Shown in pieces: positions 1 to 64,000 of a DNA stretch of 64,000 nucleotides. The first letter of the stretch is position 1; each line of letters starts with the position of its first letter. The position numbers were made by a program, and so were the translations under genes. Source of the stretch: Elusimicrobiota bacterium (GTDB lineage Bacteria > Elusimicrobiota > Elusimicrobia > F11); assembly GCA_022072025.1 (NCBI GenBank), contig JAJVIP010000002.1:39356-103355 (forward strand), read 5' to 3'. The notes beneath the pieces are model-generated. The model did not search any database, had not been told where the DNA came from, and saw only the letters and a list, made by a program, of their open reading frames with translations.

Positions 1-2
1 TG

Positions 3-3000
3 GTGATCAATTGGGGGTATGTCGGGGGCGCGAGTTATGACGCGCAGGTCTCAACGGCGGCAAACTTCTCGAGCCTGCTGCAGTCAACGACGAACACGAC
101 GCAAACCTATTTCGACTTCAAGAATCTAAATGCGAACACGACCTATTATTTCCATGTGAAGTTGGCGACTGAAACCCCCACCGCCTATGTGGGGAACACG
201 ATATCGACCATCACGGCGCCGGCGGTGTTGGTGACCGCCATTAACCCATTTTTCTCTGCCGTTTGGGCATCTTCGTTGACGGTAAATTGGAATAATTTGG
301 GCACGGTTTATTACGCTGAATTGTCCGCCTATCCTTGGTTTTCACCTTTAATATTTGGGGGCACCACATCCGTCAACTCTTTAATGATCAATAGTTTGTC
401 AGATAATACCAGCCACTACTTCCGAGTGAGGGTGGATACAGAAACCATCAATAGCTTTGGATCCAACACCATATCAACCAAAACTGTTTCATTGAAAAAT
501 CAAACTGACCTTTCCCCATCGGTAACCTTTGTGGCTCCAGATCTCATCAATGTCTCTTGGAAACAGGTGCCTGGGTTATTTTATACGGCGGTTTTGGCCA
601 CGGATCCCGGGTATGGCACTGTTGTTTCCTCTCAAACCATTAATTTCAGCAGTCGGACCTATGCCAGCCTTCAGGTCTGTACCACACATTATTTTCAGAT
701 TAAAGTCTCAACAGAATCCGATGCAAGTTTTGTACTCAACCGAATCAGTACCCAGACTCTCTGCGCTTCTGGAAACAGCGCGCTTCAATTTAATTTGGGA
801 GGGAACACCCAGAATCAGAGAGTGCAGGTGCCGCATCGAGCCGCCTATAATTTACAAGGGGAAACTACCGTTGAATTTTGGTTCCGTCGCGCGAGTATCA
901 GCACTCCCACAGCCAATGAATATCTGATTTCAAAAGATTCATATGGAAAATCGACAGGTTGGTCCATCTATTTGCAAGGCGGAACGGGGAAAATTCGGTT
1001 TGAGCCCCATGTGATTTTGGGAGGGTTGACCACCACACGGTCCATATTAAATATGGATTGGCATCACTTCGCCGTGGTCAAAAGTTCTGTCGGAGTGACA
1101 ACCTTGTATCTGGACGGAACTCTGGAGGCCAGCGCTTTTACCAATACTCCCTACACAAACCCTGACATGTTGAAATTTGGAAATTCAGAAAATTCGGGTG
1201 AAGATTTCAGTGGAACACTTGATGAAGTTCGAATTTGGAGCGCCGCTCGTTCAAGCACCGATATACGTTGCGGTCGTCGTCAAACCTTGGTCGGAAATGA
1301 AACGGGTTTGGAAGGATATTGGGATTTCAATGAAGGAGGGGGACAAATTGCCAATGACAAGTCTTCCACCCAGAATGACGGGACTCTTGGTATTTCCTCC
1401 AGTGGTGAACCGCAGGATGCTGTTTGGTTTCAAGCCGCCATTCCCGGCTTTGGTTTGGCCTGTGACTTGACGTCCCCCACGGCCTCCATTCTTTTCGCTG
1501 CCCATGGCAGCAGCCCCACCATCAGTTCGCTCACCAGCCTCTCGGGGACGGCGCAGGACAATTGGCAAATTGCGGACATGGGCCTTATTTTACGCCGTGA
1601 GTCGGATGGTTACTATTGGAGTCGAAATGGTTCCTTCTGGAGTCCTTCCCAAGTGATCAATATGGTGGACGGCACCCATGCTTGGTCCCTGCCGGCCACC
1701 AACATCCCGTGGTTTGCCAATGCTTATTACAATTTAGAGCTTTCCGTCATTGACGCTGATGGAAATATGGGGCAGGTCCAATCGCGTTTCTATGTGATGG
1801 CCGATTCAGAATCCACTCCGCCGACTTTGGGATTTATTTATCCTGTAAACAATTCCGTTTATAACCCCAACCAAATGACCAATATCAACGGAACGGCCCA
1901 AGACAATATTGGACTCCAAAGTATCAAACTAAAAATTACACGCAATTCTGATGGCTATACTTGGAATGGGTCCTCCGTTATTTGGACGAGTGGTACCTCT
2001 TGGAATTATTCAAGCGGTTTAACTGCTTGGTATAACACGATTCCCATATCGGCTTGGAATGGATCGACGGTGGCGGTTACTTATTCATTGGTGGCTGAAG
2101 CCAAGGATCTGTCGAACAACACAGCCCAACAAACCGTGACGATCACGGTTCAGCCCGAAACAACAGGAGGGGGAGGGCCTGGAGATTTGGTTCCTCCCAC
2201 CGGATCCATTTCTCATCCTGTCAATGGCAGCACGCACGCGCCTTCAGCCCTCTATTCGATTTATGGGACAGCCTCTGACCCCAATTTAATGACGGTTTCT
2301 GCCACCTTGTTATATCAGACCACCGGAAAATATTGGAATGGCGCCACCTTTAATTCCAGTTCTCCTTACTATTTGATCCCGATAAGTCTCACCGCTTGGA
2401 ATATTTCTGGATTCACAGGTGCTTCTTGGCAAAATGGGGTTTACATCTTAACGGTCACCGCCAAAGATCAGAATTTAAATACCACCGTGATTGCGTCTAC
2501 TTTCACGGTGAACAGCGGTCTTAATGGAGACAGCACCCCGCCCACGGTCCAGATTAACAGCCCCACCAATGGAGGCATTTTCAATCCGCAATCAATCGCG
2601 ATCAACGGCCAAGCCAATGATTCCAATGCGTTGCAATGGGTCCGCATCAAATTAAAAAACAACTCAACCAATTTGTATTTTGATGGCAGTTCCTTTCTCT
2701 CAGCCGCCCCCGTGGAATTACAAGCGGATGGTTTGAGTTATTGGTCACGGTATGTGCCAACCATAGCCTTTGCCAATGGTAATTACACGTTGACCGCCAT
2801 TGCCTCGGACCTGGCAAATAATCTGTCGAATCCCCACGAAATTACTTTCACGGTATCGGGCGCTTCTTCCAGCGCGGATGGTGTAAGTCCCACGGTCCAC
2901 CTCGCCTTTCCAGTGGACAATGCCACCTATACCAATGCCTACGACCTGACCAATCTGTATGGAACCGCTTCGGACAACGTTGCGATCTATTCGACCGATC

Positions 3001-6000
3001 TGTCTCTCGTTGATGATCAGGGGAAATATTGGAACGGATGGGCTTGGGAGAGCACCAGTGAAATATTCCATGTGGCCTATGGAACGTCTTCTCAATGGTC
3101 CTATAACCTGCCGGTGGGGGCTTGGAAAAACGGTTACTTCACCCTTCGCGTGAGGACGCGCGACACCAGCAACAACAGCACCAGTCTCATCATTCATTTC
3201 ACTGTGAGTGGACTGGTTGGGACGGGGTCCGCCGACACACAAAATCCCGTGAATTTAATTTACAACCCGGTGGCCAATTCGACGGGAAGCCCTTATACGT
3301 TCACCTATTTAAATGGCCAGGCGCAAGACTCGTTTGGAATCCAAGACGTTGTGATCAGCCTGGAACGTCTCAGTGACAATCTTTTCTGGACGAGTAATGC
3401 TTTCAGTGCTTCTGTTGAAACATGGATCGCGCCCACACTGACGGCCAATGGGAATTCTAAGAATTGGTCTTATTCGGTTCCGTTCTCAGCTTATGCCAAT
3501 GGACAATACCGCCTGCGGGTTCGCAGTAAAGATCCCGCCAATAACACCCAAACCGATGCGGTGTTGTTCACTGTTACAGGGGCCGCCCAAGCGGATTTAA
3601 CGGCTCCAACTTTGGCTTTCACGCAATTGGTCAACGCGCAAAGTTATTCGTCCCAAGACCTTTTGACGAAAATTGTTGGAACCGCGCAAGATGATCTTCG
3701 CGTCGACCGTGTTGAAGTAAAAATTGTGGATTCGACTTTGAATCAAAATTGGAACGGATATTCCTGGACTTCAACAGGAGAGTTTTGGCTTTTGGCTGTG
3801 GGGACACAAAGCTGGACTTGGAGTAATTTTGTGGGGATGTGGACGGCTGGGCGCAGCTATAACGTCTATGCCAAGGCCGTCGATGGCGTTGGCCATCAAA
3901 CCGTTGTGGTGGCGAGTATCACCGTATCAGGCGCCGGAGGGGCTTTGACTCCACCAACCGTGGCCATTTTATCTCCCACCCATCTTCAGACATATTCTCT
4001 CACCACCGTCCAGTTGAGCGGAACCGCGAGTGCGACCGCGGCCACCGTCACCCAAGTTGGAATTAAAATTCAGGACAAAAATACCAACGAATATTGGAAT
4101 TCCACTTCTCTTTTCTGGCAGGGAATCGAATATGTCAATACCGCCTCGATCACAGTTTCGGGCCAATGGAGTGCTCTTTTCCCGATTTACTGGCGCTCCG
4201 GGCAGTATCGAATATCGGCCCTGGCGCAAGACAGCAATGGCCTCCTCTCAATGCCACAAACGGTGGACATTCAAATCTCGAACACGGGGAGTGGAGGGGG
4301 AGATGTGACTCCCCCTGCCTCAATAGCGAATTTAGCGGCAACTCCCGGCACGACTCCTGGGAGCATCACCCTTTCTTGGACGGACACAGGAGATGATGGT
4401 TCGACGGGAACCGCGCAAACTCTCACCATAAAAACCAGTCAAGCGCCCATCTCGAGTGACGCGGACTGGACAACGGCTGTTTCAATTGAAGGTCCACCTT
4501 TCTATGCGAGTGTCACCACACCCTCGGCTTCAGGAACTGTTCGGTCCAAAACCATCAACAACCTGGTACAAGGCGTGGTTTACTTCTTTGCGATGCGGGC
4601 CATTGACGAAGCAGGGAACCGCTCCACCCTATCCAATTCAGCTTCGGCCATCGCTTTGGCCGCTAACACCACCACCGCTCATGATGGAGAAGGTTCCATG
4701 TCGCTGTCCCCTTCAACGGTGCAAGAAAATGTGCAACAAACATTGACCTTCACCTTTACGGTTGGCAGTGGAGGTCTTTCTCAAGGCGCTCAAGTGGCCA
4801 TCAATTTCCCTTCCCAATTTTCATTTCCTCAAACCCATACAAGTGGCATGTTCGGTTATGTGACGGCTACAAGTTCTAAAAATACAGTGGCCTTGTCTGT
4901 CACCACGAGTGGTAATTCCACCAACATTGGTCTGACCAGTGGATCCTTGAGCTCCGGTGATAAAATTACCATCACTTATTTGGGGTACGCCTATTGTGGC
5001 GTCAACGCCAACTTGGTCGTTCAGGTGTTGACGCGTTCCGGCAGCAATGGGCAACTCACTCCCATTTCGACTCAACCGACCCTCAGCGTCACCGCTGGAC
5101 CCGCGACACGTTTTGGTTTCGATTCCTACGAGAAATTGGTTCAGGTTGGATATATCACACCCATGACCGTTTATGCTTTGAACAATTGCGGATCAAGAAC
5201 CAATCTGACTTCCAATATTCAAATAGACGCCTCCGCCGTTCGTTGGGACAACACCAATTATGTCTATGTCAGCAACGCCAATGCCGAAATCGCCCTCGAT
5301 TCCAACTTCACCTCCCCTAGCCAGAGTAACACGTTCACCATGACGAGTGGTTCAGGGCAAAGTACTCTATACTATCGGCAAAACACTTTCGGACAAACCG
5401 ACACCAAACTTCGCCTCCGTTATCCGGATTTTTTAAATTCGAACTATACGCAAGAAACCCAATTGGATATCCGTTCCTCAAGCGTCAGCGTGTCTTTGTC
5501 AAATGTTTCCATTGATGAAGGCACACAAGGGACCCTCACCACCTTAACCACACAAATTACTCCTGGAAAGAACATTTTTATCAACTTCACCGTCCCTGTT
5601 GATAACACGTCCTCTCAAGTGTTGATTAAACGCAATGGAACGCTTGTCAAAACATTGTGGGGCTATGGTCGAGTGTTGCGTCTCTCCTGGAATCTATTAA
5701 ATGAAACCTATCAACCGGCTGTGGCGGGTTCCTACACTGTTGAAATTAAGGCCGCTGGATTGACCAACACGGATTTAACTTTCGTTCTTCAAGGCAATGG
5801 GCTCTCTGGGCGGGTGGTTAACGCGATCAACAATCAACCGGTGCCCTATGCCAATCTGAATTTTTTTGGGGCGACTACTTTCCGATCTGTGCCGGCTGAC
5901 GCTACCGGATATTATTCCATCTCAGGTTTGCCCCAAGGGACCTACACCCTTCGGGTGGAAAAAGAGGGATACCGGCCCACTGAAACAAGTGTCACCCTGA

Positions 6001-9000
6001 CCGCGGGAGAGCAAACGCACAATGTGTCGTTGGTTCCCTACTCTAAAGTTGTGATCGATTTCGCCCGCCCTCAAGCCTCCGTTTTGCCAGAAGTGTGGGG
6101 AATGATTGAAGCGAGATCCGATTCACAATATTTTAGTCTGCCCGTTCGCTTTGGATTGGGCCGGTTGGATGCTGACAATGGCGCCGTTGGGATCGACCCC
6201 GAATTTCAACTCGCTCCAGGAGTTTCGTTCACTCTGACGGCGCGCTTGCAGGGTTACACCGTGGATCCCATCAGCGTTAATTTAACACAGGGCCAAACAC
6301 AAACTTGGACGGCGGTTCTTACCAGTGAAAAGAGGATCGCCGGGACCATTCGATTGGAAAATGGTGTTGTGAACAGCTCTGGGGTGTACGTTCAAGTGGT
6401 GGGGGGAAAAGACACCAACGGGGATTATCAATTTGATTTGGGATACCCCACCCTCTTCGCAAGTGTTTACTTGCCCCCGGGAGACAATCAAGCGGCCTAT
6501 GCCTTGCCGGGCGTCCCCACAGGTTCTTATGCCGTCATGGCGCATGCGCCTGGGTTTCAATCAGCCAAATCTTTGGTCACAGTTGGGGCCTCAGACGCGT
6601 CTTTGGATCTATTGTTGACACAAGGCGGACAGCTCTCTCTGACTTTTAATGTGAGTGGAAACACAACCCTTCTTGATAGCAACGACGGGATTTCAAACAA
6701 CTTATTCCCGATCACCATTGATTATGTCGGGTCTGATGGGGCGCGTGGAGAGAAAACATATTCGGTGGCCACCCACCTCACTCAAACCATTCAGAGTTTC
6801 ACTCTTCAAGGCGTCCCCAATGGAACGCATTCCTTGTCTGTCAGAAAAATCAACGGATTTAAATTGGTTCCAGAGGGAGCGCGTTCTGTAACAGTGGCCA
6901 ATGGAGTGGGGTCCGTTACTTTTATTTTGAATCAGGCGTCGGGAGAAATTGAAGGGACCGTCACTCCTGCCAGTGGGAGTTCCATCAGCAATGTGAAGAT
7001 GATTCTTTACCTCAATGGGAAAGTCGTCTCCTCTACACCGACTTTGACAGGGAATTTCTATGAATTTTCTCGTTTGGAAACCGGTCTTTATGAATTGTTC
7101 GTTTACGACACTCAACTGAGCGCTTCACTGAGATTGACGGTTCCAGTCACAGACGGAGTTGTCACAACTCAAAATGTCACGTTTGATTCTGGGACCTATT
7201 ACGCTGTTACAGGCGTGGTTCGAACGGAAGCCCCAGGAGATTACTCCACGCTCTCCAGTATCGATACCAACAGCACCGACACCACCATTTATACGCATTC
7301 TGGAACCCAGCAAATATCCGCTCTTCGCGTGGAGGCTTATTTGCTTGATAATGGAACCATTAAAAATTTCCCGACGACTGCAGAGAAAACTTTGGTGCCC
7401 GGAACCATCGGATGGGCGGAGGTCAACCCGGCCAATGGGACATTCACATTTTCAAAACTGAGAGCCGGGGTTCCCTATCTTTTTAAATTGAACAATGATT
7501 TTGATAACGATGGGATTGATGATGTCGCCTCCGCTGTGGATGGAACCGACGGAGATCTTCAAACACTCACGGCTTCTAAGACCTTGAATTTTGTTTATAA
7601 ATCAGGATCGAACATTGAAGTGACCTTAATTGCTTCGGCCAGTGATACCGGACATGAATTGACGGCGCGTCTTTTTAACATGGATCTTGGGGGACGGCTT
7701 GTTTCAGAAAAAATCGGTACGTTAAATGAAACGTCTCTTTCCCTGTCATTCGCCAATCTCAGCAAAGGCCGATACAAAGTGGAGATTCAAGATGCAGAGG
7801 GCGAATATTCAGCGGTGCCAGCCTATTTCTCTTTAATAAATCCCTCAGAGACAAAAAGCGCACAAATATCACTTAAGAAAAGTATCAACGTCCGATTTAA
7901 GCTCTCTTTCAACAATGTCTTGATCACAGACTTGGATAGTTTGCCGACAGCCACAGAAATTATTTTGAAATCCAATGGGGTGACCTTGCTGGCCACGGGA
8001 CCTTCTCAGGATGGGACTTTCACTGTTAGTGACGTTTTACCCAATGTGGCCTATACCTTGTTCGTGAAACCGCCATTGGACCTCGACGCCGCTGAAGCCA
8101 CCAAGAGTTTTATGCCTCTGACCAAGACAGTGCAATCCACCAACGATCTTGATCTGGGCGTGTTTGTGTTGGATCCTGCCAACCTGTTTACCATTGCCGT
8201 CACCGATGATGAAGGAGTGGCCCTCCCCAACGTTCTCATCCAAATTCATCAATCCTTGGAACGGCATTTGGCTCCAATGAAAATTATGTCCGACAGTAAT
8301 GGGACGGCAAAATTCCCGATCGATACACGCGTTCGGTTCTACGACATTGGCGTCAATTTGCCGGGTGAAGTTGAAACACAAAAAGATTATGCCTTCACCG
8401 AACTTAAGATGCAGGACACCAATCTTCTTAATTCTGTGACAGTGACGCTTCAAGGCATCACCAGTAGTTTAAATATGGTTGTTTCCCCGGCTTCAGGGAA
8501 AAGTTTGAAGACCAATATCAAAGGCAAGAATTTGTCCGGTGCGACCGTTGAAATATACCGAAAAGGACAAATCTCACGGTGGCTGGAATCTTTCACCAAT
8601 GCTGATGGGGGGTTCACGTTGCCTCTGCCACCGGGTGTTTACCGCTTGGTGGTTAGGGCGGAGGATCACAAAAACCTAGAAAAAGAATTCACCTTGGACA
8701 GCGATGTTGACTTGGATCTCGGGACCCTTGTTCTTGGTGGAGGTTTGACATTGAAAGGAGACGTGTTCGATGTCTATGGCGATCCAGCGGATGTGAAGTA
8801 TGTGTCGAAAATTTTGGCGAGAAGCGCCGCCAATGAAAATTTCTACGCTGATTTAATTTCTGATGAAGACACCGGACGGGTTTTTGGATATGTCTTAACC
8901 GGGTTATCCGCTGGAACCTATGATTTGTATCAAGTCGATGAAACCGGACGTGTGACCGCTTTAAAAACAATCACGCTGGATAAAAACACGACAGCTGATT

Positions 9001-10283
9001 TGGAAATCGCCATCACGGTTCCTGAACTCACCGCCCGTTTGATTGAGAAAAAACCTGATGGAGTGAATATTCTTTTCTCCTCCACCCATGAGTTTGACAG
9101 CACCCAAGACGACCTCGACAACAATGGAACAGCCGACACAGAAGAGTTCAATGAGTTTGTCACCGTCACCACTCCCTCCAATGGCCAAAGCAATTTGGAA
9201 TTTGATGATGTCGATGCGCAAAGAAAAACAGCCTCCTATACCTATACCTGGAATGACGCCAACGCGAAGAAATTGGAGGTTACGGGACAGTTCACCACCA
9301 ATCAAATTGACCGGGAAACCGGGGAGAAATTCACCGTAACAACACAGGCCAGTTTCCACCGAGGTTTGCTTGGCCTTCAGAAACAAATTGTGCAAAAAGA
9401 AACGGGAGCTCAATTTGATTTGCAAACCGGCAGCAGCCTCATTCTTCAAGCGGATACCTTGAGGACCCTCAATGGAACGGGAATTAATTCGGAAATTTCT
9501 TTCCAAGCAGCCGATACCATAGGCGATATTGAGGCCAGCGTTGGCGCCAGCACGTTGAGCGCTGGGCAAAAGGCCATTTCACTGGCGAACGCTCTTGGGG
9601 CCTCCGCCTATCCCTCCCGCATGTACAAAGCGATCAAGGCCTTGGAGTCGTCCCCCACGGTGGAGCCGTTCAGTTCGTTCTACGACATCTTTTTGCCGGC
9701 GGGGGTCAGTCATTTCTTGAATAGACCTGGCACCATCTGTTTAACCTACGATTTGGGAGCCAACCCCGCCGACATCAACATTTACTACTTCAATGAAGCC
9801 CAGTCGGTCTACACGATTGAAAACACCAACCGCGTGGTGGACACCTCTGCTCGCCGCATTTGCGCCGATATTCGACACGCCTCGATCTTCACTGTCTTAA
9901 GCGCCAGCGCCCCCATCATTCAAGGGGACGGTTTCTCTGGTGAATTGGAAGTATTCAATTTCCCAAATCCCTTTGATTTGAATACCAAAACAGTGACCCT
10001 TCAACATCCCGGGTCCAGCAGCGCGTCCCAAAGTATTCACGGAACGATGCTTAAAATCAGCATTCCCACAAATCTCTCTGGATCGGCCGAAATCAAGATT
10101 TACAACATTGCCGGAGAATTGGTGCGGACGATTAATTCAAGCGGTTTAACGTCTGGTGCGCACAACTATCTGGAGTGGGACGGCTTAAATGATCACGGCA
10201 ACCAAGTGGCTTCCGGTGTTTATATTGGTCGATTGAGCATCGGATCTGAAGAACGCCTGTTCAAGATGGCGGTGATCAAATGA
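3..10283 (+). CDS. Giant secreted multidomain surface protein (5' end outside window)
   Basis: Open from the window edge for 3,426 codons, so the true start and any signal peptide lie upstream. Visible order: about three fibronectin-III-like modules (residues 1-250, each with a TYYFHVK/HYFRVRV strand); a LamG/concanavalin-like domain (about 255-480, with WHHFAVV and LDEVRIW); eight Ig-like repeats of about 115 residues (about 488-1430); an FN3 domain (about 1436-1556); then a long run of carboxypeptidase-regulatory-like beta domains (from about 1933, for example GTYTLRVEKEGY). The last ~110 residues (NFPNPF ... IKIYNIAGE ... LEWDGLNDHG ... ASGVYIGRL) resemble the FlgD-Ig/type IX-like C-terminal sorting domain. 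Such proteins are exported and cell-surface or extracellular; adhesion or glycan binding is plausible but not shown. It overlaps the next gene, a PorV/PorQ barrel, by ATGA, which suggests translational coupling and a shared secretion role. Confidence 0.85.
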   Translation: MINWGYVGGASYDAQVSTAANFSSLLQSTTNTTQTYFDFKNLNANTTYYFHVKLATETPTAYVGNTISTITAPAVLVTAINPFFSAVWASSLTVNWNNLGTVYYAELSAYPWFSPLIFGGTTSVNSLMINSLSDNTSHYFRVRVDTETINSFGSNTISTKTVSLKNQTDLSPSVTFVAPDLINVSWKQVPGLFYTAVLATDPGYGTVVSSQTINFSSRTYASLQVCTTHYFQIKVSTESDASFVLNRISTQTLCASGNSALQFNLGGNTQNQRVQVPHRAAYNLQGETTVEFWFRRASISTPTANEYLISKDSYGKSTGWSIYLQGGTGKIRFEPHVILGGLTTTRSILNMDWHHFAVVKSSVGVTTLYLDGTLEASAFTNTPYTNPDMLKFGNSENSGEDFSGTLDEVRIWSAARSSTDIRCGRRQTLVGNETGLEGYWDFNEGGGQIANDKSSTQNDGTLGISSSGEPQDAVWFQAAIPGFGLACDLTSPTASILFAAHGSSPTISSLTSLSGTAQDNWQIADMGLILRRESDGYYWSRNGSFWSPSQVINMVDGTHAWSLPATNIPWFANAYYNLELSVIDADGNMGQVQSRFYVMADSESTPPTLGFIYPVNNSVYNPNQMTNINGTAQDNIGLQSIKLKITRNSDGYTWNGSSVIWTSGTSWNYSSGLTAWYNTIPISAWNGSTVAVTYSLVAEAKDLSNNTAQQTVTITVQPETTGGGGPGDLVPPTGSISHPVNGSTHAPSALYSIYGTASDPNLMTVSATLLYQTTGKYWNGATFNSSSPYYLIPISLTAWNISGFTGASWQNGVYILTVTAKDQNLNTTVIASTFTVNSGLNGDSTPPTVQINSPTNGGIFNPQSIAINGQANDSNALQWVRIKLKNNSTNLYFDGSSFLSAAPVELQADGLSYWSRYVPTIAFANGNYTLTAIASDLANNLSNPHEITFTVSGASSSADGVSPTVHLAFPVDNATYTNAYDLTNLYGTASDNVAIYSTDLSLVDDQGKYWNGWAWESTSEIFHVAYGTSSQWSYNLPVGAWKNGYFTLRVRTRDTSNNSTSLIIHFTVSGLVGTGSADTQNPVNLIYNPVANSTGSPYTFTYLNGQAQDSFGIQDVVISLERLSDNLFWTSNAFSASVETWIAPTLTANGNSKNWSYSVPFSAYANGQYRLRVRSKDPANNTQTDAVLFTVTGAAQADLTAPTLAFTQLVNAQSYSSQDLLTKIVGTAQDDLRVDRVEVKIVDSTLNQNWNGYSWTSTGEFWLLAVGTQSWTWSNFVGMWTAGRSYNVYAKAVDGVGHQTVVVASITVSGAGGALTPPTVAILSPTHLQTYSLTTVQLSGTASATAATVTQVGIKIQDKNTNEYWNSTSLFWQGIEYVNTASITVSGQWSALFPIYWRSGQYRISALAQDSNGLLSMPQTVDIQISNTGSGGGDVTPPASIANLAATPGTTPGSITLSWTDTGDDGSTGTAQTLTIKTSQAPISSDADWTTAVSIEGPPFYASVTTPSASGTVRSKTINNLVQGVVYFFAMRAIDEAGNRSTLSNSASAIALAANTTTAHDGEGSMSLSPSTVQENVQQTLTFTFTVGSGGLSQGAQVAINFPSQFSFPQTHTSGMFGYVTATSSKNTVALSVTTSGNSTNIGLTSGSLSSGDKITITYLGYAYCGVNANLVVQVLTRSGSNGQLTPISTQPTLSVTAGPATRFGFDSYEKLVQVGYITPMTVYALNNCGSRTNLTSNIQIDASAVRWDNTNYVYVSNANAEIALDSNFTSPSQSNTFTMTSGSGQSTLYYRQNTFGQTDTKLRLRYPDFLNSNYTQETQLDIRSSSVSVSLSNVSIDEGTQGTLTTLTTQITPGKNIFINFTVPVDNTSSQVLIKRNGTLVKTLWGYGRVLRLSWNLLNETYQPAVAGSYTVEIKAAGLTNTDLTFVLQGNGLSGRVVNAINNQPVPYANLNFFGATTFRSVPADATGYYSISGLPQGTYTLRVEKEGYRPTETSVTLTAGEQTHNVSLVPYSKVVIDFARPQASVLPEVWGMIEARSDSQYFSLPVRFGLGRLDADNGAVGIDPEFQLAPGVSFTLTARLQGYTVDPISVNLTQGQTQTWTAVLTSEKRIAGTIRLENGVVNSSGVYVQVVGGKDTNGDYQFDLGYPTLFASVYLPPGDNQAAYALPGVPTGSYAVMAHAPGFQSAKSLVTVGASDASLDLLLTQGGQLSLTFNVSGNTTLLDSNDGISNNLFPITIDYVGSDGARGEKTYSVATHLTQTIQSFTLQGVPNGTHSLSVRKINGFKLVPEGARSVTVANGVGSVTFILNQASGEIEGTVTPASGSSISNVKMILYLNGKVVSSTPTLTGNFYEFSRLETGLYELFVYDTQLSASLRLTVPVTDGVVTTQNVTFDSGTYYAVTGVVRTEAPGDYSTLSSIDTNSTDTTIYTHSGTQQISALRVEAYLLDNGTIKNFPTTAEKTLVPGTIGWAEVNPANGTFTFSKLRAGVPYLFKLNNDFDNDGIDDVASAVDGTDGDLQTLTASKTLNFVYKSGSNIEVTLIASASDTGHELTARLFNMDLGGRLVSEKIGTLNETSLSLSFANLSKGRYKVEIQDAEGEYSAVPAYFSLINPSETKSAQISLKKSINVRFKLSFNNVLITDLDSLPTATEIILKSNGVTLLATGPSQDGTFTVSDVLPNVAYTLFVKPPLDLDAAEATKSFMPLTKTVQSTNDLDLGVFVLDPANLFTIAVTDDEGVALPNVLIQIHQSLERHLAPMKIMSDSNGTAKFPIDTRVRFYDIGVNLPGEVETQKDYAFTELKMQDTNLLNSVTVTLQGITSSLNMVVSPASGKSLKTNIKGKNLSGATVEIYRKGQISRWLESFTNADGGFTLPLPPGVYRLVVRAEDHKNLEKEFTLDSDVDLDLGTLVLGGGLTLKGDVFDVYGDPADVKYVSKILARSAANENFYADLISDEDTGRVFGYVLTGLSAGTYDLYQVDETGRVTALKTITLDKNTTADLEIAITVPELTARLIEKKPDGVNILFSSTHEFDSTQDDLDNNGTADTEEFNEFVTVTTPSNGQSNLEFDDVDAQRKTASYTYTWNDANAKKLEVTGQFTTNQIDRETGEKFTVTTQASFHRGLLGLQKQIVQKETGAQFDLQTGSSLILQADTLRTLNGTGINSEISFQAADTIGDIEASVGASTLSAGQKAISLANALGASAYPSRMYKAIKALESSPTVEPFSSFYDIFLPAGVSHFLNRPGTICLTYDLGANPADINIYYFNEAQSVYTIENTNRVVDTSARRICADIRHASIFTVLSASAPIIQGDGFSGELEVFNFPNPFDLNTKTVTLQHPGSSSASQSIHGTMLKISIPTNLSGSAEIKIYNIAGELVRTINSSGLTSGAHNYLEWDGLNDHGNQVASGVYIGRLSIGSEERLFKMAVIK
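1467..4300 (+). repeat. Eight tandem Ig-like coding repeats
   Basis: Inside the giant protein, units of about 350 bp begin near 1467, 1810, 2188, 2530, 2880, 3236, 3598 and 3945. Each opens with a PPT(V/L)-x-hydrophobic-x-x-P-V/T-N block, continues with G-T/Q-A-x-D-(N/S/D), and has an aromatic YWNG-like strand. Sequence identity between units is moderate, so this is an old protein-level repeat array, not a recent DNA duplication. Confidence 0.8.
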
Positions 10284-11365
10284 AGATGCGTGATATCAAA
10301 CAGGGTTTGATGAATTCTCTTCACCGCATGCGAGAAGTTCGTCGCCCCGGAATGTCTTTGTCCGGGGCCCAGGTTTTACTTGGGTTTAAACCTGGCGCTT
10401 GGTCGGACAGGTTGCCGGGACGTCGGCCTCTCGGTTTGATCTTTTCATGGATATTTATTTCGTTGAATCTACTGTTAATTTCTTCTGCTTCTGTCGAGTC
10501 TCTTTACGGCGCCAATAAAAATGCGGGAACCGCGGGAGCCCAATTCTTGAAAATTGGAGCGGGGCCCCGTCCAACCGCCTTGGGAGATTCCTTTGTCGCC
10601 GTTTCAGAAGATGTGAATGCGGTTTATTTCAACCCCGCGGGTATTGCCACGAGCAGTCGTCCGGAGTTTACGGCCATGCACACGCAATGGATTGCTGATA
10701 CGAGTTATGATTTCGGTGCTTTCAGTTATCCCACCAATCACGGCGCTTTCGCTATATCGGCTTCCACTCTTAAAGTGGAAGATCTTCAACGCCGTGGCAC
10801 AGATGAGACCCGCAACGGCAGTTTCGAAGCCATGGACAGCGCCTATGCCTTGACCTATGGACATCATTTTGCGCCTCTTCTTTCCCTTGGTGTGACAGGT
10901 CGAATGATTCGTCAATCCATCGATACCACCTCGGCCAACACCTGGGCGGCGGATGTGGGGGTGATGAAGAGGTTAAGAAGTCGTCCCGTGTCATTGGGAC
11001 TGGCGGTCCGCCATCTGGGGGGCAGCATTAAATTCAGAAATGAATCCGATCCGTTGCCGACCACCGTGGATGGAGGATTTGCGGCTACATTTTTTAGAGA
11101 AAAATTGATGGTCACCGCTGATGGCCGTTGGTTCAGAGACAATGACCCTGGATTTGGCGCCGGAGTTGAATATCGCCGGTCTCTTGGTGAAAAGAACCGC
11201 TTGGCTTTAAGAGGAGGATACAACTCTCAAGCCACTGCCTCTGATGGCGCGGGTTTAACCATGGGGGCTGGGCTCAGTTTTGGGCGCGCTGAATTCTCCT
11301 TTGCCTGGGTTCCCTTCGCCGATTTGGGCAACACCTACCGGTTTGGCCTTCACATTCGATTTTGA
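10280..11365 (+). CDS. PorV/PorQ-family outer-membrane beta-barrel protein (copy 1)
   Basis: 361 residues from an ATG overlapping the stop of the giant protein (ATGA). After a hydrophobic segment (about 52-75) comes the family hallmark: AGTAGAQFLKIGAG, then DVNAVYFNPAGIA, then alternating beta strands ending WVPFADLGNTYRFGLHIRF. PorV/PorQ-type proteins are FadL-like outer-membrane barrels; in type IX secretion PorV escorts cargo bearing a C-terminal signal. Cargo escort for the upstream protein is an inference. The N-terminal ~44 residues are odd: they are encoded by DNA holding two perfect hairpins, and an in-frame TTG at 10412 would place an arginine-containing n-region directly before the hydrophobic core. 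The true start may therefore be 10412. No terminator is obvious after the gene. Confidence 0.85.
   Translation: MKMRDIKQGLMNSLHRMREVRRPGMSLSGAQVLLGFKPGAWSDRLPGRRPLGLIFSWIFISLNLLLISSASVESLYGANKNAGTAGAQFLKIGAGPRPTALGDSFVAVSEDVNAVYFNPAGIATSSRPEFTAMHTQWIADTSYDFGAFSYPTNHGAFAISASTLKVEDLQRRGTDETRNGSFEAMDSAYALTYGHHFAPLLSLGVTGRMIRQSIDTTSANTWAADVGVMKRLRSRPVSLGLAVRHLGGSIKFRNESDPLPTTVDGGFAATFFREKLMVTADGRWFRDNDPGFGAGVEYRRSLGEKNRLALRGGYNSQATASDGAGLTMGAGLSFGRAEFSFAWVPFADLGNTYRFGLHIRF
10344..10395 (+). promoter_or_regulatory. Two consecutive perfect hairpins near the start of the PorV-like gene
   Basis: GCCCCGGA (10344-10351) pairs with TCCGGGGC (10361-10368), and immediately after it CCAGGTTT (10369-10376) pairs with AAACCTGG (10388-10395). 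They lie in the reading frame of the barrel protein but upstream of its alternative TTG start at 10412. They could reduce read-through from the giant gene into the barrel gene, or protect the mRNA end. There is no poly-T, so neither looks like a simple intrinsic terminator. Confidence 0.5.
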
Positions 11366-11392
11366 GTCTCGTAACCCTCGTTGTTCCTTCTT

Positions 11393-11422
11393 TTGAGGCA
11401 CTCCTCCAATAATTGGTATAAA
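11393..11422 (+). promoter_or_regulatory. Probable sigma-70-type promoter of tRNA-Lys(CTT)
   Basis: TTGAGG at 11393-11398 and TATAAA at 11417-11422 are separated by 18 bp. The expected start near 11429 leaves a leader of about 13 nt before the tRNA at 11442. Confidence 0.5.
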
Positions 11423-11441
11423 CCCCGCCTAAATTTTAACA

Positions 11442-11515
11442 GGGCTGCTAGCTCAACTGGCTAGAGCAGGTCCCTCTTAAGGACAAGGTTCCCGGTTCGA
11501 TTCCGGGGCGGCCCA
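11442..11515 (+). tRNA. tRNA-Lys(CTT)
   Basis: Seven-pair acceptor stem GGGCTGC/GCGGCCC, D-arm GCTC/GAGC, anticodon loop CTCTTAA (anticodon CTT), T-arm CCCGG/CCGGG around TTCGATT. The outermost anticodon-stem pair is G-A. CCA is not encoded. Confidence 0.93.
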
Positions 11516-11537
11516 AAGTTTTTTCTTAACAAATTTC

Positions 11538-12350
11538 ATGGATTCATTCGAACAAGAAATCAGTTCCGGTAACCGGTTCACCTTTGGAAAGAATTGGAGC
11601 CGGTTCCTGTCGACGCTAACAGAGGAGCGAATCAAGGAAGCGGAAAAGTCGCTCCAAGAAATGCTCGGCGTAAAAGATCTTCAAGGCCAACGGTTTTTGG
11701 ATATCGGCTCGGGAAGTGGTCTTTTTTCATTGGCGGCTCGGCGATTGGGCGCGGAGGTTCGGTCCTTTGACTATGACCCTCAGTCGGTGGCCTGCGGACA
11801 GTTTTTAAAGGAAAAGTATTTTAAAGATGATCCGAAATGGATTGTCGAACGGGGATCGGCCCTTGATCAGGGGTATGTGTCAAGTTTGGGGGAGTTTGAC
11901 CTGGTTTATTCCTGGGGAGTGTTGCATCACACGGGGGAGATGTGGAAGGCGTTGGACAATGCGCGTCTTCCGGTGAAAAGAGGGGGGCGATTGTTCATCG
12001 CTCTTTATAATGACCAAGGATGGAGGTCTCGATTTTGGTGGGCAGTAAAAAAAGTCTATTGTTCAGGTTTCATGGGACGTTGGGCTGTTTGTTTGCTATT
12101 TATTCCCTACATGGCTTTTAGAGCGGCGTGTAAATCACTGTTGATAGGAAAAAATGTGTGGTCGGATTATAAAAAGAGCCGCGGAATGTCTTTGTGGCAT
12201 GATTGGATCGATTGGTTGGGGGGGTTCCCATTCGAAGTGGCGTCACCTCAGATGACCATCGATTATTTTAAAGAGAGAGGGCTTTCTTTGGTGAAGGTGA
12301 AAACAACAACTTCGCTGGGAAACAATGAATATGTATTTTTGCGCCCGTAG
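11538..12350 (+). CDS. Class I SAM-dependent methyltransferase
   Basis: 270 residues. The SAM-binding motif I is FLDIGSGSGLFS (about residues 55-66) and the acidic end of strand 2 is SFDYDP (about 76-81). Motif IV is FDLVYSWGVLHH, and a later stretch is GGRLFIALYND. Small-molecule methyltransferases of the UbiG/UbiE kind share this layout; the acceptor substrate cannot be told from sequence. The C-terminal third has extra aromatic and hydrophobic stretches (about 165-200) that may contact membrane. It sits alone between tRNA-Lys and tRNA-Arg, and its last codons and TAG stop lie within the tRNA-Arg gene (first ten bases), so the two transcription units overlap physically. Confidence 0.8.
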   Translation: MDSFEQEISSGNRFTFGKNWSRFLSTLTEERIKEAEKSLQEMLGVKDLQGQRFLDIGSGSGLFSLAARRLGAEVRSFDYDPQSVACGQFLKEKYFKDDPKWIVERGSALDQGYVSSLGEFDLVYSWGVLHHTGEMWKALDNARLPVKRGGRLFIALYNDQGWRSRFWWAVKKVYCSGFMGRWAVCLLFIPYMAFRAACKSLLIGKNVWSDYKKSRGMSLWHDWIDWLGGFPFEVASPQMTIDYFKERGLSLVKVKTTTSLGNNEYVFLRP

Positions 12351-12413
12351 CTCAGCTGGAAGAGCGTCTGGCTTCGAACCAGCAGGTCGCAGGTTCGAGT
12401 CCTGCCGGGCGCA
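12341..12413 (+). tRNA. tRNA-Arg(TCG)
   Basis: Acceptor GCGCCCG/CGGGCGC, D-arm GCTC/GAGC, anticodon stem TCTGG/CCAGC around CTTCGAA (anticodon TCG, reading CGA), T-arm GCAGG/CCTGC. CCA is not encoded. Bases 12341-12350 are also the 3' end of the preceding methyltransferase gene. Confidence 0.92.
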
Positions 12414-12422
12414 TATTTTTTT

Positions 12423-12506
12423 TGGGCAGGAAGGGAGTTGAACCCATAAGCCCTTGCGGGCACGAGGTCCTAAGCCTCGCGCGTCTGCCAGTTCCGCCAC
12501 CTGCCC
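12423..12506 (-). tRNA. tRNA-Leu(TAG)
   Basis: Class II tRNA on the minus strand: acceptor GGGCAGG/CCTGCCC, anticodon stem CGAGG/CCTCG around CTTAGGA (anticodon TAG), long variable arm GCCCGCAAGGGC, T-arm GGGTTCAACTCCC. It converges with tRNA-Arg with only 9 bp between them. CCA is not encoded. Confidence 0.92.
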
Positions 12507-12569
12507 AAGAGAAATAAGGCGGCGAAGTGTACAAAGAATTGCAATTCACAATCTAAAAATGAGGTTAAC

Positions 12570-13868
12570 ATGTTAGGCTTAACGAGTGATATCAAGGTAA
12601 AAGTGGTTTCCGAAAACGGTTGTTTACATACGTTGGCGGTGGAGTGGCCCGCCTCCAAGGTCAAAGAAAAAATAGAAGAAGCTTTTAAAATTGTTCAAAA
12701 TCAAGCCAAATTGCCAGGGTTTCGGCCCGGGAAAGCCCCCATTCAATTGGTTCGGGAAAACTTTAAGGGTGTGGCCTATGAGCGAGCGCAGGATTTGATG
12801 ATGCGCGATGGAGTGGCGGAAGCCTTAAAGTCAAAAAAAATCAACCCCGTTCAAACCCCGCTGGTTCAAACCGCCGATTTCGTTCCTGAAAAATCGTTTA
12901 ACTTCCAATTTCAAGTGGAAGTGGCTCCCCAAGTAAAACTCAGCAGCTATAAAGGTCTCAAACTCAACAGAAAAAATAAGGTTATTGGGGAAGCGGATAT
13001 CTCCAAGTCGCTCACCAATCTGGGGGAGATGAATGCTCGTTTGGTTGAGTCCAAAGAGGAATCGCTCAAGAATAACCATTTTGCGGTCGTTAATTATGAA
13101 GGATTTATTGACGGTAAAACCATAGAGGGAGCCAAGGCGGACAATTTCCTTTTGGATATGTCAGCTCCCCAGGGAATCGTGGGATTGGCAGAAGGCTTGG
13201 TGGGCGCTAAAACAGGGGAGGAGCGGGAAATAAAAGTGAAATTTCCGGAAGATTCTCCTTCAAAAGACTTGGCCGGCAAAGAGGCGATTTTTAAAGTCAA
13301 ACTGAACGCCATCAAGGAAAAAACAGTGCCTGCGTTGGATGATGAATTCGCTAAAGATTTGGGGCTTGAGTCTCTTCAGAAATTAAAAGATCGAATTCGG
13401 GAAAATCTCGAGGCCGAGCAAAAAAGGGCCACAGCCGACGATCTTGAAAAACAAGTGATCGATGGTTTGTTGGAAAATCATATTTTTCAGGTTCCTGCGA
13501 GCATGGTGGAGAGTCAAATCAAACATCTCATAGAGAGACAGACAAATCGAATGATCCAGCAAGGTTTTTCCAAAGAGGATTTGGAGAAGGTGCTTGAAAA
13601 GGCCAAACCGGAAGTTCAAAAACAGGCCGAAAAAGATGTGCGTTTGGCGTATATTCTCAATGCCATTGCGGCGGCGGAGTCCATTGACGCCACGGAGACC
13701 GAAATAACAACAAAAATAGATGATATCGTGGCGCGGTCTGAAAATAAAGATAAAGTCTCATTGGAAAAAGCCTTGAAGTCAAAATTTCAAGATCAGATTA
13801 GATCAGAAATTCGTGAGTCAAAATTGTTTACTTGGCTCATCGATCACGCAAAAATTAAAGACATTTAA
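12570..13868 (+). CDS. tig: Trigger factor, ribosome-associated chaperone and prolyl isomerase
   Basis: 432 residues, the normal family length. The N-terminal ribosome-docking signature GFRPGKAP is at about 49-56, a FKBP-type PPIase domain covers about 155-245 ([27 protein letters not shown]), and the helical C-terminal chaperone arms follow. It binds nascent chains at the ribosomal exit near L23. A GAGG lies just before the ATG at 12570. It heads a run with clpP (11 bp later), clpX and lon, a classic arrangement that couples folding with ATP-dependent proteolysis. Confidence 0.95.
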
Positions 13869-13879
13869 CGGAGGCGTTC

Positions 13880-14503
13880 ATGCTCATCCCCTCTATCATT
13901 GAACGATGGAATCAGGGAGCTGTTGTCGGATATGACATTTATTCTCGGTTGCTGAAGGACCGGATTATTTTTGTGGGCGGGTTTGGCGGGGCGGTGACGA
14001 CGGATTCAGCCAATCTTATTATTGCGCAGCTTCTTTATTTGGAAGCGGAAGACCCTGAAAAATACATCAACCTCTATATCAACTCCCCGGGGGGCATGGT
14101 GACCGCCGGGCTGGCGGTTTATGACACGATGCAGTACATCAAGTCCCCCATTACCACCATTTGCATGGGAATGGCCATGTCCTTTGGCGCTGTTCTTTTA
14201 ACAGCGGGAACAAAAGGGCATCGTTTCGCGCTTCCCAATTCACGGGTGATGATTCATCAACCTCTACTTTCAGGCGGGGGGCTTTCCGGTCAAGCCACCG
14301 ATATCAATATTGAAAGCACTGAACTTTCAAAAACGAAGCGGCGGTTGTGCGAAATTATGGCGAAACACACCGGGCAAGCCGTGGAAAAAATAACGGCGGA
14401 CATGGAGCGTAATTTTTATATGTCGGCTGAAAAAGCAAAAGAGTATGGGATCATAGACGAAGTGATCACACCAAGAAAACTGATGGAACTGAATAAAAAA
14501 TAG
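13880..14503 (+). CDS. clpP: ATP-dependent Clp protease proteolytic subunit
   Basis: 207 residues. The catalytic triad is visible: Ser101 in [11 protein letters not shown], His126 in RVMIHQP and an Asp near 174 in ITADMERNF. The [15 protein letters not shown] segment that lines the chamber is conserved. It forms the tetradecameric peptidase that pairs with ClpX, encoded 10 bp downstream. GGAGG precedes the ATG. There is essentially no propeptide before the mature fold. Confidence 0.96.
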
Positions 14504-14513
14504 GAGACAACGG

Positions 14514-15785
14514 GTGATTGATTCTAATTTCGGCATGGGAGAATCCCCCCAATGCGTGTTTTGCACAAAGGGGAAAGTTGACGGCCTCAAACTCATCGGG
14601 GGGCAGGGAACCTACGTATGCGAAGAATGTATACGCAATTCATACGCGCTTCTCCAAAAGATTTCTGAAGAAGAGCAACGTCATGCGATTCGCACCTTGC
14701 CACCTCCTGCGCAAATCAAAACAGCGCTTGATGAATATGTGATCGGCCAGGAAAAAGCGAAGCGGACGCTTTCAGTGGCGGTTTACAATCACTATCGGCG
14801 TGTTGAATTGGCGGAACGCGCCACCAAAATCGGCTCCAAATCAGATGTGGAGCTTTCAAAGTCGAATATTCTTCTGGTGGGGCCCACGGGAACGGGAAAA
14901 ACCCTGTTGGCTCAAACGTTAGCGCGGTTGCTCAAGGTTCCATTTGCGATGGCGGATGCCACGGTTCTCACGGAAGCGGGGTATGTCGGGGAAGATGTGG
15001 AGAATATCATCCTCCGTCTCCTTCAAGCGTCTTCTTATGACGTGAAACGCGCTGAAAAAGGAATTGTCTATATTGATGAAATCGACAAGATTTCACGGAA
15101 ATCTGATTCTCCCTCCATCACACGGGACGTTTCCGGAGAAGGGGTTCAGCAGGCCCTTCTGAAAATCTTGGAAGGCACCGTGGCGTCTGTTCCTCCTCAG
15201 GGGGGGCGCAAGCATCCCCAACAAGAATATATACAGGTCAACACCACCCACATTCTTTTTATTTGTGGAGGGGCGTTCGAGGGAATGGACAACATCATCC
15301 GACAACGTTTGGGCAATCAAGGGCTTGGGTTTGGCGCGGACGTTCAGCCTGTCAAAAAGGTTCCTCATGGGGAATATATGAAGTACCTCCAACCAGAGGA
15401 TCTCAACGCTTTTGGATTGATTCCGGAATTGGTGGGCCGTTTGCCGGTGGTTACCACGCTTGAACCGTTGGGCCAGGGGGCCTTGGTGGATATCTTGACC
15501 CGTCCGAAAAACGCCTTGATTAAGCAATTTACAAAGATGTTTAAGTTGGAAGGCGTTGACCTGGAATTCACGGAGGCCGCGGTTAAAGAGATGGCAGGTG
15601 TGGCCCTTCGAAGAGGGTCCGGCGCGAGAGGATTGCGTTCCATCATTGAGGATTTGACGTTGGACTTGATGTATGAATTACCGGAACAAACCAACCTTCG
15701 CAAAGTTATCATTGATGACGCGGTGGTGCGTAAAGAGAAACTTCCGGTTCGCCTCTATGGCGACGCCGAGCGCCAATCCGCCTAA
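14514..15785 (+). CDS. clpX: ATP-dependent Clp protease ATP-binding subunit ClpX
   Basis: 423 residues. The N-terminal C4 zinc domain (CVFC ... CEEC, about residues 13-41) that dimerises and recognises substrates is intact. Walker A is GPTGTGKT, Walker B is VYIDEIDKI, and sensor 2 is [10 protein letters not shown]. It unfolds substrates and feeds them to ClpP. The GTG at 14514 has TAGGAGA eight bases upstream; an in-frame ATG seven codons later (14535) is the alternative. Confidence 0.96.
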
Positions 15786-15803
15786 CAAACGAACCTGAAA
15801 ACC

Positions 15804-18203
15804 ATGAGCAAAGTTCAAACCCATCATTCACAACTTCCCATTCTCCCCATCAGAGATCGGGTTCTTTTTCCATACCTGCATGTGCCCCTGGTGGTGGGAC
15901 GAAAACGTTCCATTCAGGCGGTTCAAACGGCTTTTTCCGGGGATCGTTTAATATTTGTCACCACCCAGCGAAATTTAAAAGCGACGGAGCCCTCCAGAGA
16001 AGACATCTACGAATACGGTACCGTGGCCGAAATTTTGCAAATCATCAATATGCCCGATACCACTCTGCGCGTTCGAGTTTTGGGCCGTCATCGGGCCCGG
16101 CTTGTGGATGTGACCTTTGAGAATGGATGTTTGATAGGGGATATCCAAACCATTGATACGCCCTCTCTCGAAAAAGAAAATCCAGTCCATCTTGAGGCAT
16201 TGCGGCGGTTGTTGGTGAGAAAATTTGATGATTATGTTCGAAAGAATGGTCGAATTCCACTCGAAGTCGTGGCCAATGTCACGAATATGACGTCTCTTGA
16301 CCAGTTGGCCGATACCGTTTCGGAGGCGCTGCTGATTGGTAACGAGGAAAAACAGGATCTGATTGAAATCATCGAGGTTCCCAAACGCATGGCGCGTCTC
16401 GTGGAAATTTTGGATTCTGAAATAGAAATCTTGAATATTGAGAGGAAGATCCAGACCCGCGTTCATCGTCAAATTGAAAAGAACCAAAAAGAGTATTACC
16501 TGAATGAACAGATGCGGGCTATTCAAAAAGAACTTAAACAAAAAGACGACAATGGGCGAGATATTGAAGATCTCCGTACAAGAATAAAAGCCCTGAAATT
16601 ATCTGAAAACCTTGAGGAAATGGCGCTGAAAGAAGTGGGTCGGTTAGAAAAAATGGCGCCTTTTTCTCCAGAGGCCACGGTGATCCGAAATTATTTGGAT
16701 TGGGTGTTGGCTTTGCCTTGGAACATCGTGACCCAAGATGATACCGATGTTCCTCACGCCCGATCGATCATGAATGAGGATCATTTTGGTTTGGAAAAAC
16801 CGAAAGAACGGCTTCTTGAATATATGGCCGTTCTTAAATTAACGCAGGAAATCAAAGGGCCCGTTTTGTGTTTTGTCGGACCTCCAGGAGTGGGGAAAAC
16901 CTCAGTGGCCAAATCTTTGGCCCGGGCGTTGGGGCGTCAATTCGCCCGAATTTCCCTTGGCGGAGTTCACGATGAATCGGATATCCGCGGTCATCGACGC
17001 ACCTACATAGGATCCATGCCCGGGCGAATTATTCAAACATTGAAGAAAGTCAAAACCAAAAACCCGGTCATCCTTTTGGACGAGATCGATAAGATGGGGT
17101 CTGATTGGAGAGGGGACCCGGCGGCGGCATTGCTTGAAGTGTTGGACCCAGAACAAAACAAAACTTTCCTGGACCATTACTTGGATATGGAGTTTGACCT
17201 CTCGAAAATTATTTTTATAGCCACGGCCAACTCTCTCTACAGCATTCCGCCAACCCTGCTCGACCGCATGGAGATTCTTCGGTTTTCTTCTTACACGACC
17301 GATGAAAAAGTGTCGATTGCCAATCAGTTTTTAATCCCGAAGGCGCTCAAAGAGCACGGGTTGGGAGAGGGATCAGTCAAAATCGATGAAGATGCGCTCC
17401 GAAAAATCGTTCATCTCTACACGCGTGAAGCGGGTGTGCGAGACCTGGGACGAAAGATTGCGCAGATTTGCCGAAAAGTGGCTGTCGAATGGGTTCAAAA
17501 AAATGCAACAGATAATTCCTTAAAAAACATTGTGATCGGCTTGAACGATCTGCATCACTATTTGGGAGCGGCCGATTATATTCGTGAGAAAATCTCCGTG
17601 AACGCGGTGGGAATTTCAACGGGATTGGCATGGACCGATCACGGAGGCGAAACTCTCACCATTGAAGTGACCACCACGCCCGGTCAAGGAAAAGTGATCC
17701 TCACCGGAAAGTTGGGGGCGGTGATGCAAGAGTCCGCCCAAACCGCCTTTTCGTTGGTTAAATCTCATGGGGCGAAACTGGGAATTCAACAAAAATCCTT
17801 CAACAAAATTGATTTGCATGTGCACGTTCCGGAAGGAGCGGTGCCCAAAGATGGCCCTTCGGCCGGCATCGCCATGGCCACTGCTATTGCATCGGCTCTT
17901 TCGGGGGGAGCGGTCAGGAAAGATGTGGCCATGACGGGTGAAGTGACCCTTCGAGGGCGCGTATTGCCTATTGGGGGGTTAAAGGAAAAGGTCATTGCGG
18001 CTTTTAGAGAGGGGATTAAGGAGGTTTTGTTCCCGCGAGGCAATGAAAAAGATTTACCGGAGATTCCGGAAAATATTCGAAGTGGATTAAAGTTGATCCC
18101 TGTTGATACAATTGACGACGTCCTCAGTCGAGCCTTGCAACCCGCGCCGCTTAAGCCTGTTATGTCCCCACGAAAAGCTTCGCATTTGCCCGGCACCAAT
18201 TAA
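15804..18203 (+). CDS. lon: ATP-dependent serine protease Lon
   Basis: 799 residues, typical LonA size. An N-terminal LON substrate-binding domain (about 10-205) is followed by a coiled coil rich in E/K/Q, the AAA+ module (Walker A GPPGVGKTS, Walker B ILLDEIDKM) and the protease domain with catalytic Ser686 in KDGPSAG and Lys about 729 in GGLKEKV. It degrades misfolded and regulatory proteins. It ends the tig-clpP-clpX-lon run, 18 bp after clpX. Confidence 0.96.
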   Translation: MSKVQTHHSQLPILPIRDRVLFPYLHVPLVVGRKRSIQAVQTAFSGDRLIFVTTQRNLKATEPSREDIYEYGTVAEILQIINMPDTTLRVRVLGRHRARLVDVTFENGCLIGDIQTIDTPSLEKENPVHLEALRRLLVRKFDDYVRKNGRIPLEVVANVTNMTSLDQLADTVSEALLIGNEEKQDLIEIIEVPKRMARLVEILDSEIEILNIERKIQTRVHRQIEKNQKEYYLNEQMRAIQKELKQKDDNGRDIEDLRTRIKALKLSENLEEMALKEVGRLEKMAPFSPEATVIRNYLDWVLALPWNIVTQDDTDVPHARSIMNEDHFGLEKPKERLLEYMAVLKLTQEIKGPVLCFVGPPGVGKTSVAKSLARALGRQFARISLGGVHDESDIRGHRRTYIGSMPGRIIQTLKKVKTKNPVILLDEIDKMGSDWRGDPAAALLEVLDPEQNKTFLDHYLDMEFDLSKIIFIATANSLYSIPPTLLDRMEILRFSSYTTDEKVSIANQFLIPKALKEHGLGEGSVKIDEDALRKIVHLYTREAGVRDLGRKIAQICRKVAVEWVQKNATDNSLKNIVIGLNDLHHYLGAADYIREKISVNAVGISTGLAWTDHGGETLTIEVTTTPGQGKVILTGKLGAVMQESAQTAFSLVKSHGAKLGIQQKSFNKIDLHVHVPEGAVPKDGPSAGIAMATAIASALSGGAVRKDVAMTGEVTLRGRVLPIGGLKEKVIAAFREGIKEVLFPRGNEKDLPEIPENIRSGLKLIPVDTIDDVLSRALQPAPLKPVMSPRKASHLPGTN

Positions 18204-18244
18204 TTCATGTTGATGACAAATAAAAGGAGAATCAAAAAATTATC

Positions 18245-19378
18245 ATGAAGAAATATTACTTGCTCACCCCTGGTCCCACCCCTGTTCCTCCCCGTGTGGC
18301 CGCGAAATCAGCAGAACCCATTTTGCATCACCGGACCAAAGAGTTTCAGGCCATTTTCGCTTCCGTTCAGGAAGGATTGAAATATGTTTTTCGAACCAAA
18401 AATGACATTTTGATGATCAATGGGTCCGGAACGGGCGCCATGGAAGCGGCGGTTCAAAATACACTGTCACCCGGAGACGAAGTGGTCGTGGCCTCCGTGG
18501 GTTCTTTTGGAGAGCGGTGGATAAAAATTTGTGAAGCGTTCGGAATAAAAGTTCACGCCATTCGAGAGGATTGGGGCAAACCCGTGGTTCCCGAGAAGAT
18601 TGAGGCGGCTCTCAAGGAAAACTCCAAAATCAAGGCGGTCTTGACCCAGCACACCGAAACGTCCGCTGGAACCGTTAATGATTTGAAAACCATCGCGAAA
18701 ATCGTGGCAAAAACGCCGGCGATTTTTATTGTGGACGCCATCTCAGGTTTGGGGGGAGAAGAACTTCATCAAGATGAATGGCAACTGGACGTGGTGGTAT
18801 CAGGTTCACAAAAAGGCCTCATGACCGCTCCTGGATTGGCCATGGCCTCTTTGTCCGAAAAAGCATGGAAGCTTGTAGAAGCATCAAAGTGTCCCAAATT
18901 CTACTCTGACTTTAAGACCATTCGAAAATCCATCAAAGAAAACGAAACTCCTTGGACCCCTGCCGTTTCCTTGTTCGCTTCAATGAATGAAGCCATCAAA
19001 ATGATCCAAGAAGAAACCATTGAGAAGGTTTGGGAGCGTCATCGGAAATTGATGGGGGCCGCCCAAGCGGGAATCCGGGCCCTGGGCTTTCCTCTTTTCT
19101 CCACCCGTCCCTGTGCGGTTCTAACATCAGCTAAATTGCCGGAGGGTTTTGATGGAAATCTTCTCATCAAGAAAATGCTCAGCGATCAAGGCGTTTCCAT
19201 CGCCGGAGGACAAGATCATCTCAAAGGGAAAATTTTCCGATTGGCCCATATGGGTTATATGGACGGTTTTGACATGATTATCGGGCTCTCGGCCCTTGAG
19301 ACCACATTAAAAGATATGGGATACAAAATCCCTGAGCCAGGCAAGGCGGTTAAAGTCGCCGAAGCTGCATTGGTATAA
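18245..19378 (+). CDS. Class V PLP aminotransferase (serine-pyruvate/alanine-glyoxylate family)
   Basis: 377 residues. Family marks are the N-terminal LLTPGPTPVPP substrate loop, ILHHRTKEF, MINGSGTGAMEA, VVDAISGLGGEE, and the PLP lysine in SGSQKGLM (about residue 194). It lies 5 bp upstream of serA. That pairing suggests it performs the transamination step of serine synthesis (phosphohydroxypyruvate to phosphoserine) or interconverts serine and hydroxypyruvate in place of a canonical SerC. The reaction is inferred from context. An AAGGAG is present but about 15 bp before the ATG, which is further than usual. Confidence 0.88.
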   Translation: MKKYYLLTPGPTPVPPRVAAKSAEPILHHRTKEFQAIFASVQEGLKYVFRTKNDILMINGSGTGAMEAAVQNTLSPGDEVVVASVGSFGERWIKICEAFGIKVHAIREDWGKPVVPEKIEAALKENSKIKAVLTQHTETSAGTVNDLKTIAKIVAKTPAIFIVDAISGLGGEELHQDEWQLDVVVSGSQKGLMTAPGLAMASLSEKAWKLVEASKCPKFYSDFKTIRKSIKENETPWTPAVSLFASMNEAIKMIQEETIEKVWERHRKLMGAAQAGIRALGFPLFSTRPCAVLTSAKLPEGFDGNLLIKKMLSDQGVSIAGGQDHLKGKIFRLAHMGYMDGFDMIIGLSALETTLKDMGYKIPEPGKAVKVAEAALV

Positions 19379-19383
19379 CGGTC

Positions 19384-20955
19384 ATGGTTAAAGTTCTTGT
19401 TTCTGATCCCATCGATAAAGAAGGTCTTACTCCTCTTCTAACGAATTCGAAATTCGAAGTCGTTATCAAGCCCGGGATGAAGCCTGAAGAATTGCTTCAT
19501 GAAATCAGCTCTGCTGATGCGCTTTTGGTTCGTTCTGAAACAAAAGTGACTCCCACCGTTCTTGAGTCGGGCAAACAATTGAAATTGGTGGGACGCGCCG
19601 GTGTAGGAGTTGACAATATAGATTTGGCCGCTGCCTCGAAACAGGGCGTGATTGTGATGAATGTGCCGGGTGGAAACACCGTTTCAGCGGCTGAACATAC
19701 TGTTAGTTTGATGATGGCTTTGGCGCACAATGTTTCGGCCGCCGATGCCAGCATGAAACAATCAAGATGGGACCGAAAGAAATTTATGGGAACCGAGCTT
19801 GTCGGTAAAACTCTGGGGTTGGTGGGCTTGGGTCGCGTGGGCCGTGAAGTCGCGTCGCGCGCGATTGGCCTTGAGATGCATGTGGTGGCGCATGACCCGA
19901 TGGCGGATCCGGAATGGTGCCGTTTGGTGGGAGTGAAATTGTGTTCGGTCGAAGAAGTGATTAAAGAGGCCGATTTTATCTCGGTTCATGTGCCTTTGAC
20001 GGACGCCACCAAACATATGATCAATGCCGAAACCTTATCAAAAATGAAAAAAGGAGTTCGAATCATCAATTGCGCGCGCGGCGGCGTGATTGACGAACAG
20101 GCTTTGCTCCAAGCGCTGAATTCGGGTCAAGTGAAAGGGGCCGCATTGGACGTTTTTGAAGAAGAACCTCCCACTTTTTGGGACATCATCAAGCATCCCA
20201 ATGTGATTGCGACGCCTCATCTGGGCGCGTCGACTGAAGAAGCGCAGGTGAAAGTGTCTGTTCAATTGGCTGAAGCGGTGGTTGAGTATTTTGAGAAAGG
20301 CGTTCCTCGAAATGCGCTTAATTTGCCCGCCGGCCTTCCTCCGGAAGTTAAACCTTATTCCGTCCTTGCGAACCGTTTGGGGCGGTTTATCGCTCAAATT
20401 GTCGATGGACCCATCAAGAAAGTGACGATTACGGGCGCGGGGACTTTAAGTCGAATCAACCTGTCTCCGTTAACAGCGGAGGCGGTTGCGGGTATTCTTT
20501 CATCCAGAACGTCGGGCGTTTCTTCGGTGAACGCGCTGTCCAAAGCCAAGGATTTTAATTTGGCGATCTCAGAAGTGGCGGTTCCTGATTCAAAGGAGTA
20601 TACGGGGCTCCTAACGATTGAAATTGAAACCGGACGGACCCGTCGCCGAGTGGCGGGGTCTATTTTCAGAACAGATCAGCCCCATTTGGTTGAAATTGAC
20701 GATCTCACGTTGGACATCGTTCCTGAAGGAAATATGATTTTGCTCACCAACATTGATCGCCCCGGTGTGGTGGGATTTGTGGGAACGATTTTGGGCGCTT
20801 CCAATATCAATATTGCTGGTTATGATGTGGGGCGTCGCTCGGCTGGCGGTGAAGCGGTCAGTATCTTAACGGTTGATGAAGTGGTGCCCGAAAACGTATT
20901 GGCGGCCATTCGGACCAACGCTTCTATTCTCGATGTGAGAATGGTGAAAGTTTAA
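19384..20955 (+). CDS. serA: D-3-phosphoglycerate dehydrogenase
   Basis: 523 residues, the long form with catalytic and NAD domains, an intervening ASB-like domain (about 320-445) and a C-terminal ACT domain (about 450-523, ILLTNIDRPGVVG). The NAD-binding GLVGLGRVGREVA, the catalytic Arg in NCARGGVIDE and the catalytic His in HLGASTEEAQ are present. It oxidises 3-phosphoglycerate to phosphohydroxypyruvate, the first step of serine synthesis. The ACT domain suggests feedback control by serine. A strong terminator follows. Confidence 0.95.
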   Translation: MVKVLVSDPIDKEGLTPLLTNSKFEVVIKPGMKPEELLHEISSADALLVRSETKVTPTVLESGKQLKLVGRAGVGVDNIDLAAASKQGVIVMNVPGGNTVSAAEHTVSLMMALAHNVSAADASMKQSRWDRKKFMGTELVGKTLGLVGLGRVGREVASRAIGLEMHVVAHDPMADPEWCRLVGVKLCSVEEVIKEADFISVHVPLTDATKHMINAETLSKMKKGVRIINCARGGVIDEQALLQALNSGQVKGAALDVFEEEPPTFWDIIKHPNVIATPHLGASTEEAQVKVSVQLAEAVVEYFEKGVPRNALNLPAGLPPEVKPYSVLANRLGRFIAQIVDGPIKKVTITGAGTLSRINLSPLTAEAVAGILSSRTSGVSSVNALSKAKDFNLAISEVAVPDSKEYTGLLTIEIETGRTRRRVAGSIFRTDQPHLVEIDDLTLDIVPEGNMILLTNIDRPGVVGFVGTILGASNINIAGYDVGRRSAGGEAVSILTVDEVVPENVLAAIRTNASILDVRMVKV

Positions 20956-20979
20956 AGAGCTTTGCTATACTCGCGCCCG

Positions 20980-21021
20980 TCGCCGGTGAAGAGCCTGGCT
21001 TTTCACCGGCGATTTTTATTT
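20980..21021 (+). terminator. Rho-independent terminator after serA
   Basis: TCGCCGGTGAA (20980-20990) pairs perfectly with TTCACCGGCGA (21002-21012), an 11-bp stem, followed by TTTTATTT. It closes the aminotransferase-serA unit before the tRNA pair. Confidence 0.88.
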
Positions 21022-21065
21022 AAGACCGCGTGCTTGCACTGAGCGAGCGTTGTTCGTGAGTCAAA

Positions 21066-21138
21066 GTGCCCGTAGCTCAGTTGGTAGAGCATACGACTTT
21101 TAATCGTAGGGTCGAGAGTTCGAATCTCTCCGGGCACA
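21066..21138 (+). tRNA. tRNA-Lys(TTT)
   Basis: Acceptor GTGCCCG/CGGGCAC, D-arm GCTC/GAGC, anticodon stem TACGA/TCGTA around CTTTTAA (anticodon TTT), T-arm GAGAG/CTCTC. CCA is not encoded. Confidence 0.93.
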
Positions 21139-21150
21139 AACAAAATTATA

Positions 21151-21222
21151 GCCCCTATAGTCTATCGGCTAGGACGTCGCCCTTTCAAGGCGGAGAGACG
21201 AGTTCGATTCTCGTTAGGGGCA
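21151..21222 (+). tRNA. tRNA-Glu(TTC)
   Basis: Acceptor GCCCCTA/TAGGGGC, anticodon stem CGCC/GGCG around CTTTCAA (anticodon TTC), T-arm ACGAG/CTCGT. It lies 12 bp after tRNA-Lys(TTT) and is probably cotranscribed with it. CCA is not encoded. Confidence 0.92.
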
Positions 21223-21301
21223 TTAATTATTATCAGAGTCAGAGTTAAAAAAATGCAAAACTCGCCAACGAAAACATCTTCGTAATCAGGGAGTTTTGAA
21301 C

Positions 21302-22618
21302 ATGCGCATCTGTACATATGGCCTTTGGCATTTGGGTTGCGTGATGTCCGCGGCCCTTGCAAAGGCAGGGTTTGACGTGATTGGCGTCGATGACGATCCC
21401 CAAGTCATTTCCAATTTAAATAATGGTCGCGCCCCTCTTCATGAACCAGGTTTGGATGATCTCCTCAAACAGCAATTGCAATCTGGACGTTTGTTTTTTT
21501 CTTGCTCGCTTTCAGATGCTCTCGCTCACGCCGACCTGGTTTGGTTAACCTTGGACACTCCCATTCTCAAGAATGACCGCGCCGATCTCAAAACTTTAAA
21601 TCAGATGGTGGCTCGTTTGATCCCCTCTCTTAATAATCAACGAGGCCTTCTTATTTCGTCGCAAGTTCCAGTGGGTTATTGTGCTTCTGTAGAAACCCTG
21701 ATAAAAAAACAAGTCCGTTCCTTGAATCTCCCGATTTGTTATTCCCCTGAAAATTTACGATTGGGAAAAGCTTTGCATGTACTCGAAAATCCGGACCGGA
21801 TTGTGGCGGGGACCCGGTATGCAAAGGATCGATCTATTTTTGAACCCGTTTTAACCAAACTCTCCTCTCGTGTTGTTTGGATGAGGCCCGAGTCTGCTGA
21901 AATGGTGAAACACGCGCTCAATGCATTTTTGGCCACCTCGGTGGCTTTTGCCAATGAAATTGCTGTTCTCTGTGAAAATGTGGGAGCTGATGCGCAGGAA
22001 GTGTGCGCGGGACTCTTGAGTGAATCTCGAATTGGACCTTGGGCGTACCTGAGGCCGGGTTCCGCCTATGCCGGTGGAACCCTGGGGCGAGACATTAATT
22101 TTCTCAATCAATTGGACCACAAGAAGAAAACTCAATCCCATTTGATACGAGCGGTGAAGAAAAGCAATTCATTCCATAAATTATGGGTGAAAAGGAAAGT
22201 TTCAACGTTGTTTAAAAACATCAAGGGGAAAAGATTCGCGCTGTGGGGCCTAAGTTACAAAGAAGGAACGGACACACTTCGAGGATCATGGAGCTTCGAT
22301 TTGGCGAAGTGGTTGGCCGCGCATCAGGCACAAGTGGTTGTATTTGACCCTCTCATAAAAAATATTCCCCTTTCTTCTCAAAAAAAAATATCACTAGCCC
22401 CGAATATTGATGAAACATTAAGAGATAGCGATTGCTTAATTGTCGCGAAGGATGATCAAACCTGGCGCAACATTGATCCAGCGATATTTTCATCTATGCG
22501 TAAAAAAATATTGATTGATCCCAATGGGAGTCTCAGAAAAAAAATGGAGTCTGATCAAACGCAGGTTAATTACTTTTCCGTCGGATATCTAATTTTCAAC
22601 GGAACCCATGGCGCGTAG
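21302..22618 (+). CDS. UDP-glucose/GDP-mannose dehydrogenase family protein lacking the catalytic cysteine
   Basis: 438 residues from ATG 21302, chosen because CAGGGAG lies about eight bases upstream; a TTG six bases earlier is less likely. The fold is clear: an N-terminal nucleotide site (GLWHLGCVMSAALAKAGFDV), SPENLRLG, the central-domain lysine in MVKHALNAFLATS with the later ANEIA, and a C-terminal UDP-binding domain (GLSYKEGTDTLRGS). The usual FGGSCFPKD motif, whose Cys forms the thiohemiacetal needed to oxidise C6 fully to the acid, reads YAGGTLGRD here, so Thr replaces Cys. A full four-electron UGDH reaction is therefore doubtful; a single oxidation or another role is possible. First gene of the sugar operon. 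Confidence 0.85.
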   Translation: MRICTYGLWHLGCVMSAALAKAGFDVIGVDDDPQVISNLNNGRAPLHEPGLDDLLKQQLQSGRLFFSCSLSDALAHADLVWLTLDTPILKNDRADLKTLNQMVARLIPSLNNQRGLLISSQVPVGYCASVETLIKKQVRSLNLPICYSPENLRLGKALHVLENPDRIVAGTRYAKDRSIFEPVLTKLSSRVVWMRPESAEMVKHALNAFLATSVAFANEIAVLCENVGADAQEVCAGLLSESRIGPWAYLRPGSAYAGGTLGRDINFLNQLDHKKKTQSHLIRAVKKSNSFHKLWVKRKVSTLFKNIKGKRFALWGLSYKEGTDTLRGSWSFDLAKWLAAHQAQVVVFDPLIKNIPLSSQKKISLAPNIDETLRDSDCLIVAKDDQTWRNIDPAIFSSMRKKILIDPNGSLRKKMESDQTQVNYFSVGYLIFNGTHGA

Positions 22619-23480
22619 TTCATCTCGAGATGTTCTTGTCACCGGCGCCAACGGGGTCATTGGTTCGGCTATCGCCAGAGAATTGGCGTCGTCTGGATTT
22701 CGACTCCATTTGACCGCTAGAAAACCATCGAAATTATCCCCCCTGGTTTCAGAATTAAAATTACTCACCCAAGAAAATATCTATGTCGATCAATTGGAGT
22801 TAACGGATCCCAAGGGTCCTTTGCGGGTCATTAAAAATTTTTTCTCCCGTTCTGTTCGTCCCTTTGGATTGGTTTGTAACGCGGGCGGATTTGGGGCGTT
22901 GGGGCCCTTTTCCTCCATTGAAGTCCAAAAATGGATCGATGATTTTTCTGAGAATTTCTTCTGTAACACGCGACTGATTCATGCTTTTGTTCGGCAGGCC
23001 AAGGTTAAACGGATCCAAGAAGGATCACTGGTGGTCCTCAGTGGAGCAGGCCTGGGTGGAGACACCCTGTTTGAAAACTTTAGTTGTTACAGCACCGCCA
23101 AAGCCTCTTTGACGCATCTTGTTGAGGCCTTATGGCCAGAATTGTTAAAGCAAGGCTTAAGAATTAATGCAATTTCTCCCGGCCAGGTTTACAGTCAACT
23201 GACTGAAACAATGATCCAAGCGGGAACCAAACGGGTGGGGCGGCTGGCATTAAGTGCCAAAGAGTGCAAGAAAACCGGGGGAGTTCCTCCGGAATTGGCC
23301 GCGCGTCTCGTGAATTTCTTGTTGAGCCCCGCTTCCAATGGGATAACAGGGCGTCTCTTGAGCGCTCGCTATGATTATGATCTATTGGCCAAAGACTCTT
23401 CTTCTATTGCTAAAGATTCCAATCGTTTTCGGATGCGCCGAATTGACAACACCTTTTTCCGTCAAATCCTCAGGTCTTGA
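22608..23480 (+). CDS. Short-chain dehydrogenase/reductase
   Basis: 290 residues. The cofactor motif is GANGVIGSA (residues 13-21), the structural Asn is in VCNAGGFG, the catalytic Ser is in VVLSGAG, and Tyr/Lys are in CYSTAKAS. After the active site, NAISPGQV is the usual helix-capping loop. It overlaps the preceding gene by 11 bp, so it is likely translationally coupled. A sugar oxidoreductase role is inferred only from the operon; the substrate is unknown. Confidence 0.82.
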
Positions 23481-23482
23481 CA

Positions 23483-24454
23483 ATGAAAGCGTTGGTAACG
23501 GGAGCCGCGGGTTTTATCGGGAGCAACTTAATTGAACGCTTGTTGAAAGAGGGGCATTCCGTTATCGGGGTGGATAATTTTTCGACTGGGCATGCAAAAT
23601 TTTTAGAGAAGTTTAGAAAACATCCTCAATTCTCCTTTTTCGAGAAAAACTTACTTAACCCACAATCATTGGAGGGTCTTGTTAGCGATAAGATTGATTG
23701 GTTGTTTCATTTGGCCGCAAACGCCGATGTCAAAGACGGGCTTCGCTATCCAGAAAGAGATCTCCAACAGAACACCCTTGTCACGTGGAATGTCCTGGAG
23801 GCTTCCCGAAAAGCGGGGGTGCGGGGATTTGTGTTCAGCTCAACGGGAAGTGTCTATGGAGCGGCCCCCGTTATCCCGACGCCGGAAGATTGTCCTTTCC
23901 CAATTCAAACCTCTCTCTATGGAGCCTCGAAATTGGCTTGCGAAGGTTTAATAGCCGCCTACGCGGAAGGATATGGAATTCAAGCGAAAATATTCCGATT
24001 TGTATCCATCTTGGGGCAGAATTACACCCATGGGCATGTGGTGGATTTCGTCCGACAACTCAAATCCGATCCCACCAAAATTCATGTGCTAGGAAATGGC
24101 CAACAGAAAAAATCCTATTTGTATGTCGAAGATTGCGTTGATGCCCTTCTGTGGGCCCTCAACCGTCAGTCCGGACAGAAGATTGAGATTTTTAACTTGG
24201 GAACAGAGGAATATGTGACCGTGGACCAATCTCTTGATGTGATTGTCGATGAATTAAAAGTCCATCCCCGTCGAACCTATGAAGGGGGCGATCAAGGATG
24301 GGTGGGAGACAACCCCTTTATTTTTTTGGATACCACGAAGATCCGCTCTCTCGGATGGAAATCCAAAATAACCATTAGAGAAGGAGTACGGAGAACCGTT
24401 CAGTTTTTGCTCAACAACCCATGGGTTTATGAAGGAGGCCACAAGGGCCGATGA
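23483..24454 (+). CDS. NAD-dependent nucleotide-sugar epimerase/dehydratase (extended SDR, GalE-like)
   Basis: 323 residues from ATG 23483; a TTG six bases upstream would overlap the previous stop. [10 protein letters not shown] is the NAD motif, and DNFSTGH follows strand 2. FSSTGSVYG carries the catalytic Ser/Thr and [10 protein letters not shown] the Tyr/Lys pair. [11 protein letters not shown] and [10 protein letters not shown] match UDP-glucose 4-epimerase relatives. It probably epimerises or dehydrates a nucleotide sugar made by this operon. It overlaps the kinase gene by ATGA. Confidence 0.85.
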
Positions 24455-25434
24455 TTATCACGCGCACGCCGCTTCGTATTAGTATTGGAGGGGGAGGAAC
24501 CGATTTGCCCTCCTATTATTCACGATATGGCGGGTTTGTTATTTCAGCTGCGATAGATCAGTACATTTACATTACGTTGCACCGAATTTTTCCTAAAAAA
24601 TACATCGTCAAATATTCGGCGCTTGAATATGTGGATGAAATTTCTGAAATAAAACACCCCATCGTCCGAGAGGCTTTCTCCATGCACAAAATGGAACCTT
24701 CCATTGAGATGGTGAGCATCGCTGACATTCCGGCTGGGACAGGGTTGGGATCTTCAGGCTCCTTTAACGTTGGGTTGCTTCGGGCTATTTATGCATTTAA
24801 AAAAAACCATATCTCCACTCATGATTTGGCGGAGGAGGCTTGTCGGATAGAAATCGATCGTTTAAGAGAACCTGTGGGAAAGCAAGACCAGTTCGTCGCG
24901 GCATTTGGAGGAATTATATGCATGGAAATTTCACCATTGGGTGAGGTGAATGTTAAACCCTTGGAGATTTCTCAAGCTGCGATGGATGATTTGGAAGATA
25001 ATCTGTTGATGTTTTTTACGGGGTATTCCCGAAGTGCAAGCGAAGTTTTGTTGGACCAAAAAACTCGCACGGAAAATGATGATAAATCAATCATCGAAAA
25101 TCTGCACTTTGTTAAAGAGTTGGGATATTCTATTCGCGGCGCTTTGGAGGCTGGCGATACCGAAAAGTTTGCCAAATATATGCATGAACATTGGCTCCAC
25201 AAGAAGAAGAGAACGGCCAGTATCAGCAATGACAACATCTCTCGTTGGTATGACTTGGCAGTGGACAATGGGGCTTTGGGAGGAAAACTCATCGGAGCGG
25301 GGGGCGGCGGGTTTCTGATGTTTTATGCCAAGGACCGAGTCGCCTTACGAAAAGCGATGAAAAAAGAAGGATTACAAGAAGTTCGATTTGGATTTGACCA
25401 TGAGGGTTCAAAAGTGATGGTCATTGGCAAGTGA
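24451..25434 (+). CDS. GHMP sugar kinase, HddA-like (heptose 7-phosphate kinase type)
   Basis: 327 residues. It begins with [23 protein letters not shown] in shortened form (the RTPLRI-S-GGGTD signature of HddA/FKP-type GHMP kinases). The ATP loop is GTGLGSSGSFNVGLL (about residues 96-110), and the third GHMP motif is KLIGAGGGGFLMFY near the end. HddA phosphorylates D-glycero-D-manno-heptose 7-phosphate at C1. The neighbouring guanylyltransferase and phosphatase make a GDP-heptose route the best reading, though related fucose/other kinases share these motifs. Confidence 0.83.
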   Translation: MIITRTPLRISIGGGGTDLPSYYSRYGGFVISAAIDQYIYITLHRIFPKKYIVKYSALEYVDEISEIKHPIVREAFSMHKMEPSIEMVSIADIPAGTGLGSSGSFNVGLLRAIYAFKKNHISTHDLAEEACRIEIDRLREPVGKQDQFVAAFGGIICMEISPLGEVNVKPLEISQAAMDDLEDNLLMFFTGYSRSASEVLLDQKTRTENDDKSIIENLHFVKELGYSIRGALEAGDTEKFAKYMHEHWLHKKKRTASISNDNISRWYDLAVDNGALGGKLIGAGGGGFLMFYAKDRVALRKAMKKEGLQEVRFGFDHEGSKVMVIGK

Positions 25435-26423
25435 TAAGAGTCGGTATCATCGGCGCAGGCCTGGTGGGTGCCAAGCGAGCGGATTCTTTGTCGGACGCCC
25501 GGCTTGTGGCTGTTCAAGATAAAGATCATTCCCGTGCCAAAGTTTTGGCAGAAAAACATCGCGCGACAGTTGAAAAAGATTGGCGTGATTTGATCGCACG
25601 TGATGACATTGAGGTGGTTGTAGTTTCAACTTCGCATGACATGCTCTCCGAATGTTCGCAGGCCGCTTTATCGGCGGGAAAGCATGTTCTGGTTGAAAAG
25701 CCAGGGGGGCGCAACATCGAGGAAATTCAACGCCAAATCAATGCTTCCGAAAAATTCAAGAAGATTTTAAGAGTCGGTTATAACCACCGATTTCATCCGG
25801 CCCTTCAAAAAGCCAAGGAAATAGTTGAGGGCCATTCATTGGGTGACTTGATGTTTGTTCGAGCTCGCTATGGCCATGGAGGGCGTTTGGGTTATGAAAA
25901 AGAATGGAGAGCGGATCCCTCGGTCAGCGGAGGAGGAGAGCTTTTGGATCAAGGGGTTCACCTTATAGATCTCGCCCAATGGATGATGGGCCCATTAAAC
26001 CCCCGTTGGGGAACCACGCATACTTTTTTTTGGCCCATGAAAGTTGAGGATTACGGCTTCGTCGCTCTTGAATCCGAGGACCATCAGCGGTGCGCTTGGT
26101 TGCATGCCAGTTGGGTTGAATGGAAAAACATTTTCCATTTTGAGATCTTTTGTCAGAGAGGAAAATTGGAGATTTCTGGCTTGGGTGGAAGTTATGGCGT
26201 TGAAGAATTGAGGGTTTTTAAAATGAAACCCGAAATGGGCCCGCCAGAAACAGAGGTGTTTTCTTTTCCTGGATCCGATCTATCGTGGAAATTGGAATGG
26301 GAGTCTTTTGTCAGGTCCCTGCAAGGTTCTCCGCAGCAAATCGGTACAACAGGTTTGGAGGCCCGGAAAAACATGGAGATTGTTCGATGGGTCTACGAGC
26401 GAAATGGCCAAATCAAATCCTGA
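25431..26423 (+). CDS. Gfo/Idh/MocA-family oxidoreductase
   Basis: 330 residues from a GTG overlapping the kinase stop (GTGA). The Rossmann motif GIIGAGLVGAKRA and the family EKPGG motif (about residues 88-92) are present, followed by a VGYNHRFHPAL strand and a C-terminal beta-sheet dimerisation domain. Members oxidise or reduce sugars and nucleotide sugars with NAD(P). Its place between the heptose kinase and nucleotidyltransferase suggests it modifies the sugar; the exact reaction is not readable. Confidence 0.82.
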   Translation: MIRVGIIGAGLVGAKRADSLSDARLVAVQDKDHSRAKVLAEKHRATVEKDWRDLIARDDIEVVVVSTSHDMLSECSQAALSAGKHVLVEKPGGRNIEEIQRQINASEKFKKILRVGYNHRFHPALQKAKEIVEGHSLGDLMFVRARYGHGGRLGYEKEWRADPSVSGGGELLDQGVHLIDLAQWMMGPLNPRWGTTHTFFWPMKVEDYGFVALESEDHQRCAWLHASWVEWKNIFHFEIFCQRGKLEISGLGGSYGVEELRVFKMKPEMGPPETEVFSFPGSDLSWKLEWESFVRSLQGSPQQIGTTGLEARKNMEIVRWVYERNGQIKS

Positions 26424-27117
26424 CGGGTCTCTTCCTGTCGTCATTTTAGCAGGGGGATTCGGGACCCGTCTCGGGTCCTTTTCGAGAAAATTTCCCAAGT
26501 CTCTCGTGCCTGTTTTAGGTCGACCCTTTCTGTTTCATCAAATTGAACTGTTGAAAAGAAAATCCATAAAGAGAATCATTTTTTGTTTGGGGTATAAATC
26601 AGAATTGATTCTTAAGACCCTGAATGAGGATCGGAGTGGTCTCTCTTTCGATTTTGTTTTTGATGGACGCCATGCTTTGGGAACAGGCGGAGCCGTTCGT
26701 AAAGCCACGGAATTAATATCGGGCGATTTTTTTGTTCTATATGGGGATTCCTATTTGGATATTGATTATCAGGCCGTTCAGAAAATTTATGAGAGAGTTG
26801 GAAAGCAGGGACTGATGGTTCTTTATAAGAATAAAAACCAGATTGAGCGCAGCAATGTGGTTTTTAAAAATGGGCTTGTGACTGAGTACGATAAGAGGAA
26901 AACTTCATCTCGAATGGAATATATTGATTATGGGTTGAGTGTTCTCAACAAGAAAGCAATGAAGGGTTTTCTACCGGGAAAAAAGTTTGATTTGAGTGAG
27001 ATATTTTCCCGTCTCATCACAAAACGGCAATTGGCTGGAACCGTGGTTCGCAAACGATTTTATGAAGTGGGCTCCTTGCAGGGCATCAAAGAATTGGAAA
27101 AATACCTCAAAAAATAA
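26404..27117 (+). CDS. Sugar-phosphate nucleotidyltransferase, HddC-like
   Basis: 237 residues from ATG 26404, overlapping the previous gene by 20 bp; the frame is open further upstream but homology starts at VVILAGGFGTRL. The nucleotide-binding LAGGFGTRLGSF and the KSLVPVLGRPF lysine motif are intact, followed by FVLYGDSYLDID with the metal-binding Asp. HddC transfers GMP from GTP to heptose 1-phosphate to give GDP-heptose. Guanylyl specificity is inferred from the neighbours; mannose-1-phosphate guanylyltransferases look alike. Confidence 0.83.
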   Translation: MAKSNPDGSLPVVILAGGFGTRLGSFSRKFPKSLVPVLGRPFLFHQIELLKRKSIKRIIFCLGYKSELILKTLNEDRSGLSFDFVFDGRHALGTGGAVRKATELISGDFFVLYGDSYLDIDYQAVQKIYERVGKQGLMVLYKNKNQIERSNVVFKNGLVTEYDKRKTSSRMEYIDYGLSVLNKKAMKGFLPGKKFDLSEIFSRLITKRQLAGTVVRKRFYEVGSLQGIKELEKYLKK

Positions 27118-27119
27118 AA

Positions 27120-27659
27120 ATGAAACGTCCCGCCATTTTTCTCGACCGTGATGGGGTTTGCAATCGTCCCGTCATCAAAGGCCGAATGCCCTTTGCGCCA
27201 AAATGCGTTGCGGGATTAAAAATTTACTCCGACGCTCCCCTGATATGTAAACGCTTAAAAAACGCAGGTTTTTTATTGATAGGAGTGACCAATCAACCCG
27301 ATGTCGCAAGAGGTATGACAAAAAAAAAGACGGTCCTTGGAATTAACAAGGTGGTTCAGAAGGCGCTTTTCTTGTCAGAGATAGTTTCATGTTTTCATGA
27401 CAATGAGGATAATTGCCTTTGCCGAAAGCCCAAGCCGGGAATGATTTTAAAGGCCGCAAAGGATTGGAGGATTGATCTAAAAAAAAGTTTCTTGATAGGG
27501 GACCGGTCCAAAGACATCGAAGCGGGAAAACGAGCTGGGGTTCTTTCTATTTTTATCGACAGGCGTTATAAAGAACCCTTACGTGTTAAGCCGGATGGTA
27601 TTGTCCGATCCCTGAGAGAAGCGGAGAAATGGGTTTATAAAAAAATAAAAAAACTATGA
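27120..27659 (+). CDS. HAD-family sugar bisphosphate phosphatase, GmhB-like
   Basis: 179 residues. HAD motif I is FLDRDGVCN, motif II is GVTNQPDVARG, CLCRKPKPGM carries a GmhB-type cysteine/lysine loop, and motif IV is LIGDRSKDIEAG. GmhB removes the C7 phosphate from heptose 1,7-bisphosphate, the step between the HddA- and HddC-type reactions. It begins 2 bp after the preceding stop and overlaps the next gene by ATGA. Confidence 0.85.
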   Translation: MKRPAIFLDRDGVCNRPVIKGRMPFAPKCVAGLKIYSDAPLICKRLKNAGFLLIGVTNQPDVARGMTKKKTVLGINKVVQKALFLSEIVSCFHDNEDNCLCRKPKPGMILKAAKDWRIDLKKSFLIGDRSKDIEAGKRAGVLSIFIDRRYKEPLRVKPDGIVRSLREAEKWVYKKIKKL

Positions 27660-28387
27660 CTGTCCTTTCCGTCATTATCCCCGCCTTTAATGAAGCGAAC
27701 ACCATCAAAGACCTGCTCCAGCAGGTTGTGGAAGTGGATTTGCACCCTCTGGGAATCACAAAAGAAATCATTGTGGTTGAAAGTGGGTCCCAAGACGGGA
27801 CGCGGGAGATTGTGCAAGACTTTGAGAATAGGGGGGTTATACGCGCGCACTATGAAGATCGCCCGCGAGGAAAAGGCCATGCCGTCAAACTTGCGTTTAA
27901 GAATTTGACTGGAGACATTGTCCTCATTCAAGACGCAGATTTGGAGTACAAGCCCTCCGAATATCCGGCGCTTCTGGCTCCGATCCAATCGGGAAAGGCC
28001 GATTTCGTGTTGGGGTCCCGTCACTTGGGGAAAGGGGATTGGCATTTCAGGAAATTTGTTAATGATCAGGTCTCAGCCAAATTCATGAACATCGGGAATA
28101 AGGTGTGTAATGGTCTATTCAATTTTCTTTATGGGACTCATATGACCGATCCCACGACGATGTTTAAGGTCTTTCGATCAAGTTGTATCTCTTCTAAGGT
28201 TTTTAGGTCCAATTATTTTGAATTGGATTGGGAAATCGTTGCCAAATTGATCCGATCAGGATTCATTCCTCATGAGGTCCCTATTAGCTACGTTTCTCGA
28301 AGTTTTAAAGAAGGAAAGAAAATAAAGTTGTGGCGGGATGGTTTTCTTTCGTTATACGCGATTGTTCGATTTCGCTGGTGGGACTAA
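27656..28387 (+). CDS. Glycosyltransferase family 2, polyprenyl-phosphate glycosyltransferase-like
   Basis: 243 residues. GT-A fold marks: SVIIPAFNEANT at the N-terminus, IVVESGSQDGT, RGKGHAVKLA and the metal-binding DADLEY, then VLGSRH. No transmembrane segments are evident, so it resembles the cytosolic dolichol-phosphate mannose synthase (DPM1) type. It would transfer a sugar to a polyprenyl carrier that a GT-C enzyme uses on the far side of the membrane; the adjacent convergent gene is such an enzyme. Last gene of the operon; its TAA overlaps the stop of the facing gene. Confidence 0.85.
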   Translation: MTVLSVIIPAFNEANTIKDLLQQVVEVDLHPLGITKEIIVVESGSQDGTREIVQDFENRGVIRAHYEDRPRGKGHAVKLAFKNLTGDIVLIQDADLEYKPSEYPALLAPIQSGKADFVLGSRHLGKGDWHFRKFVNDQVSAKFMNIGNKVCNGLFNFLYGTHMTDPTTMFKVFRSSCISSKVFRSNYFELDWEIVAKLIRSGFIPHEVPISYVSRSFKEGKKIKLWRDGFLSLYAIVRFRWWD

Positions 28388-30111
28388 TTTTCCAATTGTT
28401 TTAATCGATATACCGTGATGGGGGTATTGAGAATCGGATAGAAATGGTTTTTTATGATTGAATCAAACGGTGTCCGAACGGGGAATGTCTGTTCGGTTTC
28501 ATAAAGCGATTGAAAGTTCGGGTTGCTGGGAAGCGGCTCCGCATTGGCGGCCAGGTAATATTGGGGGGATAACGAAAAGAAGGAAACTTTTTCTCTCTCC
28601 CTCGTAGAAGGCGATATTTCATCGGTGAACTCAGTGTGTTTATAGTTGAGGAGACGAAAAGGGGGGAAAACCGAAGTAATTCTTGTGCTCCCAATCGTCG
28701 AATGCATAGGAATATTTTTATTGATCCATTCACCCACCTCAAATTGTCTCTTGTGAAATTTTTCCAAAATTGTGATGTAAAAGATGAATTGAAGAACAAG
28801 AGTGACGCCTATCCCCAAGGCCAGAAGGAGCGATAGGGAGGGCCATTTTTTTTTGATGAACGTGAGAGCGTAAATGGCAAACACAACGGCGCTGGGATAA
28901 AGTGGAGCCGTGTAATGAGGATTGAAGGACAAGGTGATAAAGGGCGTTATAAGAATATAAGGGATAATCCAAGCGGAGACAAATATATTTCTCTCAATGA
29001 TGCTTAAGATCATTCCCCCCAGAGCCGCGAGGTAGATTAAGAGACTGAACCCGCGGGGAAAGGTCTGGACCCAACATCTCACCCAATTGGACCCAGACAA
29101 GACAGGCCCTGAACTTGCGACTGGATCGTTGGTGAAGGCTTTCATGACTTCCAAAGGCTCCAAGATCCAAAAGGGACTCATGGTCAGAAAACTTACCGCT
29201 AAGATCAAGAAGGCCTTAAGAAAAACATAATTTTTATCTTTGAAACGATGGCGCCAGAACCAGGCCACCAACAAAAGAGGCGCGGAAAAAATGGCGTTGG
29301 TGGGAAGAATTGCCGCTGAGGTGGCGGATGCGACCGCGCAGGCGTAAAGATATTTAACATTTTTGGTTTGTTGCACTTTTTGCAGGAGAAACTGAGCCAA
29401 ACAAATAAACAAGAGGCTTTGATTGTAGGGTTTGAGGTAATGGGTTTCCATCATGAGAGCGGGAGAACTGATCATAAGGAGGCACCCCAGGAGGCCCCAG
29501 TTTTTTCCATATAGCAGGGTGACGAGAAGATAGAGAATCAGGGCCGATCCGATGAGCGCGATAAAAGATTGGATCCGGGGAATCAACCAAAGTCGTTTGG
29601 TGGCATCCGGATTGGCCAAATAGCGTTCGATGTCTTGCGGAGGGGGAATGATCCCGAACCAGGAAGAAAATTGGATCCCTGCGCCGACCGAATAAAAAAA
29701 CAGCGCTCCATATTGATGGAATTGAGGGTTAAAGCGCAATTTTTTGGGATTGATGTTTTGAAGAGCTCGAATGGGTGCTGTTTCATCTGACCACATGGCT
29801 TGGAGAAGGTAACATCGGAGCTGATGATAAACGACTTCTTCCGCAGAAGATTCCTCAAACCCAGCACGGATGCGAAGAGTGCCTTCGCCAGAAATTTGGT
29901 TATAAAGTTTTTCTCTTAATTTTTTTAAAACAGGAATTAATTGCTGATGGGTTTCATTGTCAAAAAGAAGAGCGGCTTTTTGTGAGCTGGGCAAACCCAC
30001 ATCCAGAGTGAGGCCGATGGGAACAGAGAAAAGAAAGACGATCAATAAGGCGCTCCCAATAGGAGTGCGGAGAGTGAATGGCCACGTCTTTTGCAATGAT
30101 TTTGGTTGCAT
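28384..30111 (-). CDS. Polytopic GT-C glycosyltransferase (GT39/ArnT-like)
   Basis: 575 residues. A transmembrane helix near residues 18-36 precedes an external loop with acidic residues (LDVGLPSSQ, DNETHQQ). Multiple hydrophobic helices follow (about 170-430), and a soluble C-terminal domain of about 130 residues ends the protein. This layout matches dolichyl-phosphate-sugar-dependent GT-C enzymes that glycosylate proteins or lipids on the periplasmic face. It converges with the GT2 gene, and the two stops share bases (28384-28387). Acceptor and donor are unknown. Confidence 0.72.
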   Translation of the reverse strand: MQPKSLQKTWPFTLRTPIGSALLIVFLFSVPIGLTLDVGLPSSQKAALLFDNETHQQLIPVLKKLREKLYNQISGEGTLRIRAGFEESSAEEVVYHQLRCYLLQAMWSDETAPIRALQNINPKKLRFNPQFHQYGALFFYSVGAGIQFSSWFGIIPPPQDIERYLANPDATKRLWLIPRIQSFIALIGSALILYLLVTLLYGKNWGLLGCLLMISSPALMMETHYLKPYNQSLLFICLAQFLLQKVQQTKNVKYLYACAVASATSAAILPTNAIFSAPLLLVAWFWRHRFKDKNYVFLKAFLILAVSFLTMSPFWILEPLEVMKAFTNDPVASSGPVLSGSNWVRCWVQTFPRGFSLLIYLAALGGMILSIIERNIFVSAWIIPYILITPFITLSFNPHYTAPLYPSAVVFAIYALTFIKKKWPSLSLLLALGIGVTLVLQFIFYITILEKFHKRQFEVGEWINKNIPMHSTIGSTRITSVFPPFRLLNYKHTEFTDEISPSTREREKVSFFSLSPQYYLAANAEPLPSNPNFQSLYETEQTFPVRTPFDSIIKNHFYPILNTPITVYRLKQLEN

Positions 30112-30165
30112 AAGGGAATTTGTATAGATTAAACAAAATCCGTTTTTGAAATTATGGGGGGAAAT

Positions 30166-30987
30166 ATGCCGGAACTTCCTGAAGTCGAAACCATCGTTTG
30201 TGGCCTAAAATCCAAACTTCTTGGGAAAGTCATTTCTCAAGTTGAGATTTATAAACCCCTTGTATTAAAAACTCCTCTCAAGACTTTTTTATCGGGCCTA
30301 CAAGGGGGAAGAATTCAGTCCATATCACGACATGGTAAATCGATTTTTTGGTCGTTGGATAATGGGAAGGTTGTTAAGCTCCATTTGGGAATGTCGGGAG
30401 CCCTTTTTTTTCGTAAGGGAAATTCGCCTCCTGATCCCTATGTCCGGCTAAGGTTCAAACTGAAGGGTTGCGGCGAAGAACTCGTTTTCCGTGATGTGCG
30501 TCAATTCGGCCGGATTTCTCTGGTTAATGATTCTCATGAACCTCATTGGGGGCCCGATGCATGGAATGCGTCTGTCTCCGATCTGTTTAGGGCCCTTAGA
30601 AAAAAGAAAGGGATGATCAAACATGCTTTGCTCAATCAAGGGGTTCTGGCGGGTCTTGGAAATATATATGTGGACGAAACTCTTTTTCAAGCCAGGATTC
30701 ATCCGAAAAAGAAATTAGAACGACTCTCCGATTCTGTTCTTCAACAACTCTGCTTTGATATCCGAGCTGTCTTGGCGAAGGCCATCGAGTCTGGAGGCAC
30801 CACATTTAGAGATTACGTGAATGCCGAAGGGAAAAAAGGAAACTTCCTCCTCCATTTAAAAGTATACGGGCGCGACGGGCAACCGTGCTCTGTTTGTGGA
30901 GGTCTTATTCAATTTGGAGTGGTCGCCAGCCGGGGAACCCATTATTGTCCTCAATGTCAGAAACAGTCTGGGCAGTGCAGGATTTGA
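30166..30987 (+). CDS. mutM: Formamidopyrimidine-DNA glycosylase
   Basis: 273 residues from ATG 30166, chosen because mature Fpg must begin PELPEVE with catalytic Pro2 and Glu3; the frame is open four codons further upstream. HLGMSG, the H2TH region (LLNQGVLAGLGNIYVDE) and a C-terminal zinc finger (CSVCGG ... YCPQCQ) are intact. It excises 8-oxoguanine and nicks the abasic site. The final codons and TGA (to 30987) lie inside the tRNA-Val gene on the opposite strand. It diverges from the GT-C gene with a 54-bp gap that must hold both promoters. Confidence 0.95.
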   Translation: MPELPEVETIVCGLKSKLLGKVISQVEIYKPLVLKTPLKTFLSGLQGGRIQSISRHGKSIFWSLDNGKVVKLHLGMSGALFFRKGNSPPDPYVRLRFKLKGCGEELVFRDVRQFGRISLVNDSHEPHWGPDAWNASVSDLFRALRKKKGMIKHALLNQGVLAGLGNIYVDETLFQARIHPKKKLERLSDSVLQQLCFDIRAVLAKAIESGGTTFRDYVNAEGKKGNFLLHLKVYGRDGQPCSVCGGLIQFGVVASRGTHYCPQCQKQSGQCRI

Positions 30988-31040
30988 ACCTGCGACCCTC
31001 CGCGTGTAAGGCGGATGCTCTACCGCTGAGCTAACTGCCC
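30969..31040 (-). tRNA. tRNA-Val(TAC)
   Basis: Minus-strand cloverleaf: acceptor GGGCAGT/ACTGCCC, D-arm GCTC/GAGC, anticodon stem TCCGC/GCGGA around CTTACAC (anticodon TAC), T-arm CGCAGG/CCTGC. Its 3' 19 bp overlap the 3' end of mutM. CCA is not encoded. Confidence 0.93.
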
Positions 31041-31152
31041 TGCTTTGCCCCAAGATACGCAAAGCAAGCCCTGCTTCATCATGCGTGGAAAGGCCGTGGC
31101 AAGCCATCCCCTGCGAAGCCGTTGCGGCGTAGTGTAGTACAACGAGGAGACC

Positions 31153-32415
31153 CTATCCAAACCACAATGCGCGCAATATTTGTTCTATGTCCAGCGCATA
31201 GCTGTCTGCTTTTTCTGGAGGGACTCCGCAGAGAAGAACATACCCTTTGCCGCGTCTTATGGTGGCAAAAAGACGAATATCCAAAAGTTTTCCACTGGAA
31301 GATATTCCATAGTACCGGCCCAAATAACCATATCCGGCTTGGTAGAGAACGTCGCGTCCATTGATGAATTGAAAATCCGATATCTTCGAGAATTTATACG
31401 CCACATTTTCAGCGGTTATGGTCATGGAGCTTAAATCCACCACTTGAAGTCGTCCATCGCCATCTCCATCCAGGGTTCTAAATGAAACCAAGGCTTGTGA
31501 ATGGACAAAATCAAGGTTCCAATTAGAGGGGACATGGAAATGAACCTCATGAAAGGTATTGGTATAGGTCAATCCCGAGATAGATCCTTGCTTGTCTTGG
31601 TCGACTTTCGGAAGTTGGGCTTTTATGACAGCATAGGAATCTTCAATGGGGGGTTTAAAATCAGGTAAAGGGCGGCCGATCATGCTTTCAATAATTCGAA
31701 TTCTCTGATCGGTGGAGGGGTGAGTTCGAAAATAGAGGTCCCAGCCTTTGCTTTCTTCTGAATCCATGGCTTGTAGGGTTTTTAGAAACCGCAGAGAACC
31801 CTGAGGGTCGTATCCGGCTCTTAACATGTATTGGAGCCCCAAGTTGTCGGACTCCAATTCTTTTTCTCGGCTGTAGCCGAGCATGTACAGAGATGAGAAA
31901 AGATCCGCTGTATTGGCCACCATGAGCATGGCTTCGGGGCCCATGGTGAGAGCGACGCCAATGGTGCCCAGAATCGTCAGCGCATTTTGTCCCATTTCTT
32001 TTTGGATCATTTGGACCCCGTGAAGAGCGGCAATATGGGCAATTTCATGTCCCAATACCATGGCCAGTTCCGATTCATCATTCATGGATTCAAGGAGACC
32101 TCGGGTAACGAAAACATATCCGCCAGGAACCGCAAAGGCGTTGATCAAATCATTATCGAGGACGGTGAAATCATAATCCACGGTTGGACGATCGCACACA
32201 CTGGCCAACCTTTGACCCACTTGGCTGACATAGTTTGTGACTGTTGTGCTATTAAGGACTTGATATTGTTCAAGAATCTTTTTTTTGGTTTCGATACCGA
32301 TCTTTTTTTCAGCTTGGGGAGACAGAAGCCGAGGGTGAACTTTTCTTGTGGCTGGGTTGCGTATACATCCCAGAGGGAAAAAAAGGATCAATATGAGGAA
32401 GGCTTTGTATTTCAA
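31153..32415 (-). CDS. M48-family zinc metalloprotease lipoprotein (BepA-like)
   Basis: 420 residues. A lipoprotein signal ends FFPLGC (Cys17). The zinc motif HEIAH is at 123-127 with the third ligand in KELESDNLG, and the flanking NAFAVPGGYVFVTRGLL is typical of the LoiP/BepA group. A C-terminal domain of about 150 residues has no clear match. It probably acts in the periplasm, anchored to a membrane, on misassembled envelope proteins. Last gene of a minus-strand operon, 3 bp after the FkbM gene. Confidence 0.88.
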   Translation of the reverse strand: MKYKAFLILILFFPLGCIRNPATRKVHPRLLSPQAEKKIGIETKKKILEQYQVLNSTTVTNYVSQVGQRLASVCDRPTVDYDFTVLDNDLINAFAVPGGYVFVTRGLLESMNDESELAMVLGHEIAHIAALHGVQMIQKEMGQNALTILGTIGVALTMGPEAMLMVANTADLFSSLYMLGYSREKELESDNLGLQYMLRAGYDPQGSLRFLKTLQAMDSEESKGWDLYFRTHPSTDQRIRIIESMIGRPLPDFKPPIEDSYAVIKAQLPKVDQDKQGSISGLTYTNTFHEVHFHVPSNWNLDFVHSQALVSFRTLDGDGDGRLQVVDLSSMTITAENVAYKFSKISDFQFINGRDVLYQAGYGYLGRYYGISSSGKLLDIRLFATIRRGKGYVLLCGVPPEKADSYALDIEQILRALWFG

Positions 32416-32418
32416 TTT

Positions 32419-33255
32419 CTATTCAAATAAAACATCAATGCCAGAAGAATAATATCGGGATCTGATTTCATTGTAGAGAAATGTAAATTGTTCCCTGGTA
32501 TAGCGTGGTTCTAAATGGGGGGTGTTTAATGGGATGGCGGTTTGAAATTTCCGGGGGATTGCCGAAAAAAGAGTTTCGGGTGTTATGCCGGCGGACTTTT
32601 CGATTCCCAAGGGGTGGATTTCAAGAATTAGTTTCGAACTAAATTCCAGGAGATGAGGCATGCCCAACAGGGCCTTGTATTCACTTCCTTCTATATCCAT
32701 AACGATGAGGTCGAATTTTTGGTCGGGAAGGACATCATCCAAGCGTTTGGCCGGAACTTTTATTTTTCTGGGATTGTCATAGAAAAACTCAGGCGCGTTG
32801 GTGGTGGGTTGTAAAACTTTACTTCCACCCGTGTTGTCGCGGTTGGCCAGAAATTCAAGTTCGCCTTCTTTATCAAAAGCCGCCATGTGGAGAAGTGTGG
32901 CATTCGTCACTGAATGAAGCAGGCGGTTTTTCTCCAAAAGATTAAAAGTGGCGGGGTTGGCCTCGATTCCGGTGACATAAGCACACTTTTTTGAGGTGGG
33001 AATGAGCAACGTGCCCACATGTGTCCCAACAAATAGAACTCGACTGGAGGGATTCAACTGGGATTGAATGGATTCAAGGAGAGGTTTGTTGTACGCGCCC
33101 GAAAGAGAAAGCGCTCGTGCCATGGATAAATCCGAAGCGGGAACCAGAAAAGCGCCCTGTTCTGTCGAGACCAAAATTGCTTGCGTTCCTTTTCCCACAT
33201 ACCGCAAAAAAAGGCGGCTCAATATTGATTTCGCTTTTAATTTTAAGGGCGTCAT
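32419..33255 (-). CDS. FkbM-family methyltransferase
   Basis: 278 residues. The SAM site reads VLFVGTHVGTLLIP (about 73-86; the first Gly-rich turn departs slightly from the consensus), followed by GIEANPATF. FkbM marks are DLIVMDIEGSEYKAL and LILEIHP. FkbM enzymes O-methylate sugars or polyketide hydroxyls. The context of an SGNH hydrolase and surface-glycan genes favours a glycan substrate. Confidence 0.85.
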   Translation of the reverse strand: MTPLKLKAKSILSRLFLRYVGKGTQAILVSTEQGAFLVPASDLSMARALSLSGAYNKPLLESIQSQLNPSSRVLFVGTHVGTLLIPTSKKCAYVTGIEANPATFNLLEKNRLLHSVTNATLLHMAAFDKEGELEFLANRDNTGGSKVLQPTTNAPEFFYDNPRKIKVPAKRLDDVLPDQKFDLIVMDIEGSEYKALLGMPHLLEFSSKLILEIHPLGIEKSAGITPETLFSAIPRKFQTAIPLNTPHLEPRYTREQFTFLYNEIRSRYYSSGIDVLFE

Positions 33256-33257
33256 GG

Positions 33258-34337
33258 TTATAGGTCTTTATTTTTTGAATATGGCCTTAGAGGCCACAGG
33301 TTCATTGACCGGATATTTTCAGCCAACCTTTGACTCACCAATGCATACCCTTGATCATTTAAATGGCACAAGTCAAGAAACGAATTTTGTTTGTTGAGAT
33401 CATCAACTGTTTTTCCATTCAAGTCAATGAAATGAATTTTTTCTTTTAAGCATTGGAATTTTAGGCGTTCGCGTAGATGGGATTTGTAAAGTTTTCCGAC
33501 CTTATTGTCAAGCCATCCAGTCGGTCGGGTAAACTTTTCAAGACCGCAGTTTGCCATGGGCTGCAATGTCCCGATATAAGTAAAGCCATCAAGTCTTGAA
33601 ATACTTTGAAATGATTGAACGACGTTAATAAAAACATCGATATTATCCCGCGCCTGAGATTCGTCCCAAGAAGAAGAATTTCGATCAACAATAAAATCCA
33701 TGTTGGATAGGAAGTTGGAGCAGATTTGATAAATCCTTGATATCTTGAGGCTGCCTTGATGGACATTGAGGGCCATTGAACGTAAGGTGGCTATCAAAAG
33801 GGGGCCTGTTTCTTTTTCTCGCACCATTTTTATTTTGTCGAGGTTTCTGATTTCTCCGAACCGATCGGTTCTCAATGTGGATACAATTGACTCTCTAAGA
33901 TCGTTGTAACCACTGAACATCAGGACGTAATCTGGTTTAAGATATCGAAGGAAACGAAGATAAAGCAGGAGTTCTTGAGTGGACTGTAAACTTCCCACCC
34001 CGGCGTTTAAAACTCTGACTTTGTGAGTTTGGGGCCCCTTATTGAGGAGTAATTCCAATTGATGGGCCAAATCGAATTCAGGCGAAGAGGCGCCTATTCC
34101 ATAGGCGGCGGATCCCCCCGTTAAAACAACTCGAATTTCATCCTTTGGTTTTTCTGCCGATACCAATCTGATGAGTTCGTCCATTCGGTTCTGAGAAAAA
34201 TTCGCGTTGGAAAGGGGGAAATCAAAGGGATGATAAGTGGGGGAAAAAAACATCCGGGCCAAGAATTCCAAGAAAAAAAACAGGATAATAAAACCCAAGG
34301 AAATCTTGAAAATAGGGTAGAAGAATTTTGAACGCAT
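33258..34337 (-). CDS. SGNH/GDSL-type hydrolase with N-terminal membrane anchor
   Basis: 359 residues from ATG 34337 (MRSKFF), directly before a transmembrane helix (about 8-30); the frame stays open 70 codons upstream, but that stretch runs through tRNA-fragment DNA and is unlikely to be translated. SGNH block I is VVLTGGSAAYGIG (Ser nucleophile), block III FSGYNDLRES, block V DLCHLNDQG (Asp-x-x-His). It is probably an esterase acting on O-acyl groups of an envelope polymer. First gene of the SGNH-FkbM-M48 operon, with gaps of 2 and 3 bp. Confidence 0.78.
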   Translation of the reverse strand: MRSKFFYPIFKISLGFIILFFFLEFLARMFFSPTYHPFDFPLSNANFSQNRMDELIRLVSAEKPKDEIRVVLTGGSAAYGIGASSPEFDLAHQLELLLNKGPQTHKVRVLNAGVGSLQSTQELLLYLRFLRYLKPDYVLMFSGYNDLRESIVSTLRTDRFGEIRNLDKIKMVREKETGPLLIATLRSMALNVHQGSLKISRIYQICSNFLSNMDFIVDRNSSSWDESQARDNIDVFINVVQSFQSISRLDGFTYIGTLQPMANCGLEKFTRPTGWLDNKVGKLYKSHLRERLKFQCLKEKIHFIDLNGKTVDDLNKQNSFLDLCHLNDQGYALVSQRLAENIRSMNLWPLRPYSKNKDL

Positions 34338-34383
34338 TAACTGATTAAAACATTTATAGGATTTGAGTCGTACCTCAAAATCA

Positions 34384-34424
34384 GCCGAGAATCGGGATCG
34401 AACCGAGGACCTGCCGCTTACGAA
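34384..34424 (-). repeat. tRNA-Thr(CGT) 3'-half fragment, distal attachment-site remnant
   Basis: 41 bp matching the acceptor 3' strand, T-arm and anticodon 3' side of the intact tRNA-Thr (38675-38715) with two mismatches, ending at the anticodon-loop bases TTACGAA. The similarity with the copy at 36846 continues for about 40 bp beyond the tRNA match, to around 34465, where the intact gene differs. This is the pattern left at the far end of an element that integrated into a tRNA anticodon loop. Confidence 0.85.
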
Positions 34425-34507
34425 AACTTTGTGATGAAATTTGAGTTTTCCATGGTTCGTTTTGATTTTAAAATTCAAAACGATTTGCCAGGGAATTGCG
34501 TCTAATC

Positions 34508-34522
34508 CAAGATTGCAAGATT
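34508..34522. repeat. CAAGATT direct repeats, possible integrase arm-type sites (set 1)
   Basis: CAAGATTGCAAGATT, with further CAAGATT/CAAGA/TTGCAAGG-like copies down to about 34622. It begins 124 bp from the start of the tRNA fragment at 34384, exactly the distance seen in set 2. Confidence 0.55.
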
Positions 34523-34650
34523 CTCCCGCTATTCCTTCAAGACCCACGGGGAATCAATGCAAGATTCCTTATTCATACATTACAAGCCGACTTCAAGACT
34601 TCTTGCATTGGATTGCAAGGATATCGTGGGGATTTGGGGAATTAGGTGAT

Positions 34651-35127
34651 CTACACCAATCCGTCAATCTTTTCGACGGTTGATTGCAAATCCTTGCTTG
34701 CTAGATGTCCGTAGGCAAGGCGTCCTAGGTATATGTCTCTTGCAGCTCGAGCAATTGATTTGAAGTCTTTCATGCCCATCCACTTGATAAAAACTGGGAG
34801 GGATCCCATGGCCTCAGCAGACCATTCCTTCTTTGCCTCTCCTGAGATGATGAGAATGGGGATTTTTTTCAAAACCTTGTTTGCATATACCAACTGAACA
34901 ATCTCCAGTCCACTTACTCCAGGTAGATTCAGGTCAAGAACAAGCAAACTGGGAGTCGTAGCTTTCCGAAATACTTTTCTCTTAAGTAGATAATCAACGG
35001 CCGATGGGCCGTCGCTGATATGCTCAATGGACGCGTCTTCGATGGCCTGCGCCAAATATTTTTTCGTGATATGGGCATCAAGATGGTCATCTTCCACAAG
35101 TAAGATATGAAATTTTTTTGAATTCAT
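34651..35127 (-). CDS. Single-domain response regulator (Rcp1-like)
   Basis: 158 residues from ATG 35127, chosen for the GGGAGGG upstream; the frame is open to a TTG at 35205. Receiver marks: LLVEDDHLD (acidic pocket), phospho-acceptor Asp in LLVLDLNLPG, Ser in ILIISGEA, Lys in FIKWMG where the usual Pro after Lys is Trp. There is no output domain, as in Rcp1/CheY-like partners of soluble kinases. It follows the histidine kinase on the same strand after a 186-bp gap holding a CRP-like palindrome. It lies inside the segment bounded by two tRNA-Thr fragments. Confidence 0.86.
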   Translation of the reverse strand: MNSKKFHILLVEDDHLDAHITKKYLAQAIEDASIEHISDGPSAVDYLLKRKVFRKATTPSLLVLDLNLPGVSGLEIVQLVYANKVLKKIPILIISGEAKKEWSAEAMGSLPVFIKWMGMKDFKSIARAARDIYLGRLAYGHLASKDLQSTVEKIDGLV

Positions 35128-35239
35128 GTCCGCTACCCTCCCTAGAATGTTCCTCCTATTATGAGGCATTTCATCCAAAAAAGACAGAGTGTGAATATTT
35201 GTCAAAAATTAATTGCGTTGAAAAAACAATGGGATTTAA

Positions 35240-35255
35240 TGTGATCTAAATCACA
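35240..35255. promoter_or_regulatory. CRP/FNR-type operator palindrome
   Basis: TGTGATCTAAATCACA fits the CRP consensus TGTGA-N6-TCACA exactly, and one further matching base on each side extends the symmetry. It lies between the kinase stop (35314) and the response-regulator start (35127), about 113 bp upstream of that start, with a TTGACA on the same strand at 35200-35205 as a possible -35. No clear -10 follows. Confidence 0.6.
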
Positions 35256-35313
35256 TATGACGTAGGTTGGAAATACGGCAATGAAATCAGTTGACCAAGC
35301 GCCCGGTACGAAG

Positions 35314-36552
35314 TCAATTCAGAGAGTTTTTGGGGATGGCTTTCGGAAGAGTAAACATGAACGTGGCGCCCTTCGAGTAAGTCGACCGAACGGAAACCCT
35401 CCCACCGTATCTAGTGACAATTTTTTTCACTGTTGCTAATCCGATGCCCGTGTTATGGTTTTCGTTAGTGGATGGTGCTCGCGTGACAAATAAATCAAAA
35501 ATTCTTGCCTGGTCTTTCTTCTTGATTCCAGGCCCATTGTCTTTAACATAGTAGATTATATTTCTTCCTCTTTTTTTCGCTCCGATCTCTATGATGCCAT
35601 TGGATTTATCAACAAATTTCACCGCATTGCTTATCAGGTTTTGAAAAAGTTGATGAAATTTCACCTTTTCTCCCCATAATTCATGTGAATTAAGTCTGAC
35701 ATCAAAAGATAAATTCTTCTCGGGACGTTTAACCAGATCAATGATGTCTTTCACAATATCCGATACACGGACTGTTTCATTAAAATCTGTTGCTATATCC
35801 GCTCTAGCCAACTCCAATAGCTGGGAAATCAAATGTTCCAATTTATCGATTCGGTTAATAACGATCGAAAGAGTTTCTCGTTTATCCTTAGGCAACGGCT
35901 TTTGAATGTCATTAATTACCGATTGAAGAGCGGCTTGAATTGAATGGAGAGGAGATTTGAGGTCGTGGGCGACATGGTATGAGAAATCAGCCAACTCCTG
36001 GTTCGAATGATTCAGTTTTTCAAGGAGGATGGCCTGACGTTCGTTGGCTTCCTTTAAATCTGTGATATCAAACCGTACTGAAAAATATTCGACGGGTTTG
36101 CCTTCAGAACCGATGATTGGAAGAATCAAGCTGTAAACCCAATAGGGCTTTTCATCCTTATTCTTATTCTGAATTTCGCCCTTCCATGGATTCCCTTTCT
36201 TGATGGTATCCCACATAGTTCTGAAAAACTCTTTCGAATGATGACTGGAACGTATAATCGAATGGGGTTTACCCAGGAGTTCTGGGATACTATACCCGGA
36301 TACTTTTGCGAATTGTTTGTTTGCGTAAGTAATGACTCCGTGAGAGTCGGTTTTTGAAATAAGCGCAAAATTATCTAGTGCGGCCAACAGTTCTTGAAGT
36401 TGTCTAATGGGCGCATTAACACCCATTAATTTTAAACGGGGCGATGTGTCACCGTTCATGTTTTTTTCCTGCACGGTACGATGGGTTTTAGTTTGTTGTT
36501 TCATCTTAAGTCCATTGCCGTTTTTATTGTGATCCTTTTCAAAGATATGCAT
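35314..36552 (-). CDS. Soluble PAS-domain sensor histidine kinase
   Basis: 412 residues with no transmembrane helix. A PAS domain with its PAC segment spans about 55-175 (ISKTDSHGVITYANKQF, YSIPELLGKP). The dimerisation helix carries the phospho-His in SYHVAHDLKSPLHS, and the ATPase has N-box NLISNAVKF, G1 DNGPGI and G2 NTGIGLATVKKIV. It resembles phytochrome-type kinases that signal to Rcp1 regulators, one of which follows. AGAGGAG lies right before the ATG. It lies inside the tRNA-Thr-bounded segment. Confidence 0.9.
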   Translation of the reverse strand: MHIFEKDHNKNGNGLKMKQQTKTHRTVQEKNMNGDTSPRLKLMGVNAPIRQLQELLAALDNFALISKTDSHGVITYANKQFAKVSGYSIPELLGKPHSIIRSSHHSKEFFRTMWDTIKKGNPWKGEIQNKNKDEKPYWVYSLILPIIGSEGKPVEYFSVRFDITDLKEANERQAILLEKLNHSNQELADFSYHVAHDLKSPLHSIQAALQSVINDIQKPLPKDKRETLSIVINRIDKLEHLISQLLELARADIATDFNETVRVSDIVKDIIDLVKRPEKNLSFDVRLNSHELWGEKVKFHQLFQNLISNAVKFVDKSNGIIEIGAKKRGRNIIYYVKDNGPGIKKKDQARIFDLFVTRAPSTNENHNTGIGLATVKKIVTRYGGRVSVRSTYSKGATFMFTLPKAIPKNSLN

Positions 36553-36697
36553 GCTCCTCTACCTCAAAAGATAATCCTTCTCCAGCGAAAACCACATTAG
36601 ATTAACAACCAATTTAAGGCGGCGCATTCTGTAACACCGGAGTGGACCTGCCCGATTATGTTTTAATCCCTTTAGAATGTTTGCAGGTTAGATTACC

Positions 36698-36829
36698 TCA
36701 ACGGACATCGTCTAATGCATCGAAGTGAATAGCTTTTTCTGTCCATTCTTCGATGATTTTCATTGTATCATTAACTCGGACTTTCTCGAGTGCTGCTAGT
36801 TCTGTTGCTATGGTCGTGAATTTTTCCAT
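36698..36829 (-). other. Small open frame of 43 codons near the tRNA fragment
   Basis: ATG at 36829 to TGA at 36698, encoding an acidic helical peptide (begins MEKFTTIATELAALE, ends FDALDDVR). No Shine-Dalgarno sequence is visible. It lies 17 bp from the tRNA fragment at 36846, where an integration element's end genes would be, and could be the remnant of such a gene. Not recognised. Confidence 0.3.
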
Positions 36830-36845
36830 ACCGTTAAAAGTGTAT

Positions 36846-36886
36846 GCCGAGGATCGGGATCGAACCGACGACCTGCCGCTTACGAA
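36846..36886 (-). repeat. tRNA-Thr(CGT) 3'-half fragment, second attachment-site remnant
   Basis: 41 bp identical to 38675-38715 of the intact tRNA-Thr, from the acceptor 3' strand to the anticodon loop (TTACGAA), then diverging. The next ~40 bp match those following the fragment at 34384 with few changes (AACT-C/T-TGTGATGAAATTTGAG block). Perfect identity here versus two mismatches at 34384 suggests this insertion is the younger one. Confidence 0.88.
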
Positions 36887-36969
36887 AACTCTGTGATGAA
36901 ATTTGAGTTTTCCGTGTTTCGTATTGATATTAATACATACCTTTGATTTTTTGGAATTTTCATTTTTCC

Positions 36970-36984
36970 CAAGATTGCAAGATT
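36970..36984. repeat. CAAGATT direct repeats, possible integrase arm-type sites (set 2)
   Basis: CAAGATTGCAAGATT 124 bp from the start of the tRNA fragment at 36846, followed by looser AAGATT copies near 36991, 37014 and 37036. Sequence and spacing equal set 1. The stretch 36830-37113 holds no other gene. Confidence 0.55.
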
Positions 36985-37113
36985 AACCCAAGATTATTTC
37001 AAGATCAACGGTGAAAGATTACATCACCCAGTCAATAAGATTGCTTGGAAGAAAGCGTTTGACATATTAAACTTAAGCATCCGATCGATGTTACTCTCCT
37101 TCATGGAGGCTGC

Positions 37114-38631
37114 ATGAAATTAACCGCTCATTTGATATTGTTTTCTTGCCTGATTTCTTTTTCCGGACTCGTTTCACCTCCGCTTCAATCAGCAGAACCA
37201 GCGCGTGCCGCTGAACCCGATTTGCCCTCCGTTGTTTTGGCTCCTCCACGCCAATTCACCACCGTCACAGATCCAAAAAATTTCAAAATTGTTTCCGACG
37301 CGGGCACAAAAATCCAATCGATGATATTTCAATGTCCCAATCCCCAAGATCCATTCCTAAGTCAAATGCTTCGCGTCCTGAGACCGAATATAATGGTCAT
37401 CATTATGGTCACTGATTCCCAAACCGCAACATCGCTATGGCGTTACTTGAATCAAGAAAAACTGACGGATCTAAGGGAACGGGTTCGATTTGTGATCGCT
37501 GATCCTCCCCGCGTGTTAACGCGCTGGGGTCGCGATCCTTACTTGGTTCTCTACAATGAAAAATCCGATATGTATGCTCTGGTGGAAGGAATTCAACCCC
37601 AATCGCCGCGATACAACGGTCATATCGATCGTGCTGCGGTCGTTACTCTCCTGAATTCGGATATTGGCATGAAAAATCTTTCCAAAGGGAATTTCCAGCT
37701 GTTGTCTACCATGAATGTCGAGGGGGGGGCCATCACTTCAGACGACACATTTGTCTATATGGGAGGAGCCACGATAAATGGATCAATGGGTTGGAATGCT
37801 GGCACACCCACATTTTCGCAATCGGCAGTCGCGAACAGTTTCACTGAAATCATGGGGAAAAAAATTGCCGTAATGCCCAATCGGCGCAATCACAACGACC
37901 GTTACCACATGCCGGTGGGAAAAACCCGTTACGGCGAGAGAACCAGTCTTTTATCGGACCCGGTTAAAGCTTTACAGATCATCGCTTCATTAAGTCCCGG
38001 TGAGAAAAAAATCGCCATGGATCAAATCCTTGCCACAAGATCGCGGTGGTTGGATCAAAACGTCGTCATAAGTTCTGATGGAAAAAGAACCGTGACCGGG
38101 TCGAAACCGAAAATTACGCTGGCTCAATTAAAGGAATTCTTTGATGTGACGGACCAAAAAATCGAAAGGCTAAGCCGGTCCATGGAGGTCAAGTTATTGG
38201 ATGAAAGCGAAATTTTCTTAGAAAACCAGGGCATCCACGTTGTCCGGGTGCCGAACCTTCAAGCGGAGTACGTCATCGATCGAGAGAAGGGGCAGAGTTA
38301 CGAAGACGCGCCAAAATTGGTGTTTCCTTTAAGTTTGCCCTACGTCAACATTATCCAAGACAGCACCAGAACCGATGATATCGTGTTTATTCCTCGATTT
38401 AACATTCCCAAGCTTGATGATCATGTAAAAGCAATTTTCTCCGATTTGGATAAGTACACCGAAATTCACCAAATTTTGAGCGTTGATGAGGCCATTGATC
38501 GCGCGGGCCCTCGCTGCCGAGTGCAAACTATTGGTAAACCCGTTAAACCATTAACGATCGCCAAGCTTGGGAAAAATATGTTTAAAAAAATGAGAAAATC
38601 GGCCAAAACCGTCAAATCACGGCCTGTGTGA
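37114..38631 (+). CDS. Exported protein of probable guanidino-group-modifying (agmatine/peptidylarginine deiminase) fold
   Basis: 505 residues with a signal peptide (hydrophobic core about 5-24, cut near QSA). Motifs recall agmatine deiminases: RWGRDP with Asp141, VEGGAITSDD with Glu203, HNDRYHMPVG with His260 or His265, and a late cysteine in GPRCRVQT at 468 where these enzymes carry their nucleophile. Order and spacing fit the family, but overall similarity is remote and the protein is longer, with inserts between about 290 and 450. The likely chemistry is hydrolysis or transfer on an arginine or agmatine guanidine outside the cytoplasm. It is the only gene between the tRNA-Thr fragment at 36846 and the intact tRNA-Thr. 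Confidence 0.55.
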   Translation: MKLTAHLILFSCLISFSGLVSPPLQSAEPARAAEPDLPSVVLAPPRQFTTVTDPKNFKIVSDAGTKIQSMIFQCPNPQDPFLSQMLRVLRPNIMVIIMVTDSQTATSLWRYLNQEKLTDLRERVRFVIADPPRVLTRWGRDPYLVLYNEKSDMYALVEGIQPQSPRYNGHIDRAAVVTLLNSDIGMKNLSKGNFQLLSTMNVEGGAITSDDTFVYMGGATINGSMGWNAGTPTFSQSAVANSFTEIMGKKIAVMPNRRNHNDRYHMPVGKTRYGERTSLLSDPVKALQIIASLSPGEKKIAMDQILATRSRWLDQNVVISSDGKRTVTGSKPKITLAQLKEFFDVTDQKIERLSRSMEVKLLDESEIFLENQGIHVVRVPNLQAEYVIDREKGQSYEDAPKLVFPLSLPYVNIIQDSTRTDDIVFIPRFNIPKLDDHVKAIFSDLDKYTEIHQILSVDEAIDRAGPRCRVQTIGKPVKPLTIAKLGKNMFKKMRKSAKTVKSRPV

Positions 38632-38673
38632 TCAGCCTACCGTAGATGGGGGTTCCCTATAGACGAAGAATAT

Positions 38674-38746
38674 AGCCGAGGATCGGGATCGAACCGACGA
38701 CCTGCCGCTTACGAAGCGGCTGCTCTACCAGCTGAGCTACCTCGGC
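38674..38746 (-). tRNA. tRNA-Thr(CGT)
   Basis: Minus-strand cloverleaf: acceptor GCCGAGG/CCTCGGC, D-arm GCTC/GAGC, anticodon stem GCCGC/GCGGC around TTCGTAA (anticodon CGT), T-arm GTCGG-like/CCGAT around TTCGATC. The discriminator is T and CCA is not encoded. Its 3' half is duplicated at 36846 and 34384, its 5' half at 38913. Confidence 0.92.
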
Positions 38747-38912
38747 ATGTGAAAAAGTTGAAACTGCCTTTTCTGACTATCCCAACGTTTCCCTTAACGC
38801 TTGCTCACTTCAAAATCTGTTAATTAGCAATTCGCTGCAAAATCATGCGAAATTTTACGTTTTTTGCCGTCCGATAACCCTTGGGATTTAACCCTTTTAA
38901 AACCGCAACGTA

Positions 38913-38950
38913 TTACGAAGCGGCTGTTCCACCAGCAGAGCTACCTCGGC
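38913..38950 (-). pseudogene. tRNA-Thr 5'-half fragment
   Basis: 38 bp match the 5' half of tRNA-Thr(CGT) (anticodon loop, anticodon stem, D-arm, acceptor 5' strand) with about three mismatches. It starts exactly at the anticodon-loop TTACGAA where the 3'-half fragments end. It is the other side of a break at the same point, probably the displaced host half of an older event. The stretch 38747-38912 holds no gene I can see. Confidence 0.8.
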
Positions 38951-38960
38951 GTTAAATTGG

Positions 38961-39356
38961 TTAAGAAATTTTCTCACGGATAAATTTTCTGGCCTCTTCC
39001 ATAACCTTGATCGCTCGTTGAGCCTCTTTCCTATTGGCTTCTTCACCCGGATCGAGGAACTGGACGGCGTATTCGTTCAAGGGTTTCATCAAATCTTTAA
39101 TCAACTCAAATGAGCCATCAGTTTGAGACGCCAGATTCCGCAATGCTACCAAGTCATGCGACTTTGGAAATTATACAGCGTTCAACGTCAAGAAGGCCTT
39201 TAAATATTCTTCGATGCATTGCCGACAGTGGAAACAGATGACGTCATAAACAACCAGCGAGCGTTAGCGTATCAGAGCTTTTGCGGATGAGTAATCCTGT
39301 TCCGCTTTTGCAACCCACTCCTTGACGACTTTACCGTTCGTAAAGGATGCGGCCAT
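38961..39356 (-). pseudogene. HEPN-domain protein gene with two in-frame TAA stops
   Basis: Reading minus from ATG 39356, one uninterrupted frame of 131 codons matches a small HEPN protein: KEWVAKAEQDYSSAKALI, stop, VYDVICFHCRQCIEEYLKAFL, stop, FPKSHDLVALRNLASQTDG and a helical tail ending at 38961. The frame is never shifted; both interruptions are TAA. HEPN proteins of this kind are the RNase-like toxin halves of MNT/HEPN pairs. The C-terminal 63 codons after the second stop remain open but have no good start, so the gene is probably dead. Confidence 0.75.
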
Positions 39357-39495
39357 GTTCAAAAATATCCTTTAAGAAAAAGTCCCCTTGTTCGATCCGA
39401 GATTGAATGTCTGATTCTACCTCGGCGGATTCAATTTGCTTTGCATGGTTACCAGGAGCGGAGATGGTGTTTCCACTCAGTGAGCAAAGCAAGTC
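39331..39495 (-). pseudogene. C-terminal remnant of an MNT-type nucleotidyltransferase (antitoxin partner)
   Basis: A minus-strand frame ending in TAA at 39331 encodes a tail typical of MNT nucleotidyltransferases (VESDIQSRIEQGDFFLKDIF, then GRILYER). It overlaps the HEPN start, as in intact pairs. The catalytic GSxARG part is absent: the frame runs out at tRNA-Phe (39501), so the gene was cut at that border. Confidence 0.65.
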
Positions 39496-39500
39496 AAATG

Positions 39501-39573
39501 TGCCAAGGGCCAGAATCGAACTGGCGACACCACGCTTTTCAGGCGTGTGCTCTACCGACTGAGCTACCTTGGC
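39501..39573 (-). tRNA. tRNA-Phe(GAA)
   Basis: Minus-strand cloverleaf: acceptor GCCAAGG/CCTTGGC, D-arm GCTC/GAGC, anticodon stem CACGC/GCGTG around CTGAAAA (anticodon GAA), T-arm GCCAG/CTGGC. CCA is not encoded. The truncated MNT gene begins directly at its 3' end. Confidence 0.93.
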
Positions 39574-39693
39574 GAAATATGTTTTTGAGGAAAACTGAGA
39601 CCGACAGACTGACGGAAAAGAGGGGGGATCTTACAGAAAAGAATCCTGTCTCACAAATAAATTTACTTTTCTGTTGAATCTCATCCGGTTGCC

Positions 39694-40383
39694 ATGTACC
39701 TTTTTTCCATGTTGGTCAGAACCTCACTATTTATAAAGGGTTTTTGTTTGGCTCTCATGCTGATGGCTCTCTCATCTTTCAGCTTTGCTGCTGATATAGG
39801 TAGTTTATCCCGTGAACCTTTTGTCATTCTATCCCCTGCCATCAATGTGGGGTATAACCGACTGTTGGATGGCTATGATGGCTACAAGGACCTCGGAAAT
39901 GTTGGGTTCGATTTGTATTTCCATAACCCTCCCGAAAAATATTCGGACAATTCTATCTCTTATGATTGGAAGGACCGCTTTGCATTTCGACTGTCCCTTG
40001 ATTATTTTCCTTTGCAGGTTCCTGAGGGGCTGTATAACACAACCGAAGATATTTATGCCCTCAGCGGAGCGGTCGTTTATAAATTTATTGATCGAGATAA
40101 CCCTTTGCAAAAGTGGATCCCCTTTTTATCGTTGGGCGCTGGTGTATACCAGGACCGGGTGACCATTGATACTCCTGCGACCGGAGAAATAACCGGAAAA
40201 GAAGATCGCTTTGGACTTAATGCCTCTTTGGGGGCCATCGCCCCTGAAATTAAATTGATCATACCGGTAAAACTGATTCCTGAGATCCGTTATCACAGAA
40301 TTAAGGGTGTGAATGATTACGCCTCCAATCTCACCTTCCAATTGGGCGTTAGTTATTGGCCTCGAAGCAGGAAAACCAAATGA
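39694..40383 (+). CDS. Outer-membrane beta-barrel protein
   Basis: 229 residues. A signal peptide with hydrophobic core ALMLMALSSFSFA ends near residue 33, followed by alternating amphipathic strands (VILSPAINVGYNRL, RFAFRLSLDYFPL, WIPFLSLGAGVYQDR) and a terminal LTFQLGVSYW strand. It resembles small OmpA/OmpW-like barrels; no enzymatic motif is seen. The gene overlaps the VWA lipoprotein gene by ATGA, so the two are probably coexpressed. Confidence 0.68.
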   Translation: MYLFSMLVRTSLFIKGFCLALMLMALSSFSFAADIGSLSREPFVILSPAINVGYNRLLDGYDGYKDLGNVGFDLYFHNPPEKYSDNSISYDWKDRFAFRLSLDYFPLQVPEGLYNTTEDIYALSGAVVYKFIDRDNPLQKWIPFLSLGAGVYQDRVTIDTPATGEITGKEDRFGLNASLGAIAPEIKLIIPVKLIPEIRYHRIKGVNDYASNLTFQLGVSYWPRSRKTK

Positions 40384-41279
40384 GACGATTGATATTCGTG
40401 ACGGTTTCGTTTTGTTTCATCCTTTTCATCGGATGTGATCGAAAAAATAATCCACTTTTAAATTATCCTGGTTCCGGTGTTTCTTCTGTTTCGTTGTTTA
40501 TTCCGCAAATAGATACACAGCAAGCGAGCAAAGATTTAAATCGAATTTTCGTATATGTCGCCGACAATGGGGGGAGCCCGGTTACGAGTTTTCAGTTGGG
40601 AAATTTTTCGATTTTAGAGGGGGGAACTCCCGGGATTCCCTTTGAAGTGGGGAATGTGACTGATCCGCTTTATATTGTTTTGGCCATTGACCGAAGCGGC
40701 AGCATGGCAGGTTCCAATACCACCGCGGCCAATGCGGCTGCGATCGATTTGATCAATGCCACCGCCTCCTCTGATTATATGGCGCTTATTGAGTTCGCCT
40801 CTGAACCAAGCGTGACAGTCGACTTCACCACGAGCAAAGCCACCTTGATCAGCGCGGTCAATGCGGGGGTGGCTTCTGGAGCGACATCGCTTTACGATGC
40901 AACCACCAAAGCCGCGGATCTTTTGGCTGGAAAAAATGGCCGGGGCCTGTTGATTGTTTTAACTGACGGGGAGGACACCGCCAGCAGCGCTTCCCTTTCA
41001 GGAGCCGTTGAGGCTGTCAATAAAAAGGGATTGAGTGCCTACATGGTGGGTTTGGGAAGTGGGATCAGTTCGACCACGTTGGACGCCATCGCCACTCAGA
41101 CCGGCGGAATTTCAGCCACCTCGGCCGATGGAAGTGGTTTGAGTTCTATATTTTTATCCATTTTGAACCGGTTCAATAATTTGGTCTATATCAAATACCG
41201 GCGACATGCTGACGGAAGGATCGCCGTCTACCTCAATTACGGAAGTCTCACCGCCAACGCCAGCAAGGCGTTGGATTAG
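40380..41279 (+). CDS. Von Willebrand factor A domain lipoprotein
   Basis: 299 residues from ATG 40380, which overlaps the preceding stop; the frame is open eight codons earlier. The lipobox is FILFIGC. The VWA metal-ion-dependent adhesion site is complete: DRSGSMAG, the Thr/Ser of GATSLYDA, and LTDGEDT. After the VWA domain (about 100-275) the tail carries LVYIKYRRH. It is probably anchored at an outer-membrane face, binding a protein partner through the metal site. The barrel encoded upstream is a possible partner. Confidence 0.85.
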   Translation: MRRLIFVTVSFCFILFIGCDRKNNPLLNYPGSGVSSVSLFIPQIDTQQASKDLNRIFVYVADNGGSPVTSFQLGNFSILEGGTPGIPFEVGNVTDPLYIVLAIDRSGSMAGSNTTAANAAAIDLINATASSDYMALIEFASEPSVTVDFTTSKATLISAVNAGVASGATSLYDATTKAADLLAGKNGRGLLIVLTDGEDTASSASLSGAVEAVNKKGLSAYMVGLGSGISSTTLDAIATQTGGISATSADGSGLSSIFLSILNRFNNLVYIKYRRHADGRIAVYLNYGSLTANASKALD

Positions 41280-41315
41280 TCCCTCCTCATTCCCAAAAGT
41301 TCTCTCACCGGTTAA

Positions 41316-41522
41316 TCCAAAAAAAATGCGGAACACACGCATCTAGATCATTTCATTTACGTGGCTGAAGCGGGAACTCTCAAGATATCCAAGCCTGACG
41401 GTACGAGTTCAGATCCGACGGTCAAGGTGGGAGATGTCTTGTGGATCCCACCCGAATCGCACGCTGGAAATATAGGCGGCACAACTGTCCGATCGTCATC
41501 ATGTTCGGTTCATCCTAAATAA
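41316..41522 (+). pseudogene. Cupin-domain fragment
   Basis: 69 codons open directly after an in-frame TAA and without a start codon, reading like the C-terminal half of a small cupin (HLDHFIYVAEAGTLKI, VKVGDVLWIPPESHAGNIG). The N-terminal metal-binding strand is missing. It is a remnant left between the VWA gene and the terminator. Confidence 0.6.
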
Positions 41523-41528
41523 TAAAGT

Positions 41529-41561
41529 CGCCGCCCTTCTCTATAGCGGAGAAGGGCGGCG
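41529..41561. terminator. Bidirectional hairpin terminator
   Basis: A perfect 13-bp stem (CGCCGCCCTTCTC at 41529-41541 with its complement at 41549-41561) around a 7-nt loop. On the minus strand it is followed by ACTTTATTATTT, as expected for the end of the giant-protein/PorV operon. It can also stop transcription from the VWA side. Confidence 0.85.
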
Positions 41562-41589
41562 GTTTCAGAGAGATATCTTACTGGCGGCT

Positions 41590-42564
41590 TTAATTCGAAC
41601 CCTGATTCTTTAGTGAGGAGAAACGGTAGCCAATTGAGATCCGATGCGTGTCTCCCAAATCCCCGAATGGCATAAAGGCGTAATCGATGCCGATGTTCAT
41701 CAGGTGGAAGCCTGCGCCCGCTGCGAAACCGCTTCCGGCGCCCTCGTCGCGGCCGATTTGGTATCCCGTACGGAGCGAAAACATCTCCAGGGGCATCCAT
41801 TCCAAACCAGGTTGAACCGAGGCAATACCATCGTGGAGCAGCAGATCGCTGTCGATGATCGCGTTCAGCCGGCCCATTCTTTCAAAGTTCATGCGGTACG
41901 CGAGGCCCGGTTTGAAATTGAGGGGAAGCGGGTCGCCTTCATCGGCAAATTTGAGTTCTCCTCCCAAGTTCAAGAGTGACATTGACAAAGACAACCCGCC
42001 TTCTTCGCGAAGGTCCCACACGAGGCCAAGATCGGTCGCGCCGGTTGCGGCGGATTCGGTCTCTAGATTCGAACTGATGAACTTTAATGCGGCGCCATAA
42101 TGAAGCCGTCCCGCCCCCATGGACCGTTTGTTGCCCCAGCCGAGCGACACCGCCATGTCCCGTGTATCGAACTCGCCCAGATCTGGTCGGTCGGCGTCAC
42201 CAGCTGTCGCAGAACGTTTTTCGATGTCCTGCACCCCGAACAAGGTGACACCCAGGCCGAACGATCCATGGTCTCTACTGGGATGCGCATACCCAATGAA
42301 CTGTTGCGCGGTGTCCTTGAAGTAAGCATTGTAGGACACCTGTACTTCCGGCCGCTCGACGCGAGCCAGGCCGGCCGGGTTGTAATAGATCGCTGTGGCG
42401 TCATCCACGATGGGAGCCAGAGCTCCCGCCATCCCAGGCCCGCGCGCGCCCGCGCCAATTCGTAAGAACTGGCCGCCGCTGGTTCCCTTTCCAGCGGCTA
42501 TTAAACCGCTTGAACAAATCATCACCACCATCAATGCCGCCGTCATACGAAAGAACCGTTTCAT
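41590..42564 (-). CDS. PorV/PorQ-family outer-membrane beta-barrel protein (copy 2)
   Basis: 324 residues from ATG 42564 (GAGGAGGGAGTC just upstream); the frame is open 27 codons earlier. A signal peptide ends near LIAAG, then come GTSGGQFLRIGAG and DATAIYYNPAGLA, and the protein ends AFMPFGDLGDTHRISIGYRF before a short tail. Both landmarks align with copy 1 at 10280-11365. It lies 82 bp after a giant C-terminal-signal protein on the same strand, reproducing the order seen at the left of the window. The role as secretion shuttle or barrel is inferred from type IX PorV. Confidence 0.88.
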   Translation of the reverse strand: MKRFFRMTAALMVVMICSSGLIAAGKGTSGGQFLRIGAGARGPGMAGALAPIVDDATAIYYNPAGLARVERPEVQVSYNAYFKDTAQQFIGYAHPSRDHGSFGLGVTLFGVQDIEKRSATAGDADRPDLGEFDTRDMAVSLGWGNKRSMGAGRLHYGAALKFISSNLETESAATGATDLGLVWDLREEGGLSLSMSLLNLGGELKFADEGDPLPLNFKPGLAYRMNFERMGRLNAIIDSDLLLHDGIASVQPGLEWMPLEMFSLRTGYQIGRDEGAGSGFAAGAGFHLMNIGIDYAFMPFGDLGDTHRISIGYRFSSLKNQGSN

Positions 42565-42646
42565 GACTCCCTCCTCACATTTTTCAATTGATTTATTCAT
42601 GGTCTTCATGGTGATTGTCTCGTTAACGTTTCTCATGGCACGCACC

Positions 42647-45600
42647 TCACTTCACCAAGACCATTTTGATTGGCTCTTTCTTGGGCGCCCCGGGGGCGTC
42701 GACCGCGGCAAAATAAACGCCACTGGCGACATCGTCGCCGGAGGTGTTTTTGCCGTCCCAATGAATGTAGTTGTAGTAGCCGGCTCGCGCGGTTTCCTTA
42801 AATTCGCGAACCATATCGCCAGCGACATTGTAGATGCGAATGGTGATGTTCTTGTCGCCGCTGCCAGTCGGCGAAACCACGATATAGGTTCCGCGGATTG
42901 ATGTGCCCACACCGGAGGTGCCGGAGCGCAAGGTCACTGTTTTATCCTTTAAGTTAAACGGATTCGGGAAGTTGTATTGATGATAAGAGGTCGCCGCCAC
43001 CGTTCCGGTGGATTGCGCCAGCCCAATCACAAACGAGGCAGAGCCGGAGGCCGCCGCGCGCGGATTTGTTCGAAATCCATCTCGCGTTCGCAGCGCGTTC
43101 ATGCCTCCTTTCACGCTGGCGGACCGCATACCGCCCACACTGTTATTGCTGATCGATACCTGGGAGAACACCGTATTGTTGAGCGTGACGTCCACCGCCA
43201 CGGTCCCATTCAACGGGTCCAGTGTTAGTGTGCTGTCCACTTTTTCCAACTCTCCTGTGGAGGAATTATATTGATAGAGAGCCAGGTCCTTCGCATCGAT
43301 GCCCTCGTCGAGCGTTGAGGTGTCGATCGGCATCACCAGCGGAACATCGCGCCCGGTGAAGTTCACGTCGTTGATATCAACCTTAACGATATCCCCGACG
43401 GTTGTAGTGTCCGTCGTGGTGATGTCCAAGTTGGCGGGATCTTGCAGTTCGAAATCAGCTGAAGGAATTTCCGAAGAGGAACCGGCAATCAGCGCCCCCG
43501 GTTCCAACTCAAACCCGGCGCCATTAAAACCGACGTAGTTGGCTTGAACGCCATCGTCGCCCACCGTTTCATCGCCAAGCATGGCCTGGTCCATCGCTTT
43601 CTTGGCAGCTTCTTTACCGCTGGCGAAGTCGATCGTCCTTGTCACCGGTTCGCTGCCGTCCGCCGGATTCGCGACGATTTTTAATGTGTAAGGCACGCCC
43701 GCCGTCAATACGCTTTTCGCAAGTTCGGCCACCAAACTGCCATCCGGAAGGTCGGTGAAACTGTTCGATATATCCGTTGTGTTACTGGAGTCCGCCGTCG
43801 GATAATACGTAACGGTCCCATCCGAGAAGTTATTCGGATTAAGGATTTTGATTTTAAATGTGGTGTCGAGAAAGTCGATCGCCACATCAATGGTGAGCGG
43901 TTTTTGTTTGAAAACAAAATCGACGCCGGTCATCGCGGCGCCATTTGAGGTTTTTGTTGTCGACTCCACCTGGCGTCCGGGTGCCTTGGCGCTAATTTTG
44001 TAGGTGTGGCCGTTGACGAGACCTTCCAAGAGATATGTTCCGTCTGACTGTGTGGTCGCCTCAATCAACGCCAGCGGCTTCGATGTGTCCTGCGCGTTAA
44101 CGGTGTCGTCATAGGCGGTCACTTTGGCTCCTTCAACTGGTTTTTTCACGAGCCCCATTTCGGTCGCCGACAACTCCAAGATTGTGCCTGCGATGGAACC
44201 GGGACCAGCGTTCAACGCGAAATTGACGGTGTCGGTTTCCGCATCGCCAATGACGGTTTTTTGAGCATCGGGCGAATAGGAGGGAGCTGTTGCGGTTATT
44301 TTATAGCGACCGATAGGCAGACCTTCAAACGCATAGGCGCCACTGGCGTTAGCGGTCACCGTTTTTTTAATTCCTTTGGTTTTTAAGAGGACCGAAGCAC
44401 TCTTGATCGGCGTCCCGTTCGAATCGGTGACCGTACCCGAGATAGTTCCGCCTTTACCGGCGACGTTGTCCCAGTTAATGTCCCACGTCAATGAGCTGCC
44501 GTTCGCGCCAGTGGTGACCCTTTTTGAAACAGGCGGATAATTCGGCGTTGTCCCAATCAGCGTGCAGTCCTTGTTCGGTGGCACGCCGCGGATTTCATAT
44601 TGCCACGTGAGTCCGTCGACCACATTCACAAACCCGTTGTAGTCATTGTTCAAGATGGCGGTATCAAGCTGCGCACCCGCCGCGCCTTCGATCGCCGCCG
44701 GCGGTGGCGTTACCAAGCCCATCGCGACCATGCTGTTGTTACAGACCACAGAGATTTGCGGGATATACTTGATGAAGTTGTTGAAATCACCGCCGAGACT
44801 GGTGAAGTCATTTTCACGCATCATATTTTCGGCGATCACAGTGCCTTTGACGGTCGTTCCCGCCTGCGGAGCATCCCCAGCGTAAGTGACACGGACCGGT
44901 TTGACGGAGGACCCTTGATGCATCACCGTGGGGTCCGTTGCCTTACTGCTGGAGACCTCGACATTTTCCTTGGTTCCAAGGATTGTGAGATAAGGATAGG
45001 TCGCGTACGGGCCTTCCATGTTGCCGGTGCGGTAAAAGATGAAATCATAGGCATCTCCGGCCGCCATATATTTTCCGCAATATCCGCCCGACCATCCAGG
45101 ACCGCAGGGGCCGTTGCCGGCAGGAACATTGGTGAAGCGGGCTTCTTCGTCGCTATGATCGGTGAGGACCATTGTCGCGAAATTTCCGTCAAGAGGTGTT
45201 CCTGATTTGACGCGGATGATTTCGTATGTTTCTCCGGTCGGGAACCCTCCGCTGATGTCGGTTTGAAGCGTTGGATAATTGCTGGTGTCCCAAATCGGGA
45301 GCACAAAGGCCCCTTTGATAAAAGACACGTCCTTTTCAATCGTCGTATTCGCGATAACACGCGCTTTTACTCCTTCCGCCGCGTAATCCGCTCCTCCCCC
45401 ATGGACTTGAGGGCGGATGGTAACCTCTCCTGGTAACACGCCGCCGACCGTGTATTTCCCATCTTGTCCCACCTGTGCATGACCCCAAGAGCTTTGACCA
45501 CTCACATTCACGCTCGCGTGCACGTAGCCGCCATTGCCATCATTGCCGGGAATGAGAACAGATCCGTCCGGCTTGCGAACGTACCCGGTGACAATGCCGG

Positions 45601-47500
45601 CTTTCGCGAAGGTGAAGTCGCGTTGGACTTCGGTCACACCGTCTTTAAACTGAATCTGGTTCTGTCCTCCACCCGCCTGAACCACGCCCCAATATTTGCT
45701 GAAGACCTGAATGTGATAGCTGGCCGGTTCGGAATTTTTCGTTCGGGGAACAAAGGTTTCGTAGGTGTATTGGTTGCTTCCGCTCCCATTGACGCTCGCA
45801 AAATTTCCGGCGCAGCCGGAATTGTCGCAGGGACCGTATAGAATCACCGTTATTGGATCCGCGGAGAGATCCACGGTTTCCGGGAATTTCATGGTGCCGT
45901 AAACGCGGCCATCGCCGTTATTGCCCGTTTGAACGGTGAGAGTGATATTGGGAATGGAATTCACTGTTGTCACAACACCATTGATTTCCGTACCTGTCAT
46001 GTCAAATACCTGGACGGTGTTGTTGGCATTCACTGTTATGCGGCGATCATCGGCACTGCCGGTTATTTGGCTGGTGCAGCCGCGCAATCCGGGGCTCCAA
46101 TTATAAAGTCCGTCAGGGCCGGCGTTAAACATGGTTCCTTGTTGGCTGAACGGCGTCCAAACTTGCACCATATAATTACCCGCGCTCAGTTGACTAAGAA
46201 CGACCGTCCCGTCAACGGCTTGAGCGTTTTTCTGCGTATACCCAGGGTTCGCGACCGTCGCGTCGGCGCCGTTGCATGTCAGCGCTGATCCATCAACTTG
46301 GAACGGTTGCCCATCGGGCCAAATATTCACATGTGCTCCTGGAATAAGCGTACCGTTTTGATTTTTTACATTGACTTTGAGTGCGCCCGTTCCGGCGGGG
46401 GCGGCTGTCAGTAAAACCACGATATTTTTGGCGTTGCCGGAGGAGATGTCACCCGCCGTGAGTTCAAAATCATTGGTGTCCAAGTTGCCGTTCGTTCGCG
46501 CGGTGTCTGATTCGTATCCGCTATAACAAGTGGAATCTTGGCGGCACCCTCCGGACACGCGTAGGTAATATTTCCGCGCTTCCAGGCCGCGCAACTCAAA
46601 ACGTCCGTTCTGATCGGTATGGGTACCTTGTCGGTCAAATACGGCGCCGTTATCTTCTCGGATCATCAAACTCACCCAGACATTCGGCACCGTTTTGCTG
46701 GAATCAACGCTATCGCGCACAACTCCGCGCACCGTGCCGCCGGTGCCGCCCGCTTCCGCGAGAACCCGGTTCTGTTCATCGTTGCTTTTATCTCCGGAGT
46801 TGGCGGTGAAGTCCGGCGGAAGGCCTTGTGAAATATCGATCGTAATAGTGGCGTTGCCGCCCGAAGACACCGAGGTCGTCAAAATTTTCCCATAACCCTG
46901 TCCTTGACCATTGTTCGCGGAGGGGTCAAACACGCCGACGTCGTAAGTGTTCGCGGCTGCGGTTGGAATATTGTTGAAAATAATGTCACAAGTTCCTCCG
47001 CCATTGGCCAGACAGGAACCAAAGGCGATGTCCTGAGTTGTTCCTTTTTTTCGGACTGATCCAAATACCAATCGGGTCGCGGTAGCGTTCTGGACGGTGG
47101 CCGTGATTTGACCCCGACCGCTAAAGGTGCCGTCCAATGTAACAGTGGGGGAATCGGATGTGTTTCCGGCCACATGCGGATGCGTTGGACTAAAAAGCTG
47201 GTTGCGTCCTGTCGGGCCGGCACCGTGCTTCTCGGCTAAAATTTCATATTCCTCATTATCCACCAAGGCGAGAGTCACGTTCCCATCGTTGTCCGTTGTT
47301 CCGATTCGACTGTGTTCGCCATCGGGGCCTCTCTCTCCGAAGTTGACCGCGTAAACGGTCGCATTCACAACACCGGCGCCGTTAGCGTCTCTAACGCGGA
47401 TTGTCACGTTCGCGGCACTAAGCGGCAGATGAAAGGCGCTGATGGAGACCGCTATAATCGCAAATAATCTTTTTAACCGAGTGATAATGGAGCTAATCAT
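42647..47500 (-). CDS. Giant secreted carboxypeptidase-regulatory-domain protein with C-terminal sorting-like domain
   Basis: 1,617 residues from ATG 47500, chosen for AGGAGGGG upstream and a signal peptide right after it (LFAIIAVSISAFHLPLSAA); the frame is open 44 codons earlier. Repeated carboxypeptidase-regulatory-like beta modules fill most of it (for example SGTVTDSNGTPIKSASVLLKT in shortened form, YAFEGLPIGRYKITA), with cysteine pairs in several loops. The last ~100 residues (NFPNPFNLKDKTVTLR ... IRIYNVAGDMV ... IHWDGKNTSGDDVASGVY ... IKMVLVK) parallel the end of the giant protein at 3-10283. It is probably a surface or extracellular structural protein. The gene is noticeably richer in G and C than its flanks. 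Confidence 0.87.
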   Translation of the reverse strand: MISSIITRLKRLFAIIAVSISAFHLPLSAANVTIRVRDANGAGVVNATVYAVNFGERGPDGEHSRIGTTDNDGNVTLALVDNEEYEILAEKHGAGPTGRNQLFSPTHPHVAGNTSDSPTVTLDGTFSGRGQITATVQNATATRLVFGSVRKKGTTQDIAFGSCLANGGGTCDIIFNNIPTAAANTYDVGVFDPSANNGQGQGYGKILTTSVSSGGNATITIDISQGLPPDFTANSGDKSNDEQNRVLAEAGGTGGTVRGVVRDSVDSSKTVPNVWVSLMIREDNGAVFDRQGTHTDQNGRFELRGLEARKYYLRVSGGCRQDSTCYSGYESDTARTNGNLDTNDFELTAGDISSGNAKNIVVLLTAAPAGTGALKVNVKNQNGTLIPGAHVNIWPDGQPFQVDGSALTCNGADATVANPGYTQKNAQAVDGTVVLSQLSAGNYMVQVWTPFSQQGTMFNAGPDGLYNWSPGLRGCTSQITGSADDRRITVNANNTVQVFDMTGTEINGVVTTVNSIPNITLTVQTGNNGDGRVYGTMKFPETVDLSADPITVILYGPCDNSGCAGNFASVNGSGSNQYTYETFVPRTKNSEPASYHIQVFSKYWGVVQAGGGQNQIQFKDGVTEVQRDFTFAKAGIVTGYVRKPDGSVLIPGNDGNGGYVHASVNVSGQSSWGHAQVGQDGKYTVGGVLPGEVTIRPQVHGGGADYAAEGVKARVIANTTIEKDVSFIKGAFVLPIWDTSNYPTLQTDISGGFPTGETYEIIRVKSGTPLDGNFATMVLTDHSDEEARFTNVPAGNGPCGPGWSGGYCGKYMAAGDAYDFIFYRTGNMEGPYATYPYLTILGTKENVEVSSSKATDPTVMHQGSSVKPVRVTYAGDAPQAGTTVKGTVIAENMMRENDFTSLGGDFNNFIKYIPQISVVCNNSMVAMGLVTPPPAAIEGAAGAQLDTAILNNDYNGFVNVVDGLTWQYEIRGVPPNKDCTLIGTTPNYPPVSKRVTTGANGSSLTWDINWDNVAGKGGTISGTVTDSNGTPIKSASVLLKTKGIKKTVTANASGAYAFEGLPIGRYKITATAPSYSPDAQKTVIGDAETDTVNFALNAGPGSIAGTILELSATEMGLVKKPVEGAKVTAYDDTVNAQDTSKPLALIEATTQSDGTYLLEGLVNGHTYKISAKAPGRQVESTTKTSNGAAMTGVDFVFKQKPLTIDVAIDFLDTTFKIKILNPNNFSDGTVTYYPTADSSNTTDISNSFTDLPDGSLVAELAKSVLTAGVPYTLKIVANPADGSEPVTRTIDFASGKEAAKKAMDQAMLGDETVGDDGVQANYVGFNGAGFELEPGALIAGSSSEIPSADFELQDPANLDITTTDTTTVGDIVKVDINDVNFTGRDVPLVMPIDTSTLDEGIDAKDLALYQYNSSTGELEKVDSTLTLDPLNGTVAVDVTLNNTVFSQVSISNNSVGGMRSASVKGGMNALRTRDGFRTNPRAAASGSASFVIGLAQSTGTVAATSYHQYNFPNPFNLKDKTVTLRSGTSGVGTSIRGTYIVVSPTGSGDKNITIRIYNVAGDMVREFKETARAGYYNYIHWDGKNTSGDDVASGVYFAAVDAPGAPKKEPIKMVLVK

Positions 47501-47797
47501 GGAACCCCTCCTGCTTAATTGGTTTGGTGAACGAAACAATGGCTGCAGGATAGAGGTTGTCTGTGACATCAAGGTGACAGCAAGCGGCAAAAATATGTGA
47601 CAAAAATCAGGTCTGAGTTGGGGCCATTTCACATCATTTCTCGGAAAACGGTTCGTGTTTTGGAGGTAAAGTGGCGTCCAGTTTCGATGGTTGAATTTGA
47701 TGGAGGGGTTGGGGGGATAGTGTCGCGACTATATTCCCGTTTACTTGTCGGACATGTGGGGTACTTGTCGGTTACTTGGGGGGGCTTGGGGAGGCGG
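47501..47797. other. Intergenic stretch upstream of the giant-protein operon
   Basis: About 300 bp with no gene I can support. It must hold the promoter of the minus-strand operon. A G-rich segment near 47700-47800 contains repeated TACTTGTCGG and runs of G, but no clear -10/-35 pair. Confidence 0.4.
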
Positions 47798-48838
47798 CTA
47801 TCCGAGGAAATGCTTTTTCATGGCCCGTCGGGCGGTGTCAATCATGGGCAATCGCTTGGCTTCGGAGATTGGGGTACCCAACGCTTTAGCCAATGGCGCC
47901 AGGGTCGCGGCAAACGTCCCCTTTTTCACCAAGATCGATGACGGCCTCATTTGATTCTTCTCCATTGCATTGAGGAGTCCGTCGGCCATAACTTTGTGAG
48001 GTTCTCCAAATTCCTGGGACACATTGGAGCCCAGGATAAAACCAGACGCTTGGTCGGCGACAAGAAAGAGAAGAGGAATAATGGGCCGCTCGCCACCGTT
48101 GATCACGGCTTTCAAGGTCGAAATATCGGCTTCCCATGCTCCACCATATGGTTTTGTTTGTTGAATAATGTGCCTGATGCGCTCTTGATCGATGGGCAGA
48201 GGCCTGGCTGGAAGCGGTCGATGGATAGGTGGAGTCGTCCAAGTCAGTTTTGGCTGCGCTTTCGAAATATCTCCATTGATGTTCTCTGGGATTTCGTAAG
48301 TCGGGATTTGCTCGGGCGGCATGGGGAGGGAAATTTTTCCCTTATCGATCCGTCCGATAAAGTCCAAGCCGCACACAAGGGCCAGTGTTAAAAGCAAAGC
48401 TTCATTTTCATCCAGATACCAGAACGGTTCAAAGGGCCTTCGACTTCGAAATTGTGGCCAAACTGGAGATCTCAGCTTTGCCCAGCCAAGATCGCCGATG
48501 ACCTTGCGGTCAAAATTATCCAGCTCCTTCTTTTGAACGAACTCCAACGTGATCTGATTTTGCCGGGCGATGTAGCCGTCCACGTCGGGCTTCGATCCGC
48601 TCTCGGCGATCCATCGGTAAGACGCATACCCTTCCTCGCCTCGAAAGACCAAAAGCCCAAAGGAAATTCTTTCCTGGCCGATGGTGCAGGCATAGAGAGT
48701 TTCATCGCTGAGCGGACTCCGCACAGCGAACAGATCTTGATCGGAAAGAACGTCCCACGGACGCTGTTGCGCGTAGGCCAGCGCGGCGTCGTAAAGACTT
48801 CTCCAAGTTTCTAAATCAACGTGTGGTGGTTTCGCCAT
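47798..48838 (-). CDS. Uncharacterised protein, resembling DUF7309/DUF6930-type proteins
   Basis: 346 residues, no signal peptide or membrane helix. The N-terminal half (LETWRSLYDAALAYAQQRPWDVLSDQDLFAV, shortened) has the look of proteins annotated with DUF7309-like domains: a Trp-rich helix followed by a beta sheet with GQERISFGLLVFRGEEGY. The C-terminal half (about 235-345) carries VADQASGFILGS and a helix that may belong to DUF6930. I recall these families only by pattern; function is unknown. No Shine-Dalgarno sequence is clear. It stands alone between the giant-protein operon and the YhcG gene. Confidence 0.6.
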   Translation of the reverse strand: MAKPPHVDLETWRSLYDAALAYAQQRPWDVLSDQDLFAVRSPLSDETLYACTIGQERISFGLLVFRGEEGYASYRWIAESGSKPDVDGYIARQNQITLEFVQKKELDNFDRKVIGDLGWAKLRSPVWPQFRSRRPFEPFWYLDENEALLLTLALVCGLDFIGRIDKGKISLPMPPEQIPTYEIPENINGDISKAQPKLTWTTPPIHRPLPARPLPIDQERIRHIIQQTKPYGGAWEADISTLKAVINGGERPIIPLLFLVADQASGFILGSNVSQEFGEPHKVMADGLLNAMEKNQMRPSSILVKKGTFAATLAPLAKALGTPISEAKRLPMIDTARRAMKKHFLG

Positions 48839-48899
48839 AATCCCGGTTGGTCATTCAAATCGGTACGCAGTGCGTTCCAAATTGACGGAAATTGGAGTG

Positions 48900-50063
48900 T
48901 CATGTTCGTTTGCGTCGAGACTTTTGTTTGGATTGTGTGAATTCTTTCGCTCGCGATTCAATCAGCGCTCGCTCGCGTTCGAGTTCTCGACTCAGTTCTT
49001 TCTCTGTTGGAAGCTGTGGTAAGTATTTGGCCGCAAACAGTCGGCGGTTTTCCGCCAGCACGGAATATTTTGCAACCGCTTCATTTTTTTGGGAGCAGAG
49101 AATCAGCCCAATGGTTGGATTGTCGCCTGATGGTTTTGCGTGGGCATCGAACATCCGCACGTAGGAATCCATTTGGCCGATGTCTTGATGCGTGAGCTTA
49201 CCGACCTTGAGGTCGATTAGGACGAAACAACGGAGCATGTAATTGTAGAAAACGAGATCAACGTAAAAATCTTCGTTCTCGAAGCGCATGCGTTTTTGCC
49301 GAGCGACGAAGGAAAACCCTTTGCCAAGTTCGAGCAAAAATGACCCCAGATTGTTGATAATGGCTTGTTCCACTTTTGATTCACGAAGGGCAGGGTAATC
49401 CTTAAGATCAAGGAAATCGAGCACATAGGGATCGCGAATAAACCGTTCCGGCTCTATTGCGGCCAGCTTCTCTTTTGCTTCTTTGCGCACAGGTACTTTT
49501 TTACGGCTCGAGAGCAATCGCTCATAGTAAAGAACCGATATTTGCCGATCCAACTGACGGCTCGACCATCTCTGATTGGCCGCTTCCTTCATGTACCATT
49601 CCCGAGCCGTTGGGTTTTCCACCTGCATCAGTAAACGATAGTGGCTCCAACCCAATTCATCACAAACCATGTGACGAATTGTCCCCTGTGAAGATTTGAG
49701 ACGCGGTGCGTCTCGTTTTCCGGTGGTCAATTCGAGACGCGCTGTGTCTCGAATCTCAAACATGCGGTAGAACTGCCGCATTTTCCGGAGGTTGGTCACA
49801 TCAAAACCCCGGCCGAACTCATCTGAGAGTCGACGAGACAATTCCTCAAGTACCGTCTGCCCATATGCGGCGCGGCTCTTGCCGCCTTGTTCATGCTCTA
49901 AGATCAATCTCCCTACTTGCCAATAGGCCTGCACCATGGTGGTGTTGATTGCGTGGTATGTAGCAGATCGCGCGTTCTCCAATACGGAGCGAATATTTTG
50001 ATAGAGAGCATCGGTCTGCCGGGAAAGCGCGTGCGTTTTATGTTGTCTGCTATTTTTCTTCAT
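48900..50063 (-). CDS. YhcG/DUF1016-type protein with PD-(D/E)XK nuclease domain
   Basis: 387 residues. The N-terminal DUF1016 helical domain is about 15-180 (YWQVGRLILEHEQGG, GFDVTNLRKMRQFY). A PD-(D/E)XK nuclease-like domain follows (about 225-360), with the metal-binding Asp in DFYVDLVFYN and the DLK of CFVLIDLKVG. The C-terminus is basic. The family is common in genomic islands and defence-associated regions, but its cellular role is not established. It overlaps the HTH gene by ATGA, so both are made from one transcript. Confidence 0.86.
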   Translation of the reverse strand: MKKNSRQHKTHALSRQTDALYQNIRSVLENARSATYHAINTTMVQAYWQVGRLILEHEQGGKSRAAYGQTVLEELSRRLSDEFGRGFDVTNLRKMRQFYRMFEIRDTARLELTTGKRDAPRLKSSQGTIRHMVCDELGWSHYRLLMQVENPTAREWYMKEAANQRWSSRQLDRQISVLYYERLLSSRKKVPVRKEAKEKLAAIEPERFIRDPYVLDFLDLKDYPALRESKVEQAIINNLGSFLLELGKGFSFVARQKRMRFENEDFYVDLVFYNYMLRCFVLIDLKVGKLTHQDIGQMDSYVRMFDAHAKPSGDNPTIGLILCSQKNEAVAKYSVLAENRRLFAAKYLPQLPTEKELSRELERERALIESRAKEFTQSKQKSRRKRT

Positions 50064-50272
50064 TTTCGATTTTCACTTCTTTCGTGTTTTGTGCCCTTGA
50101 GTGTCCGGACATGGGCTTTGGTGAACAACCACGACGCTCCGCCGACTTTCATCCAGGGTTTCAGTTTCCCGTTGTTGAGCCAGTTGTAGAGGGTTTGCCT
50201 TGTGATGTTGAGGATGCGGCAGACCTGAGGGGTGGTCAGCACATCAGATGGGTTCGGTGACTTCGATTTCAT
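50060..50272 (-). CDS. Small helix-turn-helix (excisionase/MerR-like) DNA-binding protein
   Basis: 70 residues: LTTPQVCRILNITRQTLYNWLNNGKLKPWMKVGG in part gives a winged HTH_17-type motif, as in excisionases and regulators, followed by a basic tail. It is directly upstream of the YhcG gene and likely regulates it or acts with it. Excision activity is possible given the recombinase remnant across the intergenic gap, but that recombinase is dead. Confidence 0.8.
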   Translation of the reverse strand: MKSKSPNPSDVLTTPQVCRILNITRQTLYNWLNNGKLKPWMKVGGASWLFTKAHVRTLKGTKHERSENRK

Positions 50273-50380
50273 GACGAAGCCATCAAACTAATTTTTGACA
50301 GCACCGTCCAAATCTAAATTTGATATGGAAAGCTCCTTGCCATTCTTGTTCACGATCAGTCAGTAAGCTCTCTTATGCCA

Positions 50381-51289
50381 ATACCGAGTGGGTTCAAAAA
50401 ACGGCCCGATAATCCGTGCCAGTTTGTGGGAGGATTAAAGACCCCGCGCATTCTTCGCCGCCGGGTCTATCTTGGATTCGTCGCCAACAAACGAACCGGT
50501 CAAGAATTTCCGGGCCTGCATCAGCCAATCGTCTCAGCACGGGTGTTCGATAAGGTTTAGAAGAATTTGGATGCCCACCGAAAACGTGAGGAGGCGATGC
50601 TTTATTCAGCGAACAAGCACGGTTTCCGGCTGAAAGGATTTATCCGCTGTGGCGTGTGCAATGGCGCCATCGTCGGCTTTGTTCAGCCGAAGAAAGGCAA
50701 GGAGTACCGATATTATCGGTGCATCGGCAAAGTGAACGGTATTCCGACGCCCTGCCCGATCAAGTGCATCGGCGCCGACAAGATTGAAGAATTCGTCATC
50801 GAGAAATTGGCTTCGCTGGGCAGCGACCGAACTCTTCTGGAAAAGGTCGTTCAGAAAGTTGAGAAAAAATCGAAGTCGCAGATTCGGCCGTTATCCCAGG
50901 AGCGGCGGAACATTGAAGAGCGAATCAAATCGACCAACCGCGAAATCCAAAATCTTTTGAACCTAGTAAAGGCGGGCGGCAAGTCGCAACAAGCTGTGGA
51001 GGAGATCAAGCGGTTGGAGAATTCAAAGCGTGAGATGGAAGCCAAGGCCATTGAGATTGATGCCCGGATAGCTCAACGGAAGCGCGCGGTCTACGACGTG
51101 GACGCCATTCGAGGCGCGCTTCACCGCTTTGCGAGGTTCATCTACAGGATTCCGATGCAGTTGCAAATTTATGCGCTTGGGATTTTGATTAAGCGGGTGA
51201 CCATAACCCGCAATACGATCGAAGTCGAGTTGAATGAAGTAGCCATAGAGACGCTTCAAAAATGCTTTGTTCGGAAAGCCAACCCAGAG
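50381..51289 (+). pseudogene. Large serine recombinase remnant
   Basis: One frame carries the recombinase domain tail (RRRVYLGFVANKRTGQEF, LHQPIVSARVFDKV), then a TAG at 50558-50560, then the zinc-ribbon (RCGVCNGAIVG ... CIGKVNG ... CPIKC) and the coiled-coil C-terminal region. The catalytic resolvase domain with its serine is missing, so the gene is 5'-truncated as well as interrupted. The frame stays open to 51385, but the last part reads through the opposite-strand GIY-YIG gene and is probably not recombinase. It marks a former integrative element here. Confidence 0.82.
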
Positions 51290-51492
51290 TGGCTCTTTAA
51301 GTATTTTTCGAACAAAATGGCTTTACCAGAATCTTTAAACCAGAGCACCGTTTCGACAAACCATGGAGCGTATCGACTTGTATAGGTCACGCGACACGCG
51401 TTATGTTCTGCGACGCGACTTTTTAGGTTGGTTGTCATTCCAACGTAGACTTGAGAGGGAGTTTTCACGCTCCGCAGGATATAAACGTACAT
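51256..51492 (-). CDS. GIY-YIG domain small nuclease-like protein
   Basis: 78 residues. MYVYILRS ... QVYVGMTTNLKSRVAEHN gives the paired aromatic strands and the catalytic Arg of the GIY-YIG fold (here V-Y-I and V-Y-V-G), with a Glu in LFEKYLKSHSG completing the site. The size is that of the single-domain UPF0213-like group. Its 3' end overlaps the recombinase remnant on the other strand. Role unknown; DNA repair or selfish-element biology have been proposed for relatives. Confidence 0.82.
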   Translation of the reverse strand: MYVYILRSVKTPSQVYVGMTTNLKSRVAEHNACRVTYTSRYAPWFVETVLWFKDSGKAILFEKYLKSHSGLAFRTKHF

Positions 51493-51527
51493 GGACGTTC
51501 TCCTCTGGAGGGGTGCTTGGTAGATTT

Positions 51528-51556
51528 GGTCCCGCTTCGCCTGTGGCTACGCGGGA
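51528..51556. repeat. Hairpin-forming inverted repeat
   Basis: GTCCCGC and GCGGGAC flank a short spacer with TTCGCCTGTGGCTAC. It lies between the GIY-YIG gene (upstream side) and tRNA-Asp and is of unknown use. Confidence 0.4.
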
Positions 51557-51618
51557 CGGTCTTCGCTTTTAATTATGCCGCTTCGGTTAGGATTGGTTGA
51601 CCGGCTCGCCGGGCGTAG

Positions 51619-51650
51619 CTCCTTAATTCTGCAGTTTGAATTAAGGAGCG
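51619..51650 (-). terminator. Probable terminator downstream of tRNA-Asp
   Basis: GCTCCTTAATTC and GAATTAAGGAGC form a perfect 12-bp stem around TGCAGTTT, just past the 3' end of the minus-strand tRNA-Asp. No strong T-run follows, so termination is likely but not certain. Confidence 0.55.
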
Positions 51651-51655
51651 AAGAC

Positions 51656-51730
51656 CGGAGTCGACGGGATTTGAACCCGCGGTCTCTGCCTTGACAGGGC
51701 AGCGTGTTAACCGGGCTACACCACGACTCC
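51656..51730 (-). tRNA. tRNA-Asp(GTC)
   Basis: Minus-strand cloverleaf: acceptor GGAGTCG/CGACTCC, anticodon stem CTGCC/GGCAG around CTGTCAA (anticodon GTC), T-arm GCGGG/CCCGT. The discriminator is G, the usual identity base of tRNA-Asp. CCA is not encoded. Confidence 0.92.
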
Positions 51731-51819
51731 AGCCTTCGCTCCTCATTTGCCTGCGGCAAATTCAGAGCTTCGGCTGGCAAGCCAACAATGTGCTCCGAAT
51801 CGAAGGAAATTAATGAGAG

Positions 51820-54800
51820 GTGAAGGTTGTCCCCCGAAGCCCACGAAGTGGAGCGAAGGAGGACAAGGCGCGGATCGTAGCAGAACCCCGATCAAATGAC
51901 AAATTCGTTGCTTGGATTTTTTTAATTTGGTTTATTGCCGCGCACATGGCCACACACACAAAGCCTGAAAACTTATCGGTTTCTCAGCACATTGTTTATA
52001 TCTGTTCGCGTTTTATCGCTTACAGCCTTCCTCTCATTCTTTTCATGGTGGTCAATTCCTTTTATCTCAAAACCTACGATTCGGCTCAAATCAAAATTAC
52101 GATCACTCAAATGGGTGGAGTCACATTGGCGTTTGTGTGGCTGCTGAAAATTGTTCTTCAGGGGAGAATGCCTTTTAAAAAAGCCGATCTGGTTTATGTC
52201 GTTCCCTTTTTTGCTTTTCTGGCCTCCGGACTTATCGCTTGGTGTCACTCTCCCTTTAAAGGGTGGGCTTTGGAAGAAACCCTTCGACGTATTTTTTACG
52301 TGACCATCGCCATCGTCACGATTTCTGAAATGAGATCGAATGAAAGCCTGACCCGTTTGCGGCGATGGTTGATCGCGGCGGCCTGCGTGGCGATGGGGTA
52401 TGGCTTTTTTCAATATGTGGATTTGCGGTTTTTCCCGGCCACGCCGGATGCCATTGATCCTTTTGTTTGGCGCGGTGCATTTGGTCCCCGCGTTTTTTCC
52501 ACGTTTGGGAATCCTAATTTTTACGGCAATTTTCTCGTGATCATGACTCCCATTATATTGGCGGCGGTATTACGAGAAAAAGGAACGGTGGGACGGCCCT
52601 TCCAGGTTTTACTGACAGTTGTGGCCTTGGTGATCGTCATCGATAAAATGACCTTGGGCCTGTTCGGAGGCTTTGATCCGTCGCTTAAGTTTATATTTCT
52701 GACTTTGATTTTCGGTCTGTTGGGCCTTTTCTTGTACTTTTGTTTGATTCGGGTCGGAAACAATGTGGCTTTGCCCATGGTGCTGATCCTTTTTGGCGTT
52801 CTATTTGTCAATTTGTATGCCACCGAAACCAAAGGGGCCTGGATGGGATACATCGCCGCCATTGGGGTGACGGTTCTCCTCATTTTTGAATACTTTTTAC
52901 ACTTGGAAGACAAGCTCGTGGACTCCAAAAAGTATTTGATCTTTGGCGTTCTTTTGGCCGCGCTTTTGGGCGCGGTTTTGATGGCCATGGTGGTTGTGTT
53001 CGTTGTTCCTTTCTTTTCTGGGGTTGAGAAGCAAATTGGGTTTCAAATTCTTTGGATACCCACTCTGCTGTTTGGGATTCTTTCAGTGGTTACCCTATTT
53101 TGGATTTTCAAGAAGCCTTGGAACTTAAAAAAAGTGGTGTATGGAATCCTGGTTCTTTTTATCGTCTCTATGGGCGGTGGGGTGTTGCAGTTCGCTAAAA
53201 AACGACTGGTGTCGGTTAGTTTTCGAATGTTCACCTGGATTTCCACAGTCGAAATGATTCGCACCAGTCCGCTTCTTGGAAATGGAGTGGGAACTTTTAA
53301 GCCCATTTATCCCGCTTTTAGGCGCCCTCAAATTATTGTTCTTGAAGGAAGATCAAATACCGAAACGGATCACGCGGAAGATGAGTATCTTGAAATTTGG
53401 CAAGACGAAGGAATTGTCGGCTTCGGTATATTTCTCTGGATGGTATTGGTGGCTTTGGTGTTGGGTTTTAAACAACTCCGATGGTATTCCACTCATCGGG
53501 CTCAGGCCGGTCCGAAATCTTACGAAGTGTTGGGGTATTTGGCGGCTTATATCGGCGCTTTGATTCATTGGTTTGTGGATGTTTCCGTTCGATTTGTTTC
53601 CTCCGGCGTGTTTAGTGGATTTCTTCCTGGGGTGCTGGTGGCCTATGCGCGAAATCATAAAAATCCGATCGTAAATGAAGTGCGCCTCTCCTATGACAAA
53701 TGGATTCGGGCCGGCTTGGCGGCCTATTGGACTGTGATATTTTTATGGCTTGGGTTGGAGCTAGTTCCACAAAACATGATTCAAGGAGGCGACACAACGC
53801 CCGGTCAAATTCGATTTTGGATGATTCTCGTTGGAATAGGACTTTATTTGTTAATCGAGTTGTTGGAGCGCGGAAATCAACCTGAAAAAGTCATTTCGTT
53901 TTCCGAACAATATGGAGATATCAACTCAGCCTATCTTCTGCCTCGAATGCTCCTGGTTCCTGTTTTGGTGGCCATTTATTTGGGAGGAATGCGGTTATCG
54001 GCCAACCATTTTTGGGCCGATGTGCATCACAACTTGGCCATTTTCTTTTCCAAAGAAAGCGTATGGATGAAATCTCCTTCCTATGATTCGAAGATTTTAA
54101 ACTTTCCTCCGGATATTCGAGAAAAATATTTGAACACCGGAGGGGCCCTGGAACATTATGAGCAAGTAATTAAAAAGAACCCTGCGTTTCCCATGGCGCT
54201 CTACTTTACAGGGAATGTGTATAACGATTGGGGGAGTCAAGTCCACAATGACAGTCTTATGGCCCGTAACAAAGGTGATATGGATGAGGCGCTTCGATTA
54301 AAAGAGAAAGCTCGGAGTATGTGGGACAAATCAGAGGCTTCCTACAATGACACAAAGAAATTGGCGTCCAACTATGTGCAGACCCATCATCAAATGGGAT
54401 TGCTTTATGTCAAACGGGCGGAGCAAGCCGCTCAATGGGGCGAAAATGCGTTGGCGAAAGAGCTTTATCAAAAGGCTCTTGAAAATTTTTATCTCTACAA
54501 AAAACTGGACCCTATTTTTGTCCCCAATTACGACCGCATCGTTCAGATTCTGTTGATGGACGGCAAGGTTCAGGAATCCATCGAACTCTACAAAGAAGCT
54601 CTTTTTAATAATGAGGAAATGACTCGAACCATTCATAAATGGACTTACAGAGATCGTGTGGCTGCTATCTCTATTAGTTTGGCCAAGCTCCATTTCAACC
54701 AAGTGGCACATTTGCCGAACCCGTTCAATCCACCCATGCCCCAGGTTCAAGAAGCCATCAAATACTTTCAAAAAGCTGTGGAGAGCGAGCCCAACAATCT

Positions 54801-54921
54801 AGAAGGTTGGAAAGGGCTCGGGTTTATGCTGGAGAAAACAGGTCGCGGCGCCGAGGCACAAGCGGCCTATAAAAAAGCCCTCGAGCTCTCCCCCAACGAT
54901 CCAGATTTAAAAATGAAATGA
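51820..54921 (+). CDS. O-antigen-ligase-like polytopic protein with C-terminal TPR domain (copy 1)
   Basis: 1,033 residues from a GTG whose choice is uncertain: no in-frame ATG lies before the first membrane helix, and the first ~28 residues are polar and unlike the rest. About 14 hydrophobic helices fill residues 30-720. The Wzy_C/WaaL-type marks are FSTFGNPNFYGNFL and the long periplasmic loop with LGNGVGTF and TDHAEDEYLEIWQDEGIVGFG. The C-terminal third is helical with at least four TPR-like repeats (ALEHYEQVIKKNPAFPMALY, GRGAEAQAAYKKALELSPND). Such proteins polymerise or ligate lipid-linked glycans; the TPRs may recruit partners. It overlaps a paralogue by ATGA. Confidence 0.82.
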   Translation: MKVVPRSPRSGAKEDKARIVAEPRSNDKFVAWIFLIWFIAAHMATHTKPENLSVSQHIVYICSRFIAYSLPLILFMVVNSFYLKTYDSAQIKITITQMGGVTLAFVWLLKIVLQGRMPFKKADLVYVVPFFAFLASGLIAWCHSPFKGWALEETLRRIFYVTIAIVTISEMRSNESLTRLRRWLIAAACVAMGYGFFQYVDLRFFPATPDAIDPFVWRGAFGPRVFSTFGNPNFYGNFLVIMTPIILAAVLREKGTVGRPFQVLLTVVALVIVIDKMTLGLFGGFDPSLKFIFLTLIFGLLGLFLYFCLIRVGNNVALPMVLILFGVLFVNLYATETKGAWMGYIAAIGVTVLLIFEYFLHLEDKLVDSKKYLIFGVLLAALLGAVLMAMVVVFVVPFFSGVEKQIGFQILWIPTLLFGILSVVTLFWIFKKPWNLKKVVYGILVLFIVSMGGGVLQFAKKRLVSVSFRMFTWISTVEMIRTSPLLGNGVGTFKPIYPAFRRPQIIVLEGRSNTETDHAEDEYLEIWQDEGIVGFGIFLWMVLVALVLGFKQLRWYSTHRAQAGPKSYEVLGYLAAYIGALIHWFVDVSVRFVSSGVFSGFLPGVLVAYARNHKNPIVNEVRLSYDKWIRAGLAAYWTVIFLWLGLELVPQNMIQGGDTTPGQIRFWMILVGIGLYLLIELLERGNQPEKVISFSEQYGDINSAYLLPRMLLVPVLVAIYLGGMRLSANHFWADVHHNLAIFFSKESVWMKSPSYDSKILNFPPDIREKYLNTGGALEHYEQVIKKNPAFPMALYFTGNVYNDWGSQVHNDSLMARNKGDMDEALRLKEKARSMWDKSEASYNDTKKLASNYVQTHHQMGLLYVKRAEQAAQWGENALAKELYQKALENFYLYKKLDPIFVPNYDRIVQILLMDGKVQESIELYKEALFNNEEMTRTIHKWTYRDRVAAISISLAKLHFNQVAHLPNPFNPPMPQVQEAIKYFQKAVESEPNNLEGWKGLGFMLEKTGRGAEAQAAYKKALELSPNDPDLKMK

Positions 54922-57227
54922 GCCGGGTTTCAAAAAAAGAAACTCAAATTTCCCCCGCCAAAGTTTCTGTTGTTGAGAAGGGCATCTATGCCCTGTTGGG
55001 TTTGCTGCATGTGCTTTCCGCCCTCTTTTTTTACACCAACCTTACGCGCAATCCATATTTCACGCAAATTGCCGCTCTTTATATTTTTATCGCTGTGATT
55101 GGCCTCCTCTGGGTGATTCAGGCCTGGAGCATGGGAACTTTTTCCATCCCCCAATTTGATTTTGATAAGCCCTTGTTTTTGTTTTTGGCGGTGGCTTTTG
55201 TATCAACAGTCTGGTCCTGGTGGTATCACTCGAGTTTGCGCCCGGGAATAGGTTATGAAGCCACCCGGGTTTGGATTTTTACGCTGGTCAACTGCGGCAT
55301 GACCCTTTTTTTGCCGATGTTATTTTCCAAACCACTTCGGCCGGAATCCCCAAAAATTTCCATTTGGACGGATCTGTTTTTGGCCTTGGGATGGGGTCTT
55401 TTGTGGCTGGGTTTTCACTCCAATCGAGATCCCAATCCTACCCTTGTTATTTGGGACAGTTACGGCGGGTTCGTGTGGGTTTTGGGGGGGCTCTATGCCA
55501 TCTTGAGAACAAGAAGGGGAGAAGCCATCGAATTTTTTCATGTTGTTTTTGCCGTGGCTTTTATCGCGGGGATTTATGGCCTGATGCAATATTTCGGTAA
55601 AGATTTGATTTGGAGCAGCCTGATCATGCCCTATGGCGGGCGACCCGTGTCCAGTTTCGGTAATCCCAATTTTCTCTCTTCTTACGTCATGATGGTCTGC
55701 CCCGTGTCTTTGGCATTTGGGCTCAAAAGTGAAAATGAAAATCGGTGGGGCTATTTTCTCGTCGCGTTGGTGAGTGCGCTCACCGTAATGTGCACTTTAA
55801 CGCGTTCCTCCTATGTGGGTTTGTTCGTTTCATTGGCGGTTTTGGGTGTTCTGGTTTTTCCGATCAATCGAACAACCATGATGAAGTTCCTCGCTGTGGC
55901 TCTCGGAGGGTTCGTGTTGCTTGTTTTCGTATTTCCCAAAACTCCGATTTTTGCGCTCCAGTCCCCGTTGCTTCGTTTCACTGAAATTATCGATGCCATG
56001 AAAAGCGGTCAGCCGTATGGTCCTTGGCATCAACGTATTCTCATTTGGTCAAGCGCGTGGGATATGCTTTTGCAAAATCATTGGCTCGGAAAGGGTTGGG
56101 GGAGTTTTGAGCTTTTTTATCCCTTTTTCCAAGGAAAATATTTGTACGCGCCCCTGTTAAGCGGTTACCGGACCCATGCGAACAACGCGCATAATATTCT
56201 TATGGAACTCTGGTCCCAGTTGGGATTTTTGGGGACCGGTGTCGTGTTGTGGATGTTTGTGACCATGGTGGTGGGGGGATGGAGAATATTTCGCCGTCAA
56301 ACCTTTGGTTTGGCTCAATATGTTTCAGCCGCCTTGCTGAGCGCCATGCTTGGAATGGTGGCCGATAATTTTTTTGGAAATGTCTCCATATTTTTTGCCA
56401 CTCCCGCGTTCCTTTTTTGGTGGTTTGTGGGAGCATTGTTTAACCAGCAAGACAAAAACCTGTTGCCTCCTCGCCAAATTTCCCCCAGGATCGGCCGTCC
56501 CTTTCTAATTTTGTTTGGTGCCTTTTCTCTGCTTGTCGGGGTTTATTACTTCAAGCGTTGGAAACAGGAAATTTATTATTTCGAAGGTTTTCGGCAAGCG
56601 AAAAATGGGGATGTGGTGAGGAGTGTCAAAGCCTTGGAGAAGGCTTACGCGTGGTTCCCTGGAGAGGTCAATACGAATTATGAATTGGGAAACAGTTATG
56701 CCCGTTATGCCCAGATGATGTTGAATCAAGGTTTGCCTGAGGAAGCCGCGAGCTATGAGAAAAAAGCCATGGAGGGGTTCCTGGCCGCGCTGCGCGCAAA
56801 CCCCGGGTATGATGAGATTTATTTCAATTTGGGCGTCACGCAATCCGGCGCGGGTTCAAAACAAGAAGCTCTCCGAAATCTTGAACTCAGTCTCTATATC
56901 AATCCCCTCTTGAAGGAATCCTATGGGGCTCTTGGGAATCTTTACCTTCAAATGAACGACACGGCTTCTGCGGCGAAAACATTTGCCCGAAGCGTGGAGG
57001 CTTTTCCAACAGATAAAGATTTGTGGAACAACTTGGGATACTGTTACAGTTTGCTTAAAGAACCTCAAAAAAGTTTTGACTCCTACAAAAAAGCCGTTCA
57101 AATTGACGCTGCCTTTCAACAAGGTTGGCAAAACCTGATTTTATCGGCTCAAGAACTTTTAAAAATTGACCCCCATAACAAAGAAGCCCGGGAAGCGGTT
57201 TCACTCCTCAATAAACCGCCGAGGTAA
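54918..57227 (+). CDS. O-antigen-ligase-like polytopic protein with C-terminal TPR domain (copy 2)
   Basis: 769 residues. Membrane helices occupy about 20-545, with SSFGNPNFLSSYVMM, GKGWGSFELFYP and THANNAHNILMELWSQLGFLG as O-antigen ligase family marks. TPR repeats fill about 560-769 (GDVVRSVKALEKAYAWFP, EALRNLELSLYINPLLKE, PQKSFDSYKKAVQID). It begins within the stop of the larger paralogue. Two linked ligase-like enzymes with TPRs may act on different glycans or chain lengths, or one may transfer to protein (PglL-type O-oligosaccharyltransferases share this fold). Confidence 0.83.
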   Translation: MSRVSKKETQISPAKVSVVEKGIYALLGLLHVLSALFFYTNLTRNPYFTQIAALYIFIAVIGLLWVIQAWSMGTFSIPQFDFDKPLFLFLAVAFVSTVWSWWYHSSLRPGIGYEATRVWIFTLVNCGMTLFLPMLFSKPLRPESPKISIWTDLFLALGWGLLWLGFHSNRDPNPTLVIWDSYGGFVWVLGGLYAILRTRRGEAIEFFHVVFAVAFIAGIYGLMQYFGKDLIWSSLIMPYGGRPVSSFGNPNFLSSYVMMVCPVSLAFGLKSENENRWGYFLVALVSALTVMCTLTRSSYVGLFVSLAVLGVLVFPINRTTMMKFLAVALGGFVLLVFVFPKTPIFALQSPLLRFTEIIDAMKSGQPYGPWHQRILIWSSAWDMLLQNHWLGKGWGSFELFYPFFQGKYLYAPLLSGYRTHANNAHNILMELWSQLGFLGTGVVLWMFVTMVVGGWRIFRRQTFGLAQYVSAALLSAMLGMVADNFFGNVSIFFATPAFLFWWFVGALFNQQDKNLLPPRQISPRIGRPFLILFGAFSLLVGVYYFKRWKQEIYYFEGFRQAKNGDVVRSVKALEKAYAWFPGEVNTNYELGNSYARYAQMMLNQGLPEEAASYEKKAMEGFLAALRANPGYDEIYFNLGVTQSGAGSKQEALRNLELSLYINPLLKESYGALGNLYLQMNDTASAAKTFARSVEAFPTDKDLWNNLGYCYSLLKEPQKSFDSYKKAVQIDAAFQQGWQNLILSAQELLKIDPHNKEAREAVSLLNKPPR

Positions 57228-57242
57228 TCAAGGCCGGTTTGA

Positions 57243-57248
57243 TACAAT
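57243..57248 (+). promoter_or_regulatory. Possible -10 element upstream of the yebC-ruv operon
   Basis: GATACAAT contains a TACAAT hexamer 41 bp before the yebC ATG. No good -35 lies 16-18 bp upstream, so support is weak. Confidence 0.3.
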
Positions 57249-57288
57249 CACCCCCTTAAAATTCTGATCGTTATTTGAGGAGTTCGTC

Positions 57289-58041
57289 ATGTCAGGGCAT
57301 TCACGCTGGGCCGGCATCAAACACAAAAAGGCCATCATTGATTCGAAGCGAGGTAAGGTTTTTACGCGAATCGCTCGAGAAATCACCATTGCCGCCAAAC
57401 AGGGGGGCGGCAAACCGGAAAGCAATCCCCGCTTAAGGACCGCCATTGATGCGGCTCGAGCGGCGAACATGCCGCAGGACAATGTCAAACGCGCCATCCA
57501 ACGAGGAACAGGGGAAATTCCAGGCATGGAATTTGTTGAGACCACCTATGAGGGATATGGACCGGGTGGTGTTGCCATCTTTATTGAGGCCACCACGGAC
57601 AACAAAAACAGAACCACCGCCGAAATTCGCCATATTTTTTCTGAACATGGGGGAAGTTTGGGCGAGTCCGGAAGTGTGGGCTGGATTTTTGAGCCCAAGG
57701 GGTACATCACCATTCTTAAATCTTCCGCTGATGAAGAGAAATTAACCAACCTGGCCATTGAATGTGGCGCCGATGACATTAAAACAGATGATGAAGAGGT
57801 CTTTGAAGTTTTCACCTCTCCCGCCGATTTTGAAAGCATCAAGTCGAAATTAACCGAGGCGAAAGTTCCTCTGGCGAGCGCGGAAGTCAGTTTGATTCCA
57901 AAAAATACCGTGCCGCTGGAGGGAGACGTGGCCAAGCGATGTTTGGACCTGATGGATACGTTGGAGTCTCATGATGATGTCAAAACAGCCAACGCCAACT
58001 TTGAGATTTCCAAAGAAACCATGGAGAGAGCTTCTTCATAA
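57289..58041 (+). CDS. yebC: YebC/PmpR-family protein
   Basis: 250 residues, full family length. The N-terminus SGHSRWAGIKHKKAIID and the central GTGEIPGMEFVETTYEGYGPGG (in part) are diagnostic. The family includes transcriptional regulators and, in some bacteria, factors that relieve ribosome stalling at proline runs. GAGGAG precedes the ATG. It heads the ruvC-ruvA-ruvB run, as in many genomes. Confidence 0.95.
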   Translation: MSGHSRWAGIKHKKAIIDSKRGKVFTRIAREITIAAKQGGGKPESNPRLRTAIDAARAANMPQDNVKRAIQRGTGEIPGMEFVETTYEGYGPGGVAIFIEATTDNKNRTTAEIRHIFSEHGGSLGESGSVGWIFEPKGYITILKSSADEEKLTNLAIECGADDIKTDDEEVFEVFTSPADFESIKSKLTEAKVPLASAEVSLIPKNTVPLEGDVAKRCLDLMDTLESHDDVKTANANFEISKETMERASS

Positions 58042-58043
58042 GA

Positions 58044-58541
58044 ATGAAAATAATCGGGATTGACCCGGGCTTGGCTCGTTTGGGTTGGAGCGTGTTGGAG
58101 GGTTCTCCCCAAGGGGTGGAATTGGTCCAATATGGATGCCTCGAAACATCCGCAAAACTGCCTTTGACAAAAAGATTGGAAGAAGTTTATGACCAACTCA
58201 AAGAGCTCATGCACAATCATCGACCCACGGTTTTGGCTTTGGAAACCCTGTTTTTCGTGAAAAACGCAAAAACTTTGGCTCAGGTGGGCCATTCTCGAGG
58301 GGTTATCTTGTTGGCGGCGGGTCAATTTAACCTTGACGTATATGAATACGCGCCCCGCCAAATAAAAATGGCCTTAACGGGATTTGGGGGGGCGGAAAAA
58401 CATCAAATGCAAAACATGATACAGAGACTTCTTCAATTAAAAGAGATTCCCAAACCGGATGATGCGGCTGACGCGGTGGCGGTGGCGCTTTGTCATGCGC
58501 AGTACGCGCAGACGATGGGAAAATCATCGGTGACGGTATGA
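58044..58541 (+). CDS. ruvC: Holliday junction endonuclease RuvC
   Basis: 165 residues. The RNase H-like acidic residues are present: Asp in GIDPGLARLGW, Glu in LALETLFF, and the Asp pair in DDAADAVAVALCHA. It cuts Holliday junctions in the RuvABC resolvasome. It starts 2 bp after yebC and overlaps ruvA by ATGA. Confidence 0.95.
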   Translation: MKIIGIDPGLARLGWSVLEGSPQGVELVQYGCLETSAKLPLTKRLEEVYDQLKELMHNHRPTVLALETLFFVKNAKTLAQVGHSRGVILLAAGQFNLDVYEYAPRQIKMALTGFGGAEKHQMQNMIQRLLQLKEIPKPDDAADAVAVALCHAQYAQTMGKSSVTV

Positions 58542-59170
58542 TTGCGCAATTGAGAGGAAAAGTGGTTGATACGCATCTTGAAAAAGATGTGTTCCGAGTT
58601 GTTTTGGACGTCAATGGGGTCGGTTATGAGATCCTCATGGCGCCCTGCACGGAAGGGAAGTTGGGGGAAGGACAAGCGGTGACTGTCTACATCGTTGAAT
58701 CCGTTACCGCTTTTGATGGCGCCACAACCTTGTATGGGTTTGCCACGCTTGAGGAGAAAGAATTTTTTACCCGCATTCGCCAAAATGTGGATGGCATGGG
58801 CCCCAAAAAAGCATTGGAGTGTTTGGATAAGATCAGCAAATCGAAACCGGATTTTAAACGAGCCATTATTGATGGCGATCTTCGTTTGTTGGTGTCGGTT
58901 TTTGGTTTCACAAAGAAAACGGCCGAAAAATTGGTGTTTGCGCTCAAGGGTAAAGTCGATCATTGGGCCGTTTCAGGCCCTGTGAAATGGGCGGAAGCGG
59001 CCACTCAACCCAAAGAATTGGAAGCGCTCTCCGGGCTTTTGAACTTGGGGTACGATGAGGCGGAAGCCAGAGAACTTGTTCAGAAAGCAAAAGAACAGGC
59101 GGGAGCGGATGCTTCGCCGGAGATTCTGATCAAACAAGCACTCCAGTTGTTGGGAGGAAAAATTTCATGA
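58538..59170 (+). CDS. ruvA: Holliday junction branch-migration protein RuvA
   Basis: 210 residues from ATG 58538, which overlaps the ruvC stop; the open frame reaches further upstream but homology begins at [12 protein letters not shown] domain (VGYEI), helix-hairpin-helix pair ([27 protein letters not shown]) and the C-terminal RuvB-binding three-helix domain ([15 protein letters not shown]) are intact. The first HhH reads DGMGPK where GIGPK is usual. Confidence 0.94.
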
Positions 59171-60216
59171 CCACGTCGCAACCCATTCGTCCTTTGGTGG
59201 CCCCTCATCAAGAAGAGGGAGAGGAACGCGTTGAGCAAAGCCTTCGGCCTTCATCGCTTGACCAATTCATCGGCCAGGAAAAGCTGAAAAAAAATCTGCA
59301 GGTGTTTCTCAAAGCCGCCAAAGAGAGAAAAGAAGCGCTCGACCATGTTCTTTTTTGCGCGGCGCCAGGCCTTGGAAAAACCACCTTGGCGTCCATTATT
59401 GCGCATGAGATGGGCGTCAATCTTCGACAAACCTCCGGCCCTGTGCTGGCCCGCGTGGGAGACTTGGCGGCCATTCTCACCTCGCTCAACGAAGGAGATG
59501 TTTTCTTTATTGATGAAATTCACCGGCTCAATCGATCTGTTGAAGAGGCTCTCTATCCGGCTTTGGAAGATTTTCGTTTGGACATTGTTGTCGGTCAGGG
59601 CCCGTCGGCAAAAACGATCAAGTTGCCTTTACCGCGTTTTACCCTGGTGGGCGCCACCACGCGATCAGGCCTCTTGACCAGTCCGCTCAGGGATCGGTTT
59701 GGCATTGTTTCTTATTTGGAATTTTATACGGTGGAGGAGTTGGCTCAGATTATTCGTCGAGCGACCGGCATTGTACGCGCCACCATCGATCCCGACGCTT
59801 GTTTGGAATTGGCAAGGCGATCGCGGGGGACCCCGCGTATCGCGAACCGATTGCTTCGCCGCGTGCGTGATTTCGCCCAGGTTGAAGGAGGCGTCATTAC
59901 GCTTAAAGTGGCCCGGGAAGCCCTGGCCGCGCTTGAAATTGATGAAGCGGGGTTGGACCGAATGGATAGAAAAATTCTGCTCGCGATTATTGAAAAGTTT
60001 TCCGGTGGGCCTGTGGGATTGGACACCATCGCTATCGCGGTCAGCGAAGAACGGGAGACCGTGGAAGATGTTTATGAGCCTTTTTTAATCAAGGCGGGAT
60101 TGCTTGCGCGAACCCCCCGAGGGCGTGTCGTCATGCCACAGGCCTATGCGCATTTTGGGAAAAAAGTTCCCGCCAACAATACGAGTACCCTCTTTGAACC
60201 ATCCCCTCAATCCTAA
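59167..60216 (+). CDS. ruvB: Holliday junction branch-migration ATPase RuvB
   Basis: 349 residues. [14 protein letters not shown] is the conserved start region. Walker A is [10 protein letters not shown] (usually [11 protein letters not shown], so the first Pro-side residues differ), Walker B is FFIDEIHRL, and [12 protein letters not shown] and the winged-helix DNA-binding C-terminal domain ([22 protein letters not shown] in part) follow. It drives branch migration with RuvA. It overlaps ruvA by ATGA. Confidence 0.96.
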
Positions 60217-61435
60217 AAACACTTACGTCCAACCCGCTTTCGCTGGAACGATGATTTTCTTGGTCCTATTGAGCGCGTGCCAGCCCCCTCGCAGTCCTCT
60301 CGTGAAGCGACCCCTGGAAATTGAAGGTAAAGCCGAACCCACGGTTCAAGTTCCTCTCTCCGCTCCAACAGATTTGGTTCGAATTGGTATCCGAGTGGAG
60401 GTCTCTGAAGTGGCGGTGGAATGTTTGGGTGTGATCAAAGCCACCGACCTCTCATTAAATAGAGATGAAACATGGCCCCCGGGCCGTCATGTTTTTTCAT
60501 CCAAAAATGGCCAACTCATTCTGGATGGATCTCCGAAGGGAAAAAAATGGCGATTGAACCCTGAACAAGAATCCCAATTTTTAAAATCAGGAGAAAAAGA
60601 ATATCGCGGGGCATTTGTCGTCCGGGCCACTCAAGATGACAAAGTATCCGTGGTCAACGAACTCTCCATTGATGACTATCTCAAAGGAGTTCTTCCCCGA
60701 GAGGTGATTGTCACGTGGGATCCGCACGCCTTACAGGCGCAGGCTGTGGCCAGTCGAACCTATATGGCGTCCCATTTGGGGGCGCATGCCGCTCAAGGGT
60801 TTGACCTCTGTTCGGATGTGCATTGCCAAGTCTATGGCGGCATGAGCAAAGAACATCCCAAAACCAATGAGGCCGTTGATTCCACCCGGGATCAAATTCT
60901 GGTTTATGCCGGGAAACCCATTGGGGCTTTTTTCCATTCTCATTGTGGCGGTTCCACTGAACAAATTCAGCCGGTTTGGGGTTCTGATAACAAACCCTAT
61001 CTTCCCAGAAAAAAGTGCACTTATTGCAAGGGGAACCCGCGATATCAATGGACTCTTTCTATGAGCGGCGCGGAGATCCTCTCAGCTTTAAAATCAAAAA
61101 CAAATGTGACCGGAAACCAGTTGGAGTCTTTAAAAATAAAAAAGAAAAGTGGATCGGGGCGCGTTCAGACAATCACCGTCTCCACCAACAAGGGGCATTT
61201 TGATCTCAGCGGGAATTCGTTTCGATTGGCCCTTCACCCTGAGAAAATTCGGAGCACCCTGTGGACAAACTTTAAACGGCATGGAAACGGTTACCAGTTT
61301 CAAGGCCGAGGATGGGGTCATGGCGTGGGCCTTTGCCAATGGGGCGCGAAAGGTCAAGCGGAACAAGGAAAAGATTACCGTGAGATCCTCTCCTTTTATT
61401 ATCCAACTGCTGAGTTAAAAAAATGGAGTCGATAG
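60194..61435 (+). CDS. SpoIID/LytB-domain lipoprotein
   Basis: About 413 residues from a TTG at 60194 that overlaps the end of ruvB; the start is uncertain, the next candidate being ATG 60251 immediately before the signal core IFLVLLSAC. The lipobox Cys gives an outer- or inner-membrane lipoprotein. The SpoIID domain is clear: [45 protein letters not shown], and [19 protein letters not shown] near the C-terminus. SpoIID enzymes are lytic transglycosylases on stem-peptide-free peptidoglycan in sporulation; in non-spore formers the role is general wall remodelling. Confidence 0.87.
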
Positions 61436-62631
61436 AAATAACCGACCGCGCGGCCGCTTGGATCTCGCGCGGTTTTTTGTGGGTGTATGCAAATGAAATA
61501 AGGAACCGCCCCCGCGATTTGGCCCCTGGAACCTGGGTCACCTTCCATTGCCGTTCCAAGGTGGTGGCCACTGGTTATGTCAACCCGCATTCGCTGATTA
61601 TGGGGCGTGTGTTGGCTCTGGGACCTCACGATAATATTCCTGATTTATTGAAGTCTCGTTTGGAGAACGCCTTCTTAGAACGTCAGCAAGTAAGACCTCA
61701 GGAGGCAGGGCGGTTTGTTTTTTCAGAAGCCGATTTTATACCGGGAATGATTCTCGATGTCTACGCCGATCACGCGGTTCTTCAAAGCAACACGGCCGGT
61801 ATCGACACCCTTCTTCCTGACCTTGAAGTGTTGATTCCCGCGGTTTTTGAAAATGTGATGAAACGAAAACTGAAAGGTTTGGTGGTCAAAGCCGATTCGG
61901 GAATTCGGCAATTGGAACATGTGAGTGATTTCGTGCGATGTGTTTTTGGGGATGAAAATAAATTCAGGAAGGTCCCTTTTGTTGAAGAGGAGACTCTGTT
62001 TTCCGCAAATCTTATTGAGGGGCAAAAAACAGGATTCTTTCTGGATCAAAGAGACAACAGATCCGTGATGTCGAAGATGGTGACTTCGCAAAAAAAGAAA
62101 CGAGTCTTGGATTTGTTTTGTTATTCGGGCGGGTGGGGCCTTCGGGCCCTCAAGGCGGGCGCGGAGTTTGTGACGTTTGTTGATGAAAGCAAGGCCGCTC
62201 TGCAATTGGTGAGGGAGGGGGCGGAGCTCAATAATTTTGATTTATCGAAAATGCAATGTGTGGCGTCGGATGTCTTTAAATTTCTTGAGCGTAAGGAGGG
62301 GTCCTATGATGTGGTGGTGGTTGACCCTCCGGCATTCGTGAAATCCAAAAAAAATATTCCACAAGCCCTTCGAGCGTATGAAAAACTCAACCGCCTGGCT
62401 TGGCAGCAATTGAAAATGGGAGGCCTTCTTTTTACCAGCAGTTGTAGTTTTCATGTTTCAGAACAAGAATTCATGAACTTGTTGCAGGAATCTGTTGGAA
62501 AAGAAAAAGGGTGGGCCCGCGTGGTTTACCGGGGAAGTCAAGCGGCCGACCATCCTGTTTTGCTCTCCATGCCGGAAACGCGTTACCTCAAATGTGTGGC
62601 CCTTCAAAAAATTGAAACCTTTCCGAATTGA
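61423..62631 (+). CDS. RlmI-like 23S rRNA (cytosine-C5)-methyltransferase
   Basis: 402 residues. The N-terminal PUA domain is about 1-75, followed by the RlmI linker and the SAM domain: GQKTGFFLDQRDNR, VLDLFCYSGGWGLRAL (motif I), and VVVDPPAFVKSKK (motif IV), with a Cys in TSSCSFHV as catalytic nucleophile (motif VI). The family methylates C5 of a 23S rRNA cytosine (C1962 in E. coli). The target position is inferred. It overlaps the SpoIID gene by 13 bp. Confidence 0.88.
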   Translation: MESIEITDRAAAWISRGFLWVYANEIRNRPRDLAPGTWVTFHCRSKVVATGYVNPHSLIMGRVLALGPHDNIPDLLKSRLENAFLERQQVRPQEAGRFVFSEADFIPGMILDVYADHAVLQSNTAGIDTLLPDLEVLIPAVFENVMKRKLKGLVVKADSGIRQLEHVSDFVRCVFGDENKFRKVPFVEEETLFSANLIEGQKTGFFLDQRDNRSVMSKMVTSQKKKRVLDLFCYSGGWGLRALKAGAEFVTFVDESKAALQLVREGAELNNFDLSKMQCVASDVFKFLERKEGSYDVVVVDPPAFVKSKKNIPQALRAYEKLNRLAWQQLKMGGLLFTSSCSFHVSEQEFMNLLQESVGKEKGWARVVYRGSQAADHPVLLSMPETRYLKCVALQKIETFPN

Positions 62632-63661
62632 TCCCGACACGCTCGATTTTCAACTGCCCGAAGACCGCATCGCTCAAGAGCCGACTTTGGAGCGGGACCA
62701 AGCTCGTTTGTTGGTTCTCAACCGCCAAACCGGTCAAATATTCCATCGTCGGTTTTTCGATCTCATTGAATATTTGAGAGTTGGCGATGTGTTGGTTTTA
62801 AACAAGGCCAAGGTCAGCAAAGCGAAACTCATGGGGAAAAAAGGCACCGGTGGAAAAGTGGAAGTCATTTTCCTCGAGAAAATGGTCGGAATCACGAATC
62901 AGTGGAAAGCGCTGGTTCGCCCTTTGGTCAAAGAAGGTCAAAGGTTTCAGGTGGGAAAAAATTTAACGGTTAAGGTCGTGAACCGATTCCGATCCGGCGA
63001 ATATGCGCTTCAAGTCGAAAATGGGAGTGTGGAAAAGGAATTGTCTCAAGAAGGGCGGTTGCCCCTTCCTCCTTATATCAAGCGAAGTATGGATGATCCG
63101 CGAATCCAAAAAGACGAAAGAGATTATCAGACCATTTACGCTGAAAAGGAAGGCTCTGTGGCGGCGCCCACGGCAGGGCTCCATTTTTCAGAGAAGCTTC
63201 TTTCGCTGATTAAAGGCAAAGGGGTTCATGTGGTTGAAATTTTGCTACACGTCGGATGGGGAACATTTAAACCCATTATTGAAAACGTGTCTTCTCATCA
63301 GATGTTGCCGGAGAGGTTTGAGGTGACAGCGGAAGCCTTTCGTGTCATCAAGGCCGCTCGGGCGGATGGCCGTCGAGTTATCGCCGTGGGGACCACCTCC
63401 ACCCGAACGCTGGAATCTTTGGACGAAAAAATAGATGAAACCCTGCCATTGATAACGGGAAGTACGGATATTTTTATTCAGCCTGGTTATCGGTTTAATC
63501 GAATTGACGCTCTTATCACCAATCTCCATGTGCCGCGTTCAACTCCTGTTTCCTTGACTGCTGCGTTTTCGGGTCTTAAAAACCTAGAAAAGGCTTATGC
63601 GGCAGCGATAGGTGAGGGGTACCGATTTTACTCCTATGGCGACGCGATGCTGGTGTTCTAA
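62612..63661 (+). CDS. queA: S-adenosylmethionine:tRNA ribosyltransferase-isomerase
   Basis: 349 residues from a TTG at 62612, 20 bp inside the preceding gene, the only start consistent with the family N-terminus (DFQLPEDRIAQEP). DQARLLVLNRQTG, GDVLVLNKAKV (usually LVxNDTRV), APTAGLHFS, HVGWGTFKP and VGTTSTRTLES are QueA signatures. It builds epoxyqueuosine by transferring the ribosyl part of SAM to 7-aminomethyl-deazaguanine in tRNA. tgt follows after 2 bp, so both queuosine enzymes are coupled. Confidence 0.93.
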   Translation: MKPFRIDPDTLDFQLPEDRIAQEPTLERDQARLLVLNRQTGQIFHRRFFDLIEYLRVGDVLVLNKAKVSKAKLMGKKGTGGKVEVIFLEKMVGITNQWKALVRPLVKEGQRFQVGKNLTVKVVNRFRSGEYALQVENGSVEKELSQEGRLPLPPYIKRSMDDPRIQKDERDYQTIYAEKEGSVAAPTAGLHFSEKLLSLIKGKGVHVVEILLHVGWGTFKPIIENVSSHQMLPERFEVTAEAFRVIKAARADGRRVIAVGTTSTRTLESLDEKIDETLPLITGSTDIFIQPGYRFNRIDALITNLHVPRSTPVSLTAAFSGLKNLEKAYAAAIGEGYRFYSYGDAMLVF

Positions 63662-63663
63662 AT

Positions 63664-64000
63664 ATGTTTAAGGTTCTTCATTCTTCCTCTGAAAACAAAG
63701 CGCGGGCGGGAATCCTTCAGACATCGCATGGTTCCATCGAAACCCCCGTGTTCATGCCGGTGGGAACACAAGCCAGCGTGAAGACCATGGGGTCAGAAGA
63801 TATGTTGGCCATGAATTGTGAGGTGTTGTTGGCCAATACCTACCACCTGTTTTTGCGACCGGGCCAAGAAACGCTTCTCAAAGCGGGAGGGCTTCATAAA
63901 TTCATGGCTTTTCCAAAAGCCATTTTGACTGATTCGGGCGGATATCAAGTTTTTTCATTGGCTTCTCGGTGCAAGCTGTCTGAAAATGGTGTTGAATTTC
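63664..64000 (+). CDS. tgt: Queuine/preQ1 tRNA-ribosyltransferase, 3' end outside window
   Basis: The first 112 codons, from ATG 63664. GSIETPVFMPVGTQASVK, LLANTYHLFLRPG and the catalytic-aspartate loop LTDSGGYQVFSL are diagnostic of Tgt. It exchanges guanine-34 for preQ1 in tRNAs with GUN anticodons, such as tRNA-Asp(GTC) encoded at 51656-51730, before QueA acts. The frame is open to the window end. Confidence 0.95.
   Translation, partial: MFKVLHSSSENKARAGILQTSHGSIETPVFMPVGTQASVKTMGSEDMLAMNCEVLLANTYHLFLRPGQETLLKAGGLHKFMAFPKAILTDSGGYQVFSLASRCKLSENGVEF

Follow-up and report, generated by a model that had tools for sequence, protein, structure and literature searches.

Through analysis of a window of 64,000 nucleotides from an Elusimicrobiota bacterium (the whole stretch of DNA under study), two small segments stacked beside a single tRNA-Thr(CGT) gene have been characterised. 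Judged by their sequences, these small segments almost certainly entered the tRNA gene by insertion. They are probably non-autonomous, tRNA-anchored cassettes, moved without an integrase of their own by enzymes acting in trans. Two successive site-specific insertions in the anticodon loop, with the newest beside the gene, had been proposed in the original prediction, and this proposal fits all observations described below. Its support comes from (i) two 3' halves of the tRNA gene followed by a common arm; (ii) different cargo in the two segments; (iii) the better-preserved half lying nearer the gene; and (iv) an uninterrupted syntenic relative. The protein functions given here are family matches or readings throughout.

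The intact tRNA-Thr(CGT) gene, regarded as the rebuilt target, occupies positions 38674-38746 on the minus strand (ARAGORN, Rfam and the tRNA list) and is the only tRNA-Thr with this anticodon among the 75 tRNA genes found in the genome. The crossover core TTACGAA corresponds to its anticodon loop (38709-38715, minus strand; TTCGTAA on the tRNA strand), an assignment based on the sequence and on break statistics from six genomes, and the anticodon stem GCCGC/GCGGC flanks this core as inverted repeats. Sequence comparison revealed three displaced halves of the gene, all on the minus strand: (i) a younger 3' half at 36846-36886, identical to the intact gene at 41/41 positions (BLAST, E 1e-15); (ii) an older 3' half at 34384-34424 with two mismatches (BLAST, E 1.6e-13); (iii) a 5' half at 38913-38950, matching at 35/38 positions and starting with the core. 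Both 3' halves end with the core, exactly at TTACGAA, and their coordinates, identities and end points agree with the original prediction. The displaced 5' half was absent from it. This half, upstream of the intact gene at a distance of about 200 bp, also breaks at TTACGAA, and one breakpoint is common to three independent half copies. As far as its sequence can tell, the 5' half records a third insertion, with a polarity opposite to that of the others; the stretch of about 0.2 kb between the rebuilt and the displaced 5' halves (38716-38912, no strand assigned) would be the relic of this 5'-type insertion. The segments themselves are enclosed by a boundary of the island type, in which the intact tRNA and the displaced fragment share one orientation.

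Immediately past the core, each segment opens with an arm on the plus strand. The arm of segment 1 (36887-37015) is colinear with that of segment 2 (34425-34553), and the two align unbroken from the first base past the core over 132 nt at 73% identity (E 5e-17). The sharing of sequence beyond the core had been recognised before, at an estimated length of about 40 bp, which proved too short. CAAGATTGCAAGATT is located at equal offset, 83 nt from the core, in both arms. Each segment has three direct repeats of CAAGATT that are putative recombinase sites of the arm type (36970-36995 in segment 1 and 34508-34566 in segment 2, both on the plus strand), the third of them lying further from the core than CAAGATTGCAAGATT in both arms. 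The heptamer alone shows no enrichment in the window (15 observed, 14.8 expected), so the evidence lies in its equal placement in both arms and not in its abundance. The sequence thereby presents the layout of a tyrosine-recombinase attachment site, with a 7-bp crossover, candidate inverted core sites and candidate direct-repeat arm sites. Further copies of the end sequence, looked for as the original prediction had advised, did not appear: the window arm occurs nowhere beyond its two known places in its own genome, nor in 234 other genomes of the class, and it has no match in viral contigs. Two matches obtained among genome contigs each proved unrelated when inspected.

Segment 1 extends over 36887-38708 and segment 2 over 34425-36879; measured core to core they are 1.83 and 2.46 kb long, in line with the sizes of about 1.8 and 2.5 kb first estimated. 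The cargo of segment 1 is a 505-aa protein (37114-38631, plus strand) with a putative signal peptide and no assigned family: family and PDB searches gave no match in Pfam, NCBIfam or PDB, no relatives were found in genome contigs, the protein is missing from the 234 other class genomes, and its single-sequence fold (pLDDT 36) is unusable. Segment 2 encodes, on the minus strand, a PAS-HisKA-HATPase sensor kinase of 412 aa (35314-36552) and a response regulator receiver protein of 184 aa (34651-35205), both identified by family match; these correspond to the kinase/regulator pair of the original prediction. A 43-aa open reading frame adjoining the younger displaced half (36698-36829, minus strand) may be due to chance. 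The G+C content is 0.45 for segment 1, 0.41 for segment 2 and 0.48 for the window. The earlier statement that neither segment contains a recombinase holds, and no integrase fragment was found in either. The main reading frames of the segments match no relaxase or phage family. Around the three main cores there is no GTTRRRY/RYYYAAC pair of the attC type, and the motifs present near 38913 are all single and unrelated.

A relative of the same family but another genus (G001, locus L127; an assembly with 14% contamination) offers a syntenic locus, where an M48 peptidase gene lies on one side, and tRNA-Phe and tRNA-Asp with the genes after them lie on the other. The tRNA-Thr(CGT) there is single and uninterrupted; half copies and the window cargo are both lacking. 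This observation speaks against the alternative, raised with the original prediction, that the cargo genes are old core genes. Since the genes closest to the tRNA are not the same in the two genomes, the relative represents an empty site within variable surroundings and falls short of an exact pre-insertion sequence.

A circular intermediate, the action of a tyrosine recombinase and an order of events can be inferred from these features. The cassette circle would consist of a tRNA-Thr 3' half, the 7-bp anticodon-loop crossover and an arm with CAAGATT direct repeats, besides its cargo; in the circle of segment 1 the junction would read 3' half, TTACGAA and AACTCTGTGATG, connected to the sequence that precedes 38674. 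An anticodon-loop-targeting tyrosine recombinase would join the cassette site to the loop in the intact gene. The resident 5' half, combined with the 3' half brought in by the cassette, would restore the tRNA, and the old 3' half would be displaced together with the cassette arm. The rebuilt tRNA would again be a target, so that each new cassette in the stack would come to lie between the gene and the earlier ones. Segment 2, with the kinase and regulator, would have entered first and segment 1, with the 505-aa protein, later. No integrase is linked to these arms, and the recombinase would most likely act in trans, supplied by autonomous tRNA-targeting elements resident elsewhere or in passage.

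Displaced pieces of the same tRNAs were sought around most tRNA genes of this genome, G002, G006, G007 and G017, and around some of the tRNA genes of G001; the six genomes are assemblies, probably mostly metagenomic, and were covered as partial contigs. Small units with an intact tRNA at one end and a displaced half at the other, mostly of 0.3-3.2 kb, were found in 4/6 class genomes, with no convincing unit in G002 and G017. Beyond tRNA-Thr, this genome has such units at tRNA-Leu(TAA), Ser(TGA) and Ser(GGA); G001 has them at tRNA-Ser(TGA) and Glu(CTC), G007 at tRNA-Thr(TGT), Gly(GCC), Ser(CGA) and Thr(CGT), and G006 at tRNA-Thr(GGT), Met and Phe. The cases at tRNA-Leu(CAA) in G007 and Ser(GCT) in G006 are weaker. 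Displaced 5' halves are commoner than 3' halves among the units found. The break statistics concern 19 displaced fragments that extend to one end of the tRNA and are separated from the gene by more than 150 bp. In 15 of these the break falls between -1 and +4 nt relative to the anticodon-loop edge, and in nine of the 15 it coincides with that edge; if breaks were distributed uniformly, the probability of this result would be about 3e-13. The idea of array-like stacking is strengthened by at least three stacked units at tRNA-Thr(TGT) in G007, one of these units being a pair that resembles BrnT/BrnA by reading, and by a cargo difference at one tRNA between two sister species, described below. 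Three kinds of candidates were set aside. Matches on contigs C33 and C17 that resembled tRNA-Thr halves are really tRNA-Ala copies, with palindromes in the anticodon arm; a copy of tRNA-Arg(ACG) in G001 is a plain duplication together with a neighbouring deaminase-like gene; and a 6.1-kb tRNA-Met segment of this genome breaks at nt 15, adjoins a hairpin repeat and was not counted as the same kind.

Comparison of the 200 nt past the core in 19 units, with random segments of the same loci as a control, gave 12 arm pairs aligning at E <= 0.05, against 0.5 pairs for the random segments; in most cases the offsets within a pair were equal or almost equal. Among the units linked in this way are (i) the tRNA-Ser(TGA) units of this genome and G001; (ii) across families, Ser(TGA) of G001 and Ser(CGA) of G007; (iii) Thr(GGT) and Met within G006; (iv) Thr(TGT) and Thr(CGT) within G007. 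The cargo differs among the units that share arms, and includes a short-chain dehydrogenase, an EamA-like protein with a methyltransferase-like frame, a ParE toxin, SLFN_AlbA_2 with TPR, a PIN domain and an aspartyl protease. In further units the cargo is Fic/Doc, AbiEi/AbiEii or an addiction-module antidote, and toxin-antitoxin genes are abundant in the cargo of the surveyed units. The right ends of the units show no conservation as far as seen. A class-wide search with one G006 arm gave matches in two members of the same family, G015 and G035; the arms of two other units had no match in viral contigs. At tRNA-Thr(GGT), the sister species G015 and G006 (a pair that does not include the window's own species) have flanks 91-96% identical and the same arm with different cargo: a 479-aa AAA/DUF4143-like protein (by reading) in G015 and SLFN_AlbA_2 with TPR in G006. 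The displaced half has been lost in G015 through a small deletion, and the arm is kept. These results suggest that tRNA genes in this genome and several relatives serve as docking sites for swappable cassettes.

Potential sources of a recombinase were considered in the same genomes. This genome contains 20 tyrosine-recombinase matches, all outside the two segments, and only one of them, a truncated piece at tRNA-Ser(GGA), lies within 1.5 kb of a tRNA. In the stretches read, no intact tyrosine recombinase of this genome stands beside a tRNA or tRNA half. Across G001, G002, G006, G007 and G017, eight integrase genes share the strand of a tRNA gene and lie immediately upstream of its 5' end, and some of their reading frames run into the tRNA. 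From this arrangement, the genes plausibly belong to autonomous elements of the 5'-half kind and are candidate helpers.

Loss of the integrase after entry is the main rival to action in trans. The segments would then be decayed autonomous islands, which entered with their own integrase acting in cis and later lost it by deletion, the cargo and attachment ends staying behind. Such a course is considered unlikely, but it has precedent close at hand: in the two tRNA-Ser(GGA) units of this genome, only C-terminal integrase pieces adjoin the att end, so decay accounts for at least some of the integrase-free state, and the relatives hold putative autonomous elements with an integrase abutting the tRNA. 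It would nevertheless demand repeated clean loss of the integrase alone, at many tRNAs, with the arms kept, and about a dozen tiny units in four genomes retain open cargo frames and both ends with no integrase trace. In segment 1, moreover, only 43 bp separate the cargo gene from the tRNA. Cassettes moved in trans are thus preferred over decayed islands.

Two further explanations would dispense with repeated site-specific insertion. After a single ancient insertion, cargo could be swapped by homologous recombination between conserved flanks, that is, the tRNA on one side and the arm or core genes on the other; G006 and G015, which have both flanks and the arm in common, possess the homology for this. 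The explanation is nonetheless improbable, as it leaves unaccounted for both the stacks in which two or three units each have their own half tRNA and the arms common to different tRNAs (Thr(GGT) and Met in G006, Thr(TGT) and Thr(CGT) in G007). Simple slippage or tandem duplication involving parts of a tRNA gene, without site-specific recombination, does take place in these genomes, as the tRNA-Arg(ACG) of G001 duplicated with its neighbour illustrates, and fragments less than 150 bp from the gene break at the loop in only 1/6 cases, as expected of ordinary slippage. The more distant fragments, in contrast, break predominantly at the anticodon loop, and conserved arms follow the break in units with different cargo, a pattern that plain tandem duplication cannot produce. 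Simple duplication of the tRNA, put forward with the original prediction as a competing account, is therefore extremely improbable. Insertion of cassettes into the anticodon loop remains the preferred reading.

Several known systems resemble the segments in part. The islands collected by Islander are defined by an intact tRNA gene and a displaced fragment, and an anticodon-loop crossover is among their main sub-sites (2083/3919 islands) (PMC4383910); the window segments share both properties. However, Islander requires an integrase inside the island, one per member in tandem arrays (PMC4383910), whereas the window segments have no tyrosine integrase, and miniature integrase-free units would have been filtered out of island surveys because these demanded an internal integrase. 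Islands with a 5' fragment are rare in that collection (159/3919) (PMC4383910), while 5' halves are the commoner kind here. Absence from an otherwise syntenic locus, a further mark of Islander-type islands, is seen in G001, though the nearest genes differ. Additive flexible islands, a concept also described for Alteromonas (PMC5217437), are likewise similar in that recurring tRNA-end repeats separate cargo units at one tRNA; in fGI-2 of Methylopumilus, recurring 20-bp repeats of the tRNA-Lys end precede each island, and the islands range from 330 bp to 42 kb (PMC10872708). In comparison, the present units break at the anticodon loop, have resolved conserved direct-repeat arms and one operon per unit, and were traced between genera by a common arm but not common cargo.

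Integron cassettes, and the integron arrays without integrase called CALINs, are also small, stacked, integrase-free and rich in toxin-antitoxin genes, and are thought to be moved in trans (PMC11389934). They differ from the units described here, which have no attC-type boundary and a site composed of a tRNA half and arms, and whose insertion would rebuild the tRNA gene and make use of different tRNAs. Tycheposons are described as cargo-bearing, tRNA-bounded elements as well, with a size of 4-200 kb and a tyrosine recombinase (PMC10872708), in contrast to the 1.8 and 2.5 kb of the window segments, which have none. In the literature searched, which covered few subscription papers, no account was found of integrase-free, stacked anticodon-loop units with shared arms.

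For the class as a whole, it is tentatively proposed that anticodon loops may form platforms for a shared pool of integrase-free cassettes, mostly of toxin-antitoxin or single-operon type, which would be mobilised in trans by tRNA-targeting integrases, stack in an integron-like manner and use the same arm at different tRNAs. If the units are mobile, tRNA genes would be open docking sites for very small cargo, and there would be a second route, beside integrons, to arrays of toxin-antitoxin and other accessory genes. The arms common to units with different cargo would allow cassettes to be paired with helper integrases, thereby giving a direct test of movement in trans.

Between tRNA-Phe and tRNA-Asp, the window holds about 12 kb (39574-51654), whereas the same distance in the syntenic genome G001, which belongs to another genus of the same family, is 114 bp. 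The contents of this interval include a VWA protein and a secreted-looking protein of 1661 aa.

Elsewhere in the source genome (G000), the tRNA-Ser(GGA) locus of stretch L066 (contig C33:1-20000; positions local to each stretch) carries two stacked 5' halves (4420-14869), delimiting units of 7.3 kb and 3.1 kb with common TGGACACC arms. Within these units are a DUF1016 nuclease, a cluster of exosortase-like/VWA genes and two fragments of integrase C-termini. On C33 also, a GIY-YIG-like small gene (L004, 1217-1790) is duplicated: each copy directly follows a tRNA-Ala 3' end, one that of the intact tRNA gene and the other that of a damaged tRNA copy. In L069 (C2:225000-244000; 4097-10249), a 6.1-kb integrase-free segment separates tRNA-Met from a 60-nt duplicate of the tRNA's 3' part. 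Repeats of CCGATCAGNAATCCGATCA occur within both ends of the segment and again past the duplicate, followed there by AbiEii/AbiEi-like genes. Stretch L071 (C3:50000-69000; 2840-15444) holds about 26 tRNA genes in 13 kb, several with low scores, which duplicate tRNAs present elsewhere; this cluster resembles a phage-like tRNA array.

In other genomes of the class (G001, C82; G002, C1; G006, C2 and C22; G007, C20, C25 and C60; G017, C1), eight integrase genes each share a strand with a tRNA and sit directly upstream of its 5' end; several of their reading frames extend into the tRNA. Such a geometry is rare among published island surveys. Contig C10 of G000 encodes five full-length tyrosine recombinases (19.6, 42.2, 106.6, 124.3 and 172.9 kb), of two types in alternation, none near a tRNA.

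Displaced tRNA pieces are often broken up by short GC-rich hairpins, e.g. CCGCC..GGCGG (L066, 15418-15476; L070 on G000 contig C17, 10138-10174; L069, 10165-10190; L149 of G007, 9600-11400), as if tRNA pseudogenes were preferred by a REP-like repeat.
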